Of a DNA stretch of 62,436 bases, positions 1 through 62,436 are shown in pieces. Source of the DNA: a virus; IMG/VR virus record IMGVR_UViG_3300023440_000005, positions 1-62,436 of that record; one strand, 5' to 3'. The notes below the pieces were generated by a model. It was not told the origin of the DNA and did not search any database. It saw only the letters and a list, made by a program, of their open reading frames with translations. The position numbers and the translations under genes were made by a program. How positions within the stretch are numbered: the first letter of the stretch is position 1; each line of letters begins with the position of its first letter.

Positions 1-24
1 GTCAGATCCTTGATTGGGTAATAT

Positions 25-56
25 GAAAAAAAAAGACGCCTACATCAGCGTCTTAT
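25..56 (-). terminator. Rho-independent terminator after the helicase gene
   Basis: On the minus strand a 7-bp stem (AAGACGC with GCGTCTT, at 33-39 and 48-54) is followed by a run of nine T. It lies just downstream of the helicase stop codon and probably ends the nvRNAP/helicase operon. Confidence 0.8.
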
Positions 57-65
57 AAGTATAAC

Positions 66-1595
66 TTATATAGGTATTGGATAGTGCAACTCAGTTAATC
101 CCAAAATCCGGTCTTTAAAGAGTTGAATCTTATCAAGATGGTATGCTCTTTGTTTAGATATCTGATTTGAATACAAGTAAAAGAACTTAACATCTCTATC
201 TTTAAGATCTCTCAATCTACCCAATACTTGTAAGTTAGCTACAGGTGATGAAATACTATTAGTTAAAATAACAGAACGTAGGTTAGGAACGTCTATAGCA
301 ACCCCCATACTACCTAAGGTAGTCACTCGTATATCAGACTCTATAGCATTTACATATGGGTCTTTCTCCATATACCGTCTTATATCTAACGTAGGGAATT
401 TACTATGAAGATGGTCTAATATAGCATCACACATCTTCATAGTGGCCGCAAAAATAGCTAATTTATCACCATCCTTATAGTCAGTAATAAACCCAGTCTT
501 AACTACATTCTCAATAAGGGTCATAAATCCCTTTTTCACTTTGGCATTTTTAAGTATGCTTCGTTCGAATGCTATATGACTATATGATGTAGATCCCCTT
601 TCAGAGAACTTTATGTCACTATTTTTTAAATTAATGAAGTTATAAGAAATTGCTACAGTCTTAATATACTTCTCCATTTTAACTTTATTATAGCGGAGTT
701 CTTTAGGGAACATCATGTGCTGTATACTATCTAACATGCTATCGTTAGACATTAAAGTAGCGCTCAAACCTAACACCGATGGAACGTTAGCATTGGTGAC
801 TAGTTTATAAACTGCATGAAGGTGTTGATGTACCTCATCTATAAGTAATGTCCCTACTTGAAGATTCTCATACATCTCATCTATAGCTGTGGTAAATCCA
901 AGCTCTTCATAGTTACCATTATGACTTTCTATATCCTTTATAGCATTCTGGATAGTCTTAAGTGATATGATGTAAATCTTACAATTAGGTGGATTATTCT
1001 TAGCTGCATCAACTAACCCCTTTAACTGTTTACCTCCCCGTATACACATTATATCTTTAGGAGAGATATCTAATATCTCCATACAGTCACTAGCCCATTT
1101 CTCTATATAAGTAGGAAGTATAGCTATAACTATAGGATTATTTAGAGTACTGAGGGTAGCCAGTGCAGTTACAGTCTTACCAGTCCCAGTTGGCATAGAG
1201 ACCATTTTAGATCTCAACGCATCTCTATCATCTTTGAGTATATACTCCTTACAATCATTTTGATAGTCACGTAACACCCAACCATCACGTAATAACAATG
1301 AGCACTTCATAGGCGTATACAGACTTAGATATTCGATAGTATAATCACTATCGAATATACCACTATCAGACAACATGGTGATAAAAGGTTTCAATTGACC
1401 GATGTGTAATCGAAACTCTCTACTATCACCATGTATAGATACATACCGTTTTATGACTTTAAAAACCCTTCTACCTTTTACATTAACCCATCCTTTTATA
1501 GAGTAGTTATCGGATAGGGTATAGAGTACTCCACGTACTCTACTATTAACATCACAGACCCTAAAGTAGTGACTCCCTACTATTATCCTAAACAT
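66..1595 (-). CDS. Superfamily II DEAD/DEAH-type helicase
   Basis: 509-aa superfamily II nucleic-acid helicase. Visible motifs in order: Walker A PTGTGKT near residue 137, a DEVH box in LLIDEVHQH near residue 250, motif III SAT in LGLSATL near 280, and the motif VI-like QVLGRLRD near 455. This is the arrangement of UvsW/Ssl2-type DNA helicases. It follows the nvRNAP beta C and beta-prime C genes, the place where phiKZ also has a helicase, so a role in replication, repair or transcription-associated unwinding inside the phage nucleus is likely. The start overlaps the end of the upstream 100-aa gene by 8 nt, which suggests translational coupling. The fold is clear; the exact role is not. Confidence 0.9.
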   Translation of the reverse strand: MFRIIVGSHYFRVCDVNSRVRGVLYTLSDNYSIKGWVNVKGRRVFKVIKRYVSIHGDSREFRLHIGQLKPFITMLSDSGIFDSDYTIEYLSLYTPMKCSLLLRDGWVLRDYQNDCKEYILKDDRDALRSKMVSMPTGTGKTVTALATLSTLNNPIVIAILPTYIEKWASDCMEILDISPKDIMCIRGGKQLKGLVDAAKNNPPNCKIYIISLKTIQNAIKDIESHNGNYEELGFTTAIDEMYENLQVGTLLIDEVHQHLHAVYKLVTNANVPSVLGLSATLMSNDSMLDSIQHMMFPKELRYNKVKMEKYIKTVAISYNFINLKNSDIKFSERGSTSYSHIAFERSILKNAKVKKGFMTLIENVVKTGFITDYKDGDKLAIFAATMKMCDAILDHLHSKFPTLDIRRYMEKDPYVNAIESDIRVTTLGSMGVAIDVPNLRSVILTNSISSPVANLQVLGRLRDLKDRDVKFFYLYSNQISKQRAYHLDKIQLFKDRILGLTELHYPIPI

Positions 1596-1890
1596 ACATC
1601 AACCCTATTCCTAGATAGATGCCTACTGTTAGGGTACTCCCTATAATAGTGCCTACTAGAATTAACATAGTACGCTGTTTATCAGTAATTATAGCTTGTT
1701 TTTCTATATGCTCCTTATATAGGTTCCTCAACTGACTCACATGCAATCTATGTTTATCATCATTTTTCATAATTAAAGTAATGACGTCAGCCTTACGCAC
1801 CCACACACCATCTTTATGATTTCGCATGAGGATATTAGAATAACGATTTCCTAAAATAGGGGTATACTTCTTAATTTTCTGCCATGTCAT
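1588..1890 (-). CDS. Small protein with one C-terminal membrane segment
   Basis: 100-aa protein of unknown function. The first 70 residues are charged and soluble-looking (many K, R and H). The last 25 or so are strongly hydrophobic (TMLILVGTIIGSTLTVGIYL), which predicts a tail-anchored single-pass membrane protein with the N terminus in the cytoplasm. It lies 8 nt after nvRNAP beta-prime C and overlaps the helicase start, so it is inside the same operon. No family recognised. Confidence 0.65.
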   Translation of the reverse strand: MTWQKIKKYTPILGNRYSNILMRNHKDGVWVRKADVITLIMKNDDKHRLHVSQLRNLYKEHIEKQAIITDKQRTMLILVGTIIGSTLTVGIYLGIGLMYV

Positions 1891-1898
1891 TTTTTCAC

Positions 1899-3905
1899 CT
1901 ATATTTTATTGTGATTTCCCTTCTTAATATCATAATGTTCCAGATAATTCTTAGGGTCTATATAAACATCAAGAATGCTATCAGGTCTATTTTCCTTAAA
2001 GAACGATCTGGGCGACGTTATTGTTTTATCAATAGTAATGTTGGTATATGCTATCCCCAATGATCTATTTCTAATAATGGCTGACCCAACTCCAAGTTTG
2101 GTAGAGTTATTCATTCTACCCATATGATAATTATCGAATCCAGGTATTGATATTGCATAGACTATAACCTCTAATAGTGATAAGTTAATATTTATTTTAC
2201 TATTAACTAGTGAGAAAAGTTCCAATAAGACTATCTGACTAGCCTTATCTGTACATCTAGACTTTATATGCTTAATTGAGGATTCCACTAGCGAACCTAT
2301 ATTATTACTATGATCACTATAACTATACTCTATAGCTGGTAAACTAAAAATAGGTTCGCTAAAATCCCACTTTGATAAATCAAATATAAAGTCATTTCTG
2401 TTATTAGACTTCCAACCATTTATTTTCAGATACCATAAGAACTTCTTAGTTAAAACGACTCGTTTGTTATCTTGTGCTAAATAGACAGTCTCCTCTGTTA
2501 TAATGCCATTATTAGAATATGATATATTTATATACTCTATAGCGGATATTCTAGATGGTATAATACCATCTTTGGTATCAATATTCTTAATATCCTCTAG
2601 GCCTGGTAACTGGCCCATGGTTATAGATATCTTAGTGTCTAGCATACTAAGATGACTATTGAGTATGTATACAGTCTTCTCTTTATCAGTCTTAAAGTAT
2701 TTTCTAGTAAGGTCATTCAATACTATTGAAGCGCCCAAGCTACTGAAGTCCAAATGCTTAGTGCATAGTATGCTTTGGGTTAAGATCTGGGTTAACGTTA
2801 CCACACTTAGATGTCCTAAGTTAGCGAATCTAGACTTATTATAACCCAACTCACCAAAACAATATATACATACGTTATGGGGATTACTACACTTACAATA
2901 TAATACAGATCTAACCTTTATAGTCTTATTATAAAGGTTAGGATCTTCACCAGTTATAGCAGTCAGAGTACCCTCATCATTAAGATAATACTTACCTATC
3001 ATAAAAGTAAGATCGCCTTTATAGGATATATTACCATTCTCATCGTATCTAGGTCCTTGCACAGTCCAGTCTAGATATTCTTGAGTCCCACAATCATGAT
3101 ATTCTAAATCCTCTACAACAATCCCTAAATGCTGTAACTTCCTAGCTATATTCTCACTATCACTAATCTTACTATCTGAGAAGTAAAGACTTTTAGCAGC
3201 AGATCTAGACTCCGCTACAAAATCATAAAGATTAGTTAGCCCATTGGTTAGATTACTCATAACCGCATTAGGTAGAATGCTACCATCAACTTCAGTGACC
3301 TTACCACGTACTGCTACAGCCTGTAACACTTGGTTAATACTAACTAACTTAGCATTAACTGCTACAACTACAGAATTATGTCTAAAATTACAATCATTAT
3401 AAACCACATCCCTGACAACATCATAACATTCATTGATAGACTTATAAGTATTTATAGTTTTATCTATCTGTTCTGATATGACCGGATGATCCACTAACTC
3501 TATAAAATCCAATATGTCTATAGTTGTTACATGCGTAGATGTATATTTAGGTAGTTCATTTTGTAGTCTAACTGTAAGGGTATAGAAATCCTCTAAAATA
3601 CCTTCCTTTTCTATAGGGTCGGTAACATTATAAGCTTCTAAAAACGCTACATATATCTTATCAATAAGAGCCGTATGCGTGGAACCTGTTAAGGGGTCGC
3701 CACCTAGTACCTCATCCACATAAAAGTCTTTACTTATAGGAATCAGAGGGTATTTACGTAGAACATCCCAAAAGAAGTTCGTATATATCATCTTATTTTT
3801 AGTAGCTTTGACTATAGAGTTATCTGGGAATCTTAGGGTGAATTGATTAGGTAGGCTATCTACCTCTATTTTCATATTATATATATCTAACGCTGATATT
3901 AACAT
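1899..3905 (-). CDS. nvRNAP beta-prime subunit, C-terminal part
   Basis: 668-aa C-terminal half of a split RNA polymerase beta-prime subunit. Near residues 330-352 is the pattern RSVLYCKC...CIYCFGELGY, which matches the cysteine cluster of cellular beta-prime. It is followed by LTQILTQSILCTKHLDF, the counterpart of the conserved AAQSIGEPGTQLTMRTFH segment that leads to the trigger loop. It sits directly downstream of the beta C gene, the order of phiKZ gp71-73 and gp74, so it belongs to the non-virion RNA polymerase that transcribes later phage genes. Its N-terminal partner with the NADYDGD catalytic loop is encoded at 15244-16656. The bacterial QSIGEP residues are poorly kept, as is usual in this phage family. 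Confidence 0.88.
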   Translation of the reverse strand: MLISALDIYNMKIEVDSLPNQFTLRFPDNSIVKATKNKMIYTNFFWDVLRKYPLIPISKDFYVDEVLGGDPLTGSTHTALIDKIYVAFLEAYNVTDPIEKEGILEDFYTLTVRLQNELPKYTSTHVTTIDILDFIELVDHPVISEQIDKTINTYKSINECYDVVRDVVYNDCNFRHNSVVVAVNAKLVSINQVLQAVAVRGKVTEVDGSILPNAVMSNLTNGLTNLYDFVAESRSAAKSLYFSDSKISDSENIARKLQHLGIVVEDLEYHDCGTQEYLDWTVQGPRYDENGNISYKGDLTFMIGKYYLNDEGTLTAITGEDPNLYNKTIKVRSVLYCKCSNPHNVCIYCFGELGYNKSRFANLGHLSVVTLTQILTQSILCTKHLDFSSLGASIVLNDLTRKYFKTDKEKTVYILNSHLSMLDTKISITMGQLPGLEDIKNIDTKDGIIPSRISAIEYINISYSNNGIITEETVYLAQDNKRVVLTKKFLWYLKINGWKSNNRNDFIFDLSKWDFSEPIFSLPAIEYSYSDHSNNIGSLVESSIKHIKSRCTDKASQIVLLELFSLVNSKININLSLLEVIVYAISIPGFDNYHMGRMNNSTKLGVGSAIIRNRSLGIAYTNITIDKTITSPRSFFKENRPDSILDVYIDPKNYLEHYDIKKGNHNKI

Positions 3906-3926
3906 TTCTCTATTATCCTTTTATCA

Positions 3927-6035
3927 TTATTTATCTTCTGGCTCGTATTTAGGTATGAATCCTGCGCAAGACATTATATGTCTAACTAAAGCCATAGGTT
4001 TAGTATTCCCAAATGGGATCGTATCCCTATCTACTAGATTATCAATAGACGTTGGGTTATCACTTCGTAGTATATTGAAAAACATATTACGAGTTGTCTG
4101 CGGGTTATTAGATCTATCCATTATTTCTGCAGCTAACCTTGGATGTGCGTAGCTTGCTATAATTCTAGATTCTGATTCCCCGCAAGTTCTGGGACTTTGA
4201 TTCTTATAAGGTAATCTAAACTTCTCATGTTTTGTTAATGGGGTTATAATTCCAAAATGGTGTAATTTGCCACTATCACATGCTGCCCAATCATCAGCTA
4301 TTTTATCCAGTAACATATGGTAAATTGGAGCTATGCGAACATTCTTTACAGTTGTGACCTTATTACCATCATCATCCACATATGTGACTTTTCCAAAGGT
4401 AGGTTTGAACTCAGCCTCTAACTCTTTTACTATACACTTAGTCATCTTATCATTATTGACCGGGATATAGCTATAAATCATTTCATTGATAACAGTTACT
4501 AAGGTAGTTAACTTTTGCTCATCACCCAATGCTACATAAAACTTGTACTGCGTAGAGTTTATTATCTTAAAATACTTTAATAGTAAACTATAAGCATCCC
4601 TCCACTTATCTGAATAACTAAGTAGTTCTAAGTTAGCCTCTCCCTTTTTGAGATTAACCAAATTTCGTATTTTAATAGCTACGTCTCTACTAGCCCCATT
4701 TATATAGTGTTCATATAAAACACCTATATTGATTCTAGATACTATAGATGTGGGATCCATAATAACATCAGCTCTATTACCGGCTTCATCTACAGGCATA
4801 TCTTCATCTTCCCGTATTTGACAGACTACTCCTTTAGTCCCTTGTTTATTAGCCATCTTAGCCCCTTCATGTAATCCTGGATTCATATGATACTCTACTA
4901 CAATTTCTACCATATAGGTATCTAGTGGAATCTTTTTATAAAGAAGGTTTAGCTGGTTCTTATAATAAGGGTGTTTCTCATTAGTGTATACTAATGCCTC
5001 CACTATTGTATGGTGAAGTTTAGGGGAAAGGTTAAGACTCTCTTCGCCATACATACGTTTACGTTCATATCGTAACCTACTCTCAACTTCTAATATCTTC
5101 TTATTATAATTTAGAAATGCTTTCTGATACTTAACTAACTGTTCAGTCATGCCGCATGGTAGATTAGTACGTGATGCATTACTACCAATAACCTTTATAT
5201 CTACAACCCTACCGTTTGGACCTCGTAGATATACTGAGTTATCAAAAATATGATCTACTTCCATAGTGTCATATATAGACATCATGGATGGGGATAGTTT
5301 ACTGTCATATTTACGTAACGCCATCAATAAACCATCTCCCGTTAAACTTTCTCCTATATCAGGGAATATTTTATAGTTATCTACACTACCATGGATATTA
5401 AGAGGGAACTCCTTACTACCAAACTCCACTATTCTAGTATCATAAATAGTATAGTTAAACCTTTTAGCTGCAGATTTGGAAACTACAAACCCGTCTTCGG
5501 CAACACCTGGTACAGACATTAATGCTGTATTAAGATTAAGACCGTATGCATATCCACCATTAGCAGTAGCTGCTGGAGTATCTGCAAAAACAGTATCCTT
5601 AGCTATACTAGCCCCTGGAGTTAGTCTACCCATACCATCCTTAGCCTTATACTTAAATCCGAAGTATTGATCATTGCATAGATGATCTTTTATAGTAAAA
5701 CAATCTAGTTGCTTGGTAGACTCTTTCTCATATATCACTAAAGTTTCGGGATTATACCCCAAGACATCCTTACCAACACCCTTGGGATATCTTTCAATGA
5801 CGGCTTTAATGACACCATCCTCTGGCATCTTTATTGTAAAATTATATTTAGCTAACTCTTTTTCTATACCAGATACCATCATGGGTTCGTCGGGCTCATT
5901 TAAAACCAAATGCTGAGACAAATGGGTCGATGACATCACGCTTCTACTACTAGCTACATGGTAGCAAAATTGATTATAACTAGTAAGCCCAACTAATCTT
6001 GGGTCTATTTCATTAATAAATTCTTTCTTACTCAT
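3927..6035 (-). CDS. nvRNAP beta subunit, C-terminal part
   Basis: 702-aa C-terminal part of a split RNA polymerase beta subunit. Around residues 385-440 it has MANKQGTKGVVCQI, then DMPVDEAG, ADVIMDP and SRINIG. These match the beta motif with KxANRHGNKGV, DMP and PLGVPSRMNIGQ, which contacts nascent RNA and NTP. Further down, NQSPRTCGESESR resembles the beta C-terminal clamp/switch region. By position and pairing with the next gene it corresponds to phiKZ gp71-73. In phiKZ that gene is interrupted by an intron; here it is continuous. A GGAG ribosome site and a strong TATA-like promoter with a 5' stem-loop lie just upstream. Confidence 0.9.
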   Translation of the reverse strand: MSKKEFINEIDPRLVGLTSYNQFCYHVASSRSVMSSTHLSQHLVLNEPDEPMMVSGIEKELAKYNFTIKMPEDGVIKAVIERYPKGVGKDVLGYNPETLVIYEKESTKQLDCFTIKDHLCNDQYFGFKYKAKDGMGRLTPGASIAKDTVFADTPAATANGGYAYGLNLNTALMSVPGVAEDGFVVSKSAAKRFNYTIYDTRIVEFGSKEFPLNIHGSVDNYKIFPDIGESLTGDGLLMALRKYDSKLSPSMMSIYDTMEVDHIFDNSVYLRGPNGRVVDIKVIGSNASRTNLPCGMTEQLVKYQKAFLNYNKKILEVESRLRYERKRMYGEESLNLSPKLHHTIVEALVYTNEKHPYYKNQLNLLYKKIPLDTYMVEIVVEYHMNPGLHEGAKMANKQGTKGVVCQIREDEDMPVDEAGNRADVIMDPTSIVSRINIGVLYEHYINGASRDVAIKIRNLVNLKKGEANLELLSYSDKWRDAYSLLLKYFKIINSTQYKFYVALGDEQKLTTLVTVINEMIYSYIPVNNDKMTKCIVKELEAEFKPTFGKVTYVDDDGNKVTTVKNVRIAPIYHMLLDKIADDWAACDSGKLHHFGIITPLTKHEKFRLPYKNQSPRTCGESESRIIASYAHPRLAAEIMDRSNNPQTTRNMFFNILRSDNPTSIDNLVDRDTIPFGNTKPMALVRHIMSCAGFIPKYEPEDK

Positions 6036-6052
6036 AGTTGTATCTCCTGTTG

Positions 6053-6095
6053 TTTGATAGTCAACATGCTATCAATTATAGTATATATACCTGAT
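6053..6095 (-). promoter_or_regulatory. Putative early promoter plus 5' stem-loop for the nvRNAP beta/beta-prime operon
   Basis: Read on the minus strand, GTATATATACTATAAT is followed at once by TTGATAG, eight bases, then CTATCAA, a 7-bp stem-loop. The ATG of nvRNAP beta C follows with an AGGAG ribosome site. The same box-plus-hairpin recurs before several other early-type genes in this window. Confidence 0.65.
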
Positions 6096-6127
6096 TCTTT
6101 TACAATACACTCTTAGATATCTAAATC

Positions 6128-6460
6128 ATGTTAATAAATTCTTTAGAAACTAACTCACCAGATATATCATTTATGACTAGTAGCACTTTACAGATACTAG
6201 AGGATAATTTATTCTTATTTAAAAATGATCCCCTTAATAGAATTCTTCAAGTCAGTAACTTTCAGAATATTAAATACCTAGGGGATTTCTACGGTCTTTT
6301 AACAGATCTTCGTATAAATAAATCATTCCATTATCTAACATTAAGGGTAAACGATCTTAAAAATAGTACTTTATATATGGGAGATAAAGATATAATCATC
6401 CACCCTAATGTTGAAGAATTTAGACTACTAATCCAGATGGATAACGTTACAATTTTATAA
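6128..6460 (+). CDS. Hypothetical protein, lone plus-strand gene
   Basis: 110-aa protein of unknown function, read against its neighbours. It is divergent from nvRNAP beta C and convergent with the PQG-repeat protein, and it has its own bidirectional terminator. The product is acidic to neutral, with alternating hydrophobic stretches and no membrane segment or motif I recognise. The ATG has only a weak upstream ribosome site. Normal codon use and the terminator right after the stop support it being real. Confidence 0.55.
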   Translation: MLINSLETNSPDISFMTSSTLQILEDNLFLFKNDPLNRILQVSNFQNIKYLGDFYGLLTDLRINKSFHYLTLRVNDLKNSTLYMGDKDIIIHPNVEEFRLLIQMDNVTIL

Positions 6461-6500
6461 AAAAACTAACTGGTGCTCTTTACGAGTTACCAGTTAGCAT
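6461..6500. terminator. Bidirectional terminator between convergent genes
   Basis: A 9-bp stem (CTAACTGGT at 6466-6474 with ACCAGTTAG at 6489-6497) has a smaller nested CTC/GAG pairing in its loop. It lies between the plus-strand 110-aa gene and the end of the minus-strand PQG-repeat gene. Confidence 0.75.
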
Positions 6501-6508
6501 AGTTTAGT

Positions 6509-7789
6509 TTAATATAAGAATGACCTTGATTGTGAACCATCTGGATTAGTATACATAAATCTAGATGGCGGTTGTGGATATTGACCCTGGGGGTACGGTT
6601 GTTGCGGTTGTTGTCCTTGAGGGTACGGTGGTTGCGGATATTGACCTTGAGGTGGTTGCAGATATTGACCTTGAGGTGGTTGCGGATACGGTCCTTGAGG
6701 TGGTTGCGGATACGGTCCTTGAGGTCTATATGGATATTGACCTTGAGGCTGTTGTGGATATTGACCTTGAGGCTGTTGTGGATATTGACCATTCATAGCT
6801 CTAAAGTTCAAACTGCCATCAGGATTCTTACATCTCGATATAATATCAGCATTAGACTCAACTGGTTGAGGTACTGCATTAGCAACTACTGGCTGAGTTT
6901 GAATCGGGGTAGGTTCTGCAACTACTGGCTGAGTTTGAATCGGGGTAGGTTCTGCAGATGTATGTGAAGGTAGCTTACGTATTTCACCTACTATACTTTC
7001 AAGATCGCTAAATACCTCTACCCAATCACCATTAAATATAAGCTTATCACCATCATCAATGAAGTCCATATATTTATATAAAAGATCATTAATTTTAGAA
7101 GCTATCAGCATAGACCCATTAAAAGTAGCTTCTAATGTTGGTGCAACCCTACATATACCACCATAGTTATACTCCCCATCAACATCTATACCGGGGAACA
7201 TTAACTCAAATAACGCTTTATAAGTGGCTTTATCTTTTTTACGACATTTAAGATTATCGATATTCTTATAGAATGTGAAATCTACTACTGATAATCTAGA
7301 TACCCGTTTACCATTGATAACCCCAGATCTTTTAATATAGATGTCTACAAACACATTAGGGTTCTTCTTCATACTACTCACCATATGAGATATAAAGAAC
7401 TCTAGGGTTTTGTGATCGGCATTACTACTAATCGATAAAATATCTGATTGGGTAGAATCTAATCGTTTATGATATTCTGGACTTACTAGAATATTCAAAA
7501 GATTTTGAGCCACAACTCCTATACGCTGATTAAGTACAATATTTATTGTACTTTTCAGTTTCTTAATGACAGCACTATCCCCTCTTTCTAAAATGTTTTC
7601 AGATAACGGGTGAAATATCTCATTAGCTGGATTATAATTCCTCAAATGAGTATTGGTGGGCAATACCACCATCTTACCATTTACTTTCCACATTGGTTTT
7701 TCTTCAGATATATCTATATGAATATATCCATCCTCATCTACACTTAATCCACAATATTCAACTATGGATTTATATGTCTTTAAAATCAT
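6509..7789 (-). CDS. phiKZ gp70-position protein with PQG-repeat tail
   Basis: 426-aa protein of unknown function. Residues 1-265 or so form a globular region without motifs I recognise. Residues 280-310 hold two exact copies of a 12-residue segment (AEPTPIQTQPVV). The last 95 or so residues are a low-complexity tail built from about a dozen copies of PQGQYPQ/PQGPYPQP, ending in SRSFLY. Such P/Q/G/Y-rich tails are disordered and can be sticky. It lies between the nvRNAP beta C gene and the gp69-position gene, as in phiKZ, so a link to early transcription or the phage nucleus is possible but unproven. GGAG ribosome site before the ATG. Confidence 0.75.
   Translation of the reverse strand: MILKTYKSIVEYCGLSVDEDGYIHIDISEEKPMWKVNGKMVVLPTNTHLRNYNPANEIFHPLSENILERGDSAVIKKLKSTINIVLNQRIGVVAQNLLNILVSPEYHKRLDSTQSDILSISSNADHKTLEFFISHMVSSMKKNPNVFVDIYIKRSGVINGKRVSRLSVVDFTFYKNIDNLKCRKKDKATYKALFELMFPGIDVDGEYNYGGICRVAPTLEATFNGSMLIASKINDLLYKYMDFIDDGDKLIFNGDWVEVFSDLESIVGEIRKLPSHTSAEPTPIQTQPVVAEPTPIQTQPVVANAVPQPVESNADIISRCKNPDGSLNFRAMNGQYPQQPQGQYPQQPQGQYPYRPQGPYPQPPQGPYPQPPQGQYLQPPQGQYPQPPYPQGQQPQQPYPQGQYPQPPSRFMYTNPDGSQSRSFLY
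6572..6795 (-). repeat. PQG(Q/P)YPQ codon-repeat tract
   Basis: Degenerate in-frame tandem repeats of about 18-24 nt (CAAGGTCAATATCC-type units on the minus strand) encode the proline/glutamine/glycine/tyrosine tail of the upstream-named gene. A second, exact 36-nt duplication lies a little upstream in the same gene, near 6880-6955. Confidence 0.8.
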
Positions 7790-7808
7790 TTCATCTCCAA
7801 ATTACCAG

Positions 7809-9221
7809 TTAAACTAAAAAGTCCTTAGTAGATTCCAGTAAGGTCTCTATATCGGATACTAAATTATTATATGTAGCTTTATTCTTATTTAAGATAGGTG
7901 TTAACATAGAATCGCAAAATGTAGGCACTACATATTCCACGGGACTACACCCACCTATCTGTATAGCTATCCTTACCTCCAGATAAATAGAGCAGTTAAT
8001 AGTTAGCATATAAGTATCTTGTATGTTAACCAACAGTTTATGAATAACTCCTGTTATGAATCTGTTAAGATTACCGACATTAAACCCCATGGTTAGACCA
8101 TGACATTCTAGTATCGTAACTTCTGAAGTCATATCACTAGTACAATTAGTAGCTGTAAAACTAATATCAGCTATAAAGTTTTCTATCAATATCCCAGGTA
8201 ATGCACTAGCAATAGTACTAGCTATCTGTGCATCTAGAGTAGCCGTATTCCACGACTCTGAATCTCTACTATGCATTAGATGATCACTATTAGTTAATAG
8301 ACAATCTGTTACAGACGTCACACCCGGATCTATAGTTTCTAGGTCATTGAAATTAAATGAGATGCCCGAACCATACCCTTTTATATTGGAAATGCTTCTA
8401 AATAGAGGATTACCCCTTAACGTACCCTCTTTTAATAGAGATACATCTTTAGAGCGATCATATATTTCGGAGTCGTACTGTCCATAATCCACTAATGACA
8501 GCCCTCTTTTATAATCTGAGACTATAGAAGAAATATACGAGGCTGGATTACTATTACGCCTACTTGACGTAATGTTATCATTTAAGATGTTCCTACTATC
8601 TGTAAATGGTATATTAACTTGATCCTCTGATGCATATCCGGCTTGTAGATATGCTGATTGTATTGCGCTGAACATGTCAGTAGGTCTTGATGTGTATATT
8701 GTAAGTGGTTCATAGCCATTCGCATAGTCTACAACTAACTCATTATTTATAACTTGAGCAGACTCTACCACTGAATCGTTATAAATCTCTCCGGTATTAG
8801 ATTGTAAAACCCCTCTTACTACTTTTATGTAACTGTTTATGTAGAATGTCATCTCAGGATCTATGTTACCCTGCAGGGTAACACCAGGCCTATCTGTAAA
8901 TCCTTGATAGTAATATATACCACCAGTGCCATTAACCGGATTCCATTCCACCACCATAAAAAACCTATTCCTCTTGGTATCCCAACCATTGGGAATTTGA
9001 ATCTGACTACCGGGGATTGCTGATGGGGATAGTGTATTATTAGCAATACCACTAAATAGACCTTCACCTATGGTATCATTCTTGCTGTTATACAGCCGTT
9101 CTGATATCTGATCTAACATAACTCCATCTAACTTTGATTCAAACGGTCTTTCATATATTGGGTTATATGTTCCAGTTTCCTGAAGTATTAACTTAGTTAT
9201 TCTTAATTCTTGACTATACAT
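7809..9221 (-). CDS. Conserved protein in the Imp1/PicA (phiKZ gp69) position
   Basis: 470-aa protein with no catalytic motif I recognise. It appears rich in beta structure, with polar segments and no membrane segment. Gene order suggests a role: it lies between the gp68-type nvRNAP subunit and the gp70-position gene, directly upstream of nvRNAP beta C. In phiKZ that slot is gp69, and in PhiPA3 gp63, the shell-associated import factor named Imp1 or PicA that helps selected proteins enter the phage nucleus. That is known of the family; assigning it here is inference from synteny and similar size, since I cannot align it. It has a strong AGGAG ribosome site. Confidence 0.6.
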   Translation of the reverse strand: MYSQELRITKLILQETGTYNPIYERPFESKLDGVMLDQISERLYNSKNDTIGEGLFSGIANNTLSPSAIPGSQIQIPNGWDTKRNRFFMVVEWNPVNGTGGIYYYQGFTDRPGVTLQGNIDPEMTFYINSYIKVVRGVLQSNTGEIYNDSVVESAQVINNELVVDYANGYEPLTIYTSRPTDMFSAIQSAYLQAGYASEDQVNIPFTDSRNILNDNITSSRRNSNPASYISSIVSDYKRGLSLVDYGQYDSEIYDRSKDVSLLKEGTLRGNPLFRSISNIKGYGSGISFNFNDLETIDPGVTSVTDCLLTNSDHLMHSRDSESWNTATLDAQIASTIASALPGILIENFIADISFTATNCTSDMTSEVTILECHGLTMGFNVGNLNRFITGVIHKLLVNIQDTYMLTINCSIYLEVRIAIQIGGCSPVEYVVPTFCDSMLTPILNKNKATYNNLVSDIETLLESTKDFLV

Positions 9222-9301
9222 TTAAAAACTCTCCTTATAATAATAGTAAGATGTAGTATTACATCTCGTTAGTGAGTACCAAACTATTTGGTTAAACAGC
9301 A

Positions 9302-10834
9302 TTAGTTGGTCTCGTTATCAATTATTAATTCAACGATTTTATTCTTGATATCAGGTACTATAGGACAGCGTTTAGTATTTGAACCAAATACTTCCACAAC
9401 CCTATCAGCTCTAGCAGTAAGTATCCAAGTATATAAACTTAACTCATCAACTAGCTCATTTACTGCATTTACTGCTATATTTATTACCTTTTGCTGGGCT
9501 TTCCTTTTACTATTCAAAACCCTAGTATATGGATAGTACTTAACAAATTTTTCTGCTAATTGCCCATCTAACTTCATCCTACCATCTACTGGCGAAATTG
9601 TAAGATCGCTAGCATCCTCATGGGGATATGTTGTTAGTAGCAGTGCTAGATAGTGATGTCCTCTAGACCACAAAACCTCTTCTGCTACACATAGCATCTT
9701 GGCTATAGTAAGCTTATTGAAGTAGGGCATACTTCTAACACTTATAACTCTCTTAAACACATATGCTAGCAATACTAACTTTATATCTACTATAATAGAT
9801 TTATTTATTATAGATACAGATTTCATTGTAGTGTCCAATGATTCTAACTGAATATTATGTGATAGTTGCTGTGCTATACCTCTTAAATCACTGATACTAT
9901 GCTCCAGTTCAACCACCTCACCAGGGGATATAGATGATTTAATTTTATAAGATTCTAAAATAGATATCTTAGAGCCCCCATCGGTTATGTTTTCATCAAA
10001 TACTTTCTCCTTATAAAGATTCTCATAGTTGTTATCTCTATTCTCAGCTTTCTGGTTTATATATCTATGTAGATATGATATGGCGTTATATTGATCATCA
10101 ATTCCTCGTAGATCACAGATTACTAACTTACGAACGCATAGATTACATAACAGCCAGTTTGTGTAATCTTCAGACGATATCCCCATGAGGATGCTGTCTG
10201 GTCTAAATTTATTGCCTAATATAGCTTCTATATATCGATATAACTTCAATACAGGTTCTAGATTATCAATGTTGGTATATTTAACTAAACGGAATGCATA
10301 ATACTCTTTAAAGTTGGTACCGCTGTTCTTTCTATTATTAGCAATATACTCACCCCATATACCCATCATAGGTCTGAGCATAAGACTTATGCACATTAGA
10401 TCAGAATAATCACTTCTGATATATGTCTTATCCCTACTAGTATTAATATCCACATTACGAACATATTCTGTTGGTATGTTAGAAGGTATGCGTATATTAG
10501 ATTTAAAACTGACATAACGTTTGAGATCATCAAATTGATGAAATTCATACAAAGCTTTAACTGCAAGGGCTATATCCTCTACCATGTTATCTTGGAAGAT
10601 TATATTAGTTAATAGCTCATGAAGTCTAACATAGATACTATATATAGCATCTTGAGTTTCTTCAGGCAATCCTGACCAGTATTTGTTAATTTCCTCAAAG
10701 ATATCATACTCAGCTTGAAAGGTCCTCCTCCCAAATACACTAACGCTAAATACTACAGACATACCCTTATGTTCTATTGATACCTCTGGGGGCTCAATAG
10801 CTAAATGTAAGTTGGTGCTTATAAACATCCTCAT
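9302..10834 (-). CDS. nvRNAP fifth subunit (phiKZ gp68-like)
   Basis: 510-aa, mainly helical protein with no similarity I can see to bacterial RNAP subunits. It is first in a transcription unit that continues to the gp69-position gene, the gp70-position gene and nvRNAP beta C. That is the order around phiKZ gp68, and the length fits. Phage gp68 is the fifth nvRNAP subunit, needed for promoter recognition and taking part of the sigma-factor role. The assignment is by synteny and size. A TATA-like promoter with a 5' stem-loop lies about 20-60 nt upstream of the ATG. Confidence 0.7.
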   Translation of the reverse strand: MRMFISTNLHLAIEPPEVSIEHKGMSVVFSVSVFGRRTFQAEYDIFEEINKYWSGLPEETQDAIYSIYVRLHELLTNIIFQDNMVEDIALAVKALYEFHQFDDLKRYVSFKSNIRIPSNIPTEYVRNVDINTSRDKTYIRSDYSDLMCISLMLRPMMGIWGEYIANNRKNSGTNFKEYYAFRLVKYTNIDNLEPVLKLYRYIEAILGNKFRPDSILMGISSEDYTNWLLCNLCVRKLVICDLRGIDDQYNAISYLHRYINQKAENRDNNYENLYKEKVFDENITDGGSKISILESYKIKSSISPGEVVELEHSISDLRGIAQQLSHNIQLESLDTTMKSVSIINKSIIVDIKLVLLAYVFKRVISVRSMPYFNKLTIAKMLCVAEEVLWSRGHHYLALLLTTYPHEDASDLTISPVDGRMKLDGQLAEKFVKYYPYTRVLNSKRKAQQKVINIAVNAVNELVDELSLYTWILTARADRVVEVFGSNTKRCPIVPDIKNKIVELIIDNETN

Positions 10835-10851
10835 AACAACGTCTCCGGTTA

Positions 10852-10892
10852 TTCGATAGCAACATTACTATCAATTATAGTATATATGAGTC
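10852..10892 (-). promoter_or_regulatory. Putative early promoter plus 5' stem-loop for the gp68-like gene
   Basis: The minus strand reads CATATATACTATAATTGATAG, then eight bases, then CTATCG. The box and the stem-loop directly after it match those before nvRNAP beta C almost base for base. A GGAG ribosome site and the ATG follow. Confidence 0.65.
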
Positions 10893-10921
10893 AATATATC
10901 TAACTACCTATTTTTTATTAG

Positions 10922-10951
10922 CTACAACTACTAGGATCCTAGTAGTTGTAG
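10922..10951. terminator. Perfect 30-bp palindrome, probable transcription terminator
   Basis: A perfect inverted repeat (arm CTACAACTACTAGGA and its complement) with no spacer sits between the end of the SSB-tailed gene and the promoter of the gp68-like gene. There is no T-tract on either side, so its terminator role is inferred from position. Confidence 0.55.
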
Positions 10952-10963
10952 TGAAATGTTATG

Positions 10964-11608
10964 TTAGAAGGGTATGTCATCATCAAACGTCACTTCTGTT
11001 TTTGCATTGTTTGCAATAGGCGTATTAGGCTTAGTCCTATTATACACCCCTTTCTCTCTAAATGCCGCACATAATCCTCCATAAACTCTATCTAGGAATG
11101 TTATTAGTGCCAAGGTATGTCGTTTTGAACCTTCAGTTTTAGACATCTGGGACCCATCCGCCATAGTAACAGCATGAAAGAACGATAGTGTAGATTCAAA
11201 TTTGAGTTTAGGTCTGTTACCATCATTAGATAATAGACTTATCCAACAAATTCCCTCAGCATCTTTACCTAATAACACTGAGGTCATAACTGTAAGATCA
11301 CCTTTCACACCATCTACAGTAGGTCTAAACTTACATTCGACCTTGACTTTATTATCATTAGGACCATTTACAATTTCTCTCCATATATCTAGTAATACAA
11401 AAAAGGACTCCGGATCAAATGCTGCATAAATAATACCATATCGTTCCGTATCATCTGGATCGTTAGTGTATACTGTAATCCTAGGACAACTATCCCTAAT
11501 GCAAAAACATAATTTAGCAGCTTTTGCATTAGGTTTATTTTTAGGTCTAGTCCACATCGTAAATCTAGATAGTTCTTTTATTTCAACTGCTTTATTATCA
11601 TCTGCCAT
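10964..11608 (-). CDS. Putative single-stranded DNA-binding protein with SSB-type acidic tip
   Basis: 214-aa protein whose last residues are EVTFDDDIPF, ending in DDDIPF exactly like E. coli SSB. In bacteria that tip docks repair and replication partners such as exonuclease I, RecQ, PriA and the clamp-loader chi subunit. Before it lie a flexible polar linker (residues 185-203) and a beta-rich body (residues 10-160). I cannot confirm an OB fold by eye. It is the last gene of the operon with the SbcD-like nuclease, which suits a recombination/replication role. It could be a true phage SSB or a non-homologous protein that has captured the SSB tip. Confidence 0.7.
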   Translation of the reverse strand: MADDNKAVEIKELSRFTMWTRPKNKPNAKAAKLCFCIRDSCPRITVYTNDPDDTERYGIIYAAFDPESFFVLLDIWREIVNGPNDNKVKVECKFRPTVDGVKGDLTVMTSVLLGKDAEGICWISLLSNDGNRPKLKFESTLSFFHAVTMADGSQMSKTEGSKRHTLALITFLDRVYGGLCAAFREKGVYNRTKPNTPIANNAKTEVTFDDDIPF

Positions 11609-11612
11609 TATT

Positions 11613-12467
11613 CTATATTCTCATTAAAGTGGTGATTAAAAAAGGATCTTGCAATTTAACTTTTAAATCTAATCGTATTTTAGCCTCTGTTGTAGCTGCA
11701 GTCCAGTTTGAGTCTTTAGCTATTTTTAATATCTCATTCCGTATAACATTAGGATACGGGTTTATTATGACTCTATCCCCAAAGACCACCAGCAACATCT
11801 TATTAAAGGGTATATTATTTATATACTCACCATTGACTTTAGCATATTTTGTACTCCAGGTATTTGGTGTTTTAAGCCTACCAGTATTGGACTCCAATAG
11901 ATCCATACTCTTATATTTCCCATAGTCAATTAAGTCTATTGGCATATGAGTGTGTATAAGAACTGAACCACGGGTTTTCTCATTTAAGGTGCTATTATAC
12001 CTATTAATAGATAGATCGTCTAGCTTTTTAATAAGTTTTCTATATCTATTATAAAAATCCTGTTGTAAAATAGTTTTGGGATGTTTAACTATGGCACTCT
12101 TACACCAACTCCCGACCCAAACATCCTGATATGTCATAGTGTAAAAGATCGGTTTGATAATATCATTACCTTCTTGATCAAATAAACTATATATTACATC
12201 TATCTCTTGTCTTAAGGTATCGGCTAAATCTTCTATACTAGTTGATTGTACATCAATACTTTTCATACTACCAACTAGATTACGATAAAGTGTAAAAACG
12301 TTAATGAAAACATCATTGTACTTTTTGAGATTCACTTTGTTAGGTACCATCCTACTGGAATCATATGGTGCCTCTCTAGGACTAAATAAACTCTCGAAAG
12401 CTAAACCCGTGCCAATGCTTAAGGGAAATGATGAGGTGTTACGATCCGATAAAGCGTTATATTTCAT
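11613..12467 (-). CDS. Hypothetical protein following the SbcD-like nuclease
   Basis: 284-aa protein of unknown function, with no membrane segment and no catalytic motif that I recognise. It has short hydrophobic beta-like runs such as KMLLVVFGDRVIINPYP near residue 225. Its start overlaps the end of the SbcD-like nuclease by 11 nt, and it ends 4 nt before the SSB-tailed gene. Tight coupling between a nuclease and an SSB-like protein suggests it is a partner in DNA processing; that is inference. Confidence 0.65.
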   Translation of the reverse strand: MKYNALSDRNTSSFPLSIGTGLAFESLFSPREAPYDSSRMVPNKVNLKKYNDVFINVFTLYRNLVGSMKSIDVQSTSIEDLADTLRQEIDVIYSLFDQEGNDIIKPIFYTMTYQDVWVGSWCKSAIVKHPKTILQQDFYNRYRKLIKKLDDLSINRYNSTLNEKTRGSVLIHTHMPIDLIDYGKYKSMDLLESNTGRLKTPNTWSTKYAKVNGEYINNIPFNKMLLVVFGDRVIINPYPNVIRNEILKIAKDSNWTAATTEAKIRLDLKVKLQDPFLITTLMRI

Positions 12468-13584
12468 TATGTACCTCCTTAAGCTCCTGTTCTATAATTG
12501 AGACTTCACTATCGTTTAAATCATACTTATCTACCATACTCCCTTTAAGAAGTTTAAGTATGTTATCGGATGTTATGGTTATGGGTTTATATTCTAAGGT
12601 AGTTAATGTAGTCTTTACAACATCACCTGTCTCCACCAACACCTTAGAAAATGTATACATTGGATACTTTAATCGTATCTCATCTAACGAACTATATATA
12701 TGATTATCTCTAGTAGCTTTTATTCTCACATAACTATTATGAGGTATATTAGCTAACTGTTTCTTTAACGACCTGAGAGCTTTATCAGTATCTTTAAATC
12801 TTATATTAATAGTCTTATAGATCTTACTATTTTTATTATGTATGAAGTAGTATCTAGGATTAGGTCCTATGTGTACTAAGATAGCACCCTTATCCTCCTC
12901 CTCCCCATGGGAAAGTCTATCAAAACTACCTTGGGCTAATATACGTTTATACGTACTAAAAGTATGAAAATGTCCTATATTTATGAAGTATTTAACTATA
13001 TTAAGATATGCAGCTTCACTATGGGTATCTATTCTATCATGGAGATTGCCTACTTGATATTTAAAACATCCATGCATAATAGCTATATCTACCTCTTCTA
13101 TACCAACTTTATTTAAGGCTTCCTTAACATGTTCAAAAGTAAGTTCTGTTTTAGCAGTCCACTCATCAGGGACATATAAAACAGTTAGACTTATATCTTC
13201 AATAACCTCTATATGTAACGTATCTATATAGCGTATATCGACATCTTTAAATGATAACTCCGCCATTGTAGTCACAATCCTAGACTGTTTCCAATCATGA
13301 CTAGGAGTGCCCTCTAAAACCCGTAGTTTTATATTATACCGTTTACAGAATGACATAAGTCTAAATAACCATATAGTAACTGCGTGGCTATCATAACTAT
13401 TGAAATCTAAAAGTCTATCAAACATATCTCCGGCTATAAATATAAGATCCAGTGTGGTATATGGTGAACTTTCTGTAAAGTTATTAAAGAAGTCATTGAA
13501 GTGATTTATTATCTCCTCAGTACTAGTTTTCTTATGTCCAAAATGTATATCTGATACTACCAAGTACGATAGATCCTTAGTCAT
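12457..13584 (-). CDS. SbcD/Mre11-like metallophosphoesterase nuclease
   Basis: 375-aa calcineurin-like phosphoesterase of the SbcD/Mre11 type. Metal-binding motifs appear in order: DIHFGH near residue 12, AGDMFD near 50, a GxxxHD variant (EGTPSHD) near 90, HGC near 170 and GHFH near 205. Mre11/SbcD nucleases process double-strand ends and hairpins, normally with an SMC-like ATPase (SbcC/Rad50). No SbcC partner is encoded in the window. It overlaps both neighbours by 8-11 nt in an operon with the SSB-tailed protein, so it probably works in phage replication or recombination. Confidence 0.85.
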   Translation of the reverse strand: MTKDLSYLVVSDIHFGHKKTSTEEIINHFNDFFNNFTESSPYTTLDLIFIAGDMFDRLLDFNSYDSHAVTIWLFRLMSFCKRYNIKLRVLEGTPSHDWKQSRIVTTMAELSFKDVDIRYIDTLHIEVIEDISLTVLYVPDEWTAKTELTFEHVKEALNKVGIEEVDIAIMHGCFKYQVGNLHDRIDTHSEAAYLNIVKYFINIGHFHTFSTYKRILAQGSFDRLSHGEEEDKGAILVHIGPNPRYYFIHNKNSKIYKTINIRFKDTDKALRSLKKQLANIPHNSYVRIKATRDNHIYSSLDEIRLKYPMYTFSKVLVETGDVVKTTLTTLEYKPITITSDNILKLLKGSMVDKYDLNDSEVSIIEQELKEVHNEI

Positions 13585-14146
13585 ACTCGATATCCAAATC
13601 TATACTAGGTATGTCTTTGGTATTATTAGGACTAAGATATCCATAACGGTCTAATATAGTATTCCATGTAAGTATGCTATTGACCCCTATAGCATCATGC
13701 TCACCTATAGCTTGTATCTTTTTATTCAACTCCCCATTAAGATATTTATCAGCTATTATAGGTAATGCTTTAAGCTGTAGCTCATATTGGGAGATTATAT
13801 CACTGAATGATTCGCCTGGTTCACGTTTTGACGTGTCGATTATCCCAGTATGATATAGGGATGGCGTAATAAAGAGAACTTCGGAAGTAATATCATCCAA
13901 TATCTCTATTTCGGAAGTGGGCGAGCCGGCTATGGTCACCCACTCTGATAATACCTCAATACCTTCTGGGATAGGTGTCATCCCGGTTAGGTATGGGAGA
14001 AAATAATTTATAAATAAATTCTCAGACATTTTACCCCTAGGTCTATTAACTACTAGCTGGTTATAAAAATCATCAGCTTCAGACTTGAGTTTAACTATAA
14101 GTTGTTTTCTTATAACGTTGTCATTCATATCAGTTTCTTCACTCAT
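13577..14146 (-). CDS. Hypothetical acidic protein upstream of the SbcD-like nuclease
   Basis: 189-aa acidic protein of unknown function ending in an Asp/Glu-rich tail (IDLDIEYD). It overlaps the next gene by 8 nt and the previous one by ATGA, which places it firmly in the operon. No motif recognised. Confidence 0.65.
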   Translation of the reverse strand: MSEETDMNDNVIRKQLIVKLKSEADDFYNQLVVNRPRGKMSENLFINYFLPYLTGMTPIPEGIEVLSEWVTIAGSPTSEIEILDDITSEVLFITPSLYHTGIIDTSKREPGESFSDIISQYELQLKALPIIADKYLNGELNKKIQAIGEHDAIGVNSILTWNTILDRYGYLSPNNTKDIPSIDLDIEYD

Positions 14147-14556
14147 TTTGCACCATTATTTAAAGAAATAATCTTATTTATTTTACTATCTGTTATATCT
14201 ATTAATTTAGATATATCGTAGGAAACTCCAGACTTATCTACAAATGATAGGTAAATACTTATACTAGCATGTGAAATATCTTCATTATTAGATACTTCGC
14301 TAACCTCTACTACTACATTATCAAAGTATCTATTAAAATAGATACTTAACGTTGATTGGACTAATTGTATTGTATCATTTATATTCTTTTGTGTATGTTG
14401 TATGATCCAAGGTAATGATGAAATATTATCTTGATATATATACGATTGACTATAATCTGATGTAAAAAAATGACTAAGTAGGTAATCTGCTAATCGCATA
14501 CTATTATCTATCCACCCATCATCACTTAATGATGGTAATGGTTTATTGGTTATCAT
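14143..14556 (-). CDS. Hypothetical 137-aa protein
   Basis: Unknown function. The reading frame is open from 14580 with a TTG, but I place the start at the ATG at 14556 (MITNKPLP), which has a TAGGAG ribosome site 5-9 nt upstream; the longer start would lie inside a palindrome. The protein shows amphipathic beta-like segments (VVVEVSEVS, SISIYLSFVD) and no known motif. The stop overlaps the next start as ATGA. Confidence 0.6.
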   Translation of the reverse strand: MITNKPLPSLSDDGWIDNSMRLADYLLSHFFTSDYSQSYIYQDNISSLPWIIQHTQKNINDTIQLVQSTLSIYFNRYFDNVVVEVSEVSNNEDISHASISIYLSFVDKSGVSYDISKLIDITDSKINKIISLNNGAK

Positions 14557-14571
14557 AATAACTCCTAAATA

Positions 14572-14601
14572 CCCACACAACTTTAATTAAAGTTGTGTGG
14601 G
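14572..14601. terminator. Perfect 30-bp palindrome between genes
   Basis: A perfect inverted repeat (arm CCCACACAACTTTAA) sits between two co-directional genes. There is no T-tract. It may be a terminator, an attenuator or an mRNA 3'-end processing site. Confidence 0.5.
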
Positions 14602-14610
14602 ATGCTACTT

Positions 14611-15225
14611 TTAAGCTAGTATATCAGTAGGATCTTCCCCTGCCTCTAAACATATTCTAGCCAGTTCCCAAGTGTTAATAATGTCAACTTTATTATCTAG
14701 AGTTAACTCATCAACCTCCCCATCTAACGTATCGTGAATATAACTATTCATAACCCAATGATCATTATTAATTACTATCATACCATCCATAACACGCCTA
14801 TAGTCATAATGACTATCTGCGAATGCTAGTGGAAAGTTATCAATATAGGAATCGCTATAACCATCTATTCGTTGATTATGATATGCCTTACGAATAGATG
14901 GTTCGGCCATCATATATCTTTGCATTATACCTTGAGCATTTCGTACCTCCTCTATTGTATCCATTTCATAAATGGCATTAGGCTGTCTCTTACCCACAGT
15001 CTTCCTTAACACCATACGAGCTGCATTTATTGCAGCACTATTATTAATCAATGCATACTGCTCTGATGCAGACTGCATGAAACTCCTACCCGCATCAGTT
15101 AATCTCGTGGATATGTTAGCAATATTATCGTTAATATATCCTACTACACTAGAGGGTACTTCCGGTAGTGCCAGATAATTAAATGATCTAGGATCATCTG
15201 CAAGTATAACATTTACTATAGCCAT
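14611..15225 (-). CDS. Hypothetical protein following nvRNAP beta-prime N
   Basis: 204-aa protein of unknown function, mostly helical, with an acidic C terminus (EAGEDPTDILA). It lies 18 nt downstream of nvRNAP beta-prime N and shares its transcript. A palindrome right after its stop may end or reduce transcription here. No membrane segment or recognised motif. Confidence 0.65.
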   Translation of the reverse strand: MAIVNVILADDPRSFNYLALPEVPSSVVGYINDNIANISTRLTDAGRSFMQSASEQYALINNSAAINAARMVLRKTVGKRQPNAIYEMDTIEEVRNAQGIMQRYMMAEPSIRKAYHNQRIDGYSDSYIDNFPLAFADSHYDYRRVMDGMIVINNDHWVMNSYIHDTLDGEVDELTLDNKVDIINTWELARICLEAGEDPTDILA

Positions 15226-15243
15226 TTTTAACCACCTTTTTAT

Positions 15244-16656
15244 CTAAAAATTTAACCATTGAGAGGTAGATGCAACTACCGATTTTGACAGGTTTAGATT
15301 GTTACTTGCTTTGTGCGGTTTGTCCATTAGTAACATATTAAACTTAGGATCAAATGGGTACATCAGATCTTTCATTATCTTATCTGGACAAAGTGAGAAG
15401 TAAATGGCGTCTCCATCATAATCAGCATTCAAGGATCTTGTATTAAGTATATTAAGTGATAAGGTTGGATCCCTAGGATCTGTTTTAATTTTACCTAACT
15501 TCATCCTTAAAATGGACCCTTGTAATAATGATGGATTCCTACCTATCAGAAAATATAATGGTTCTCCAGGTATGGAATATAAACTCTTAAGTATGCCATC
15601 TAATACCTCATCATATATATTTATAGCAGTGAAAATCTTATTTAAAGCCCCATTATGACTATATCCTAACCTCATCAATTTATTAATTAAATAAGGTCTG
15701 AATATAACTAAAGATACACCCCATGGTAAATGTATATCATTGTAGTCGTGGTGACCCACCAAGTTAGTCACCACGGCTCTCCCGGATAAATTGGTGCGTG
15801 TACCATATACATGCCCTCTAAAAATCCGTCGTTTTTGATTAAGCTTCTCCTTAAAAAATAGACTATAATATCCACATAATAGATCTAACGATCTAAATGT
15901 TCGATTCTGCTTTACCATCGGTTTAATGGTATCTAGGTTATCTATGCCAGTTAACATCTGAATGGCATCAATAGCCATGATTACTATCTTATCGGTAGAT
16001 ACTCCAAATGGGGTCTTTTCTATAATAAGAACGTTTCTATTAGGCAAGGGTAAATGGTTAGTAAATATCTTATCACGATCCCTAAGTATTAACTCCTTAA
16101 GACTATCTTTAACACCATACTTAAGTCTAAATTCCTTCATGCCTAATAATACTTCTATAATAGAATCAAAATTAGTTATGAAATTATTATAACCCCTGTC
16201 AAAATTTTGTTCCCTTACCTTAGTTAGTAATTCTCTAGCAGCTTTACTATTAGACTTAACCCTATATGACGTATCCATCAAATAGTTCATTACACTAAAG
16301 CCTGATTTTGTAAACCTCTCCTTTAACATAATGAGTATTATAGGAGATATTAACTTATCTATTCCCTCTGGCTTATTAACCCATAATAGGGAATAGATAT
16401 TAGATTCTATGGGAGATAAGACTTCCATATTACAATTGGGGCATATGGTATTAACTGAGAATACCCCTTTCGTAGACCCACACCCACAAGTGGGTATAAG
16501 CGATACATTATCACTAGTATAATACGTTGATACTATATTACTTATTTGCTCTCTCTCCTCATTATCTTTACCCTCTAAATTGTTAATTATAACTGGGGGA
16601 TATGGGAGGTTTTCAAAAACCTCCTCTAAATTAATCAATTTTTGGAATATGGGCAT
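15244..16656 (-). CDS. nvRNAP beta-prime subunit, N-terminal part
   Basis: 470-aa N-terminal half of a split RNA polymerase beta-prime subunit. It has a cysteine cluster near residues 57-75 (CGCG...CPNC) in the zinc-ribbon position. RGHVYGTRTNLSGRAVV near residues 280-296 corresponds to the bacterial KRVDYSGRSVI segment. The active-site loop NADYDGD lies near residue 412; its three aspartates bind the catalytic magnesium, and the usual F is Y. The chain stops 54 residues after this loop; the remainder is the gene at 1899-3905. Being next to ChmA, it matches phiKZ gp55 beside gp54. Confidence 0.92.
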   Translation of the reverse strand: MPIFQKLINLEEVFENLPYPPVIINNLEGKDNEEREQISNIVSTYYTSDNVSLIPTCGCGSTKGVFSVNTICPNCNMEVLSPIESNIYSLLWVNKPEGIDKLISPIILIMLKERFTKSGFSVMNYLMDTSYRVKSNSKAARELLTKVREQNFDRGYNNFITNFDSIIEVLLGMKEFRLKYGVKDSLKELILRDRDKIFTNHLPLPNRNVLIIEKTPFGVSTDKIVIMAIDAIQMLTGIDNLDTIKPMVKQNRTFRSLDLLCGYYSLFFKEKLNQKRRIFRGHVYGTRTNLSGRAVVTNLVGHHDYNDIHLPWGVSLVIFRPYLINKLMRLGYSHNGALNKIFTAINIYDEVLDGILKSLYSIPGEPLYFLIGRNPSLLQGSILRMKLGKIKTDPRDPTLSLNILNTRSLNADYDGDAIYFSLCPDKIMKDLMYPFDPKFNMLLMDKPHKASNNLNLSKSVVASTSQWLNF

Positions 16657-16658
16657 AA

Positions 16659-16814
16659 CTACTGCCCTCTTAAGGGTTCTGAAGATATCTTCAGAAGTCC
16701 TTCATCCCAGAATTCCTTAGCTACTGACATAATAGCCTTAGACGACGCCTCTGACTTAACTATAACCTCACGCTCACCTTTCTTGGTGACTACTACTACT
16801 TTAAAATTTAACAT
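16659..16814 (-). CDS. Small 51-aa protein between chmA and nvRNAP beta-prime N
   Basis: A short gene in the leader of the nvRNAP beta-prime operon. It has an excellent ribosome site (AAGGAGAG 5-7 nt before the ATG), and its stop lies 2 nt before the beta-prime ATG, so the two are translationally coupled. The product is basic at the N terminus (MLNFKVVVVTKKGEREV), then a helix with an acidic, tryptophan-containing patch (SVAKEFWDEGLL). Function unknown. Its fixed place next to an RNAP subunit makes an RNAP-associated or regulatory peptide possible. Confidence 0.7.
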   Translation of the reverse strand: MLNFKVVVVTKKGEREVIVKSEASSKAIMSVAKEFWDEGLLKISSEPLRGQ

Positions 16815-16842
16815 ATTTCTCTCCTTTTTTTTATTTAAATGG

Positions 16843-16882
16843 TTGATAATACTACTATCATATACAGTATATATGACTGTAT
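16843..16882 (-). promoter_or_regulatory. Putative early promoter plus 5' stem-loop for the nvRNAP beta-prime N operon
   Basis: The minus strand reads CATATATACTGTATATGATAG and then a short TGATA/TATCA stem-loop, the same arrangement as before the other nvRNAP genes. The 51-aa gene follows. Confidence 0.6.
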
Positions 16883-16959
16883 AATAATGATCATATCCTA
16901 AACCATTACGTTACGGCGATTGTAAAAGTTAGGTATAACTATTTAATAAACCCCTACAT

Positions 16960-17009
16960 TAAAAAAAAGATAGTATACACCTCAACATCATAAAGATGTT
17001 GAGGTGTAT
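16960..17009 (-). terminator. Rho-independent terminator of chmA
   Basis: A 15-bp stem (ATACACCTCAACATC and its complement at 16975-17009) with a 5-nt loop is followed on the minus strand by a T-tract at about 16961-16968. It lies 18 nt after the chmA stop, as expected for a very highly expressed gene. Confidence 0.85.
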
Positions 17010-17027
17010 GTTAGTTATAACAATATA

Positions 17028-18980
17028 TTAGTATCGGTTATGATAGTTAGCACCTTGGTAATAGGGGTGGTTATTACCGTACACTGGGGGTGCTTTAAAA
17101 TGAGCTCCAGGTTGTACTAGTGCTGAATTAATAAACTCAGCAGATACATGTCTATTTGACAATCCTTCAATACCTACAGAACTATTCACCTTAAAAGGTA
17201 CCCCAGTTTCACGAATACTATTAGACATTGCATTTATAAACTCTGCAGTGAACGTTATACGCTGAGAGTAGCCGGTATACACCGCCGTTTCATTAGTAAA
17301 TGCAGATATCATTCTACGTCTGGCATCTAACTTTATCGATGACGTTACATCATTATCGATATCACCTTCATTAATAAATGTATCTGACCATTCATGTATG
17401 AAATTAGGTTCCTTAGCCATAACTAGATTACACACTGCTAAATAATCAATATCCCGTATATCTCTAACATCACCATCCTTATCAGTCCAATAACCGTTAT
17501 GGATTCGATTATTACTATCTAGAAACATATTAGAACCTCTGGGGAAATACTTGGCAAAACTCCCATTGGTAAGTTCCAACATACTGTCATAGATAATGTT
17601 GTAAGCTATATTACTACCATTACTGGCAGCTGAGAAAACCGAGGTGTACCAAGTCTGCGCTGCAGCTTCTGGACAATCCATAGAAATAATTAACCCTTGA
17701 CAGATTAAAGATGAAACCAATCCACCTAAATCCTCCAACTTAAAATCATTGGCATTGGTATCAATTCGGGTTCCCCACATACCAGGTTCGTTATAAACAT
17801 TACCCGGTATGTTTAAAGCTCCAATATCACCCAGATTGATTTTATTCTCGCCTACTGACATATTAGGTTTAAATACCTGCATCCAATTATTATCATAACT
17901 TAATGATAGCGCAGTATATATATTTAGCAACATGGAACCTACAGTATAACTGTAGTTAGATCCTAGATTAGTAATTACTAATCTAGCCGCAAACTTCTGG
18001 GTATTAGGATTACCCATACCAGACTGCTGATACTGTTGCTGATACCTATTAACTCTAGTCTCTTGAGTGGGGACCAAATCGATATAGGCTGATAATTCAG
18101 ACACCTTAACCTCATTATCAGAACTATTTACTGAGGTTTGAGTATTACGTGCATTCAAATTATTGTATCGTTTTGATTCAAATGATACTAAGACATCAGA
18201 TCTCATCTTACTACCAACAGCATCTTCTACCTGTAGCTTGTTAAATATAGTGTTTACTAGTAGTGTACTATCCTTATCTATAAAGGCTAGGTTGATATCC
18301 GTAAACCCACTACGAGTAGACTCCAATTCCGTGCCTAAAGCTAATCCAGCATTTAATGCTAATCTATGTATTGCAAATTTATCTTCTACCTGACCTCTTG
18401 GAACTACACAACCATCAGTCAGCAGGCGTCTACTGTTAGGGAAAGCTTTCCCTACCTTAGCATCGGCTTTATTGATTAGGATATCATCCATAGCATCGCC
18501 TGTAACTCGAATCACCTCAACTGGATGATCCCCCATATGTCTAACTATAGGCTTTAATACCTCACCAGTTGACTCTATAATTAAAATATGATATGCTACA
18601 GGACCGTTAGGTCCATCTTCTTTATTACGCATCGCTACAATAATGCTTGAAAAAGCTAATGCCTTATCATTGTTATTGTCTAAATCTAACAGGGCTATTT
18701 CAATATGTGGATCTACCACATCCTTATATAGTTCAGCAAGACCGTCTTTTAATTTGGAATATGCCTCGGATCCTATTGATCTACTAATGGGTGCTGCGAA
18801 TAAACCCCCATTATGGAATGAGGTTCTATCTCTAACTGGAGCATCATATGTATCTTGACGTTGCTGGTTAGATTGCTGGTTAGATTGCTGGTTAGATTGC
18901 TGATTAGATTGCTGGTTAGATTGCTGGTTAGATTGCTGGTTAGATTGCTGGTTAGATGTACCTTCTTTAATTATGGCCAT
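17028..18980 (-). CDS. chmA: Chimallin, major phage-nucleus shell protein
   Basis: 650-aa homologue of ChmA (phiKZ gp54, 201phi2-1 gp105), which self-assembles into the one-molecule-thick shell around replicating phage DNA. Length, the adjacent gp55-type nvRNAP gene, the own strong promoter and terminator, and family-like stretches (FSSIIVAMRNKEDGPNGPVAY near residue 105; the C-terminal GVPFKVNSSVGIEGLS) support the call. The N-terminal arm is unusual: after MAIIKEGT come eight tandem SNQQ units before the conserved body. In known chimallins the flexible N- and C-terminal segments link neighbouring protomers, so this Q/N-rich arm may alter lattice flexibility. The C-terminal 20 residues are rich in H, N and Y. 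Confidence 0.88.
   Translation of the reverse strand: MAIIKEGTSNQQSNQQSNQQSNQQSNQQSNQQSNQQSNQQRQDTYDAPVRDRTSFHNGGLFAAPISRSIGSEAYSKLKDGLAELYKDVVDPHIEIALLDLDNNNDKALAFSSIIVAMRNKEDGPNGPVAYHILIIESTGEVLKPIVRHMGDHPVEVIRVTGDAMDDILINKADAKVGKAFPNSRRLLTDGCVVPRGQVEDKFAIHRLALNAGLALGTELESTRSGFTDINLAFIDKDSTLLVNTIFNKLQVEDAVGSKMRSDVLVSFESKRYNNLNARNTQTSVNSSDNEVKVSELSAYIDLVPTQETRVNRYQQQYQQSGMGNPNTQKFAARLVITNLGSNYSYTVGSMLLNIYTALSLSYDNNWMQVFKPNMSVGENKINLGDIGALNIPGNVYNEPGMWGTRIDTNANDFKLEDLGGLVSSLICQGLIISMDCPEAAAQTWYTSVFSAASNGSNIAYNIIYDSMLELTNGSFAKYFPRGSNMFLDSNNRIHNGYWTDKDGDVRDIRDIDYLAVCNLVMAKEPNFIHEWSDTFINEGDIDNDVTSSIKLDARRRMISAFTNETAVYTGYSQRITFTAEFINAMSNSIRETGVPFKVNSSVGIEGLSNRHVSAEFINSALVQPGAHFKAPPVYGNNHPYYQGANYHNRY
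18861..18956 (-). repeat. Eight tandem 12-bp repeats in chmA
   Basis: Eight head-to-tail 12-bp units (TTGCTGGTTAGA on the plus strand), one with a single G-to-A change, encode SNQQ x8 near the start of ChmA. The near identity suggests recent expansion by slippage and likely length variation between isolates. Confidence 0.92.
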
Positions 18981-19068
18981 TGTTTTTTTCCTTACTGTAT
19001 TTTACAGCATTATTAGTTATCAGTTATTTCAAAATAAGACGTATAGTTATATATACCTAGCTAGATAT

Positions 19069-19110
19069 ACGATAGTATCACTACTATCGAGTATAGTATA
19101 TATAACTATA
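19069..19110 (-). promoter_or_regulatory. Putative chmA promoter plus 5' stem-loop
   Basis: The minus strand reads AGTTATATATACTATACT, then an 8-bp stem-loop (CGATAGTA, GTGA, TACTATCG). This is the strongest example of the shared box-plus-hairpin in the window. A second TATATA-rich box (CTAGGTATATATAACTATAC, 19041-19060) lies closer to the gene. The transcript would carry an unusually long leader of roughly 90-110 nt before the chmA ATG. Confidence 0.65.
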
Positions 19111-19140
19111 ATTTTTTAACTATACCCTATCGTTAAGTCT

Positions 19141-19159
19141 ACAACGTGTTTCACGTTGT
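19141..19159. terminator. Hairpin after the macro-domain gene
   Basis: An 8-bp stem (ACAACGTG/CACGTTGT) with a 3-nt loop lies between the macro-domain gene and the chmA promoter. It has no clear T-tract, so it is a weak terminator candidate. Confidence 0.4.
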
Positions 19160-19188
19160 AATATTCTTTACATATCATAAAGGTATAA

Positions 19189-19653
19189 TTATTTTTTTAT
19201 GTATTTAACTACTTTAGTGTCAAATAGATAAAGTATTTCAGATATCATTGGAATTATCTTTTTTGGGTTACCTCCCGCTAAACCACATCCTATAAAAGGT
19301 AAGCCTATTCTGCTACCCATAGGTATGACATCAGCAATCTTATCTAAAGCTTCATGTATGTAGTTGAAGTTGGCTTCAACACCTCCTCGTTTTGACCCAT
19401 ATCCATATTGGGTATATGCATTGAAGACCTGAACATTCTGATTATTAATACTTATATTGGTAGTTGAATACCCTCCTAACTTTGTAATATCCCCTGGTTT
19501 GGTAGTCATGTCAGCTTTCAATATACTAGGGTATTTAGTAGCTAGCCTTAAAGCTACACCAGCACCCATAGTACAAAAGCAATTACAACCGTGTATAACA
19601 ACGTCAAATTCATTCATTTGCATCATTTCAATTAGATCACCTTTAACAATCAT
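19189..19653 (-). CDS. Macro-domain (ADP-ribose binding/processing) protein
   Basis: 154-aa single macro domain, of the Appr-1''-p phosphatase-like type. Seen: N-terminal GDLIE, the ADP-ribose loop VIHGCNCFCTMGAGVA near residues 19-34, YGYGSKRGG, and the second loop GLPFIGCGLAGG near residues 117-128. Such proteins bind or hydrolyse ADP-ribose derivatives, for example ADP-ribose-1''-phosphate from tRNA repair or ADP-ribose esters on proteins and nucleic acids. It lies just upstream of the chmA promoter on the same strand, with its own hairpin. A part in NAD turnover, RNA repair or counter-defence is possible; the sequence alone does not decide. Confidence 0.87.
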   Translation of the reverse strand: MIVKGDLIEMMQMNEFDVVIHGCNCFCTMGAGVALRLATKYPSILKADMTTKPGDITKLGGYSTTNISINNQNVQVFNAYTQYGYGSKRGGVEANFNYIHEALDKIADVIPMGSRIGLPFIGCGLAGGNPKKIIPMISEILYLFDTKVVKYIKK

Positions 19654-19698
19654 CCTATACCCTCATCATATAGCTACGTTACCGTTAATTAGGAATAA

Positions 19699-20784
19699 AT
19701 GTATATGTATAAAATATTTACTGAGGTGATTACCTCTAATAACTCTATCTCACAACACCCTTCCACATCTTATATCAAAACTAATTATAATAGTGCAATA
19801 TTAACAATTATAGACTATTTCAATCAAGGTAATCATAGAGTTAAAAGTAACCACTTACTATCCAGAATTCTTACTGATGCATATATTCCTTTAGACTACG
19901 ATTTCGATAAGTATATTAACATAGCCTATGCTAGGTCTCCATATGTAGCTAAACTCCATGATATAACATCTGATATAAACTATGGTAAGATACATCATGG
20001 AGTTTTTTATCATAATACTGATGAAATATTGATATATACTGAGAGTTATATATCTACAACTATAGACCTCAATAACTGGTCTAAACTACAGCCTATAACA
20101 GTTATCAAACATAACATATCTGATTTAGGTATGGGTATTCCCGATGGGTCGGATAATACTACAGGCGGTGATGTGGCAGTTCTTTGTATAGATATACCCT
20201 TACTACTGGTCATGTTTAGAGGTTATGGACTATCTCGCATACTTTTGAATAACCCAGTTCAAATATCTAATTTCATAGCATCTTATGTTTTACCCAATAT
20301 ACTTTATAGTCAATCTGAAATAGCCATACTTAATAGGCTTATATATACATATAAAGGCATCCCTCATACCGAAACTACTAAAACCATACCAATCGTACAC
20401 CAAGCTACATTAACATTACAAGATAAGTTAGATAGATTAATTAAGTTTACTTTAAACCATATAGTTAACTCACCTATACGGTATGAGAGTCTTTTAAGCA
20501 ACATAATAAGTTTAAATCATATAGATATGCAAGATGCTTTAATAATGCCTGATATAGTTAGAACTAGACAGGTATGGTGGGCTTTATATCTAAGTAAATT
20601 ATGGTATATTAAATCTATCATAGATATCGGTGGTGTTAGGGGTATGCGTAAAAATAGGGATCTTATAGCCGATATGCGAATAAACCTCAATCGTATACGT
20701 AATGATAATATATACTCTGCGGTATTAGGTGAGGATCTAGCATATGACGTTAATGAACTTATTAGTGCATTATTAGTTTACTGA
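19699..20784 (+). CDS. Hypothetical protein, plus strand
   Basis: 361-aa protein of unknown function, helical in its C-terminal half with a basic patch (GGVRGMRKNRDL near residue 312). There is no membrane segment. The ATG follows a TAGGAAT ribosome site, and the gene is divergent from the macro-domain gene. Its last 23 nt overlap the end of the minus-strand 84-aa gene. It could be a virion component, but nothing seen proves this. Confidence 0.65.
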   Translation: MYMYKIFTEVITSNNSISQHPSTSYIKTNYNSAILTIIDYFNQGNHRVKSNHLLSRILTDAYIPLDYDFDKYINIAYARSPYVAKLHDITSDINYGKIHHGVFYHNTDEILIYTESYISTTIDLNNWSKLQPITVIKHNISDLGMGIPDGSDNTTGGDVAVLCIDIPLLLVMFRGYGLSRILLNNPVQISNFIASYVLPNILYSQSEIAILNRLIYTYKGIPHTETTKTIPIVHQATLTLQDKLDRLIKFTLNHIVNSPIRYESLLSNIISLNHIDMQDALIMPDIVRTRQVWWALYLSKLWYIKSIIDIGGVRGMRKNRDLIADMRINLNRIRNDNIYSAVLGEDLAYDVNELISALLVY

Positions 20785-21016
20785 TCCTATCTAACCTTGC
20801 ATAAATAGCATCTTTACTTAACGTTTCTACATTTGAAATTACGCCAATTAGCCTTTCTTCAGTATTAAGATGTATATAGAATCTACCACCATTTTTATAG
20901 AAGGCTTCATACCAATCAATATCCATGGTAGCTTTATGAAATAAGTATATTATCTGATCTTTACTTATCCCAAGTTCTGTAATTAGTTTAAGGAATGCTG
21001 CATCTTTTTCAATCAT
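20762..21016 (-). CDS. Small hypothetical protein, minus strand
   Basis: 84-aa protein of unknown function with an AGAGAG ribosome site before its ATG. Predicted helix, then a short beta hairpin (GRFYIHLNTEERLIGVIS), then a basic C-terminal helix. It is wedged between two plus-strand genes, overlapping the end of the first by 23 nt and facing the start of the second across 14 nt. Confidence 0.55.
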   Translation of the reverse strand: MIEKDAAFLKLITELGISKDQIIYLFHKATMDIDWYEAFYKNGGRFYIHLNTEERLIGVISNVETLSKDAIYARLDRISKLIMH

Positions 21017-21030
21017 TTTAAATCTCTCTT

Positions 21031-21849
21031 ATGAATATTATTATTAAAGCACTAGATACTATCGGATTTACAATACCTACTGATCTACTTAAGGTTTGTT
21101 TTATTGACCCTCTAAAAGGATTTAGAGGGTCACCCCTCAATCTGAATGAGATTATCCTAAACAAAGTCATGAGACCTAGGGTTCTTATAGATGCCAATCT
21201 AGTAGGTGGTGAGGAAATAATCATCAATCTAGATGGTATACCACATAGAACGATAGATAACTATAGCGTTATCTATGAAATACCTACTGCAACCGTTAAC
21301 TATAGAACGATACTTAATGTTCTTAGTGTAGGTTATGGTCAAGCTACTACTATTAACTACGCGCCATATCTAGGGGCGTATGATAATAGTAGCTATGGTT
21401 CTAATGAAGTGCTTAAAACTGCTAGTAGGGTTGGAGATAGCTTAAGTAGTGTCCCCAACGTTAGTACAGCTAAAGCTGACATTGTTGGTCATAACACTAT
21501 AGTCATATACGATCAGGCTGGTATTGCTGGATTTTACATGCTCAGATGTCTAGTAGCTAATGAAGAGAATCTTAACAATATTTCACCTAGATCGTACTTA
21601 GCATTTAGTGAGTTATGTGTATTAGCTGTAAAAGCCTATATATATAATAGTATGATAATTAAGATAGATAAATCATATCTATTAGGGGGTCAGGATCTAG
21701 GTTCTATTAAGAATATTATAGATTCTTATAGTGATTCTGAAGAGATGTATAATACATATCTACATGAAGTATGGTCCAAAGTAGCATATATGAACGATAC
21801 TCCTAGACATGATAGGTTTATTAAAATGCAACTTAATAGTGCTCTCTAG
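21031..21849 (+). CDS. Hypothetical protein, plus strand
   Basis: 272-aa protein of unknown function. The N-terminal half looks beta-rich and the middle has an Ala/Ser/Asn-rich stretch. No motif recognised. It lacks an obvious Shine-Dalgarno sequence and starts 14 nt from a divergent gene. The stop codon abuts the end of the convergent SNase-like gene with no spacer. Confidence 0.6.
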   Translation: MNIIIKALDTIGFTIPTDLLKVCFIDPLKGFRGSPLNLNEIILNKVMRPRVLIDANLVGGEEIIINLDGIPHRTIDNYSVIYEIPTATVNYRTILNVLSVGYGQATTINYAPYLGAYDNSSYGSNEVLKTASRVGDSLSSVPNVSTAKADIVGHNTIVIYDQAGIAGFYMLRCLVANEENLNNISPRSYLAFSELCVLAVKAYIYNSMIIKIDKSYLLGGQDLGSIKNIIDSYSDSEEMYNTYLHEVWSKVAYMNDTPRHDRFIKMQLNSAL

Positions 21850-22191
21850 TTAGTATTTTTTATATACAGCTAAACCTCTAGTAACTAAATCATCATTGAT
21901 AGATGTCCCATCTTGATAAAATAACTCTGCTATATATCTACCGTATTTACCCTTTTTATCTCGTATTGTTTTTATTTTTATAGTCTTGCCTAGAATTTGA
22001 CTCCTAAGAAAATCCCTTGATATAATACCTTTAGATCGCTCAACACCTCTCATCTCAGGGGCGTTTATACGAGATAGTCTTAATGTCACCCTTGTAAATG
22101 TTAGACTAAATCCAAGGTCTATATCTACCTTAACCGTATCACCATCGTATACAGATATAACTTTACCAATATAATTATATAATTCACTCAT
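21850..22191 (-). CDS. Staphylococcal-nuclease-like (SNase) endonuclease
   Basis: 113-aa SNase-fold nuclease. Seen: GKVISVYDGDTVKVDIDLGF (residues 9-28; the YDGDTV metal-binding signature), RLSRINAPEMRG with the catalytic Arg, and the following ERSKG. Size fits a minimal thermonuclease without signal peptide, so it should act inside the cell. SNase enzymes cut DNA and RNA using calcium. Possible roles are host DNA degradation outside the phage nucleus or nucleotide scavenging. It starts back to back with the plus-strand gene that follows. Confidence 0.87.
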   Translation of the reverse strand: MSELYNYIGKVISVYDGDTVKVDIDLGFSLTFTRVTLRLSRINAPEMRGVERSKGIISRDFLRSQILGKTIKIKTIRDKKGKYGRYIAELFYQDGTSINDDLVTRGLAVYKKY

Positions 22192-22206
22192 TTGAAGGAT
22201 ACTCCT

Positions 22207-23406
22207 ATGTTAAAAGAAATTGAAGAACACAGCTATGCATTAGAATGCGCACTATCAGACTATAATGTCAGCTCTGTATGTCTAGAACAGTTACTAGTCT
22301 CAGATAGTAATATAGTGTTAGAGACTAGTGATATCGTTATGGCGCCTATAATCCATAGATATAATATTTCTATGGAGGATGGCGTTTTATCCACAATATA
22401 TGAAACTATTAAAAAGATAGTCTCAACTATCTTTAACACATTAATGACTATGTTTAAAAAGATAGCGCACTGGTTAGGTATAACACATGAGGATAATATC
22501 TACCCACTATCAGGAAGTGATGATGATCAAGGTGGAGAAAAGGTAACTGGCAATTCTTCAAAATCCCAAACTGATCCATTCAAGAGTATAACATTTGAAG
22601 CTAAACGATTAATGCTCAATATGGATAAAGGAGATTCTGATAAGTTTGGAGAGTATATGTTAAAACGTAATCAGACTTCACATCTTTACAGACAGCATCT
22701 TCTAGAAATTAAACAATCCCTGTTTATCATTAATAATGCTATTAATGATTACGTTAATACTTGGAGTACCATTGATATTGATTCAGATATTAAAGATTTC
22801 AAGATGCCAGATGAATTAGAGATTCTAGTTATTAAACAATCAGAAGATCTCATTGCCAACCTCCCTATTGCTTCCCAATATAGCGATTTTGTTCTTACTA
22901 ACGATTTTAGTAACTTCGGCGGTACTAAAGATTTATTCGGTGGTGAGATATCTATATTACAATTGGTAGATATCGATGGCAATTATATGCCACTAATATC
23001 CAATGGTAAAGCAGATAGTGAATTATCTAGTAAGTCACAGTTAGTAGATACGAAGGATTTAAAATCAATAGTAAAACAACTAGAACAAGCAAAAAAAGAT
23101 GTTAATTCATTTGATAATCATATTGAGGCTATTTCTAGACATATAGATACAACACGAAAGAATATGACTAAATCATTAATCCGTCAGAAGTCTTTTCTAG
23201 GTAGTAAGTATAAAGGAAACGCTGATTTAAAGAAGGTTCAAGAATCTTTAGATGCCATAGGTGCTAATGTAAGATATACCTTAAAAAGTTTAAGTTCGAT
23301 TAGTAAGATTGTTGCTACTGGTTTTGTAGTAGCTAAGAATGATACTGATGCCCTAAGTGACTATGTGGCAAGTTGTAACGCTCAATTAAACCCCACAAGT
23401 AAATAA
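22207..23406 (+). CDS. Putative internal head/ejected virion protein, paralogue 1
   Basis: 399 aa when started at the ATG at 22207, which has a GAAGGA ribosome site; the open frame reaches 15 nt further up to a TTG. The N terminus (EHSYALECALSDY) and a later HRYNISMEDG segment followed by an amphipathic helix (IYETIKKIVSTIFNTLM) have counterparts at the same places in the next gene. The rest is helical and charged. phiKZ-group phages package several such 'inner body' proteins whose N-terminal propeptides are trimmed by the prohead protease after a small-x-Glu motif; ALE and MED/SME sites here would suit. The role is inference. Confidence 0.55.
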   Translation: MLKEIEEHSYALECALSDYNVSSVCLEQLLVSDSNIVLETSDIVMAPIIHRYNISMEDGVLSTIYETIKKIVSTIFNTLMTMFKKIAHWLGITHEDNIYPLSGSDDDQGGEKVTGNSSKSQTDPFKSITFEAKRLMLNMDKGDSDKFGEYMLKRNQTSHLYRQHLLEIKQSLFIINNAINDYVNTWSTIDIDSDIKDFKMPDELEILVIKQSEDLIANLPIASQYSDFVLTNDFSNFGGTKDLFGGEISILQLVDIDGNYMPLISNGKADSELSSKSQLVDTKDLKSIVKQLEQAKKDVNSFDNHIEAISRHIDTTRKNMTKSLIRQKSFLGSKYKGNADLKKVQESLDAIGANVRYTLKSLSSISKIVATGFVVAKNDTDALSDYVASCNAQLNPTSK

Positions 23407-23417
23407 CTCCCACCTAC

Positions 23418-23449
23418 TATAAGGTATCCAAGATCTTGGATACCTTATA
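23418..23449. terminator. Perfect palindrome between the two paralogous genes
   Basis: A 32-nt perfect inverted repeat centred on AGATCT (arm TATAAGGTATCCAAGA) sits between two co-directional genes. Probable terminator or RNA processing site. Confidence 0.55.
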
Positions 23450-23468
23450 ATATCTCTAGGATAAAAAA

Positions 23469-24653
23469 ATGATAGAAGCTATAAACTACTCCTTAGAATC
23501 AGCAATTGCTGATATTAACATCATGATGGTAACGCAGAGGCGGTTATTAAATAATGATGGTATCAACACCACATCTAAGATGGGTGAAGTCGTACTAAAC
23601 TCTATGAATCATACATATAGACTATCACTAGAAGATGGCGATGATGGCATCATAAGCAGAATATGGAAAGGTATACTCAAAATGTTATCGGTTATTGGGG
23701 GAACCTTTAGTAAGTTCTTTAAATATATGCTAGGTGGGTTTAATAATGAATCCATAACTGATAAAATAGATTCTGCAGCTAACATATCCCATCCGAACAA
23801 AACTGCTGATCGTAAACTAGATCTGAGTGTAAAATTAAATGTGAAACTAAAACCTATAGGTTCCACTACTCTATTTAGTCGTGCATTAATAAGTAACTAC
23901 CAATCGCTTCTATATGATATTTCAGATCTCCTAAATGATATATGTACGAATGCTATACTAGATTCCATGCAGCTGATGAAAGATATCAGACACGCTATGA
24001 AGGGAGATTTCGTCATATCGGATAATGCTAAAGAGGGACTTGATAACCTATTAAATATTCCAACGGGTGAAATAGAAAAGGTCTTTATGCTAGGTCTAGC
24101 TGCTGGATTTGACGGTCCTAAAAGTAGTATGTCTTATTTAGGAGTGGATGGTATAGCCGAGGGTAAAATAGTAAAAGTAGAGAAATATGAGGATTTAGAA
24201 AATATAAATTTGCCTGATGAAAAGAGTATAGCAGCACTTATTGATGTTATTTCATCTATTATGGACAATAAAGATCCTATTGAACTAGCCCTTAACAATC
24301 TTGATAAGGTTATAAAACTAGATCTAAAATCAAGGGCTGTCCAGGCTAAAAAGATACTTGAGTTAAATAAACTTATAGCTAATACCAAAACATCGGATAA
24401 TAATTTAGATGATATAAATAAACATATGATGATACTGTCTGAAAGAACAAGATTGTTATCTAAGGTATTTTTTAGTATAGAGAGGGTGTCTATAGATGCT
24501 TCTAACATATATAATGATATTAAAAATTTAGCCCCTAAGGTATATGAGGAAGCTATAAAAGAATATACCAAACAAGGCTTCATGTTATCTAAAGATATGA
24601 AAATAGTACCTTATGAGGAAGGGATAAAACCATTCATGTTTAGAGACATGTAG
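23469..24653 (+). CDS. Putative internal head/ejected virion protein, paralogue 2
   Basis: 394-aa partner of the preceding gene. The N terminus (INYSLESAIADI) and the segment YRLSLEDGDDG followed by an amphipathic helix (IISRIWKGILKMLSVI) mirror the same positions in the first protein. The body is helical with long charged stretches. SLE and SLED fit the small-x-Glu cleavage pattern of phiKZ-type prohead proteases. There is no membrane signal apart from the amphipathic helix. Structural or ejected protein is the best guess; a phage-coded effector cannot be excluded. Confidence 0.55.
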   Translation: MIEAINYSLESAIADINIMMVTQRRLLNNDGINTTSKMGEVVLNSMNHTYRLSLEDGDDGIISRIWKGILKMLSVIGGTFSKFFKYMLGGFNNESITDKIDSAANISHPNKTADRKLDLSVKLNVKLKPIGSTTLFSRALISNYQSLLYDISDLLNDICTNAILDSMQLMKDIRHAMKGDFVISDNAKEGLDNLLNIPTGEIEKVFMLGLAAGFDGPKSSMSYLGVDGIAEGKIVKVEKYEDLENINLPDEKSIAALIDVISSIMDNKDPIELALNNLDKVIKLDLKSRAVQAKKILELNKLIANTKTSDNNLDDINKHMMILSERTRLLSKVFFSIERVSIDASNIYNDIKNLAPKVYEEAIKEYTKQGFMLSKDMKIVPYEEGIKPFMFRDM

Positions 24654-24657
24654 TCAA

Positions 24658-24702
24658 TAACTAACACCCTACTACCTATGATAGGTAGTAGGGTGTTAGT
24701 TA
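24658..24702. terminator. Strong bidirectional terminator
   Basis: Arms of 21 nt (beginning TAACTAACACCCTACTAC) with a 3-nt loop lie between the convergent plus-strand paralogue 2 and the minus-strand zinc-ribbon gene. Confidence 0.75.
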
Positions 24703-24708
24703 GGTTGT

Positions 24709-24933
24709 TTAAATCCTTAACCCTTCAAATTTTATACAACTACCACATAGAAATCTATGACATTCAGTAATGACTTCGCCATTTCTAACATAGAAGGTTA
24801 TTTGATTTACGGTCTTATTAAGCTGTATTTTATTACGTCTCATTAGTATATATTTATGTGATATTAAACATCCGCAATTTCTGCAATATTTATCGCGTAT
24901 AACTTTTTTTATTTTAAAATTATCTAAATTCAT
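24709..24933 (-). CDS. Small zinc-ribbon-like protein
   Basis: 74-aa protein with two cysteine pairs, CRNCGC near residues 17-22 and CGSC near residues 63-66, plus CH near residue 58, the spacing of a zinc ribbon. It is basic in between, so it may bind nucleic acid. It starts 4 nt after the end of the DNA polymerase gene and is probably co-transcribed with it. Specific role unknown. Confidence 0.65.
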   Translation of the reverse strand: MNLDNFKIKKVIRDKYCRNCGCLISHKYILMRRNKIQLNKTVNQITFYVRNGEVITECHRFLCGSCIKFEGLRI

Positions 24934-24937
24934 TACA

Positions 24938-27055
24938 TTAACTATTTAAATCCTTCAGTAGTATATTAGGTTTAACGAAATAACCCAATGTTTCTAACAG
25001 CATTCGGTTAGCTCGTGTTATATCTAGGATGATCTTAGTAGTATTTATGATATTGAGTATCTCAATAGGGATGTTGAATGCATTAATGAAATCTACATTA
25101 ATATAAATAGTAGGTAAGGTGGTCTTTTTATGTTTAGTTAGCCATCCAATAACCCTATTCCTAAACTCACTATCCTCTATACTCGCTACCCATTTACTTA
25201 AACTAGTCTTGTTAATTAAAATAGTTGGTATTTTAACACACCCATATGGTGGTGGATCTATAGTACCGTATTTATCTTGAAAAACATCCATCCATAACAT
25301 GTGTTGTAAATAAGGTGTCTTAGCTGGATTATCATCACTATATCCCTCAGGCGACTTAATTTTACTTAGACTAAAGTATGTACTCTTACCCTTAATAAGT
25401 TCATCATATATCTTGGTTTCAATAGATATCAGATGGTCTAACTCATCTTGAATGGATATTTTTTTACCTTTAATAACTGTATTTAATATATTACTCATCT
25501 GTTTATGAGTATCTGCAGTTATATTCTTAGGGGCCATTGAAGCTTTGAGTAGAGATCCTTTAATCTCTAACGTAGGTTCATTCCAAACATTACCTTCTTG
25601 TATAAGTATACTAGTATAATAGTGCTTAGAAACTAACGCCTGTGCAAAAACTGGAAAGTTATACTCTGGCTTCATAGATAAAATATCCTTCTTATCATTA
25701 GGCACGCCTACATTAGCAGAAAAGATTCTTATAGAATGCTTAATAATCATCGTAGTTAAGAAACCTAATGTATTGGCTATAGCAAACCCTTTAGGTGTGA
25801 AGTCCAAGTTACCAAAATACCATAGTATCCAATTATCTGTACTGAATACCGTACTATCAGTATCTGATAGTACTACACATCTGCGTATCATATGTTTTAT
25901 TCTACTGACATTATTAGGTATGGATGGGGTTGTAAAAAATGCATGTAAAAGGTTATTATATTTCTGTAAGGATTCCTTTATATGTATAATAGTCCCGTAG
26001 AGACACCTTATTGTATCTAAATCCATATCCTTATGATTCATACCCTTACCTCTAACTTCATCCATACATATAACATGAGCTAGTGATATCATCAACTCAT
26101 CACTACCATCTATCACATCTAACATAGTAGGGATATCCACACCATCCAATGCATACTTACAAGATATCTCAGTTAACATATTACGTACTAAGAGATCGTT
26201 ATATAATCGTAAATGGTAAAGGTCTCCTAGGTATACAATAGCAGCTCTCTCAATAGGGTCAAGTTTAGAAACAAACTCTCTAATAGTTTTACTACCGACC
26301 TCATCTTTCCAATATAATTTAGTACTCCTATGTATACATTCCATAGTTTCATCTACAGTAGGGTGGTGTATATTATACTCCGCCATAATAGTAGTCAACT
26401 CTTCATTAGCTATACTAGAAAGATATATCACATTAGCTAAAGTCACATCTATATTATAATAATGCCTATTACCCTCTATGAACTTTTCATTATTAGCATT
26501 AGAGATTGATGACATAACCCTTACGGTTGATGTAAGGGTACTATGAGCTGTAGGATTAAGTAGGGTAGTGCCATCACTACAGAATGTACCAGATAAACTA
26601 TTGTTATAAAGTTTATAATTAGCTTGTTCGTTATGTTTAATACCGAAATCTTTATGTCTACCTTCAGACTTATATTTGAAAGCTAGCTTCTTGGCTTTAG
26701 ATCTTAGGGATATGTTCTGTTCAAGAAACCCCACCAGCATGGAAACCTCTTTCTTAGGGTTCATGTAACTGGTAAATGTAGGGGCTAGTATTTCTTCATT
26801 AGTTACTACATTATCTATATATTGTTTTAATCCTATTTTGGACTTTTCTACATCTTTATTTTCTTTGCGATGATAATACTCTACCGTGGGATTCTTTATA
26901 TTTTCGTTATTTTTATCCCTCACATAGACTCTAGCCTCCTCTAAAGATAGGTCAAGCATTTTAGATACATAAAAGGCACTTTGGTTTAGATATCCTTCTA
27001 GTGGATCTATATCTCTTTTATAGCTCTCAATTGGGTTTATAAATAAATTTGTCAT
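24938..27055 (-). CDS. Family B DNA polymerase, fingers/palm/thumb part (split enzyme)
   Basis: 705-aa replicative polymerase fragment. Motif B, KLYNNSLSG (family pattern KxxxNSxYG), lies near residues 143-151. Motif C, LSDTDST (YxDTDS), lies near residue 400. The region before motif B looks like the fingers (RSKAKKLAFKYKSEG). The metal-binding Asp of motif A (DxxSLYPS) is not found before motif B, and there is no 3'-5' exonuclease domain. The N-terminal domains are therefore probably encoded elsewhere, giving a two-subunit polymerase. No TATA-box promoter is visible directly upstream; a terminator-like hairpin lies only 46-82 nt before the start. Confidence 0.82.
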   Translation of the reverse strand: MTNLFINPIESYKRDIDPLEGYLNQSAFYVSKMLDLSLEEARVYVRDKNNENIKNPTVEYYHRKENKDVEKSKIGLKQYIDNVVTNEEILAPTFTSYMNPKKEVSMLVGFLEQNISLRSKAKKLAFKYKSEGRHKDFGIKHNEQANYKLYNNSLSGTFCSDGTTLLNPTAHSTLTSTVRVMSSISNANNEKFIEGNRHYYNIDVTLANVIYLSSIANEELTTIMAEYNIHHPTVDETMECIHRSTKLYWKDEVGSKTIREFVSKLDPIERAAIVYLGDLYHLRLYNDLLVRNMLTEISCKYALDGVDIPTMLDVIDGSDELMISLAHVICMDEVRGKGMNHKDMDLDTIRCLYGTIIHIKESLQKYNNLLHAFFTTPSIPNNVSRIKHMIRRCVVLSDTDSTVFSTDNWILWYFGNLDFTPKGFAIANTLGFLTTMIIKHSIRIFSANVGVPNDKKDILSMKPEYNFPVFAQALVSKHYYTSILIQEGNVWNEPTLEIKGSLLKASMAPKNITADTHKQMSNILNTVIKGKKISIQDELDHLISIETKIYDELIKGKSTYFSLSKIKSPEGYSDDNPAKTPYLQHMLWMDVFQDKYGTIDPPPYGCVKIPTILINKTSLSKWVASIEDSEFRNRVIGWLTKHKKTTLPTIYINVDFINAFNIPIEILNIINTTKIILDITRANRMLLETLGYFVKPNILLKDLNS

Positions 27056-27100
27056 TTTAAATATCCATGGTTAGCTCAGCTAATTAAGGTCTTGAATAAA

Positions 27101-27137
27101 AAAATACCTACAGGCCGTTAAGCCTGTAGGTATTTTT
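27101..27137 (-). terminator. Terminator after the tRNA unit
   Basis: A 12-bp stem (ATACCTACAGGC with GCCTGTAGGTAT) has A-tracts/T-tracts on both flanks, so it could work in both directions. On the minus strand it ends the tRNA transcript just before the DNA polymerase gene. Confidence 0.82.
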
Positions 27138-27245
27138 ACAACAAGGAGTGGTCTTAGTACCGTAGTACTCAACCTTCGCATAAATTGATCTTACCAGGAT
27201 CTACGAGAGGTCTTTAGAATGTGTGACCAGCACATTCTTAAAAAA
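27138..27245 (-). ncRNA. Possible structured RNA between tRNA and terminator
   Basis: No reading frame of note. On the minus strand, directly after the tRNA CCA end, there is a 7-8-bp stem-loop (GAATGTG...CACATTC). It is followed by GATC and GTAC inverted repeats and then the terminator hairpin. It has no T-arm or anticodon arm, so it is not a second ordinary tRNA. It could be a small phage RNA processed from the tRNA transcript or just the trailer. Low certainty. Confidence 0.3.
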
Positions 27246-27321
27246 TGGTAAGCCCTATCAGTTTCGAACTGATACTCTTCCTATTATGAGTAGGATGCAT
27301 TAACCGTTATGCTAAGGGCTT
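27246..27321 (-). tRNA. tRNA with CAU anticodon (Met, or Ile2 if modified)
   Basis: A complete 76-nt cloverleaf including an encoded CCA. Acceptor stem AAGCCCT/AGGGCTT, D-arm AGCATAACGGTTAATGC, anticodon stem-loop TCCTA-CTCATAA-TAGGA with anticodon CAT, T-arm ATCAG-TTCGAAA-CTGAT. It lacks the three G-C pairs of an initiator tRNA, so it is an elongator Met tRNA or a CAU-Ile tRNA whose C34 becomes lysidine. phiKZ-group genomes often carry a few tRNAs. Confidence 0.92.
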
Positions 27322-27337
27322 GGAATTATATAACTAC

Positions 27338-27362
27338 CATCATATATAGCATATATGATTGA
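27338..27362 (-). promoter_or_regulatory. Putative promoter of the tRNA
   Basis: The minus strand reads AATCATATATGCTATATATGATGG, close to the TATATAC-TATA box found before early genes, and the tRNA begins about 17 nt later. Another AT-rich box (ATATATAGTGTATATAG, near 27405-27421) lies further upstream. Confidence 0.5.
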
Positions 27363-27432
27363 ATAACAGGATTATCTCAACTTAACCGTCCTTATCCCAT
27401 TCTATATACACTATATATATTTATTTATTACA

Positions 27433-28002
27433 TTATAATGCATATAGGTGTGAATAGTTTGATTCAAAGTATACCCTCTTTTCTAAAACGTATGGTAAGT
27501 CTTCATCTAATATAGGGTATTTAGCAATTTTTATTCCGGATTCTTTAAATGGTAAGATGGCACCGTTATTAAATTGCTCATCTAGTTTAACTGAACTATG
27601 TAGATGGTGTTTATATTGTACCTCAGTAATATCATTACACATAAGCAATGTTCGCAGTGTAGTTATAAAGGGCCCATTTTCAGTATCAATAGCTAATATT
27701 TTATTGATAACTTCATTACTTATAGTAGAGCTACTATTGTATAAAACACTATTGTGACATTTTACAAAACTACTATCTGATATATTAAGCGTCCCAACTA
27801 TCCAATGTCGTAGATATAGTTGTAAGTTTTTAACCTTTAACCCATCTAATGTTGGTGGTTTATTATTTATCATAATAAGCCTATGAGTTATGATTAAACT
27901 TCTAATCCTTTTGAATAGGATTGTTGGTAATTCTTCATTTATAGTCTCCGATACACTTGGGTAGTTATCCTTAAAGCATTTAATATATTTTTTTATGTTC
28001 AT
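27433..28002 (-). CDS. Hypothetical 189-aa protein
   Basis: Unknown function. The frame is open from 28080, but the ATG at 28002 (MNIKKYIKCF) has a GATGGGG ribosome site and the extra 26 residues upstream look non-coding, so I prefer the shorter form. The protein is basic and helical with no known motif. Confidence 0.55.
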   Translation of the reverse strand: MNIKKYIKCFKDNYPSVSETINEELPTILFKRIRSLIITHRLIMINNKPPTLDGLKVKNLQLYLRHWIVGTLNISDSSFVKCHNSVLYNSSSTISNEVINKILAIDTENGPFITTLRTLLMCNDITEVQYKHHLHSSVKLDEQFNNGAILPFKESGIKIAKYPILDEDLPYVLEKRVYFESNYSHLYAL

Positions 28003-28101
28003 TTTATACCCCATCTTTATTATGTTGGTTATAGTAATAATATTTACTATCCCATAATGATTAGATCCTATCCACGCCACTTAGTATGGATAGGATAAAT
28101 T

Positions 28102-28503
28102 CTAAAGCTGCTTTATATCAAAATTGGTATAACCCATGCCAGTTAGTACATCTCTTATCTTACTCATATCTTGTACTCCAACATTATGGATATTAACTTG
28201 AAAACTAATATCTGCGACTTGGGTTATACTTGGAACGTCTATCCATTGCTCTGCTAGGATTTCGGATGTTCCAGATAGTGTCTTAAACTGATAATAAACA
28301 TTAGATTTAGAATTATTAATAGTCCCTGAAGGTAGTACTGGATAGATGGCATTGTACAAAATATCAATATTACGAATCGCCATAGCTGATTCGTAATCCA
28401 TTATCCCAATTAACTTTACATTAGTGAACGCTGCGCCTAGTATGCCAGGCGACAGGGTGTTAAAGGTATAGTTATACCCTATACTTAATTTACTTATACT
28501 CAT
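28102..28503 (-). CDS. Hypothetical small protein, possibly virion-associated
   Basis: 133-aa protein with alternating polar and hydrophobic residues suggesting a compact beta/alpha fold (SIGYNYTFNTLSPGI; YYQFKTLSGTSEILAEQW). It lies at the downstream end of the string of small genes that begins after phuZ. No family recognised. Confidence 0.6.
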   Translation of the reverse strand: MSISKLSIGYNYTFNTLSPGILGAAFTNVKLIGIMDYESAMAIRNIDILYNAIYPVLPSGTINNSKSNVYYQFKTLSGTSEILAEQWIDVPSITQVADISFQVNIHNVGVQDMSKIRDVLTGMGYTNFDIKQL

Positions 28504-28508
28504 TTATT

Positions 28509-28925
28509 TTACTCCAAATACTGACTAATAACTATATAATCATGACTATATGCATCTAAAAGTATATAGCCCTTTTCATACAGGATTACTGCTTTAAAAA
28601 TATTAGTTATCACAGTGATACCAAACTCCATTAAAAGATCTATAAGTTTAGGTATATCCTCATCGATAACTACTTGTGATAACTCCTCTTCAAATTCAGG
28701 CATTAAATCTATAAGCCTGGATATAGATGATCCTATACAATCTACAACTGCAGAAGTTATGTAAGTAATACTTGTGTTGTATAGGTAATCCATAAGTATC
28801 TTAGAACTTCTATCAATAAGTACCTCCCCGGTTTCCCTATCCACAAGTCTTAAATCTTTAAGGTTATTCTTAAACGTGAGGGCGTTACTGCCAAGCCCTA
28901 CTATATACCTACCTATGATCGTCAT
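28509..28925 (-). CDS. Small unknown protein of the phuZ-downstream cluster (member 1)
   Basis: 138-aa protein. A short beta-like N terminus (IIGRYIVGLG) leads to a long helical middle (SAVVDCIGSSISRLIDLM) and a beta-like end (DYIVISQYLE). The layout resembles the neighbouring 115-, 128- and 144-aa proteins, suggesting a diverged family. It overlaps the upstream gene by 4 nt (ATGA). Function unknown. Confidence 0.6.
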   Translation of the reverse strand: MTIIGRYIVGLGSNALTFKNNLKDLRLVDRETGEVLIDRSSKILMDYLYNTSITYITSAVVDCIGSSISRLIDLMPEFEEELSQVVIDEDIPKLIDLLMEFGITVITNIFKAVILYEKGYILLDAYSHDYIVISQYLE

Positions 28926-29269
28926 ATAACCTCCAAAACCATACTATATTCACCAACCCACTGTCTAAAGAGATATCCATCCCCATCATTAATATTAATA
29001 TTTGAGACTATTACACCATCTATGTCTGCTATCAGACATTCGATAATGAGAGTGAACGTTTCAACCTCTAATACTCCCGTAAAATGATACTCTTCTAAAA
29101 GATAGTTAATATCTTCAGAGTAATCTATAAACCGGTGTATTGATAGTACTCTTTCTAGAATTACTTTAAGGGGTATATCATCAAGGAGTTTCATAAAGTT
29201 CTCATATCCACTATATGTAATCATCACCTCTCTTAAATCAACTACCCATATAGATTTAATAGAACGCAT
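28922..29269 (-). CDS. Small unknown protein of the phuZ-downstream cluster (member 2)
   Basis: 115-aa acidic protein with an N-terminal beta strand (SIWVVDLRE), helices with paired acidic residues, and a beta-like end (EYSMVLEVI). It has 4-nt and 1-nt overlaps with its neighbours (ATGA and TAATG), so it is translationally coupled. Function unknown. Confidence 0.6.
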   Translation of the reverse strand: MRSIKSIWVVDLREVMITYSGYENFMKLLDDIPLKVILERVLSIHRFIDYSEDINYLLEEYHFTGVLEVETFTLIIECLIADIDGVIVSNININDGDGYLFRQWVGEYSMVLEVI

Positions 29270-29655
29270 TAGAAAACACCTATAAATACAGTATATTTAG
29301 TACCCCACCCTATAAATTCCGCGCTATAGTAGTCTAACGAACTATCATTACCAATAATCTGTCTATGCACCATAACTGCAACCCTTTGTATAGTTTCTAC
29401 TAAAGTTATATATATACCCTCCTCAATTGATCTAGGTCTTTCAATATGTTGGTTGATAACATCATATACGTTATCAACATAAGGGAAGGTCGATAGCAAA
29501 GTTTTCATTATGCTATCGACCTTCCCGTTGGTTAATTTATGAAATGATAGTTCTACTATACACTCTCTAATATCCACCAACTTTATATATTTTGGGGTTA
29601 TCAGACGGTAGTATTCAGCATCCAGGAAATAATCATCTATACATTTAGTTTTCAT
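29269..29655 (-). CDS. Small unknown protein of the phuZ-downstream cluster (member 3)
   Basis: 128 aa if started at the ATG at 29655 (MKTKCIDDYF), which overlaps the upstream gene by 11 nt. In-frame ATGs at 29679 and 29694 would give up to 141 aa and a 50-nt overlap, which is less likely. It contains IRECIVELSFHKL, then a helical region, then a beta-like end (TKYTVFIGVF), as in its neighbours. Function unknown. Confidence 0.55.
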   Translation of the reverse strand: MKTKCIDDYFLDAEYYRLITPKYIKLVDIRECIVELSFHKLTNGKVDSIMKTLLSTFPYVDNVYDVINQHIERPRSIEEGIYITLVETIQRVAVMVHRQIIGNDSSLDYYSAEFIGWGTKYTVFIGVF

Positions 29656-30268
29656 TATCTTGTAATCTATGCCAGTCATATATACGAAAGTCAATACTCT
29701 TCTCTATAATAAGAGAGTTATATTCAATTTTCTTAAAGAAAATATTCCAAGCACTATCCTGTATAAAGTTATAAGTCATTTCTATAAGAGTACTTATATG
29801 ATCTTCGATATAGTCTGTAGTCTCTACAGTTCCATAATATCCTTCGAATGTATTAACTATACTACCAAATCTACTATAACTACACCTTTGTTCTATAGTT
29901 GTTAGTATGATAACAACTATAGTCATGGCTATCATAGCTTGATAACTTGGTCCTATTGTTAAATTATTTCCGTAATATAAAATAGAGCTAGCCTTTAATA
30001 CCAATACTTCCACACCGCCTTTTATTTCATATACGTCTACCCTTTTATCTATTACTTCATGTAGATTATGAAATTGTACAAATCCTGATGGTGTTAAATA
30101 CCAATATTTAACAGTATCCTTAAGTATTGGGGTTATTTTATCTCCATTAAAAAGAGATTTACTATCATTTTTAATGAGGTGTTTAATAGGCTCTATATCT
30201 ATAGTAGAAGCTGCAACATTTACGTCTAACATTAATACACCTTTGGTTATCAAAAGTAATTTACTCAT
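29645..30268 (-). CDS. Putative single-pass membrane protein of the phuZ-downstream cluster
   Basis: 207-aa protein with a clear hydrophobic segment near residues 110-125 (MIAMTIVVIILTTI) flanked by a soluble N-terminal half and a C-terminal half that resembles the other cluster proteins (helices with DYIEDHISTLIEM). The hydrophobic run may be a membrane span or a buried helix. It overlaps genes on both sides by 8-11 nt. Function unknown. Confidence 0.6.
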   Translation of the reverse strand: MSKLLLITKGVLMLDVNVAASTIDIEPIKHLIKNDSKSLFNGDKITPILKDTVKYWYLTPSGFVQFHNLHEVIDKRVDVYEIKGGVEVLVLKASSILYYGNNLTIGPSYQAMIAMTIVVIILTTIEQRCSYSRFGSIVNTFEGYYGTVETTDYIEDHISTLIEMTYNFIQDSAWNIFFKKIEYNSLIIEKSIDFRIYDWHRLQDNEN

Positions 30269-30467
30269 ATCCGTTTCTATTTTTCTTACAACTATAGTCT
30301 TTGTTAATATTCTTTAATTTATTTTTCTTATGCCTTATCTTTTCTCTGACCTTAAACCACTTATTAGAATTTTCTTTTTTTTCTAGTAATACCACTTCTA
30401 GTTTAATGATAGCATTCTTAAGATTGCGGACTTTCGTTATAGGGTATTTGTGTTTATTATTCTGCAT
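30261..30467 (-). CDS. Small, very basic protein
   Basis: 68-aa protein, about one third Lys/Arg, helical (LKNAIIKLEVVLLEKKENSNKW...), with a strong GGAGG ribosome site. Such proteins often bind nucleic acid or another acidic partner; its acidic neighbours make partner binding plausible. It is the only strongly basic member of the cluster. Function unknown. Confidence 0.6.
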   Translation of the reverse strand: MQNNKHKYPITKVRNLKNAIIKLEVVLLEKKENSNKWFKVREKIRHKKNKLKNINKDYSCKKNRNGYE

Positions 30468-30488
30468 GATCTAACCTCCATAAAGGTA

Positions 30489-30515
30489 CATGGAAGAGCG
30501 GTAAGCTCTTCCATG
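30489..30515. terminator. Hairpin between cluster genes
   Basis: An 11-bp stem (CATGGAAGAGC/GCTCTTCCATG) with a 5-nt loop lies between the 144-aa and 68-aa genes, without a T-tract. Possible terminator or mRNA stabiliser. Confidence 0.5.
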
Positions 30516-30547
30516 CAATTAACCTTAGTATTATTTTTTATTGGCTC

Positions 30548-30982
30548 TTAGAAACGATTTAAGAGTTTATATTCCATATCAGCTAAACCTATAATGACTC
30601 TATTCCCATCTAGTTTTTCTAGTAGATAGACCTGCTCTTTATATCGATTTTTAATAATCTTATTTATTTTATCTAACAGAATATTCGATAGGTCTAAAAT
30701 TTTAACTATAAAAGTATCATCTAGATCCTCATCAGGGTCAAAATTAATCATAACTTTTATTTCATACACTAGATCTGGAAGGGCATCAAAAAACGAATCC
30801 ACAATCTCGATATCCGAATCAGGTATTGAGATTATAATGCTGTCTAAAACCCTAGTACATATACTATCTACAAACTCAGTAGTACATTCTAAGGGTTTAT
30901 GTTCCATGACAAACTTTTCCAAATCTTTCCTGAAATCATTAATTTCATCCAACTCTATTAAATATCTATGTAAAATCTTCAT
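30548..30982 (-). CDS. Small acidic unknown protein next to phuZ (member 4)
   Basis: 144-aa protein with N-terminal MKILHRYLIELDE, a helical, highly acidic middle (INFDPDEDLDDTF) and a C-terminal strand-rich end (GNRVIIGLADMEY). It begins 4 nt after the phuZ stop, so it is certainly co-transcribed with the tubulin. Layout resembles the 115-138-aa proteins downstream. A regulator or partner of PhuZ filaments is possible, but only by position. Confidence 0.6.
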   Translation of the reverse strand: MKILHRYLIELDEINDFRKDLEKFVMEHKPLECTTEFVDSICTRVLDSIIISIPDSDIEIVDSFFDALPDLVYEIKVMINFDPDEDLDDTFIVKILDLSNILLDKINKIIKNRYKEQVYLLEKLDGNRVIIGLADMEYKLLNRF

Positions 30983-30986
30983 GTGG

Positions 30987-31958
30987 TTAAAGTATCAATC
31001 CCTCTTGGGTTCCCTCGTCATTATCATTGAGTATACTTTTAGATATAACTACAGTTCTAGCTTCATCATACACTTCTAATGTAGACTCCAAGGATTCTAC
31101 AATCTTATTAAAGTAGCCAGCGTTTATAGTGTAATGAATAGGAATATCCATCCCGATATCGGATTTAACTTTATCAGGCATATATCCTACACACTGGTAT
31201 TCTACAGACTCACCTAGTTCTGAATTAGTATCAGAACTAGTTAAGGTCGCTACTGTTATTATAGTCTGCCCTCTTACAGACTCTATATTAGATTCATGAA
31301 ATTCTAGTAGGGCTAGTTGTGGTGGGTATGATGTAACATTATTATAGTTAATAAAGTTAGTTAAGTCTGATAGATCTAATTCTTTATTATCCGATGAAAA
31401 TAATGTAGCTAGCAGAACTATCGCTGTTGAGATATTTGTATCTACATGAGATCTAGGCGTTGCTACACCGTTCTCTCTATAAAACATACATACTGGGTTA
31501 CCTTTTTTATTAGCTATCATCTCGTATGATTTGAGGGTCTTAAGTGTATTCTCAGCCTCTATACGAGAGTTAGAGCTACCTATAGCTAAAACTACTACAT
31601 TTTTACCCCTACTTAACAATTCGCTAACGATGATGGGTCCCAACGTGGATCCAGTCCCTCCGCTGAGACTGTGTACTACTATATTTATATCAGATGGTTT
31701 AAACTGATGTAGGATATCTTTACTACATTCTAATAAGGCCTTATAGTTAGATTTACGTACCTTACCTGAACCATCTAACCCTTCAACTAGATATATTTTT
31801 TCACTATCTATTTCAGAATGTATGTTAGATGACGATGTATCAATATAGTAGGCTTCTATCTCAGCATAACCATACTCTTTATTCCCAATATACTTTCCCA
31901 TTTCAGAGGTTACATTTAAAGCGGCTCCGCCAGCTGCATATATTGTTAATTTACTCAT
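30987..31958 (-). CDS. phuZ: PhuZ, phage tubulin/FtsZ-like GTPase
   Basis: 323-aa tubulin homologue that forms the bipolar spindle which centres the phage nucleus and carries capsids to it. Seen: N-terminal nucleotide loop AAGGAALNV (residues 8-16), the tubulin signature loop SLSGGTGSTLGP near residues 98-109 (family GGGTGSG), and an acidic, disordered C-terminal tail (NDNDEGTQEGLIL). That tail matches the family's need for an acidic tail for polymerisation. Length agrees with known PhuZ (about 315 aa). A TATA-like promoter with a 5' stem-loop lies 75-115 nt upstream, which suggests early expression. Confidence 0.92.
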   Translation of the reverse strand: MSKLTIYAAGGAALNVTSEMGKYIGNKEYGYAEIEAYYIDTSSSNIHSEIDSEKIYLVEGLDGSGKVRKSNYKALLECSKDILHQFKPSDINIVVHSLSGGTGSTLGPIIVSELLSRGKNVVVLAIGSSNSRIEAENTLKTLKSYEMIANKKGNPVCMFYRENGVATPRSHVDTNISTAIVLLATLFSSDNKELDLSDLTNFINYNNVTSYPPQLALLEFHESNIESVRGQTIITVATLTSSDTNSELGESVEYQCVGYMPDKVKSDIGMDIPIHYTINAGYFNKIVESLESTLEVYDEARTVVISKSILNDNDEGTQEGLIL

Positions 31959-32032
31959 AGTATTTTCTCCAATTGTTATTTACGTTTTAAATCTTTAAGT
32001 CTTTTTTATCTTAATGGTTTTATTAGAAGTAT

Positions 32033-32072
32033 ATGATAGTATCTTAGCTATCATATATAGTATATACTACTA
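32033..32072 (-). promoter_or_regulatory. Putative phuZ promoter plus 5' stem-loop
   Basis: The minus strand reads AGTAGTATATACTATAT, then ATGATAG, eight bases, CTATCAT (7-bp stem-loop), the same arrangement as before chmA and the nvRNAP genes. Confidence 0.65.
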
Positions 32073-32121
32073 GAATCTTTCGAATACCATTACCTCTAGA
32101 CACCTAATTAACTTTCATATT

Positions 32122-32171
32122 AAAAAAAGATAGGATCTCATACAGCCATAGTAGCTGTATGAGATCCTATC
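32122..32171 (-). terminator. Rho-independent terminator of the HD-domain gene
   Basis: An 18-bp stem (arm begins GATAGGATCTCATACAGC) with a 7-nt loop is followed on the minus strand by seven T. It lies just after the HD gene stop and before the phuZ promoter. Confidence 0.85.
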
Positions 32172-32188
32172 CCTTATTAAGTTTGTAT

Positions 32189-32797
32189 CTAGCATAACTC
32201 CATTATCATGGGACTACTTACGGATAGATCGTCTATTTGTATCCATACCTCTTTTAATGCATCTTCATATACAGTTATATAATCTTCATCATAAGAGGTA
32301 TAACCATTCCTTCCAAACTTATCTTTCATATGTTTCACAACTTCTAATTGAGGATTCTCAGTAGCTTTAGCAGTAGTGAACGCATACGATCTTTTAACCA
32401 TATCTTTCAATATGGGTTTACCCCTATCCGCTAATCTCACTAATCTAGCTACTCCATGCAATCGCTCTTTAGGTCTAAGAGAAGCTCTATGCCAATATAC
32501 AGCATCTGCTATACTCTCTATAGACTCATGGGATAAAGATGTTAACCAGATATTAGATCGTGCCATCACATAATCTCTAGCTAACTTGTGATGCATAGCT
32601 CTATTTAGACTACTAAATATATCATGTGTTAGAGCCGCTATTATGATTTCAGATTCTGGAACTCCTACTCCTAAGGTTTTATTCAATAATAAAGCTTCAT
32701 TTTTGACTATTAACACATGGTCTATTTGATGTGCTTTATCGTTATATCGATAAAACTCTCTATTGTAAAAGTTTTCTAACCCCTTATAACTATTCAT
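32189..32797 (-). CDS. HD-domain phosphohydrolase-like protein
   Basis: 202 aa if started at the ATG at 32797 (MNSYKGLENFY), which has a GGGAG ribosome site and lies about 20 nt after a TATA-like box. The longer open frame from 32875 would be read through that promoter and is not credible. Metal-binding pattern: H23, H27 (AHQIDHV), the HD pair in AALTHDIF near residues 57-58, and a later RLADRGK Asp near residue 122, as in HD phosphohydrolases (nucleotidases, cyclic-nucleotide or ppGpp hydrolases). Substrate unknown. It stands alone between a promoter and a strong terminator. Confidence 0.82.
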   Translation of the reverse strand: MNSYKGLENFYNREFYRYNDKAHQIDHVLIVKNEALLLNKTLGVGVPESEIIIAALTHDIFSSLNRAMHHKLARDYVMARSNIWLTSLSHESIESIADAVYWHRASLRPKERLHGVARLVRLADRGKPILKDMVKRSYAFTTAKATENPQLEVVKHMKDKFGRNGYTSYDEDYITVYEDALKEVWIQIDDLSVSSPMIMELC

Positions 32798-32812
32798 ATA
32801 CACTCCCAGTTG

Positions 32813-32840
32813 GTTATACATATATAGTATATATAACTGA
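32813..32840 (-). promoter_or_regulatory. Putative promoter of the HD-domain gene
   Basis: The minus strand reads TTCAGTTATATATACTATAT, the shared early-type box but without the GATAG stem-loop. The preferred ATG is only about 20 nt downstream, so this site also decides the start codon. Confidence 0.55.
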
Positions 32841-32879
32841 ATAAAGCCCATCATTTTATCAACACATCTACTCAATAGC

Positions 32880-33411
32880 TAAGTAAGGTTTCTTCCTTAA
32901 CGTAAATATCTGATATTTAGTTGTCAGTTAATACTCTCCTAGTTAATATAAAAAAGTGTAATCTTAGAGATGCTTAAAATCTAACTAGAGTAGTCATATT
33001 AGGATATAAATTACTATAGGACTGTTTCAGTATTTCATATTTTCTTGGGAAAATATTCCATCCGGTTAAAAACACTGGGTAGCTAGTATCATTATTTGTA
33101 AAATACTAGCCCGCAAGGTAATTTAGCATCCTGTGAAAAAACGTGGGGCTCCGCCCCCCTCCAGTACCCGTTTTTCTAGTAGCCTCCCTCGTCTTTGACT
33201 CGTGTTTCTTTTTTTAACCCTTTCACTCGCTTCGCTCACAGTTTTCCCATTATATATTTCACACTCAGGTCCCTGCATAATATATACATAATATAATTAT
33301 TTTTTTTCATTCAATGTCAGATAGAAAATGTATATATGACCTAGATAAGACGTTAATAGATTATAATAGACTAGTTAATATAATGGGACTTATACTATTG
33401 GAGATAAATAC
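32880..33411. other. Long intergenic region of unusual composition
   Basis: About 530 nt with no convincing gene, between divergent units. The central part (33134-33250) is far richer in G+C than the rest of the window. It contains GTGGGGCTCCGCCCCCCTCC and the repeat-like CACTCGCTTCGCTCACAG, followed by a long AT-rich stretch with T-runs (33280-33310). A 49-codon plus-strand frame begins at 33314 (MSDRKCIYDLDKTLIDY) but lacks a ribosome site and runs into the next gene. Candidates are an origin, a packaging or recombination site, or a scar of lost genes. Confidence 0.5.
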
Positions 33412-33897
33412 ATGCCTATTTTTAAACTTAACGATATTAAGAGTGGTGGTAAAAACGAAGTAGAGGGAGATGATGTTGATGGTAAAAACGAAGTAGAGGG
33501 AGATGATGTTGATGGTAAAGAAAAGGGTGAGGTGGATAAGTCTGTTAAGCTGGTTAAGTTAGAAGGGTCATTGAGCTCTATATATACGGAAGCTCTACTT
33601 AAAGAATATTCATTAGAGGGACTATCAGCTTCAGGAATGGTTGATAATGATTATGATGACGTTAAAGTAGATAAAAGTTACCTTTATGCTACTAGTGGTG
33701 ATGATTTATCGATAGCAGATGCTAATATGATTATAAAAGATATTAGTGCTACTTTAGATGAAGACTATGATAAAAGAACTATCAGTATCTCTAAGGTTAA
33801 AAGAACCACTCCTGCATTACAGTTAGTAGATGACTATGCTAGAGATATTGGGTTTGACGTTGTATATGGAGATCGTAAAATGAGCACCATGATATGA
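33412..33897 (+). CDS. Hypothetical acidic protein with short N-terminal repeat
   Basis: 161-aa acidic protein, unknown function. Residues 12-34 contain two exact copies of GKNEVEGDDVD, followed by a degenerate third start (GKEKGEVD), so the N-terminal 45 residues are probably disordered. The C-terminal part (residues 95-161) is predicted globular. GGAGAT ribosome site; overlaps the next gene by 4 nt (ATGA). It begins the plus-strand block that includes dCMP deaminase and terminase. Confidence 0.65.
   Translation: MPIFKLNDIKSGGKNEVEGDDVDGKNEVEGDDVDGKEKGEVDKSVKLVKLEGSLSSIYTEALLKEYSLEGLSASGMVDNDYDDVKVDKSYLYATSGDDLSIADANMIIKDISATLDEDYDKRTISISKVKRTTPALQLVDDYARDIGFDVVYGDRKMSTMI
33448..33513 (+). 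repeat. Two exact 33-bp tandem repeats
   Basis: Two identical 33-bp units beginning GGTAAAAACGAAGTAGAGGG sit head to tail in frame, each adding 11 acidic residues to the encoded protein. Exact identity means recent duplication. Confidence 0.92.
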
Positions 33898-35117
33898 TTA
33901 CTATTAAAATGGTACTTGACCCATTCTTTAAAGATGTCAAGTTTAATAAAAGTCTGGGTAAAAAATTTAGTAGGTATATATTAGATTATACACATAGTGA
34001 TAAGGGTAACTTGGAGTTCTTTAGTAGTAACTTATTAGGGATACATCCAGCTAGGTATACAGATAGACAGATACTTATGCTATTCAGTGATATATTAGAT
34101 GTTGATTTTCTAGATATAAAGGATGGGCTGACCACTGTTGATGAGATTAATCAAAACTTTAAGATATCTAGTGATGTATTTAATATAGTTATTGTATATT
34201 GCACACATAGATTTCTCACATCGTCTCTTTTAAAAGATAGGGAACGGATAGAGTATGCTAAAATCACTATAAGTATATTCTACTATAGAACCCTAGCTGT
34301 ATTAGTAGCCCATGGGTTTAAATTCAACGCTAATAAAGCTATAGTAGAGGCTGCTTATTCTAACCTTAATAATAAATACCTTATCAAGAAACTAGGTAGT
34401 TGGAATAAGGTTGTACAGTATAGGGTCGATAATATCATAGATGGTAAAAGTAAACATTTTAGAACTCTTACTAACTTCGATGATGATAGTCGAATTCTAT
34501 ACATAATAACTGATAGTCAGGGTTCTATTAAAACCCTTTTCCAAAGTTATTATAGTGAGATAGTTAAAGCTAAGGATAATAATGAGATGTTAATATCAGC
34601 TAGTAATACCATCGATGATGTCGATGGAAATGAGATATTACGTGATAAGGTAGGGGGTGTAGAGAGTGACATCTTGAAACTACTACATCTCATACCTGAA
34701 GAACGGGCTTTCATTAGGGTTGAATTATTATCTGTTATAGGAGATCTCAATAAGAATGCTAACATAACTACTGTAAGAGAGTTCCTAGTTTGGATATCAA
34801 CTAATTATAGTAGTGGTTATGGTAGTAAGATAGAGGAGTTTATACGAGGTATATTAGTATACTCTAATGAGTATCTTACTACTCAAAGATCTGATATTAA
34901 ATTTAATGATCTATCTACTATGCTAATAACACTACGAAATGTACTAGTATCTAGTCGTAATCAAGATGTTCTATTTTTAAATAATAAGAAGTTATATGAC
35001 AAATTAATTAAGGGGTCTAAAATCAAAATAAATAATAAAAATATATATTCAGCTAATCGTACCTCGGTAGCATTATATATAATACTACTAAATTTCATGG
35101 TGAATAAAAGTGTCTAA
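33894..35117 (+). CDS. Hypothetical 407-aa protein upstream of dCMP deaminase
   Basis: Helical protein of unknown function with no motif I recognise. It has hydrophobic helices (FNIVIVYCTHRFLTSSLL; FYYRTLAVLVAHGF) that look buried rather than membrane-spanning. It overlaps the gene before it by 4 nt and the deaminase after it by 8 nt, so all three are one unit. It could be a virion protein, given the nearby terminase, but this is not shown. Confidence 0.65.
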   Translation: MITIKMVLDPFFKDVKFNKSLGKKFSRYILDYTHSDKGNLEFFSSNLLGIHPARYTDRQILMLFSDILDVDFLDIKDGLTTVDEINQNFKISSDVFNIVIVYCTHRFLTSSLLKDRERIEYAKITISIFYYRTLAVLVAHGFKFNANKAIVEAAYSNLNNKYLIKKLGSWNKVVQYRVDNIIDGKSKHFRTLTNFDDDSRILYIITDSQGSIKTLFQSYYSEIVKAKDNNEMLISASNTIDDVDGNEILRDKVGGVESDILKLLHLIPEERAFIRVELLSVIGDLNKNANITTVREFLVWISTNYSSGYGSKIEEFIRGILVYSNEYLTTQRSDIKFNDLSTMLITLRNVLVSSRNQDVLFLNNKKLYDKLIKGSKIKINNKNIYSANRTSVALYIILLNFMVNKSV

Positions 35118-35592
35118 CAAAATACTACAATTATATTATTCTTGGAAGTATCGTAAGTACTTAAAACTTATGCCTATTTTAGAGGCCTATGCAGATACCT
35201 TCAGTAAAAGTCATACAACTAAGGTTGGCGCTTATATAGTAAATAGTGATCTTAATGTTATATCTCACGGGTATAATGGGGCTCCTAGAGGATGTAGTGC
35301 AGATGAGGTTGGTGATGCCAGGAGTAAAGGTCAGGATAAGCTTAAATGGGTTGTTCATGCCGAGGTTAATAGTATAACTAATATGGTCAGATTAGGTAGT
35401 AGCGCATTAGATACTACTATATTAACCACACATTACCCCTGTTTAGATTGTGCTAAAATTATAACTCAAGTTGGTATATCTGCGGTTATAACCTATAAAC
35501 CTACTGGTAAATTTGCTATTAAATGGGGTGAAAGTATAATTGAGTCTAGAAAGCTTTTTAAAGAAGTGGGTATCGTAGTAGTAGAAATATAA
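35110..35592 (+). CDS. Deoxycytidylate (dCMP) deaminase
   Basis: 160-aa zinc-dependent deaminase that turns dCMP into dUMP, feeding dTMP synthesis. Seen: the N-terminal substrate segment SKSHTTKVGAYIV, YNGAPRGC, the catalytic HAE (HAEVNS near residue 85) and the zinc pair PCLDC near residue 110. The start is a GTG overlapping the previous gene; a downstream ATG at residue 22 would remove part of the first helix. Together with the thymidylate kinase at 49986-50621 it supplies thymidine nucleotides. Confidence 0.92.
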   Translation: MSNKILQLYYSWKYRKYLKLMPILEAYADTFSKSHTTKVGAYIVNSDLNVISHGYNGAPRGCSADEVGDARSKGQDKLKWVVHAEVNSITNMVRLGSSALDTTILTTHYPCLDCAKIITQVGISAVITYKPTGKFAIKWGESIIESRKLFKEVGIVVVEI

Positions 35593-35597
35593 ATAAC

Positions 35598-35639
35598 ATC
35601 TATATGCCACACTACCTATAGGTAGTGTGGCATATAGAT
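35598..35639. terminator. Palindromic terminator before the terminase gene
   Basis: A 42-nt perfect inverted repeat (arm begins ATCTATATGCCACACTACC) starts 6 nt after the deaminase stop. No T-tract. Confidence 0.65.
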
Positions 35640-35717
35640 ATAACTCAATAACTAACCTATATTGTAAAAAGAGATTGGTGGGTATATGATATAACTACAC
35701 TTACTATAGGTTAACTT

Positions 35718-37856
35718 ATGACTATACTTTTCAAAAATGACTGGAACAGCTATCCTAATGCCATTATAGATGCTACTACTACAAATCAATCATTTATAGA
35801 TATGGCTAGCAAGTATAAGATGATGGGGATAGATAATCACACGTTTCCATTACAATTACATAACCCTGATTTAAAGGGGGTTAACCCATTTGATCCAGAC
35901 CTAACACAAGAGCTTAAAATATTAATAGCTGTAGAATGTAAGAATAATTTTTTTTATTACATTAGGGAATGTGTAAGGGTTCCTGGTGGAGCGTATGATG
36001 ATCCGATAAAGTTTAAAGCTAATCGTGGTAATATGGCTTTGTTTTGGGTATTTTTCAATCACTGTACGTTATTTCTAATACAACCTAGACAAACCGGTAA
36101 AAGCTTTTCTACTGATGTGTTAATGAGGTACTTACTTAATATAAGATGTACTAACACCCAAATAAACTTACTTACTAAGGATGATAAGTTAAGAGCCGCC
36201 AACTTAGAGAGACTTAAAAATTTAGAATTAGAACTACCTATTTATTTACAACAGAGGGTTAGGACTGATCTAGCTAATAGTGAAGAGTTAACTATAAAAT
36301 CACTAGGTAATAAATATATAGGCCACCTACCTAATAGATCTCCTAAACTAGCTGCTAATGTAGGACGTGGTTTAACGTCTCCTATATTTCAAATAGATGA
36401 AGCTGCATATTTTTATAATATTAAATTAACGCTCCCTGCAGCCCTTGCTGCTGGAACTGCAGCAAGGGAAATGGCCTTACGTAAGAACGAACCGTATGGT
36501 ACAATCTTAACATCTACCGCAGGTAAAAAGGATGATAGTGATGGAAGTTACGCTTACAATATTATTTCAGATGCAATGATTTGGACTGAACGACTATTGG
36601 ATAGTTCTGATATAGTTAAGCTACATGACACTATAAGGACTAATAGTCCCAAAGGCACATTAAGACTAAACTGCACATTCAGCCACACACAACTTGGATA
36701 TAGTGATGTTTGGTTACTAGATGCTTTAGAGAGTTCCATGTCACAGGGTGAGGAAGCAGATAGAGATTTTTTTAATAGATGGACATCAGGTAGTCAATCA
36801 TCACCACTATCGGTAGCACAATCTGAAAAAATAAGATCATCAGAAGTTCTAGATTCATATCCATATATGATGGATTCATATAACTATGTAACTAGATGTT
36901 ATGTAGAATTTATAGAGATCTACCTTAGATCTGGTAAATTTATCATGGCTATAGATACATCTGAAGCATTAGGTGGTGAAAATGATGAGATCTCATTTAT
37001 CATTAGAGATGTATATACTGGTAGTATAGTAGCAGCAGGTAACTATAATGAGACTAACCTTATAACATTTTCTGCATGGGTATTCGAATGGATTCTAAAA
37101 TTCCCTACTATAACTCTTATTATCGAGAGGAGATCTACTGGCATCATGGTTATAGATTATATTACTATGATGCTAATATCTAAAGGTATAGATCCATTTA
37201 CTAGGCTGTACAATACAATAGTTCAGAATCATTTAGATGAGCCTGCTAAGTTTAGGGAGATTAGTAAACAGAGTATGAGTATGAGTCTAGAAACAGTTAC
37301 CAAATATAAAAGATATTTTGGGTTTGCTACATCTTCTACTGGATTAACTTCCAGATCTGAATTATACGGTTCTACATTCATGAGTGCTATTAAACTAACT
37401 GGTGATAGGGTTAATGATAGTAAAACTATAGATCAGCTTTTAGGACTTATCATTAAGAATGGTCGTATAGATCATTCATCAGGTGGTCACGATGATATGG
37501 TTATAGCATGGTTATTATCATTTTGGATGTTAACACATGGTAAAGGTCTAGAGTATTATGGTATACAACCTCGTAATGTACTTAAAGATAATAGTGTGCA
37601 TAAGATTGATAATAACCCCATTGATCTATATGAAACCAGACGGGAAGAGGGTGTCAGGGTAGAGATAGAACATATTGTAGAAAAGCTTAAAAATACTAAT
37701 GATCCATTTATGCTGATTAAGCTAGAGAATAAACTTAGACATCTTTCTAGTAAACTTAATGATAGGGATCGTGATATACTTTCAGTAGATAGTCTGATTG
37801 AATTGCTTAAAGATGAACGGTCGAACTTTAAGAGTAGGTGGAAAAATAGATACTGA
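35718..37856 (+). CDS. terL: Terminase large subunit (DNA-packaging motor)
   Basis: 712-aa packaging ATPase/nuclease, equivalent to phiKZ gp25. Walker A is QPRQTGKS near residue 125; Walker B is IFQIDEAAYF near residue 224 (D-E in the usual place); the coupling motif LTSTAGK lies near residue 258. The C-terminal RNase H-like nuclease has AIDTSEALGG near residue 413, LIIERRSTG near residue 472 and HDDMVIAW near residue 593, giving the acidic metal ligands. There is no small terminase gene next to it. The gene stands alone between two palindromic terminators, with the tail sheath and tube genes after it as in phiKZ. Confidence 0.93.
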   Translation: MTILFKNDWNSYPNAIIDATTTNQSFIDMASKYKMMGIDNHTFPLQLHNPDLKGVNPFDPDLTQELKILIAVECKNNFFYYIRECVRVPGGAYDDPIKFKANRGNMALFWVFFNHCTLFLIQPRQTGKSFSTDVLMRYLLNIRCTNTQINLLTKDDKLRAANLERLKNLELELPIYLQQRVRTDLANSEELTIKSLGNKYIGHLPNRSPKLAANVGRGLTSPIFQIDEAAYFYNIKLTLPAALAAGTAAREMALRKNEPYGTILTSTAGKKDDSDGSYAYNIISDAMIWTERLLDSSDIVKLHDTIRTNSPKGTLRLNCTFSHTQLGYSDVWLLDALESSMSQGEEADRDFFNRWTSGSQSSPLSVAQSEKIRSSEVLDSYPYMMDSYNYVTRCYVEFIEIYLRSGKFIMAIDTSEALGGENDEISFIIRDVYTGSIVAAGNYNETNLITFSAWVFEWILKFPTITLIIERRSTGIMVIDYITMMLISKGIDPFTRLYNTIVQNHLDEPAKFREISKQSMSMSLETVTKYKRYFGFATSSTGLTSRSELYGSTFMSAIKLTGDRVNDSKTIDQLLGLIIKNGRIDHSSGGHDDMVIAWLLSFWMLTHGKGLEYYGIQPRNVLKDNSVHKIDNNPIDLYETRREEGVRVEIEHIVEKLKNTNDPFMLIKLENKLRHLSSKLNDRDRDILSVDSLIELLKDERSNFKSRWKNRY

Positions 37857-37902
37857 TGTATAGTCTGTAGAATTGAGTAGTTAGTAGATTTCATACTAGA
37901 CA

Positions 37903-37946
37903 TATAGTGCTAGGTCAGTCCTTATAAGGACTGACCTAGCACTATA
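37903..37946. terminator. Perfect palindromic bidirectional terminator
   Basis: A 44-nt perfect inverted repeat (arm begins TATAGTGCTAGGTCAGTCC) lies between the convergent ends of terminase and the 326-aa gene. Confidence 0.75.
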
Positions 37947-37956
37947 GGGATATCTT

Positions 37957-38937
37957 TTAAACTAAGGTAAAATCTAAATCATCTAACGACTCCGTTGATA
38001 TATTAGACGTAGACTCATCTATTAAACCTTTAAATGATTTTACAAATTCATCACCTTTATTACGCCTACCTAATAGATCCGTAAACTTTGCAATTGTGCT
38101 ATTTTTATAATTACGTTCGGTTAAAGCTGTAAATACCAGAGCCATCCATGTAGGCGGTAGTTCCAGTGCTACACCTAGAATATCTTTAGAGTTATTACCA
38201 AACCAACTATTACGTATAAGTGTTAGTAATATAGTTAGATCAAAACCCTTTAGACGTAACGATCCTGTTATCTCAGGCAACGCTTTAGCAAAAAGATCAA
38301 TACTATAGATGTCTTCCATTTGGTCTACTATCTTAAAAACTAAGTCACTATTCACTTTCGTAGTCTTTATGGTATGAGCAACTATCATCTGTTTATCATT
38401 TTCACTTAGAGATTTACCTTCTAAGAATAAGGATTGGTAGAATATATTAGATGCTACAGTTAGTGATTCTTTAGCATTAAAGTCTAACACATATGCTTTA
38501 GCTATAACGTCTGATAACCAAGCTGAATATATAATACCTGCAAATGGTAATGTTAGTTTTAACTCACCTATATTACCTGCAAGCCATTGTAAGTTTAAGA
38601 TCGATCGAGCTTTGATGAAGTTATATTCGGTAACATTTCTAATACTCTTACTTATATTACCAATATCAACAGCACCTTTAACGACTAGTCTAAGATCTGT
38701 AGCTAGAAATTTCTTTTCACCGTCAGTAAATGACATAGGGTGGTTGAATACTTTTACATCACTTTCAGCCGGTCCATAGTTGGTTAAGTAAATTGGTACT
38801 ATCCCATCCATACTGATAACGTTTAGATTAACGGTATCTAAGGATGAAATAATAACAGCTTTTTTTATAGCTAGTTTAATATCATCAATATCATAAATAC
38901 TACCTAGTGTAGTATGATAACTATCTTTATAAATCAT
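37957..38937 (-). CDS. Conserved hypothetical protein between terminase and tail sheath
   Basis: 326-aa protein, mainly helical, no membrane segment, with an acidic serine-rich C terminus (ESTSNISTESLDDLDF). In phiKZ the genes between gp25 (terminase) and gp29 (sheath) encode proteins of this kind, several of them virion-associated. Here it is read against both neighbours and divergent from the sheath gene. Specific role unknown. Confidence 0.65.
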   Translation of the reverse strand: MIYKDSYHTTLGSIYDIDDIKLAIKKAVIISSLDTVNLNVISMDGIVPIYLTNYGPAESDVKVFNHPMSFTDGEKKFLATDLRLVVKGAVDIGNISKSIRNVTEYNFIKARSILNLQWLAGNIGELKLTLPFAGIIYSAWLSDVIAKAYVLDFNAKESLTVASNIFYQSLFLEGKSLSENDKQMIVAHTIKTTKVNSDLVFKIVDQMEDIYSIDLFAKALPEITGSLRLKGFDLTILLTLIRNSWFGNNSKDILGVALELPPTWMALVFTALTERNYKNSTIAKFTDLLGRRNKGDEFVKSFKGLIDESTSNISTESLDDLDFTLV

Positions 38938-38967
38938 TTTTTTTCACCTAATTGAGGGAAGTAAGAT

Positions 38968-41079
38968 ATGGCTAATCAAATTGTTAATGCCGCCCCTATG
39001 ACTATAGATAGAGGTACTCAAGATTTAAGTACCCGTCTGGTCCCAAGAACGCCCGAGGCTATTCCACAACATTTACCTAAATTCTTTTTATTCACAGAAA
39101 AAGGACCTTCAGAACCTCAGTTAGTAGTAGGGGCTGAAAGAGATAAGGTTTTCGGATCTAAGACATTTGACCCATTAGGAAAGTATTCTAACCATAGTAC
39201 TGTATATGCTAATTTAGCTAATGCTAATGCTAATGCATGTATGATACAACGGGTAATACCTACTGATGCTGGTCCTGAAGGTAATATGATTCTATGGTTA
39301 GATGTGTTAGAATCAGATGTAGATACATATGCTAGAGATGCTTCTGGTAAAATTATTTTAGATGCTTTGGGGTTACCTACCATAACTGGTACTATCATCG
39401 GTTATAAGTTTAAATGGGTTCTAACTAGTAATAGTACGACTGTTACAGCTCAAGCATTTGGTACATTAGCTAGCATGGCGGGAGATCAAACTGGGGTAAT
39501 TACTACATTAAGTGCTACTGGGACACCTGTGATAACACCATCCCAGTCTATTAGATATCCTATAATGGAAATCAAAGCAGCTAATGTTGGTGAATATGGT
39601 AACCGTATTGGTATACGTTTAAGCGCCCCTACCATAGATTCACTAAGTCAGATGCCTACTAAGTTAATGGCTAATGAGAAGGTATATCCTTATCATATCA
39701 GCGTAATTAAAAGACCTGACTTGAATACTACGCCTCATTTAGTGAAAACTCTATTTGGTGAAAGTTTTACCACTGTTACATTTAAACCAGATAGCTTTGA
39801 CCCTTTAACTAGTAAACCACTGTTTATAGGCGATACATTTATAGACGCATATCAAAATATATCAGATCCAAGATATGCTAAAGTTTATGGTGATTTTGGA
39901 ACTACTTTTATATATAATAATAATATTTCCACTATACTAAATAATTTTCATACTAAAGAATCTCTATATTTAACAGCATTTAGTGATATAACTACAAATA
40001 TTGATAGCAAATATCTAATTAACCTAGTATCAGGAGTATCCTCTTTTAATTCGCCATATGAGTCATTACAAATGGTGTCAGATTCAAATAGTGTATTATT
40101 TTCTGAATTTACCAATGTTTATGCAGCTGGCGGTAGTGATGGTACTATTAATAATACTATACACGCTGATTTAGTTACAGCTGAGATGGCTAGATATTTA
40201 GATGCTAATGATAGTATCCAAGATATTGCAGTGAATGTAGAGTCCATCGTTTACGATACTGGATTCCCATTAGCCACTAAATATGCATTGATTAATGCTA
40301 TTGGTATACGTAAAGATATGTTTGTAGTATTGGGAGTACATGAAGTAGATAGTCCCATATTGACTGCTAGTGAAGAACATAGTCTAGCTATCGCATTACG
40401 TACTAGATTACAATCCTTTCCAGAATCTGATTATTTTGGTACTCCAGTTATGCGTGGTATGATAGTTGGTAGATCTGGTAAGATACGTAATAACGTATAT
40501 ACAAAGAATCTCCCATTAACAGCCGAAGTATTAGTTAAATCAGCTATCTATATGGGATCTAGTAATGGTCGGTGGAAAAATGGTAGTCATTTTGATGGGG
40601 CACCAGGGAGTATAATTGATAGTATGTATGATATCAATATCACATGGGTTCCTACTGATATACGTAATCGTAATTGGGATGTTGGTCTAAATTGGGTACA
40701 AGCATATGATCGCACCTCGTATTTCTTCCCAGCTCTTAAAACTATCTATAATAACGACACTTCAGTATTAAATAGTTATTTGACCGCATTAGCTATAGGA
40801 CAGTTGAATAAAATCTCACATAGCGCATGGAGAGAGTTTTCGGGGGTAGCCCATTTGACTAATGGGCAGTTGGTATCTAGAGTTAATGATTTCGTTTCTA
40901 ATGCAGTAAAAGATATCTTCGATGGTAGATTTGTTATTCAGCCGAATGCATACTTTTCTGATTTAGATATCACTAGAGGGTATAGTTGGACATTACCCAT
41001 TCGCATATATGCTGCTAATATGAAGACTGTTATGACAACTTACGTCCAAGCCTATAGACTTGATACACTTCAACCTTAG
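38968..41079 (+). CDS. Contractile tail sheath protein
   Basis: 703-aa homologue of the phiKZ tail sheath (gp29, about 695 aa). The N-terminal part has the LVPRTPEAIPQHLPKFFLFT strand exchanged between subunits. There are inserted outer domains in the middle (residues 120-330). A C-terminal region resembles the conserved sheath core (VYTKNLPLTAEVLVKSAIYMG near residue 510; WELR-like closing strands at the end). Just downstream lies the tail tube gene, which fixes the assignment. It forms the contractile outer cylinder of the myovirus tail. Confidence 0.88.
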   Translation: MANQIVNAAPMTIDRGTQDLSTRLVPRTPEAIPQHLPKFFLFTEKGPSEPQLVVGAERDKVFGSKTFDPLGKYSNHSTVYANLANANANACMIQRVIPTDAGPEGNMILWLDVLESDVDTYARDASGKIILDALGLPTITGTIIGYKFKWVLTSNSTTVTAQAFGTLASMAGDQTGVITTLSATGTPVITPSQSIRYPIMEIKAANVGEYGNRIGIRLSAPTIDSLSQMPTKLMANEKVYPYHISVIKRPDLNTTPHLVKTLFGESFTTVTFKPDSFDPLTSKPLFIGDTFIDAYQNISDPRYAKVYGDFGTTFIYNNNISTILNNFHTKESLYLTAFSDITTNIDSKYLINLVSGVSSFNSPYESLQMVSDSNSVLFSEFTNVYAAGGSDGTINNTIHADLVTAEMARYLDANDSIQDIAVNVESIVYDTGFPLATKYALINAIGIRKDMFVVLGVHEVDSPILTASEEHSLAIALRTRLQSFPESDYFGTPVMRGMIVGRSGKIRNNVYTKNLPLTAEVLVKSAIYMGSSNGRWKNGSHFDGAPGSIIDSMYDINITWVPTDIRNRNWDVGLNWVQAYDRTSYFFPALKTIYNNDTSVLNSYLTALAIGQLNKISHSAWREFSGVAHLTNGQLVSRVNDFVSNAVKDIFDGRFVIQPNAYFSDLDITRGYSWTLPIRIYAANMKTVMTTYVQAYRLDTLQP

Positions 41080-41087
41080 TTTAATAT

Positions 41088-41125
41088 GTAAGGGGTTAGT
41101 GTTAGCTAATCCCTTTATTCCTTTT
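41088..41125 (+). terminator. Hairpin after the sheath gene
   Basis: An imperfect stem (AAGGGGTTAG with CTAATCCCTT) is followed by a T-rich stretch on the plus strand, between sheath and tube. It may lower but not abolish read-through into the tube gene. Confidence 0.6.
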
Positions 41126-41156
41126 ATTTAAAATTATAAATCTTTAGGAGTCAGAA

Positions 41157-42020
41157 ATGGCAAAATCCACAGAAACTCTATTAGACCAGAAGGCGTTTGG
41201 TAGAGGTACTCAAGCCCCGATGGTAGATCCTTCAAAAGGGGGTCAGTTTGGGTGGTCTAATAACATTGGAGCATTCGTATCTAATGCTGCATATGTTAGA
41301 CGTAATCTAGTATGTATACTACTAGAAGCACCACTTTTCTTTTCTAGTATGCCAGAATCTGAAAAGTGGGTAGCTACTTTAAAATCGCTAGTTGAATTAC
41401 ACGCTAAAACTGTAGATGGGTTTAATGCAGGATTATCTGTAGAATTTAATGATCATGCTGTAGGCGGAGCTGGCGAGTTACAAGATGAGGTAGTCAACGT
41501 AACTAGGGCACGTACTGAGCCTGTATTTACATTTGATGAAAAGTTCGGTAGACCTATACAAACATTCTTAGAAAACTGGATAGTTTATGGTATGATGGAT
41601 CCAGATACTAAGTATGCTATGGTTAATACTTTAAGCGGGACTAAAGTTGATAATATGTTACCTGATCAATATACTGGTACAATTTTAGCATTTGAAGCTG
41701 ATCCTAGTTTCCGCTGGATTACTAAAAGTTGGGTAACTACAAACTTTATGCCTAAATCCAATGGGGATGTTATAGGTAAGAGGGATCTTACTTCACCCTC
41801 TGAAACATTGGAGTTATCTATAGAGTTTACTGGAGTATCTACCAGTTCTTTAGGCACTAATATATTTGCACAGAAGATACTAGATAATATTAATTTAACT
41901 AATGCTAATCCTAATTTAAAACCATCATTTATACAAAGTATTAGTGATGATGTACAAGCTGTTACTACTGGATTTAAATCTGGTTTAGAAGGTTTAGGAT
42001 CAAAAGCGGTTAAAGTATAA
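41157..42020 (+). CDS. Tail tube protein
   Basis: 287-aa homologue of the phiKZ inner tail tube (gp30): right size, directly after the sheath, good AGGAG ribosome site. Seen: a conserved N-terminal segment (GWSNNIGAFVSNAAYVRRN), a beta-rich core, and PVFTFDEKFGRPIQTFLENWI near residues 120-140, typical of tube proteins of this group. Polymerises as hexamers to form the DNA channel inside the sheath. Confidence 0.85.
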   Translation: MAKSTETLLDQKAFGRGTQAPMVDPSKGGQFGWSNNIGAFVSNAAYVRRNLVCILLEAPLFFSSMPESEKWVATLKSLVELHAKTVDGFNAGLSVEFNDHAVGGAGELQDEVVNVTRARTEPVFTFDEKFGRPIQTFLENWIVYGMMDPDTKYAMVNTLSGTKVDNMLPDQYTGTILAFEADPSFRWITKSWVTTNFMPKSNGDVIGKRDLTSPSETLELSIEFTGVSTSSLGTNIFAQKILDNINLTNANPNLKPSFIQSISDDVQAVTTGFKSGLEGLGSKAVKV

Positions 42021-42028
42021 TCTTAGAG

Positions 42029-42058
42029 TCTACGTAAGCACCTAGGTGCTTACGTAGA
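42029..42058 (+). terminator. Perfect palindrome after the tube gene
   Basis: A 30-nt perfect inverted repeat (arm TCTACGTAAGCACCT) lies 9 nt after the tube stop. No T-tract; probable terminator. Confidence 0.6.
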
Positions 42059-42087
42059 TAATTTACATTTATTAAGAGGATGGGTGA

Positions 42088-44094
42088 ATGGCATTTATGA
42101 ATATAATACTCTCGGTTGAGTCTAAAAAAGATAAGGTTAAAATAATGGGTTTAAGCATAAGAACCTTAAATAAACGTATAACTAAATATATGAACACTAC
42201 CACATTTAGTAAATATGCTCTCAATATAGACGCCAAGAGACCGGGTAGAAGTTGTACATTTAGCGACTATTGGTTACCTGATCTACTTTCAATTCTTCAA
42301 GGTATGACAAAAGTGGAAACTAACTTACAATATAGTAATTTTCTTAAAAAATTAACTAGGTTACTTATAGAAAATTCATGGTTATCCACTGCTAGACACC
42401 ATCCATCTAAAAACCTAGATTTTAAGGCCCTTAGATTCCTTAATTACAAACCACTAGTACATCAACAGGAGTTTTTAGACGATTATAATGATACGGTAGC
42501 AGCTTTTAAATTAAGGGGTAAGCTATTAGCAGCTGCTCCAGGGACTGGTAAGACTGCAACTGCCATCATGCTAGGCGAGCTTTTACATGCCGATAGAATC
42601 ATCATCATCTCACCTTTACCAGCAATGGGTAGGGTTTGGGAAAATCATATTCATGATGTATATAAAAATACTCCTACATATTGGCTATCAACATCTAAAG
42701 TACCTTATGGTAAACAGCGTATAGCAGTTTATCATTATGAGGCATTAAAACAAGCTATTAATGACATATCTTCATTACGTAGTGATAAAATGTTACTAAT
42801 ATTAGATGAATCACATAACTTTAATAACCATAAATCACTAAGATCCCAGTTACTTATAGAGCTAATTAATAGATTGAATATCCCTGATGTGGTATTTGCA
42901 TCCGGAACTCCTATAAAAGCATTAGGGTCTGAGATGATCGTGTTATTACAAGCGATAGATCCATTATTTAAAGAAAGTGAAGTGAAAGCTTTTAATAAAA
43001 TATTCGGCCAATCTGCTAGACTCCAATCCATAGAATTATTAAAAGTCAGATTGGGTAAACTATCCTTTAAAGTAGAGAAGACTGCTATAAAGTTAGATGC
43101 TCCTAACCTTATCGAGACTGTGGTAAAGTCAGCTAATAGTAAAGAATATACTTTAGAAGTGGTTAGTGCTAAAATGAAGGAGTATGTAGAGGAAAGAACC
43201 AAATATTATAAGTCTAGATCTAGAGAAGATACTGAAGGGTTCTGGAGACTTATTGATATGTTCAAAAAAAATAATCCCGCAGAAGCTAGCAATTTAGATT
43301 TGTACTTAACAAATCTAAATACTGTTATATCTAGAAATGGTAATATGCTACATGAGATAGTAGAGATAGTATCTGCTACTAATACCTATGAGAAAGTGAT
43401 AGCTTCTAGTTTTAACACAAAGGATAGAGATTCATTTAGACATCTTAAAACCTTGGTTAAATACCCATCCCTTAAAGTTCAAGGAGAGGCTCTAGGTAGA
43501 ATATTAAGTAAAGAACGTATAGCTGCATTTAAAGAGATAGCCCTTAATTTAGATCTATCGGAGATTATTGAGACCTCTGAGAAGAAGACTGTTATTTTCA
43601 GCACTAATATAGAGGTATGTGAAGTAGTTTATGATAGACTCAAAGAGTACAACCCTTCTAGGGTATATGGCAACTTTACTAAAAATCTTAATAGTGAAGT
43701 CAAGGAGTTCGTAACCGGTAATACGAACCCTATGATAGCCACCTACGCTTCGTTAAGTACCGCAGTCCCCCTTATATCAGCTAATACCGTTATTCTGCTT
43801 AACCCCCCTTTTAGAGCCTATATACAGGATCAAGCAATATCCAGGGTACATAGATTAGGAGCTGATACATCTATATATGTTTATGAGTGTAGGCTAGATA
43901 CTGGTGAAGAACCCAACTTAACTACTAGGGGTATTGACATATTGAAGTGGTCTGAAGAACAAGTATTTAAAATAATGGAACTACCATCAATATACACCCC
44001 AATATCCCCAGATGGTAAATTAGCTACTGAGCAATATGACATTACCATAGATACTGAAATAAAAACAACTGGTAACATTTTAACCACTTGGTGA
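42088..44094 (+). CDS. SNF2/RAD54-type helicase
   Basis: 668-aa superfamily II translocase. Walker A is APGTGKTA near residue 150, with a DESH box (LLILDESHNF) near residue 240 and FASGTPI (motif III) near residue 270. The C-terminal RecA domain has VIFSTNIEVCE near residue 510 and motif VI QAISRVHRLGA near residue 582, the SNF2-family pattern (QARxRxHRIGQ). It follows the sheath and tube genes, as in related jumbo phages. It may help DNA remodelling, repair or packaging. Confidence 0.88.
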   Translation: MAFMNIILSVESKKDKVKIMGLSIRTLNKRITKYMNTTTFSKYALNIDAKRPGRSCTFSDYWLPDLLSILQGMTKVETNLQYSNFLKKLTRLLIENSWLSTARHHPSKNLDFKALRFLNYKPLVHQQEFLDDYNDTVAAFKLRGKLLAAAPGTGKTATAIMLGELLHADRIIIISPLPAMGRVWENHIHDVYKNTPTYWLSTSKVPYGKQRIAVYHYEALKQAINDISSLRSDKMLLILDESHNFNNHKSLRSQLLIELINRLNIPDVVFASGTPIKALGSEMIVLLQAIDPLFKESEVKAFNKIFGQSARLQSIELLKVRLGKLSFKVEKTAIKLDAPNLIETVVKSANSKEYTLEVVSAKMKEYVEERTKYYKSRSREDTEGFWRLIDMFKKNNPAEASNLDLYLTNLNTVISRNGNMLHEIVEIVSATNTYEKVIASSFNTKDRDSFRHLKTLVKYPSLKVQGEALGRILSKERIAAFKEIALNLDLSEIIETSEKKTVIFSTNIEVCEVVYDRLKEYNPSRVYGNFTKNLNSEVKEFVTGNTNPMIATYASLSTAVPLISANTVILLNPPFRAYIQDQAISRVHRLGADTSIYVYECRLDTGEEPNLTTRGIDILKWSEEQVFKIMELPSIYTPISPDGKLATEQYDITIDTEIKTTGNILTTW

Positions 44095-44097
44095 AAA

Positions 44098-44223
44098 ATG
44101 CTAGAGTTCATACCGCTACAGACTTGGTATATCTATATCAGTATAGGTTTAGAACATACGCGATCTTTATTTAAAGCTACGATTAGCCAGAGATCCTTGA
44201 CTATGGTAATAATCACCCTATAG
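44098..44223 (+). CDS. Possible 41-aa protein after the SNF2 helicase
   Basis: A short frame starts 4 nt after the helicase stop, with GGTGA as a weak ribosome site inside that stop. The product is mixed hydrophobic/basic (LEFIPLQTWYIYISIGLEH...). It ends about 30 nt before the terminator hairpin, so it fits in the transcript. No family recognised; could be chance. Confidence 0.35.
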   Translation: MLEFIPLQTWYIYISIGLEHTRSLFKATISQRSLTMVIITL

Positions 44224-44250
44224 TAAAAAAAATAAAAAAAGATGATTAGC

Positions 44251-44288
44251 TAGAACCTACTTAGACCTTAGTGTCTAAGTAGGTTCTA
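44251..44288. terminator. Bidirectional terminator between convergent genes
   Basis: A 16-bp stem (TAGAACCTACTTAGAC) with a 6-nt loop. A-rich sequence on the left gives a T-tract on the minus strand, so it is strongest for the minus-strand 141-aa gene. Confidence 0.8.
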
Positions 44289-44298
44289 TATGGTAATC

Positions 44299-44724
44299 CT
44301 AAGCGTATTTATTATACGATAGTGTAACTAAGCCCAATCCCATAATAAGTATGAACATAGACCTAGGTGTGGTTGACATCTGAATATCAGTCCTAGTAAT
44401 ATAAGTATAATTAGAATTTACTAGTGAAAAGTTTAGTAGATCAGGGCTATTAAAAAGGGGGTCTATAACGTCATTAGCATCTACATCATTAAAAGATATA
44501 GGCGCCAGTGGCATAACTGTAGTTGTACTACTTGCAAGAAATGTCAAATATGCACCAGTGTTATCACTAGACCATATATAGCCAATTACTCTAGTTTCAG
44601 GAGATAGGGGTAGATCAATATAACTATCTCCTGTAAACTTAAAATAATCAGGATTAACCCCTACAATAGCAGCACTAGCATTAAATGATCCTAAAATTAA
44701 GACTAGCATACCTATAACTTTCAT
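44299..44724 (-). CDS. Secreted protein with C-terminal membrane anchor (PEP-CTERM-like)
   Basis: 141-aa exported protein. Residues 1-19 form a signal peptide (MKVIGMLVLILGSFNASAA) with a good AxA-type cleavage site. The middle is a polar, Ser/Thr/Asn-rich domain. The C terminus is STTPRS, then a hydrophobic stretch (MFILIMGLGLVTLSY), then NKYA. This small-motif, helix, short-tail layout resembles PEP-CTERM sorting signals, but the PEP triad is not present and there is no Arg-rich end. It should end up in the inner membrane, facing the periplasm. Candidate roles are superinfection exclusion or envelope modification; both are guesses. Confidence 0.6.
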   Translation of the reverse strand: MKVIGMLVLILGSFNASAAIVGVNPDYFKFTGDSYIDLPLSPETRVIGYIWSSDNTGAYLTFLASSTTTVMPLAPISFNDVDANDVIDPLFNSPDLLNFSLVNSNYTYITRTDIQMSTTPRSMFILIMGLGLVTLSYNKYA

Positions 44725-44819
44725 AATTCATCCTTTGATCTAATATGATCAATTATGGATCTCTTTAAATGATCCAATTACCTATACATAAAGGTGTATA
44801 TAGTTAAAATATTGACACG

Positions 44820-45239
44820 TTATTTTAATTTAGTGTCTACTGCGTGTTGCATATTCTGAGCTGCAGTAACCCATTCAAGGTTGGATGGGTGGTTATTATC
44901 CCGTACCCCATCCTTATGATTTACTTGATGTCTTTTAGTAGGGGGTGCCGAAACCCATTCAATAGCTACTAGAATATGAGCCAGATAACAACATCTGTTA
45001 CCATTAGATAATGTAACCTCTATATTTCTATAGGCCTTTATTTTCTTATCTGACCTATATGGGTAAAAGAAACTACCATCGTCTTTTATTAGTCTCACTT
45101 CACCTTTAGCTGAAGCGTAGAGTGCGGTACCCTTACCATATAATGACTCCTTAATGGGTAACTTATAGCCAGCCATAAGCCTCACTCTAACCTTACGCCA
45201 TGTGATACCCTTTATAACTACCTCTTTACTTATACTCAT
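44820..45239 (-). CDS. Free-standing HNH homing endonuclease
   Basis: 139-aa HNH endonuclease. The catalytic module at residues 98-130 reads RHQVNHKDGVRDNNHPSNLEW (split: HQVNHKDG and NNHPSNLEW), the HNH pattern of phage homing enzymes. The N-terminal half is basic and probably DNA-binding. Its start overlaps the stop of the gene upstream (ATGA). It is not inside an intron. It is a selfish element that copies itself into related genomes and may also act on the group I intron about 10 kb away, though nothing shows this. Confidence 0.88.
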   Translation of the reverse strand: MSISKEVVIKGITWRKVRVRLMAGYKLPIKESLYGKGTALYASAKGEVRLIKDDGSFFYPYRSDKKIKAYRNIEVTLSNGNRCCYLAHILVAIEWVSAPPTKRHQVNHKDGVRDNNHPSNLEWVTAAQNMQHAVDTKLK

Positions 45240-45736
45240 AAATTTAAAGATTGTAATCTTTGTGGGGTGGTCTCACTACCCATAGCTATTACGGTTGCTG
45301 TGAATGGTGTATTATACGTTACATATATATCAGATAAATTACAGTCTTTATATTCACAGTGTTTATACATGATATCATCTTTATCCTTAGAATAGATGAT
45401 TATCGAACCATCCTGCATAAACTTGATTAGGATAGAAAGGGTATTCATGAATGGAATACTTTCCCTTTTTGCCATTAGTCCTGACTCAGCACACTTTTCA
45501 TATCTGGTCACGCTACTACCTGAGAATTCATGAGTGTGAACACCCTTAACATTTAAAGATACAAACCCATCTCCAAACATGTTATACGTGATATCATTCA
45601 CTATAAACTCTAAGGTTTTAATATTATTATCCGGTTTTAAATCCAAGCATACTTTAGCTGTTATACTTGAAGCTCTTTCAATTTCAGAATCGTTTAAGTT
45701 AATGGTGGTAGTTTTGATAGTTGAAAAATTTAACAT
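45236..45736 (-). CDS. Hypothetical 166-aa protein
   Basis: Beta-rich protein of unknown function (FIVNDITYNMFGDGFVSLNVKG near residues 45-66) with a strong AGGAG ribosome site. There are scattered cysteines in its second half (CAESG, CEYKDC) but no clear zinc pattern. It is coupled to the HNH gene. It may be the original host-operon gene next to which the endonuclease landed. Confidence 0.6.
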   Translation of the reverse strand: MLNFSTIKTTTINLNDSEIERASSITAKVCLDLKPDNNIKTLEFIVNDITYNMFGDGFVSLNVKGVHTHEFSGSSVTRYEKCAESGLMAKRESIPFMNTLSILIKFMQDGSIIIYSKDKDDIMYKHCEYKDCNLSDIYVTYNTPFTATVIAMGSETTPQRLQSLNL

Positions 45737-45759
45737 TTTCTGTCTCCTAAATGGTTGGA

Positions 45760-45791
45760 GGATATCTACCAGTATATACTGGTAGATATCC
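45760..45791. terminator. Perfect palindrome between genes
   Basis: A 32-nt perfect inverted repeat (arm GGATATCTACCAGTAT) sits between the 153-aa and 166-aa genes. No T-tract. Confidence 0.6.
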
Positions 45792-45810
45792 TTACTTACT
45801 TATAATACAA

Positions 45811-46272
45811 TTAAGCCAAGGCATCGGACGCTAACTCGTTAATGAAAGCCCTAGCTGCCTTTAACTGACCGCTGTTCTTACCAGCTTTAACACAGTAGTT
45901 TACATTAGTACACCCCTTTTTGACAATATCATCACCTCCTTGAAGATGATCTTTATAGGTCTTTTGACGATCTGTAATAACATTAATCTTATTCCCCCCA
46001 GACATTTCAACGGTACTAATAACCCGTTCTAGATCAGATTCAGACTCCATTGTTTCAATAGCTAATTCACCTGATGCTAGCGTTGCGGCAGCAACAAATT
46101 GTGAGTTGTGATTGTTGATGGTGTTAACTACATCAATAGTGATATTCTCAGGTAAGGTTGCCTCATATACCCCACCCTTATCTTTTTCGCTAGTTGTACC
46201 ACTTTTAGCATCTACCACTAAAGCATCTTTTATTTTACTTGCTAATTTCTTTGTTTCATCAGATAAAGCCAT
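45811..46272 (-). CDS. Conserved small protein with its own early-type promoter
   Basis: 153-aa soluble protein of unknown function, Ala/Lys/Asp-rich, with helices at both ends (SDETKKLASKIKDAL; LKAARAFINELASDALA) and a central beta-like part. It is the only gene between a box-plus-hairpin promoter and a palindromic terminator, so it is probably expressed strongly and early. AAGGAT ribosome site. Nothing ties it to a known family. Confidence 0.65.
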   Translation of the reverse strand: MALSDETKKLASKIKDALVVDAKSGTTSEKDKGGVYEATLPENITIDVVNTINNHNSQFVAAATLASGELAIETMESESDLERVISTVEMSGGNKINVITDRQKTYKDHLQGGDDIVKKGCTNVNYCVKAGKNSGQLKAARAFINELASDALA

Positions 46273-46417
46273 TGTTATATCCTTGCTACCAATGTAGCAT
46301 TTGGTTTATAGAAAGCGATGCTGCCATCTATTATATATTTAAAATGATCGAAGGGTTAGTCGCCTAACCATATAATACGTACATTAATTTTTTTATATTA
46401 CGTAGTTATGATACATA

Positions 46418-46458
46418 TTGATAATTCTAGCATCATCAAGTATAGTATATATAACTAT
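46418..46458 (-). promoter_or_regulatory. Putative early promoter plus 5' stem-loop for the 153-aa gene
   Basis: The minus strand reads AGTTATATATACTATACTTGAT and then an ATCAA closing arm, the same design as the chmA promoter. The leader to the ATG is long, about 145 nt. Confidence 0.6.
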
Positions 46459-46468
46459 TTATAGATGA

Positions 46469-46499
46469 TCACCTGATGACTTAAGTATGATCAGGTGAT
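46469..46499 (-). terminator. Hairpin after the 120-aa gene
   Basis: A 10-bp stem (ATCACCTGAT/ATCAGGTGAT) with a roughly 11-nt loop lies between the 120-aa gene stop and the promoter of the 153-aa gene. Probable end of the structural operon. Confidence 0.5.
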
Positions 46500-46518
46500 A
46501 TGTAAACAGTTATACTAG

Positions 46519-46881
46519 CTATATATTATTATAATTTCCGAATGATGAATCCTCTATTTTCTTACAAGATCTTTTAAATGATGACGGTTCTGGGATATTG
46601 GAGCTGGTAGCTAACCACCTATGTATGGTTGGATATTTAAAATTTACGGTGAGTCGTAATTCTGTGGATTCTTCTGGTTTCAATGATATCAACCTCCCAT
46701 CCACCAGTCTCCAAACCATATATCTAGTAGTACCACCCACCCACTTGGTAACCATTAGGTAGTCACCTTCGGTAAGGTTCTCTTGTTCACCATTCGATAC
46801 CGGTCTTAAATAGTACGAAGAATCAAAACTTATTTGTTTATATCCACAGTCATTGATTGTACTTTTATATATTTTAATCAT
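46519..46881 (-). CDS. Hypothetical 120-aa protein after the prohead protease
   Basis: Basic to neutral protein, beta-rich in the first two thirds (GDYLMVTKWVGGTTRYMVWRL near residue 39), with a polar C terminus. It starts 1 nt after the protease stop, so it is co-translated with it. Function unknown; may be a virion part. Confidence 0.6.
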   Translation of the reverse strand: MIKIYKSTINDCGYKQISFDSSYYLRPVSNGEQENLTEGDYLMVTKWVGGTTRYMVWRLVDGRLISLKPEESTELRLTVNFKYPTIHRWLATSSNIPEPSSFKRSCKKIEDSSFGNYNNI

Positions 46882-46882
46882 T

Positions 46883-47623
46883 TCACCATTCTTTAAATGC
46901 TGGTTTTACACATACCGGATGCATTACTTTAAAAGTTTCATTAATATTAGATTTAGTGTCTTCAGTAGCTATAATACTAGTAGCATTCTTAATTCTATCT
47001 ATAATGCTACTAGTTATTAAAAGTGATTCTGATTCTAGTGATGGTGAATCATACTTATTTGCTACTGCTATACCTGGAGCTTCTACATAGTCAAACGTTA
47101 TGATGGTTCTTAATACCCGTATGGTTTTACCACCTTGAAAATAGTCATCAGTTAACCCTCTAACCGAGAAAGCTACATTCTCATCTGGATTATTTAGAGC
47201 TTTCTCTAAATGTTTACCTCTAGGACCACATGGTTTAAACTTACCCATAATAGCTACAAAGTTAGGGTTATCCACACTAGGAGTATTAACCCCATACTTC
47301 TCATCTAGCCAAATTTCCTTAAAGTGGGCTGCAGTGTTAGTCTCTTCTATCTGGTGTACCCTATTGACATAATCCTCCATACTCATACCAGAGAGTTTCT
47401 TAGGATGTCCTAACTCAGCTTTAAGGTACCCTCCCTTCAACCGATTCATTAACATAGATGACGATTCAAATAGATCTTTAGCTCCCTGTAAAGTATAATA
47501 TTCACCCATAGAGTTGAATGTATTTAATCCACCTATAAGCATAGTATAGTAACCGCTTTCATCTGGTTTTACCACACCCACCTTATTTTTACCAACAAGT
47601 TTAGTTACTGTAAACTTAACCAT
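46883..47623 (-). CDS. Prohead maturation protease
   Basis: 246-aa serine protease of the herpesvirus/T4 gp21 type, equivalent to phiKZ gp175. The catalytic His lies in KAELGHP near residue 73 and the Ser in VAFSVRG near residue 151, the expected spacing. It cleaves capsid, scaffold and inner-body proteins after small-x-Glu motifs during head maturation. Gene order (protease, unknown, unknown, vRNAP beta) matches phiKZ gp175-178. The C-terminal 45 residues extend beyond the protease core and may be self-processed (SLESES). Confidence 0.87.
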   Translation of the reverse strand: MVKFTVTKLVGKNKVGVVKPDESGYYTMLIGGLNTFNSMGEYYTLQGAKDLFESSSMLMNRLKGGYLKAELGHPKKLSGMSMEDYVNRVHQIEETNTAAHFKEIWLDEKYGVNTPSVDNPNFVAIMGKFKPCGPRGKHLEKALNNPDENVAFSVRGLTDDYFQGGKTIRVLRTIITFDYVEAPGIAVANKYDSPSLESESLLITSSIIDRIKNATSIIATEDTKSNINETFKVMHPVCVKPAFKEW

Positions 47624-47624
47624 T

Positions 47625-48338
47625 TTAGCTCCTAACTATACGCTCAATATCACTAGATGATTCACTTGGCGATACTATAGCGCTAGTGATACCATCGGAG
47701 AAATAGGCCCCTGATAGTTTATTAAGTGTACTTTTAACACTATATAAAACTGACATTAGGGGTACAAATGCTACATTCTTATTATCTATATAACTATAAG
47801 ATTTAATTACAGTTCTTAAATATTTAGACTTATCAATAGTAGAACGACCTATGATAGATGCTATAAACTCTATGGTTTCTTGACTATCCCCAACATTGGA
47901 ATTGGCATATTCTTTAGCCGTATCAAAAAGTTTACATACATCAGTATAATTCATATACCAGGGAACCTTACCTTGAAATATGAATTCCTTAAACATGGGG
48001 TAAATAACCTCATCACTCTTTACTATGTTGAGGTTATTTATAATACTATCACCCTCATCAAAATAAAACTCGTAATAACCAACGTCATTAATAGTTGTTG
48101 TTATAGTCTTATATGGATCCAATTCAACTATACCAGCTACTATCATGGTAGCATACGATCCGTCGTCTAGGATTATGGCTAAACACCCTAATGTTGACGT
48201 ATTCACACCAATCTGACCCAATTCTATTTGTGTAAAACGTTCAGGTATTTGCACTTTACAATGAGCTAAAGCTATAAGGGAGTCTCCATCTTCCTTGATG
48301 GATTCCTTAACTTTAGCGGGGTCTCTTTTTAAGACCAT
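47625..48338 (-). CDS. Conserved hypothetical protein (phiKZ gp176 position)
   Basis: 237-aa protein of unknown function, beta-rich at the N terminus, ending in a serine-rich tail (SPSESSSDIERIVRS). It is separated from the protease by 1 nt and overlaps the upstream gene by 10 nt. Position between protease and vRNAP beta implies a structural or assembly role, as for the phiKZ equivalent. Confidence 0.6.
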   Translation of the reverse strand: MVLKRDPAKVKESIKEDGDSLIALAHCKVQIPERFTQIELGQIGVNTSTLGCLAIILDDGSYATMIVAGIVELDPYKTITTTINDVGYYEFYFDEGDSIINNLNIVKSDEVIYPMFKEFIFQGKVPWYMNYTDVCKLFDTAKEYANSNVGDSQETIEFIASIIGRSTIDKSKYLRTVIKSYSYIDNKNVAFVPLMSVLYSVKSTLNKLSGAYFSDGITSAIVSPSESSSDIERIVRS

Positions 48339-49777
48339 TCTGTTATATTAACCTGGTCCATAGCAAAATCAGTAACATAGTTAATAGCTGCTAATAATGC
48401 AGCCTGTCTTACATCGATATTATTAGCTTGTTTAGTAGCATTTTCAATATCCTCTAAGATGTGATATGCCGATGTGAAATAAAATCTATCTTTAGCTACT
48501 ATGTGTAATGCTAGGTTATTGACGTTATCTAGATCCTTATGTTTAATACCATCTATTCTTTTAGCTATCCGTTCTCTAATATTCTGTAAATATTTAGGGT
48601 TAGATTCTATATAACCCTTTTCTAAGTCAGTTAAGTCAGAAAGCATTTGATTATGTTTTCCCTGAATAAAATCCTTAAAACCAGCAAAGACATTATTCTC
48701 AGCAGTAGTTTTATAGAACATTAAGAAACTAGACCACGCCTTCTTATATACATCACTCTTAGCATCTATAGCTGGTATGGAGGTATCTTTAGAATCAGCA
48801 GATATTAATAAGCCTAATAACACTTCAGGACTACCTCCTGATTGTAACCACTTATCGTATAACTCACCATTAACATCAATAGATCTAGTAGCATATTGTT
48901 TACGCAATACTAGCTGCTGTGTCTTAGTTAACAAGGCTACACTCTTAAGACATAGAAATAAAAGAGTACCACCATAATCTCGCATGTCAGTGATAACTTT
49001 ATTATAAATACTGAGAGACACATCCCAATTCTCATTATCTACATCGGTTAAGAGTTTTCTAGATATAAGATAGATAATAGTAGCATAATTAAGTCTGTCA
49101 AAGACCACCATTTCAGAAATAGCACCAATTGTTAGAGGGTTATTAACATCAGTTATAGTGAATAGTGAATTATAGATGAATTCAATAACCCCTGTACCCA
49201 TTTGACTGGATAATGCAACTATATCCTTATCTATATTACTATCACCTGTCAGTAATAGCAGTAGTATATCATCATACGACTTACTAGATAGTTTAGGAGT
49301 AGTCTCCGGATATAAAAGTGTTTTATTATTATAGTAATCTAACTCATTCAATAGATTAGATTGTACTAAGACCCTAGGGATCTTATGTGGGATGATTTTA
49401 AAACCACTAGCTACATTCATATTAGTCCAATTAGTATGAATGTATTCATTCAACGCATCTCCCATTTCAATGACTAGAGGGGCAACTACATTTTTAGTTG
49501 TTGATATATGGCTTTTAACTAAGTCAGATACTTGATCTACGGTATCACCTAAGACTCTATCATGTAAAGAAATAGAATCGGAAGTTGACATGGTAGATTT
49601 AGCAACTAATATTGGAATATCCTTATCATTCACATCTTGCATAGTTGATAATAGCCCCTTCATGGTAGATGAGAGCGTGGCTACTATAGTATCGTCTATT
49701 GGAACTAGCTCAATATGATTGCTAGTCAAATCATCACTTATAGTTAGTGACTTATTAAAAGTTTTTTCAGATATCAT
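48329..49777 (-). CDS. Conserved hypothetical protein (phiKZ gp177 position)
   Basis: 482-aa mostly helical protein of unknown function. No motif or membrane segment recognised. The TAATG overlap with the 66-aa gene upstream and 10-nt overlap with the next gene put it in the structural operon. Gene order suggests a virion or assembly protein. Confidence 0.65.
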   Translation of the reverse strand: MISEKTFNKSLTISDDLTSNHIELVPIDDTIVATLSSTMKGLLSTMQDVNDKDIPILVAKSTMSTSDSISLHDRVLGDTVDQVSDLVKSHISTTKNVVAPLVIEMGDALNEYIHTNWTNMNVASGFKIIPHKIPRVLVQSNLLNELDYYNNKTLLYPETTPKLSSKSYDDILLLLLTGDSNIDKDIVALSSQMGTGVIEFIYNSLFTITDVNNPLTIGAISEMVVFDRLNYATIIYLISRKLLTDVDNENWDVSLSIYNKVITDMRDYGGTLLFLCLKSVALLTKTQQLVLRKQYATRSIDVNGELYDKWLQSGGSPEVLLGLLISADSKDTSIPAIDAKSDVYKKAWSSFLMFYKTTAENNVFAGFKDFIQGKHNQMLSDLTDLEKGYIESNPKYLQNIRERIAKRIDGIKHKDLDNVNNLALHIVAKDRFYFTSAYHILEDIENATKQANNIDVRQAALLAAINYVTDFAMDQVNITEWS

Positions 49778-49977
49778 TATACAGCTCCTTTATTACTTTG
49801 TTTCGCGATATTCATTTTAATCCGCTGGATAATTAAAGTTTCCACTACATCTTTAGTAAGTTTATTACCACTAATGTTATTGGAAATGTCATTACCAGAT
49901 ATGTTTATAATAACGCTACTAACCAATTCTAAAATATTAGCTATAACGGTAGCGGTGTTAATATTTCTTGTATTCAT
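49777..49977 (-). CDS. Small helical protein
   Basis: 66-aa protein with a hydrophobic N-terminal half (VIANILELVSSVIINI) and a polar C-terminal helix. AGGAT ribosome site; stop overlaps the next start (TAATG). Function unknown. Confidence 0.55.
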   Translation of the reverse strand: MNTRNINTATVIANILELVSSVIINISGNDISNNISGNKLTKDVVETLIIQRIKMNIAKQSNKGAV

Positions 49978-49985
49978 ACTTGATC

Positions 49986-50621
49986 CTATTTATGGGTATT
50001 TAAAAAATCTTTAAAAACTTTATCTAATTTCTTCTTTAAACTATTTAGTGTAGAGTTATTAGTTATGTAAATTACATTAAAGTCGTTATTAGCATAGAAG
50101 GAGCGATATCCTTTATTAAGTGTATCTATACCAGCTATAGCTTTTTTATCTAGGTTATTAAATTCACAATCTCGATTTGTAAGTCTATGACTAATATTAG
50201 AGATATCTGAGTCCAAATGGATAATGATATCTGGACGTATGGGCATGATGCTAGGATTATTTAATATAAGATTAAATATATCCTTGGCATTATCATCATT
50301 TAACAAATTTATATTATACGCATAAAAGCAACCTATATATCTATCTGAGATTACACAATAGTTATCATTTAGGTACCTTACTACTTCAGTATAGTGACTA
50401 GAATGTGCTATGGCAGATACTGAAGCATTTAATGAGAGGGGTAGTTCGTTAGATAGTAACGATTCCCTCAATGTGACTCCTACAGTTCCAGATCCTACAG
50501 CTTTAAGTTTTACAGTGGGTTTATATACACTCATAAGCTGTTGCAAATACCCTACTACAATACTCTTACCAACACCATCAGGACCCTGTACCGCCACCCA
50601 TATTGGGGTTTGAACTTTCAT
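49986..50621 (-). CDS. Thymidylate kinase-like protein
   Basis: 211-aa P-loop kinase with the dTMP kinase pattern: Walker A QGPDGVGKS near residues 12-20, the DR motif in ISDRYIG near residue 92, and LID-like RLTNRDCEF near residue 148. Expected to make dTDP from dTMP, complementing the dCMP deaminase. Overlaps vRNAP beta by 4 nt (ATGA). The typical LID arginines are partly different, so activity is likely rather than certain. Confidence 0.82.
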   Translation of the reverse strand: MKVQTPIWVAVQGPDGVGKSIVVGYLQQLMSVYKPTVKLKAVGSGTVGVTLRESLLSNELPLSLNASVSAIAHSSHYTEVVRYLNDNYCVISDRYIGCFYAYNINLLNDDNAKDIFNLILNNPSIMPIRPDIIIHLDSDISNISHRLTNRDCEFNNLDKKAIAGIDTLNKGYRSFYANNDFNVIYITNNSTLNSLKKKLDKVFKDFLNTHK

Positions 50622-53600
50622 GATTTATAAACCTCTATAGCTCTTTTAGCTATTATTTTAAGTAAAGTTATAGTTGTCCCAATTAAAATGGGACTATTAA
50701 CTATTCTAGCAGATATGCTTCTATAGCCAAATACTGCATTGATGGTCTTACCTGACTCGGTAGCCATATCATAATCCATAACTTCACCAATCACACTTTT
50801 AAGTTGGTTAGCAAATATAGCTTTATCCCCAACTCCCATATCCTCTACTATATCAGTATAGATATAAATGGCTATGGTATTAGGCTGTAATGGTTTACCA
50901 CCAACATTAAGATCGCTAGTAACTCTATTATTAGTCAGATTCCCACCAGAAGATTTAGAGTAAGAACTTATTTTCCTATCATACTTATCAGCTATCTTAC
51001 GCAGCGTATCTGACATCTCAGCTTTATCACCATTATAAAATATCTCTATTTTACCTATAGTTCCATTATAGTGGGACTTAGGAGTTTGGCTGGCTATTTT
51101 TTTTAGTGCAGATAAAGAGTCGCTACTAAAAATACCTAGGGAACTAGTGATATCATCTTCTATAACTAGTAATATGTCATGAGGTTTTACCTTACTACCT
51201 ACTTTTATAAGGTCATATACATTCTGATCGAAAGTCAAAGTTATAATTTTAGGTTTGCTAACAGTTGTTTTAAAAGAGTCGGTTACCATCTTACTCACAG
51301 CAGAACTATCTTCGAATGTTTGATTAGATTCATATATAGCCGTTGTAACTGGAAAACTAGTCTTATATACTATTTCAGTAGGATCTAGAATGTCAGGCTC
51401 AAAAAAGTTCTCATTATAAGCAATAACGTCCCCTTTCTTAAACTTAACCCCCTCTTTTATATTAGGTATAATGTTATGCGGATAGTAAGTCCCTTCAGCT
51501 GCACCATAGATAGGTCCTAATTTAATACCTTTTTTCTTACCATCACTATACTCGATGATAATGCCATCGGTATCTATGGATTTAACTACACCATCTAACC
51601 GAGCGCTATATGAGAACTCCTCAGATGTACGCTTACCGATAACATACTCATAACCAGTTCTAACATAAGGTTGACGATATGCTTCAGCCGCAATGGTATG
51701 GGTATTTTGAATGTTAACAAAGTTTACCCTCTTACCATCATCTTTATCAGAACTAGGAGCTAACAGCATACTGGTACTAAATAAACTAGAGTTGGTCAAT
51801 TGTTTATTCTTACTCATTATACCTCTAAGAGAACCGATGTTAGGATTAGCTGATAGATATGAATTTACACCTACTGCTGAACTATCTACAGTAGCCTCAG
51901 ATACTACCCCTAAATCAGATTTATGGAAAGCTCTAGAAGCCCTATTTAGCGTTTCAGTACTACGCCCACCCTCACCCGTGTAGGTAAGAACCTCAACTTC
52001 TTTTAAATTCTGTATGGGGTTAGTCTGCTCGATTAATTTAGTGCTATTATCTTTAACGATTTTATTCCAGATATCATAATTACCTACATTTACTTTAGCA
52101 CGACCCGCTATATTACGATTTCTGAAAGAGCGTATGGATTGAACCATCTGACTATAAATCATACCAGCCATACGTTCATACCCTCTTATACGCATATATT
52201 GGAGATCTTGACTATCTGGAGTGTTAAAATCTAAGAGTAGTTTGTTGGAGTATAGTAGCATACCTATGAAAGTAGTAGGCTCATTACGAGCTTCTAATAT
52301 AGTAAGGGTTATGCTATCAATGAACATATCTTTAAGCAGATCTAATTCACGTATATAGATAGGTCCTAACTTCATAGATGTTAGGAGGTTAAAATAAACA
52401 TCAGAATTATCCATTTCATCATCTTTAAACCCTATTAGAATTTTCTTATATTTATTAAATCCAGCTAATATAAGACTGACCTCCACATCATCTTTAGAAA
52501 ATATATAAGTTATATTTTGAAATTTTATAATATATTCATTTTCACTAGGTCTATATCTTAACTCAGCACTAGTCTTATATGTCACACTTAACAATTTAAG
52601 TAATCCGGTAAATCCAAAATAGTATGCTAACACAATCCCTAAAGGTATGTGTTTACGGAAAACTCTTAATTCCGTAATATCCATAGGTGCTTTTTTCTTA
52701 TCTACACCAACTACATCATAGAGTGAACCTAGTTCAGTAAATACACCTTTTGAATAAGAATGTAGATTATCGTCATAGTCCATAATTATAATACTACCAT
52801 CAGTACTACTACCTATAACCCTACCATTAGCTTCTACTTTAGCTAAAGGAGTGGTATTTGCAATATCACTCCTATCCACATGGTCTAAGTTAAAGGTTAT
52901 ATCACCACTAACAAAACTCTTGAAGTGTTTAGCTAAAGAGTTATAAAGATAAGGTGCTTCAAAAGTATTGGTATATACATCTGCTGGAGCTACTTTAGAT
53001 ATATTACTAGATTCATCTAAACCCAATAGTCGTATACGTTTAACTAGCCACTCAGTACTACTATCATTTTTTCTACTAGATCTAGTTATAAAGATCTTAC
53101 CATAATAGGATGTTAGGGCTACTACATTAGGTTGTATCTTACGTATAGGTAGATCTATACGTTGAATACGCATAACCACCTCTTTACCATTAACCATCAT
53201 TATACCATGATCATTGACCTTGGGTAGTTTAAACTTAATAGTTGATTGGGCCCCATCTATAGGTTTAATAGTGAGAGTATGCATGTCATAAGAACCCAAT
53301 TTATCTTCTATAGGTAATATTTCATGTTTCTTTATTACGATGCCTGCATTCTGGATATCATTAATAGATCTCATGATATCCTTATCAAGAACTTCAGTAA
53401 CATATTTTGTGTTAAATGATAGTAAGGATGATTCCAACATAGATTTATCTTGGACTAAATCACTAGCTACTATTTTAACTACATCAGTATCTAAAGTCAA
53501 ATCATCACTACTTAGCTTAATAAAATCTGATATGGCAGTACCGGTATAAGGATTATCTGACCTACTAAACTCATCTATGGCAGTTAGATATGATTTAGCA

Positions 53601-54772
53601 CTACTAGCTGGAATGTTAACATCCCTAATCGACTTTAAAATCTTACCCTTAAGAATATCTTTTGGGTTAACATAGGTCATGACGGCATTAACATCAATAT
53701 CCCCCACCACGATTTTCTTTTTATGTACACTACCATCATTAGATACAATAACCCCCATATCACTTAGAGTGCTAGAAGTTACCGCATTAAGTATGGTCAT
53801 ATCTTTATCTACATCTAATATCTCAAGACCGGTATTGTCAGATGTGTTAACCTCATCTTCTGACTCTACATCAGAAATAGTTAAAGGTTCATCATTAACG
53901 GCTATATCGATGGCAGCTTGTAGACTCATAAGTGCTTTTATAAAGAATTTACCAAGTTGAATACTAGATATATTGGAGTTAGTTTTGACATCAGATAGGT
54001 CATGACCTTTAATCCAACTACGCAAGTAACCTAAATTCATGATAATACTTTTATCACTTTCATTAGTGAAAATAATACTTATCTTAGATAGACCCTTTTC
54101 ATCTAGAACCGCCATGCTACTAAGGGGGGATTCTACTACTAACCATCTCCATAGATCAAGTATATTAAGCATACTTTGATCAGTAAAGACCTCAGATATA
54201 TGCAGAGTAGTATTACTCTCATATATCTTTAGTAACTTTATACTAGGTAATAACTTAGGTAGATAATAATGGACATATTGATGTCTAGAATATATGCTAG
54301 CTTCATTAACATAGAGCCATAGACGTTTTCTTACATTGAACCATTTGAAGTATTCATGATATCCTGAATTAGTATATTTATAACTTTTATTGATATAACT
54401 AAAGTTAGCCATTGTCAATAAAAGAGGATTATCTGTACTTATGTAAGGTAGCTCCTTAGGTTTAAACTGTTTATTATCAGTAAAGAATTTTCTACTTAAA
54501 GCTTTAACATTAGAATGGACTTTTGTATACCTACCTTCAGGATTTATTAAATCTGTAACTATATCCGTATAAACAACACGATTGTAGTTTGATAACACTC
54601 CAATATTGCTAGATAGATCTACACTATGATTTTCATCAGCAATATAGTTATATGATGCCGATTTAGGTAATTCTTTAAGTATGAAAATTGGAGGATTAAG
54701 TAACTGTGCTAGTTTTCTTATCCCATTCTTTTTATAAAATATTTCTTGTGTTAGCATATTACCATTCTCCAA
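50618..54772 (-). CDS. vRNAP beta subunit (virion RNA polymerase)
   Basis: 1384-aa RNA polymerase beta-like protein, equivalent to phiKZ gp178. The N-terminal two thirds are highly diverged. TGEGGRSTETLNRASRAFHKSDLGVV near 928-955 (GPGG...H..G of beta) runs into an equivalent of the rifampicin-region motif. AEGTYYPHNIIPN lies near 1097, followed by a FKKGDVIAYN element. VGDKAIFANQLKSVIGEV near 1316 matches the KxANRxGNKGV element. Both halves of beta are thus present in one chain, whereas nvRNAP beta is split. This enzyme enters the host with the DNA and transcribes early genes. Overlaps the 228-aa gene upstream by 14 nt. Confidence 0.87.
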   Translation of the reverse strand: MENGNMLTQEIFYKKNGIRKLAQLLNPPIFILKELPKSASYNYIADENHSVDLSSNIGVLSNYNRVVYTDIVTDLINPEGRYTKVHSNVKALSRKFFTDNKQFKPKELPYISTDNPLLLTMANFSYINKSYKYTNSGYHEYFKWFNVRKRLWLYVNEASIYSRHQYVHYYLPKLLPSIKLLKIYESNTTLHISEVFTDQSMLNILDLWRWLVVESPLSSMAVLDEKGLSKISIIFTNESDKSIIMNLGYLRSWIKGHDLSDVKTNSNISSIQLGKFFIKALMSLQAAIDIAVNDEPLTISDVESEDEVNTSDNTGLEILDVDKDMTILNAVTSSTLSDMGVIVSNDGSVHKKKIVVGDIDVNAVMTYVNPKDILKGKILKSIRDVNIPASSAKSYLTAIDEFSRSDNPYTGTAISDFIKLSSDDLTLDTDVVKIVASDLVQDKSMLESSLLSFNTKYVTEVLDKDIMRSINDIQNAGIVIKKHEILPIEDKLGSYDMHTLTIKPIDGAQSTIKFKLPKVNDHGIMMVNGKEVVMRIQRIDLPIRKIQPNVVALTSYYGKIFITRSSRKNDSSTEWLVKRIRLLGLDESSNISKVAPADVYTNTFEAPYLYNSLAKHFKSFVSGDITFNLDHVDRSDIANTTPLAKVEANGRVIGSSTDGSIIIMDYDDNLHSYSKGVFTELGSLYDVVGVDKKKAPMDITELRVFRKHIPLGIVLAYYFGFTGLLKLLSVTYKTSAELRYRPSENEYIIKFQNITYIFSKDDVEVSLILAGFNKYKKILIGFKDDEMDNSDVYFNLLTSMKLGPIYIRELDLLKDMFIDSITLTILEARNEPTTFIGMLLYSNKLLLDFNTPDSQDLQYMRIRGYERMAGMIYSQMVQSIRSFRNRNIAGRAKVNVGNYDIWNKIVKDNSTKLIEQTNPIQNLKEVEVLTYTGEGGRSTETLNRASRAFHKSDLGVVSEATVDSSAVGVNSYLSANPNIGSLRGIMSKNKQLTNSSLFSTSMLLAPSSDKDDGKRVNFVNIQNTHTIAAEAYRQPYVRTGYEYVIGKRTSEEFSYSARLDGVVKSIDTDGIIIEYSDGKKKGIKLGPIYGAAEGTYYPHNIIPNIKEGVKFKKGDVIAYNENFFEPDILDPTEIVYKTSFPVTTAIYESNQTFEDSSAVSKMVTDSFKTTVSKPKIITLTFDQNVYDLIKVGSKVKPHDILLVIEDDITSSLGIFSSDSLSALKKIASQTPKSHYNGTIGKIEIFYNGDKAEMSDTLRKIADKYDRKISSYSKSSGGNLTNNRVTSDLNVGGKPLQPNTIAIYIYTDIVEDMGVGDKAIFANQLKSVIGEVMDYDMATESGKTINAVFGYRSISARIVNSPILIGTTITLLKIIAKRAIEVYKS

Positions 54773-55445
54773 AAGAAGGGGTTAGAGATTCTAACCCTAA
54801 CGAATCCAATTTCACATGTCTATATTCATCTTCAGGTATAGGGGAAAGTTCTATAGTATTATTCAACCTTAAATCCCCAATAAGTTTATAGTATCCTTTA
54901 CCTATCACACCCCCTTTGTTAGATACTTTTATATCATATTTATCTTTAATGTGCAGATAGGCTTCTATAACAGCTGTAAGTTTATGACCCCCATTACGCT
55001 CATGGATTATTTTTTGTATGAGTATTTGACCTATCGTTTTGGGGGCATATCTATATGTAGATTTATTGTAAGTTACTAACCACACTTCTTTAGTTAAATT
55101 AGCATCAAATACTAGTTTATTAGTAGGCTTCAATCCCTCTACGAAGGGTAAGATATTTATGTCATATATTGCGCCATAAGAACCATTATTTTTATAGTAA
55201 ATATGATCCCCCGTTACATCCCCATACCCGATAAGACAACCCATGATTGACGGAGCAACTGTTATACGAGGTATGGTACGATCCTCTTGACTTGCAGCTC
55301 TAGGGGATATTCTAGGATAATACCATCTTGGAGTTTTAGGATCAATGTGTAACATGTAATCTTGATTTTCGGTAGTAGAAGTAACTACTTTAATATTGCG
55401 TTGTACTAAAGGAGATTGTAATTCTAGATATTCTGTTATATTCAT
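54759..55445 (-). CDS. Conserved protein between the two vRNAP subunits (phiKZ gp179 position)
   Basis: 228-aa beta-rich protein of unknown function sitting between vRNAP beta-prime N and vRNAP beta, as phiKZ gp179 does between gp180 and gp178. Its ATG lies 3 nt after the stop of the beta-prime second exon, so translation of that exon would couple the two genes. Likely a virion protein or vRNAP-associated factor, by position. Confidence 0.65.
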   Translation of the reverse strand: MNITEYLELQSPLVQRNIKVVTSTTENQDYMLHIDPKTPRWYYPRISPRAASQEDRTIPRITVAPSIMGCLIGYGDVTGDHIYYKNNGSYGAIYDINILPFVEGLKPTNKLVFDANLTKEVWLVTYNKSTYRYAPKTIGQILIQKIIHERNGGHKLTAVIEAYLHIKDKYDIKVSNKGGVIGKGYYKLIGDLRLNNTIELSPIPEDEYRHVKLDSLGLESLTPSFGEW

Positions 55446-55448
55446 TAG

Positions 55449-55613
55449 TTAACTCGTCATATTCGTAACCACCAATTCACTGGTGTCATCATATAAATTA
55501 AAAAACATTTTACCATTAATATTGATGTATAGATCCCTGTTATACATCTTGCGCTTAGCTTCTAGCTTAGCTTCTTCTGTTAATAGTAGTGTAAAGGATA
55601 TTGTCAGTTTCTT
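55449..55613 (-). CDS. vRNAP beta-prime N, exon 2 (54 codons after the intron)
   Basis: In the frame ending at 55449 the sequence reads KKLTISFTLLLTEEAKLEA and continues to NMTS-stop. LTISFTLLLTEEAKLEAK matches what follows the NADFDGD loop of beta-prime (hydrophobic strand, then EA-rich helix). Its length (54 residues after the loop) equals that in the nvRNAP beta-prime N gene. It has no start codon of its own near the front and lies right after the intron's 3' hairpin, so it is read only after splicing. The exact junction is uncertain: the simplest 3' site does not restore the GD of DFDGD. Confidence 0.75.
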   Translation of the reverse strand, partial: KKLTISFTLLLTEEAKLEAKRKMYNRDLYININGKMFFNLYDDTSELVVTNMTS

Positions 55614-56084
55614 CGGATAACCTCGTTACGATTATCCCGCAGCATTATCTGCAGCTTATACAGTTAGTATAATGTAGAGACCATATCACCACCCCCGTGA
55701 ATACGGTAGGGTGCTTCCCGTTTCCCTATCACTGATAGGTACACCGTGGTTAGCGGTTGGTCGTTGATCACATCCCACTGAATAACATAGAGGGACTTCG
55801 AGGCTGATTGCACATTGTTAATAACACTTAGACTTACTATCATCATATGTCATATACATGATTGTTTCTACTTTCGTAGCCGTAATAGTCTGCCATTTCT
55901 AGCTATCTATGGTGGCTCATGTATCTTTAGCACGTTCCAGCAGTTAGAGAAGTAACTACTCGACTATTACTAGCCGGTAGGACAGTGTAACGATTAGTAC
56001 GTTACCAAGTACAATAAATTGTACTAATCGTTATCACCCTAAATAGGTGAATCTGCTAGTAGGTATAACATAGCAGATACATTA
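55614..56084 (-). ncRNA. Group I self-splicing intron in the vRNAP beta-prime gene
   Basis: About 470 nt without a real gene, dividing the beta-prime catalytic loop. On the minus strand it holds the ordered group I core elements. AACTGCTGGAACGTGCTAAAG (55925-55945; P4/P5-like) is followed by GATCAACGACCAACCGCTAA (55750-55769; R-like, cf. GTTCAACGACTAGA) and GGTGATATGGTCTCTAC (55674-55690; S-like, cf. GATATAGTCC). GACC of R can pair with GGTC of S as P7. There are strong hairpins near the 5' end (TAACGATTAGTAC with GTACTAATCGTTA; ATCTGCTA with TAGCAGAT). A terminal hairpin (GGATAA...TTATCC) is followed by G, the expected last base. The 5' exon ends in T. No homing endonuclease lies inside. Confidence 0.83.
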
Positions 56085-57533
56085 ATCAAAGTCAGCACCC
56101 ATCCTTCCTAGGTACCTATGTGGAATATTAAGAGTATCAAAAAAACCAGTATCTTTTATAGGGAATTCCTTAGCTATAAATGGGGTAGGTTGTAGATCGC
56201 TATCTAACTCATAGAGCACTAGTGATTTATTGGTAGTTCTTAAATAAGCATAAATTAAATTAATACTACCATATCCAGTTATAGGGTATCGTGTTATAAG
56301 ACCGGGTATCTCATCAGACCCCTTATATACGGATAGATATAATAACTCTGATAACGTTATTGGATTGAGATTAACTCTAAGATCTTCAGGTATAGTATTT
56401 TTATCATATACTACCCTATACCCTTTGCCATCATTATATAAGAGCGCTAGATAATGATCTTCTATTTCAATAACATCATGACGGATATCGCTTATACCAA
56501 ATTTAGCTACAGTCTTTTCTATACCGTCGTAAGTCATCCATTCATCATAGGTTTCAGGGGCAATATCAACACTTACCCGTTCTAATGTTTTCTTATCTAT
56601 AAGAAATGCGGCACTATCAGAACCTACAAATATATTAGATAAATATGTATCACGTATATTTTTAACCGTTAGAGGTAAAGTAGATCTCAGATATTCATGC
56701 ATACCTACTATACACTGTTTAGAAGTTACATTGTTAGGATCTCCTAAGCGCTTCATACTCCGTATACTACTACTTAAAACATTTCTAGTGCTATTGAATA
56801 TATTCCTAGATATCCACTTACCTTGTATAAGCTTACCCTTTCCTTTTAAGAGATCCTCTATATATAAGTAGAGATCCAGTATAACTGTTTGTAGAGTATA
56901 TCTACTAGAGTCTAGAAGTTCTAAGTTTTGTTTAACCGTTATACCCTCTATGGAATTACTTATGCCTAAAATACGTTTATAGAAACCATTGACCTCATCT
57001 TCGGAAGGGGTTCCGGTGCTATCCACGAAGTAATCCCTTATACCAGCTGGCATGACTACTAGTTTATCAATAATGTGGTTATCTATATACTTTTCAATAA
57101 GAGCTATATTATACTCTCTTTGTGAACTATCAGTTTTAACTAATTTAAGTTCTTTTATATGCGATAAGAAAAAACTATAACCAGTATCGCCATCAACTGG
57201 TGATGCTGGCTCAAAGTCTAGAGTCTCCGTATTAAAGGTAGCGAATTTCTTACCACTCAATATATCCCCATAGAATGCTTTTAGTTTAACTATGAGTTTA
57301 AAAAATAAAGGATGCATAACTGTTATATTTAAATTAATATAACTAAATATACGATTACGACTCTCTTCTCCTACCTTACCAAAAATCTCAGTACTAAAGA
57401 GACCTTCTGGATGGAAATTCTTAGTAGATCCTATAAACGTGTCTAATACCTTAACTGGCGATATCCCTTTCACATCACGATCTTTAGGAATAAGAAGTTC
57501 AATATTAAATGGTACTTGGGTCATATTTAACAC
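56082..57533 (-). CDS. vRNAP beta-prime subunit N-terminal part, exon 1
   Basis: Exon 1 gives 483 residues of the beta-prime N part (phiKZ gp180 position), ending ...RYLGRMGADFD and then a TAA that belongs to the intron. Seen: FHPEGLFSTEIFG near residue 40 (cf. the GLF...IFGP start of beta-prime); QGKWISRNIFNSTRNVLSS near residue 237, the counterpart of the lid/rudder-side KRVDYSGRSVI; and the first two aspartates of the catalytic loop at the very end. A chain stopping here would have no active site, so exon 2 (55449-55613) must be joined. The zinc ribbon cysteines of bacterial beta-prime are not seen. The C-terminal half of beta-prime is not in the window. Confidence 0.88.
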   Translation of the reverse strand: MLNMTQVPFNIELLIPKDRDVKGISPVKVLDTFIGSTKNFHPEGLFSTEIFGKVGEESRNRIFSYINLNITVMHPLFFKLIVKLKAFYGDILSGKKFATFNTETLDFEPASPVDGDTGYSFFLSHIKELKLVKTDSSQREYNIALIEKYIDNHIIDKLVVMPAGIRDYFVDSTGTPSEDEVNGFYKRILGISNSIEGITVKQNLELLDSSRYTLQTVILDLYLYIEDLLKGKGKLIQGKWISRNIFNSTRNVLSSSIRSMKRLGDPNNVTSKQCIVGMHEYLRSTLPLTVKNIRDTYLSNIFVGSDSAAFLIDKKTLERVSVDIAPETYDEWMTYDGIEKTVAKFGISDIRHDVIEIEDHYLALLYNDGKGYRVVYDKNTIPEDLRVNLNPITLSELLYLSVYKGSDEIPGLITRYPITGYGSINLIYAYLRTTNKSLVLYELDSDLQPTPFIAKEFPIKDTGFFDTLNIPHRYLGRMGADFD

Positions 57534-57652
57534 CTATTGTTATTTGAATGAACGTATCATATGATGAGGTAGACTATTTATATACCACAATAGTAACATT
57601 TACATAAGTTCAATCTAATAGATAGTCGAACTTAACATATTAGGAGAAAATA

Positions 57653-60600
57653 ATGGCTAGTGAATTTGACCTAGATGATTTCAGTATGGATGATATGGAC
57701 AGTAGTTTTGGAGGGGAAAGTTTAGATATAAATCCAGAGATCGGAACTAATGATAGAAGACCTATATCACAAGCAGTAAAAGGTAGCATATCATCAGCTA
57801 AGAGCATACTAACCGATTCCAATACTATAAAGAATTTTATATTAAAAGCTTTACCTAAGGAATACGGAGAAGTACACTCAGATCTTGATAGTGGAGTAAG
57901 TGATTTAGCTGAACTTTATGATGAAAGTATCAAATCTATTAGACCCAAGATTAAGGGTATATCTACTAAGATTAATAGACTGATACCGGAACGTCATAAG
58001 AAGTTGAAGGGTATGTTAAAGGAAGTAGAGGAAGCTACTTCCGAATATCAGGGTAGAAACACTACTTCGGAAAGGGATATTCAGGAGAGGTCCATCAAAA
58101 CCGCTACCGAAAACATATTTAATACTCAAAAGGTAGCTGATAAGGAGAAGCTGTTAGATCAGGAAGTTGAAAGTAAGAAATTTAAAGCTACTACTGATAT
58201 ATCAACATCTATACGAGATGGTATACTTAAACTATCTACATATACCACCACTGTAACTCAGGCCTATCAGAAGAAATCGTTAGAGTTACAATACCGATCA
58301 TATTTCGTACAAAATAAATTACTAGAGATCTCTAATAAGTATTTTGAAGTATTTAACGTTCAAAATAAAGCTATAGTTGGAAATACGGCATTACCAGAAT
58401 ATGTTAAGATAACCAATAGTGAGAAGTTCAAAGAAGCTTCTAAAAATAGAGTCATTGGCAGTATTCAAGATAAGCTATTTTCAGATAAAGGTCTTATAAG
58501 TACTGTAACATCTAACATAAAAACACAACTTAAGTCAGTAATGGATGGAGTAGGTGCTGCTTTAGACGGTGTTGATATGGGTGCCGATATGGCAGATACT
58601 ATCGGTAGTATGGAGGACCCCGATGAGATGATGGGGGGTTCATCTAAGTCAGGTGCTTATAAGTTAGGGAGAATGGCTACTGCACACGGTGTAGGTTATT
58701 TTAATAATAAGCTTAGTAGTAGACTTAGATCTAGAGGTAACAGAAATAATAAACTAGTTAGCACTGGTAGAAATCTTAAAGATATCATTGCCGATCCCAC
58801 TTTACTAAGAGAATATATTAAAGATACTGGTGATTCAGATAATGAATTAGTTAACAATGCTAAGAGTATGTTATCTGATATACTAAATCCCAAAGGTGGG
58901 AATTTTTCAGGCAGTATAACCTCAGTATCGGATAAACTATTTGAGCCTGGTATTTACACTAATAGAACCAATAAGGCTATAGTAGAGGTTATACCGGGAT
59001 ATCTTAGTCGTATACTAAGAGAAGTCACCATATTAAGAACTGGAGATACTAGTACTGAATTAACTACCTTTGATTATAAGGGAAGTAATTTTCTTTCTAG
59101 ATCTAAATTTACAAAGGTTTTACAAAATAGACTAGTCGGAGATCTATCTGGCGATAACGTAGCCGAAAAGACTGATAAGATACTAAGTGGTATATTGGGT
59201 GACGTTACTCTTAGCAGTTCAGATAACGTAGATGCTTCAAAGCTATTACAGAATTCCATATTACAAGGAAATGTAACTAATACGAAATCATTAGCTAGAG
59301 TGCTTAAATCTGATAAGAGTGATATGGGGAAACTTCTATATAAAAGACTTATCACCAATGTGAATTCCGATACTTCTGGTAAGAAAATCTCAAAGTTCAA
59401 CAGTGAAGCGTTGAATCTACGAACAAGTATGAGTGGCTTAACCCCGACTATATCAGAGATTATGGATAATGGTCAAGGGGACATTCTTAGGGAGATGGGG
59501 GTGGTGACGGAAAATGATCAAGGTAAATATAGTTTAAATAAAGATAAGTATCTGGAACTTGCTAATGGTAAAACTACCCCCACTACTCATACCTCTGGTA
59601 CATCACGATTTAACCCATTAAGGAGATCGACTATACCAGATGTATCCAATCCTAACAATATAGATTCTCAGACCACTCATAGTCCTAGTAGTAGTTCTAA
59701 TGGCATCGGTCTAGAACCTGCATTCTTAGACCCAATCGTAAGTAATACTAGAGGTATACCAGTAATAGAATCCAATACTACTGATATATTGAAACTATTA
59801 AAAGAGGGTATACGATTTAATGCTACTGATGGTGATACGGGTACATCCCAAAATACTGAGGGTAGAAGTTCATTTTTTAGTTCAGTATTAGGAGCTGGTG
59901 GTAGTTTATTATCCAAACTATCAAGTGGGTTAAACTCAGCTAAAGATAATGTTGTAAAACCATTAGCTGGAGGTCTTGGGTCCTTACTTACATCAGATAC
60001 TACTAAAGAAGCCCTCAAATCGCTATTCTCGAAATCGATAAACCTTAGTAGTAAGATGTTAGATACTACTTTAGGATATATGGATACAGTTATGAGTAAG
60101 GGTAAGGGATTGTCCCAATATCTTTATAAGCAAGTCAAAGCTGGGGTTAATAAACTACTAGAGTATACTGGTGATATATACGTTAAAGGTAAGAACTCGC
60201 CAGTTATTAATGCTAGACTTCTCAAAGCTGGATTATATTTAGATGAGAAGAGTGGTGAGGTTATTAAATCATTCAAGGATATAAAGGGACCTATAGTAGA
60301 CTCTGCTGGTAGGGTTATTTTAACATTGGAGGATATAGCTTCAGGACTGTTAGATTATAAAGGTAAGGAAATTAAAGTACCTTTAGAGAAGATAGTAGCT
60401 TATACTAAAGGTAAAATTAAAGCTGGATTCAATAGACTTTCTAATACAGCTAACGTTATAAAAGGTATAGGGGGTAGTTTATTTAAGAAAGGGGATACTG
60501 CTGAAATAAGTGGCGGTAAAAGCTATAATGTATTAGTAGAAATACGGAACCTTATACAACAGTATATGGGGATATCTAGCACCTCTGGACTAACTAATAA

Positions 60601-62436
60601 GCTATCAGAATTTAAGGGCAAAGGTACATCTAGCACATCTGGTTTACTTAATAAGTTTATCAATATGGGTAAACGTAAATTTAATGATAGTGACGGAGAT
60701 GGCATACGTGATAATTCTGCTAGTTCTAGGTTTAAAACTGAGAGTCTTAGAGAACTAGCTAATAAAGGTAAGGATAAGGCTGCCGATCTAACTGAAAAAT
60801 ATCGTAACGCAAACGTCATTGATACAATGATGGAAAAGTTAGGAGGGTTATTTGGTAGCGATGGTTCAGATATAGATCTATCAGGCGGTAATCGAAGTAG
60901 AAGTCGTAGAAGAGGTCGTAGTCGGTTTAATTTACGGAATCTCGGTAGAAATATAAGGAATGTTCCAGGTAATATATTAAGAAGTGGGAGCTCTCTTTTA
61001 AGTGGTACTGCCACTATAGGTAGGACCGCAATGATGCTAGGGGGGTCTATTTTAGGAGGTGCTAGCACGTTCCTTTCAGGTATTGCTACTGCAGCAGGTA
61101 CTGTTTTTTCTGCACCAGTTTTATTAGGGGCTGCAGTTACAGCGGGTTTAGCCTATGGTGGTTATAAACTATATCAATATTACAGTAAGCGGGCTTTAGA
61201 TGATTATAGAAAGATTAGATTATACCAATATGGTATTATAGAGAAGGGGGATAATTCTACTAAACTACTTTTATTAGAAGATTATTTAAAAGATAAGGTT
61301 GGTTATGATAGAGGTAAAGCCTATTTACTTACTCGTAAGTTAGATATTAAAGAAATAATGAAGATATTCGGTATAGAAGATAATGATACCGAACATGCTG
61401 AGGGGTTAATAGAGTGGTTTGGCCAGAGATTTAAGCCTTTCTACTTGACTCATATGACAGCATTATTTAAAATCAATAATAAGGTCAAACTTGCGGATGT
61501 AGATAAGCTACCAGACGATCAGCGACTAAATTATCTAAGTGATATTTCATTTGATAATGGACCATATGGTATTTCTATATCGCCTTTCAAATCAATAACT
61601 AGTTTACCAAATACTAAAGATCTAACTATCTCACTCATACAGAAATTAATAACTGGCAAAAGTGTAGTTGTAGAGGCTAAAAAGGCTGGTGTTGTACATA
61701 ATGACTTAAAGAAAGATATAGCTAAACTAAAATCTGGGAATACTAAGATTAAAGATGTTACTGGGGATGTTACTATTAAAAATAAGGATGGTAAATCTCT
61801 AGTAAAAGTAAAGGTCTATAAACCCACTAAAGTTAATATCTCTAGAGGTAATCTTAATGATTTAAAATCGGGAGTTACTTCTACTATGGGGTTACCTCCT
61901 AATGTAGATGCAGCTGGTTATATATTACCTATTGATGACGAGTATGGTTATAGCATAACCCCAGATGGTAAACCTAAAAAGGTTACCACTTTTATAGCCC
62001 AGAATATAAATAAACTAAACCATTCTGCAATCAATCATTTACGTGATAAACGATATATGCGTAAGTATGCATTCGTTGAAGGTAAGTTTATTAAGCGTAA
62101 CGAGTTAACTTCTGAACAACTTAATGGTCATGTTGATAGCAAGTCTACTACCAGTGGTGATAGACTAGTTAAAGATAAAGACGGTAACCCACTGTATACT
62201 GTTAAGGGTCTTGGTAAACCTAAACCGGCTATAAATAGTAAGTCTACTACCAGTGGTGATAGACTAGTTAAAGATAAAGACGGTAACCCACTGTATACTG
62301 TTAAGGGTCTTGGTAAACCCAAACCTAAACCTAAACCGGCTATAAATAGTAAGTCTACTACCAGTGGTGATAGACTAGTTAAAGATAAAGACGGTAACCC
62401 ACTGTATACTGTTAAGGGTCTTGGTAAACCCAAACC
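57653..62436 (+). CDS. Very large virion protein (phiKZ gp181-like), 3' truncated by window
   Basis: An open frame of at least 1,594 codons runs off the right edge. ATG at 57653 follows TAGGAG. It is divergent from vRNAP beta-prime N, as phiKZ gp181 neighbours gp180; gp181 is a tail/virion protein of over 2,000 aa carrying a lytic transglycosylase domain. Here, the first 900 residues are helical, charged and coiled-coil-like (KKLKGMLKEVEEATSEY). Near residues 1085-1100 is an RSRSRRRGRSR-type basic patch. Near residues 1125-1175 a Gly/Ala-rich hydrophobic stretch (LGGSILGGASTFLSGIATAA) may insert in membranes. From residue 1495 long tandem repeats begin. No transglycosylase motif lies in the visible part. 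Tape measure or injection/lysis protein is likely. Confidence 0.78.
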   Translation, partial: MASEFDLDDFSMDDMDSSFGGESLDINPEIGTNDRRPISQAVKGSISSAKSILTDSNTIKNFILKALPKEYGEVHSDLDSGVSDLAELYDESIKSIRPKIKGISTKINRLIPERHKKLKGMLKEVEEATSEYQGRNTTSERDIQERSIKTATENIFNTQKVADKEKLLDQEVESKKFKATTDISTSIRDGILKLSTYTTTVTQAYQKKSLELQYRSYFVQNKLLEISNKYFEVFNVQNKAIVGNTALPEYVKITNSEKFKEASKNRVIGSIQDKLFSDKGLISTVTSNIKTQLKSVMDGVGAALDGVDMGADMADTIGSMEDPDEMMGGSSKSGAYKLGRMATAHGVGYFNNKLSSRLRSRGNRNNKLVSTGRNLKDIIADPTLLREYIKDTGDSDNELVNNAKSMLSDILNPKGGNFSGSITSVSDKLFEPGIYTNRTNKAIVEVIPGYLSRILREVTILRTGDTSTELTTFDYKGSNFLSRSKFTKVLQNRLVGDLSGDNVAEKTDKILSGILGDVTLSSSDNVDASKLLQNSILQGNVTNTKSLARVLKSDKSDMGKLLYKRLITNVNSDTSGKKISKFNSEALNLRTSMSGLTPTISEIMDNGQGDILREMGVVTENDQGKYSLNKDKYLELANGKTTPTTHTSGTSRFNPLRRSTIPDVSNPNNIDSQTTHSPSSSSNGIGLEPAFLDPIVSNTRGIPVIESNTTDILKLLKEGIRFNATDGDTGTSQNTEGRSSFFSSVLGAGGSLLSKLSSGLNSAKDNVVKPLAGGLGSLLTSDTTKEALKSLFSKSINLSSKMLDTTLGYMDTVMSKGKGLSQYLYKQVKAGVNKLLEYTGDIYVKGKNSPVINARLLKAGLYLDEKSGEVIKSFKDIKGPIVDSAGRVILTLEDIASGLLDYKGKEIKVPLEKIVAYTKGKIKAGFNRLSNTANVIKGIGGSLFKKGDTAEISGGKSYNVLVEIRNLIQQYMGISSTSGLTNKLSEFKGKGTSSTSGLLNKFINMGKRKFNDSDGDGIRDNSASSRFKTESLRELANKGKDKAADLTEKYRNANVIDTMMEKLGGLFGSDGSDIDLSGGNRSRSRRRGRSRFNLRNLGRNIRNVPGNILRSGSSLLSGTATIGRTAMMLGGSILGGASTFLSGIATAAGTVFSAPVLLGAAVTAGLAYGGYKLYQYYSKRALDDYRKIRLYQYGIIEKGDNSTKLLLLEDYLKDKVGYDRGKAYLLTRKLDIKEIMKIFGIEDNDTEHAEGLIEWFGQRFKPFYLTHMTALFKINNKVKLADVDKLPDDQRLNYLSDISFDNGPYGISISPFKSITSLPNTKDLTISLIQKLITGKSVVVEAKKAGVVHNDLKKDIAKLKSGNTKIKDVTGDVTIKNKDGKSLVKVKVYKPTKVNISRGNLNDLKSGVTSTMGLPPNVDAAGYILPIDDEYGYSITPDGKPKKVTTFIAQNINKLNHSAINHLRDKRYMRKYAFVEGKFIKRNELTSEQLNGHVDSKSTTSGDRLVKDKDGNPLYTVKGLGKPKPAINSKSTTSGDRLVKDKDGNPLYTVKGLGKPKPKPKPAINSKSTTSGDRLVKDKDGNPLYTVKGLGKPK
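62135..62436 (+). repeat. Tandem 33-37-residue repeats in the large virion protein
   Basis: Three near-identical in-frame units (starting at 62135, 62234 and 62345; the third cut by the window edge) encode SKSTTSGDRLVKDKDGNPLY, then TVKGLGKPKP. Unit 1 is 99 nt, unit 2 is 111 nt because of an extra KPKP step. DNA identity is close to complete, which indicates recent expansion; the array probably continues beyond the window. Confidence 0.92.

What the first reader, a model, noticed from the sequence alone, without database searches (positions are those of the whole stretch)
10964..11608. Phage protein ending in the exact bacterial SSB tip DDDIPF
The C terminus FDDDIPF equals that of E. coli SSB, which recruits a dozen host repair and replication proteins. 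In a nucleus-forming phage, host proteins are kept out of the nucleus, so a tip matching the host code could draw in chosen host enzymes or sequester them outside, or bind phage partners that use the same pocket. It shares an operon with an SbcD-like nuclease.
Basis: partly seen in the sequence, partly recalled or inferred. Interest (0 to 1): 0.62.

Follow-up and report, generated by a model that had tools for sequence, protein, structure and literature searches.

The report
ChmC protein with SSB-like tail tip
The gene encodes a new relative of ChmC, the RNA-binding protein at the shell of the phage nucleus, and most of this protein family, not just this member, ends in an acidic, aromatic-capped tip like that of bacterial single-stranded-DNA-binding protein, which probably serves the phage's own nucleic-acid machinery rather than host repair enzymes.

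Summary
In detail: the 214-aa ORF at 11608-10964 (-) ends FDDDIPF, identical to E. coli SSB. It is not an SSB, however. By homology (28-33% to phiKZ gp067/PhiPA3 gp061; phrog_3284), gene order (SbcD, 066, this gene, nvRNAP subunit 068, PicA 069) and a chimallin gene in the window, it is a divergent ChmC (Imp6), the essential RNA-binding, shell-associated protein of nucleus-forming phages. Its predicted core is not an OB fold; the nearest solved structures are Whirly/PUR-type nucleic-acid binders (MRP1/MRP2, Pur-alpha).

The tip is not chance. 29 of 34 ChmCs end in F or W, and 20 of 34 also have at least 3 acidic residues in the last 8, against 0 of 106 proteins of the four neighbouring genes. 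Across 18 chimallivirus records, DD-[ILM]-PF-stop occurs three times, always at the end of chmC.

ChmCs of Pseudomonas phages have drifted (MPSF, IPNF, SFDW), and the exact hexapeptide is absent even in the closest relative. This argues against host mimicry and for a phage partner or self-gating. The held literature does not mention the tip; the primary ChmC paper was not available. Known protein, apparently undescribed feature, function untested.

The parts
10964..11608 (-). chmC orthologue, 214 aa: predicted Whirly/PUR-like nucleic-acid-binding core (about residues 11-185), short disordered linker (about 186-207) without the Gly-rich repeat common in relatives, acidic tip FDDDIPF (208-214)
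10964..10987 (-). Codons of the SSB-type tip FDDDIPF plus stop
   Evidence: same last seven residues as E. coli SSB
10922..10951 (-). 30-nt perfect palindrome (13-bp stem, 4-nt loop when folded) just after the chmC stop, no U-run after it; probable transcript end or processing hairpin
   Evidence: a hairpin follows chmC in all 26 loci folded, but gene-end hairpins are common in this window
11613..12467 (-). Orthologue of phiKZ gp066 (function unknown), 4 nt upstream of chmC
   Evidence: 31% identity, E 2e-30; phrog_3229
12457..13584 (-). SbcD-like nuclease, orthologue of phiKZ gp065
   Evidence: phrog_100 E 2.4e-52; 37% identity, E 2e-69
9302..10834 (-). Orthologue of phiKZ gp068 (nvRNAP subunit / sigma-like)
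   Evidence: 23% identity, E 1e-38; phrog_3209
7809..9221 (-). Orthologue of phiKZ gp069, PicA/Imp1 nuclear import factor
   Evidence: 23% identity, E 1e-27; same family phrog_3141
17028..18980 (-). Chimallin (ChmA) homologue, nuclear shell protein
   Evidence: phrog_4795 E 3.5e-58

Best explanation
The protein is a divergent ChmC: a nucleic-acid-binding (mainly RNA-binding) protein with a Whirly/PUR-like core, encoded next to a non-virion RNA polymerase subunit and PicA and working at the phage nuclear shell. Its tail works like the tail of bacterial SSB or T7 gp2.5: a flexible linker carries a short acidic peptide with a terminal aromatic residue. When the core is not on RNA or ssDNA, the tip folds back on the basic binding face; when the core is loaded, the tip is freed and can hold a partner, most likely a phage-encoded protein inside or at the nucleus (candidates: nvRNAP, PicA, helicases, RNase H, UvsX/RecA, SbcD). 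Shown here: identity, gene order, family-wide tip, absence of a Pfam PF00436 SSB in relatives. Shown by others for orthologues: RNA binding, shell localisation, proximity to ChmA and RecA, need for plaque formation. Inferred: self-gating and partner binding by the tip. My odds: ChmC identity about 0.95; tip is a functional interaction motif about 0.75; its partner is mainly phage-encoded or ChmC itself about 0.6.
For: Homology: tblastn to phiKZ067, PhiPA3 061 and others; phrog_3284 hit by window, phiKZ, Goslar, EL and Vibrio members alike. Gene order around 065-069 kept from the window to phiKZ, PhiPA3, Phabio, FLC9, Goslar, RAY and EL. phiKZ067 is listed as 'ChmC RNA-binding protein' with a strong plaque defect on knock-down (PMC12571901). 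PhiPA3 gp61 was found in both RecA and ChmA proximity labelling and localises to the nuclear shell (PMC10643120). [quoted passage not shown] PMC12908238). Fold: two models (mean pLDDT 80 and 88); the top 7 PDB matches of the better one are PURA, Pur-alpha and MRP1/MRP2. Tip: 29/34 end in F/W, 20/34 also acidic, controls 0/106; SSB-like tips are strongly clustered on the core tree, 4 changes against 10.9 in shuffles, 0 of 500 as low. The first 190 residues are net positive in all true orthologues and the last eight net negative in all but one. Precedent for a phage tip serving a phage partner: HK620 SSB ends NDYPPF and needs its last six residues for Sak4 binding to SSB-covered ssDNA (PMC5928155).
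Against: No interaction or binding was or could be tested here. Fold matches are modest (best E 3e-3, TM at most 0.5). The exact hexapeptide is not conserved: the nearest relative ends EFDDVF, and some members (Vibrio Yong XC31, Psa21, D6, Goslar) have weakly acidic ends. The primary ChmC paper (NAR 2024, PMC11077065) was not held, so any tail experiments in it are unknown to me. The window protein lacks the Gly-rich linker of most relatives, and its RNA binding is assumed from orthologues about 30% identical.
Confidence: 0.68

Rival explanations
1. Host mimicry: the tip copies the host SSB code so that host SSB-binding enzymes (ExoI, RecQ, PriA, DnaG and others) are drawn in or held outside the nucleus.
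For: Last seven residues identical to E. coli SSB; the same exact tip in Proteus phage 10 and IMG/VR locus L014, and near-identical tips in Erwinia phages.
Against: Pseudomonas phage ChmCs end MPSF, IPNF, VPDFG, SFDW, DVEF, DVMAF although the Pseudomonas SSB tip is DDDIPF (own knowledge). The tip type follows ChmC descent. Import into the nucleus is selective and excludes DNA-targeting host defence proteins (PMC11087766, abstract start).
Confidence: 0.12
2. ChmC is also the general SSB of these phages: it coats ssDNA at phage forks with a non-OB core and uses the tip to recruit the phage replisome.
For: No PF00436 SSB in any of 18 chimallivirus records, while the same search finds it in 12 of 14 control genomes. 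Core resembles Pur-alpha and MRP1/2, single-strand binders. PhiPA3 gp61 is labelled by phage RecA fusion. Architecture core + Gly-rich linker + acidic tip is that of SSB.
Against: PhiPA3 gp61-GFP sits at the shell, not throughout the nucleus; published work stresses RNA. Absence of other SSB types is not shown: searches for gp32, T7 gp2.5 and Enc34 families had no ringing control.
Confidence: 0.22
3. The tail is only a generic acidic, disordered end that tunes solubility or condensation; the exact DDDIPF match is a coincidence of a loosely constrained acidic-aromatic end.
For: Exact hexapeptide not present in the closest relative; several orthologues have only loosely similar ends.
Against: Terminal F/W in 29/34 and clustering of D-[ILMT]-P-[FWM] through deep branches; the three DD-[ILM]-PF-stop sites in 18 records are all chmC.
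Confidence: 0.2

Closest known systems
ChmC / Imp6 (phiKZ gp067, PhiPA3 gp061, Goslar_00176)
   Same: Homologous core, same gene order, same phage family with chimallin, acidic-aromatic C-terminal end
   Different: About 30% identity in the matched part, short linker without the Gly-rich repeat, tip exactly DDDIPF instead of EDMPSF (phiKZ), DEIPNF (PhiPA3) or FDGLAF (Goslar)
Bacterial SSB (E. coli SSB, PF00436)
   Same: Identical last seven residues; core + flexible linker + acidic tip layout
   Different: No OB fold predicted, no Pfam match, orthologues known as RNA binders
Phage SSBs with partner-binding tails (HK620 SSB NDYPPF; T7 gp2.5)
   Same: Acidic C-terminal end closed by an aromatic residue; in HK620 used for a phage partner (PMC5928155)
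   Different: Those have SSB-type cores and work on ssDNA; no homology seen to this protein
Whirly/PUR-type binders (T. brucei MRP1/MRP2, Pur-alpha)
   Same: Closest solved folds to the predicted core; single-stranded RNA/DNA binders
   Different: No sequence similarity, modest structural scores, no SSB-type tip known to me

Membership tests
ChmC (phage nucleus RNA-binding protein) | Sequence homology to phiKZ gp067 / PhiPA3 gp61 | tested here: met
   tblastn E 4e-9 and 6e-8; phrog_3284 E 3.3e-17
ChmC (phage nucleus RNA-binding protein) | Conserved neighbourhood (SbcD, 066, nvRNAP 068, PicA 069) | tested here: met
ChmC (phage nucleus RNA-binding protein) | Phage encodes chimallin | tested here: met
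   phrog_4795 at 17028-18980
ChmC (phage nucleus RNA-binding protein) | Nucleic-acid-binding fold | tested here: inconclusive
   predicted only; best PDB matches PURA and MRP1/2, prob 0.77-1.00 but E no better than 3e-3
ChmC (phage nucleus RNA-binding protein) | Binds RNA; sits at nuclear shell | not testable with these tools
   known only for orthologues
Bacterial-type SSB (PF00436) | OB-fold core / Pfam SSB match | tested here: not met
   no match; no OB-fold SSB among the 50 listed
Bacterial-type SSB (PF00436) | Acidic C-terminal tip DDDIPF | tested here: met
Bacterial-type SSB (PF00436) | ssDNA binding | not testable with these tools
   needs a binding assay
Whirly/PUR superfamily | Repeated beta-sheet + helix topology binding single strands | tested here: inconclusive
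   model has two beta-sheet-plus-helix halves; modest Foldseek scores

The most novel reading that the evidence does not exclude
ChmC is a non-OB functional equivalent of SSB for the whole Chimalliviridae: a Whirly/PUR-type coat for single-stranded RNA and DNA whose SSB-type tip is a hub that tethers the phage's own polymerase, repair and import proteins at the nuclear shell, coupling transcript or fork handling to export.
Probability: 0.22. Interest if true: 0.72.

Novelty: new member of a known kind. Interest (0 to 1): 0.42.

Why it matters
ChmC is essential and thought to help mRNA leave the phage nucleus, but how it engages other proteins is unclear. A short, family-wide tip of a well-understood type gives a six-residue handle (delete or change the last residue) for finding its partners and for asking whether RNA export and ssDNA handling in the phage nucleus use SSB-type logic. 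It also corrects an easy misreading: the motif alone would have this annotated as an SSB or a host mimic.

Tried and rejected
Pfam, NCBIfam and PDB sequence searches with the protein or family profile gave nothing useful. Searches for T4 gp32, Enc34 SSB and T7 gp2.5 families in chimallivirus records gave nothing, but no control rang either, so absence is not shown. Megablast of the first 25 kb against phages: no match, so the host cannot be named. A scan for the Vibrio-type ChmC in IMG/VR found no relative. The genome-contig scan added only two Burkholderia-family contigs that repeat loci already seen or their kin. The hairpin after chmC looked special (26 of 26 loci), but gene-end hairpins are frequent in this window, so it was not made part of the claim. 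The primary ChmC paper is not in the library. OBP (L032) was dropped: the hit lies in a 655-aa open frame in another gene context.

Full report
OBSERVATION. The ORF at 11608-10964 (minus strand, 214 aa) ends FDDDIPF, the same seven residues as E. coli SSB (PDB 1eqq). The window carries a chimallin gene (17028-18980, phrog_4795, E 3.5e-58), so the phage is of the nucleus-forming kind. The gene follows an SbcD-like nuclease and one more gene, with an 11-nt overlap and a 4-nt gap.

IDENTITY. tblastn against phage records finds phiKZ PHIKZ067 (E 4e-9), PhiPA3 061 (E 6e-8), Phabio, 201phi2-1, FLC9 and others, mostly at 28-33% identity over about 120-160 residues. The window protein, phiKZ067, Goslar, EL and Vibrio members all hit phrog_3284. 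Neighbours match one to one: phiKZ065 (37%, E 2e-69), 066 (31%, E 2e-30), 068 (23%, E 1e-38), 069 (23%, E 1e-27), and the order is the same in PhiPA3, Phabio, FLC9, Goslar, RAY and EL (in RAY two small genes are inserted; FLC8 has an extra gene before 066). phiKZ067 is 'ChmC RNA-binding protein', with a strong effect on plaques when knocked down, in PMC12571901. PhiPA3 gp61 is in the RecA and ChmA proximity-labelling sets and localises to the nuclear shell (PMC10643120). Reviews describe ChmC/Imp6 as binding phage mRNA, possibly exporting it, and contributing to protein import (PMC12908238; PMC13282480). The primary ChmC paper is not held.

FOLD. AlphaFold2 on 19 window/IMG-VR sequences gives mean pLDDT 80 for the window protein, with the last 29 residues disordered, and 88 for the core of relative L002. 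Foldseek against the PDB gives T. brucei MRP1/MRP2 guide-RNA binders first for the window model (E 0.02), and PURA, MRP1/MRP2 and Pur-alpha as the top seven for the better model (E 3e-3 to 2e-2, prob 0.77-1.00). No OB-fold SSB is among the 50 listed in either search. Scores are modest, so I call the core Whirly/PUR-like, not proven. Among predicted viral structures, phage proteins of unknown function, EL among them, match at E down to 7e-12.

THE TIP IS A FAMILY FEATURE. C-termini of 34 orthologues: 29 end in F or W; 24 have at least three acidic residues in the last eight; 20 have both. The same count of 'both' for genes 065, 066, 068 and 069 in the same loci is 0/30, 0/34, 0/23 and 0/19. In 18 chimallivirus records, DD-[ILM]-PF-stop occurs three times: L014's contig, RAY and Proteus phage 10, each the 3' end of chmC; control pattern zero. 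With up to two mismatches, background appears, as expected. Most relatives carry a Gly-rich linker before the tip; the window protein does not. On a tree of the cores, D-[ILMT]-P-[FWM] ends need only 4 changes against 10.9 in shuffles (0 of 500 as low), so the tip type is largely inherited; but the window's nearest relative (L013) ends EFDDVF. The tree is shaky at its base (long branches), and some rows are near-copies, which inflates clustering.

WHAT THE TIP DOES. Host mimicry fits poorly: ChmCs of Pseudomonas phages have left the IPF form though their hosts' SSB has it (own knowledge), and import into the nucleus is selective (abstract of PMC11087766). The first 190 residues are net positive in all true orthologues and the last eight net negative in all but one, which fits a tip that competes with nucleic acid for the core, as reported for SSB (discussed in PMC5928155) and for T7 gp2.5 (own knowledge). 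A phage SSB tip with a phage partner has precedent: HK620 SSB (NDYPPF) and Sak4. I therefore favour self-gating plus a phage-encoded partner. No partner is identified here.

COULD IT BE THE PHAGE SSB? There is no PF00436 match in 18 records, where 12 of 14 control genomes ring, so these phages lack a recognisable bacterial-type SSB. Other phage SSB types could not be excluded. The reading stays open at about 0.2.

VERDICT.

Noticed in passing
L039 925-2337 (Erwinia phage pEa_SNUABM_54, MW879341.1): A ChmC of about 470 aa with two tandem core-like regions and a long Gly/Gln/Asn-rich linker, ending DTDIPF: apparently a tandem duplication of the core with one tip.
   Followed up: partly
L044 2108-2470 (phiKZ196) and L045 2064-2513 (PhiPA3 gp228): A second conserved phage protein (phrog_17880, unknown function) ends DEIPF / NDIPF, found as near matches to the tip pattern.
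   Followed up: partly
window 10922-10951 and the same place in 25 other chmC loci: A long hairpin, different in sequence each time and mostly without a U-run, follows the chmC stop codon in all 26 loci folded; hairpins after genes are also common elsewhere in this window.
   Followed up: partly
window 37857-37956: A very strong palindrome (TATAGTGCTAGGTCAGTCCTTATAAGGACTGACCTAGCACTATA) lies between the convergent genes ending at 37856 and 37957.
   Followed up: no
L042 3001-3729: A RAY-type ChmC whose C-terminus is changed (ends ...RRERLWFW) compared with L040/L041, possibly a frameshift, sequencing error or lost tip.
   Followed up: no
window 24938-27055, 50618-54772, 56082-57533: Divergent family B DNA polymerase (PF20286, E 1.8e-196) and further RNA polymerase subunit genes, typical of phiKZ-like phages.
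   Followed up: no
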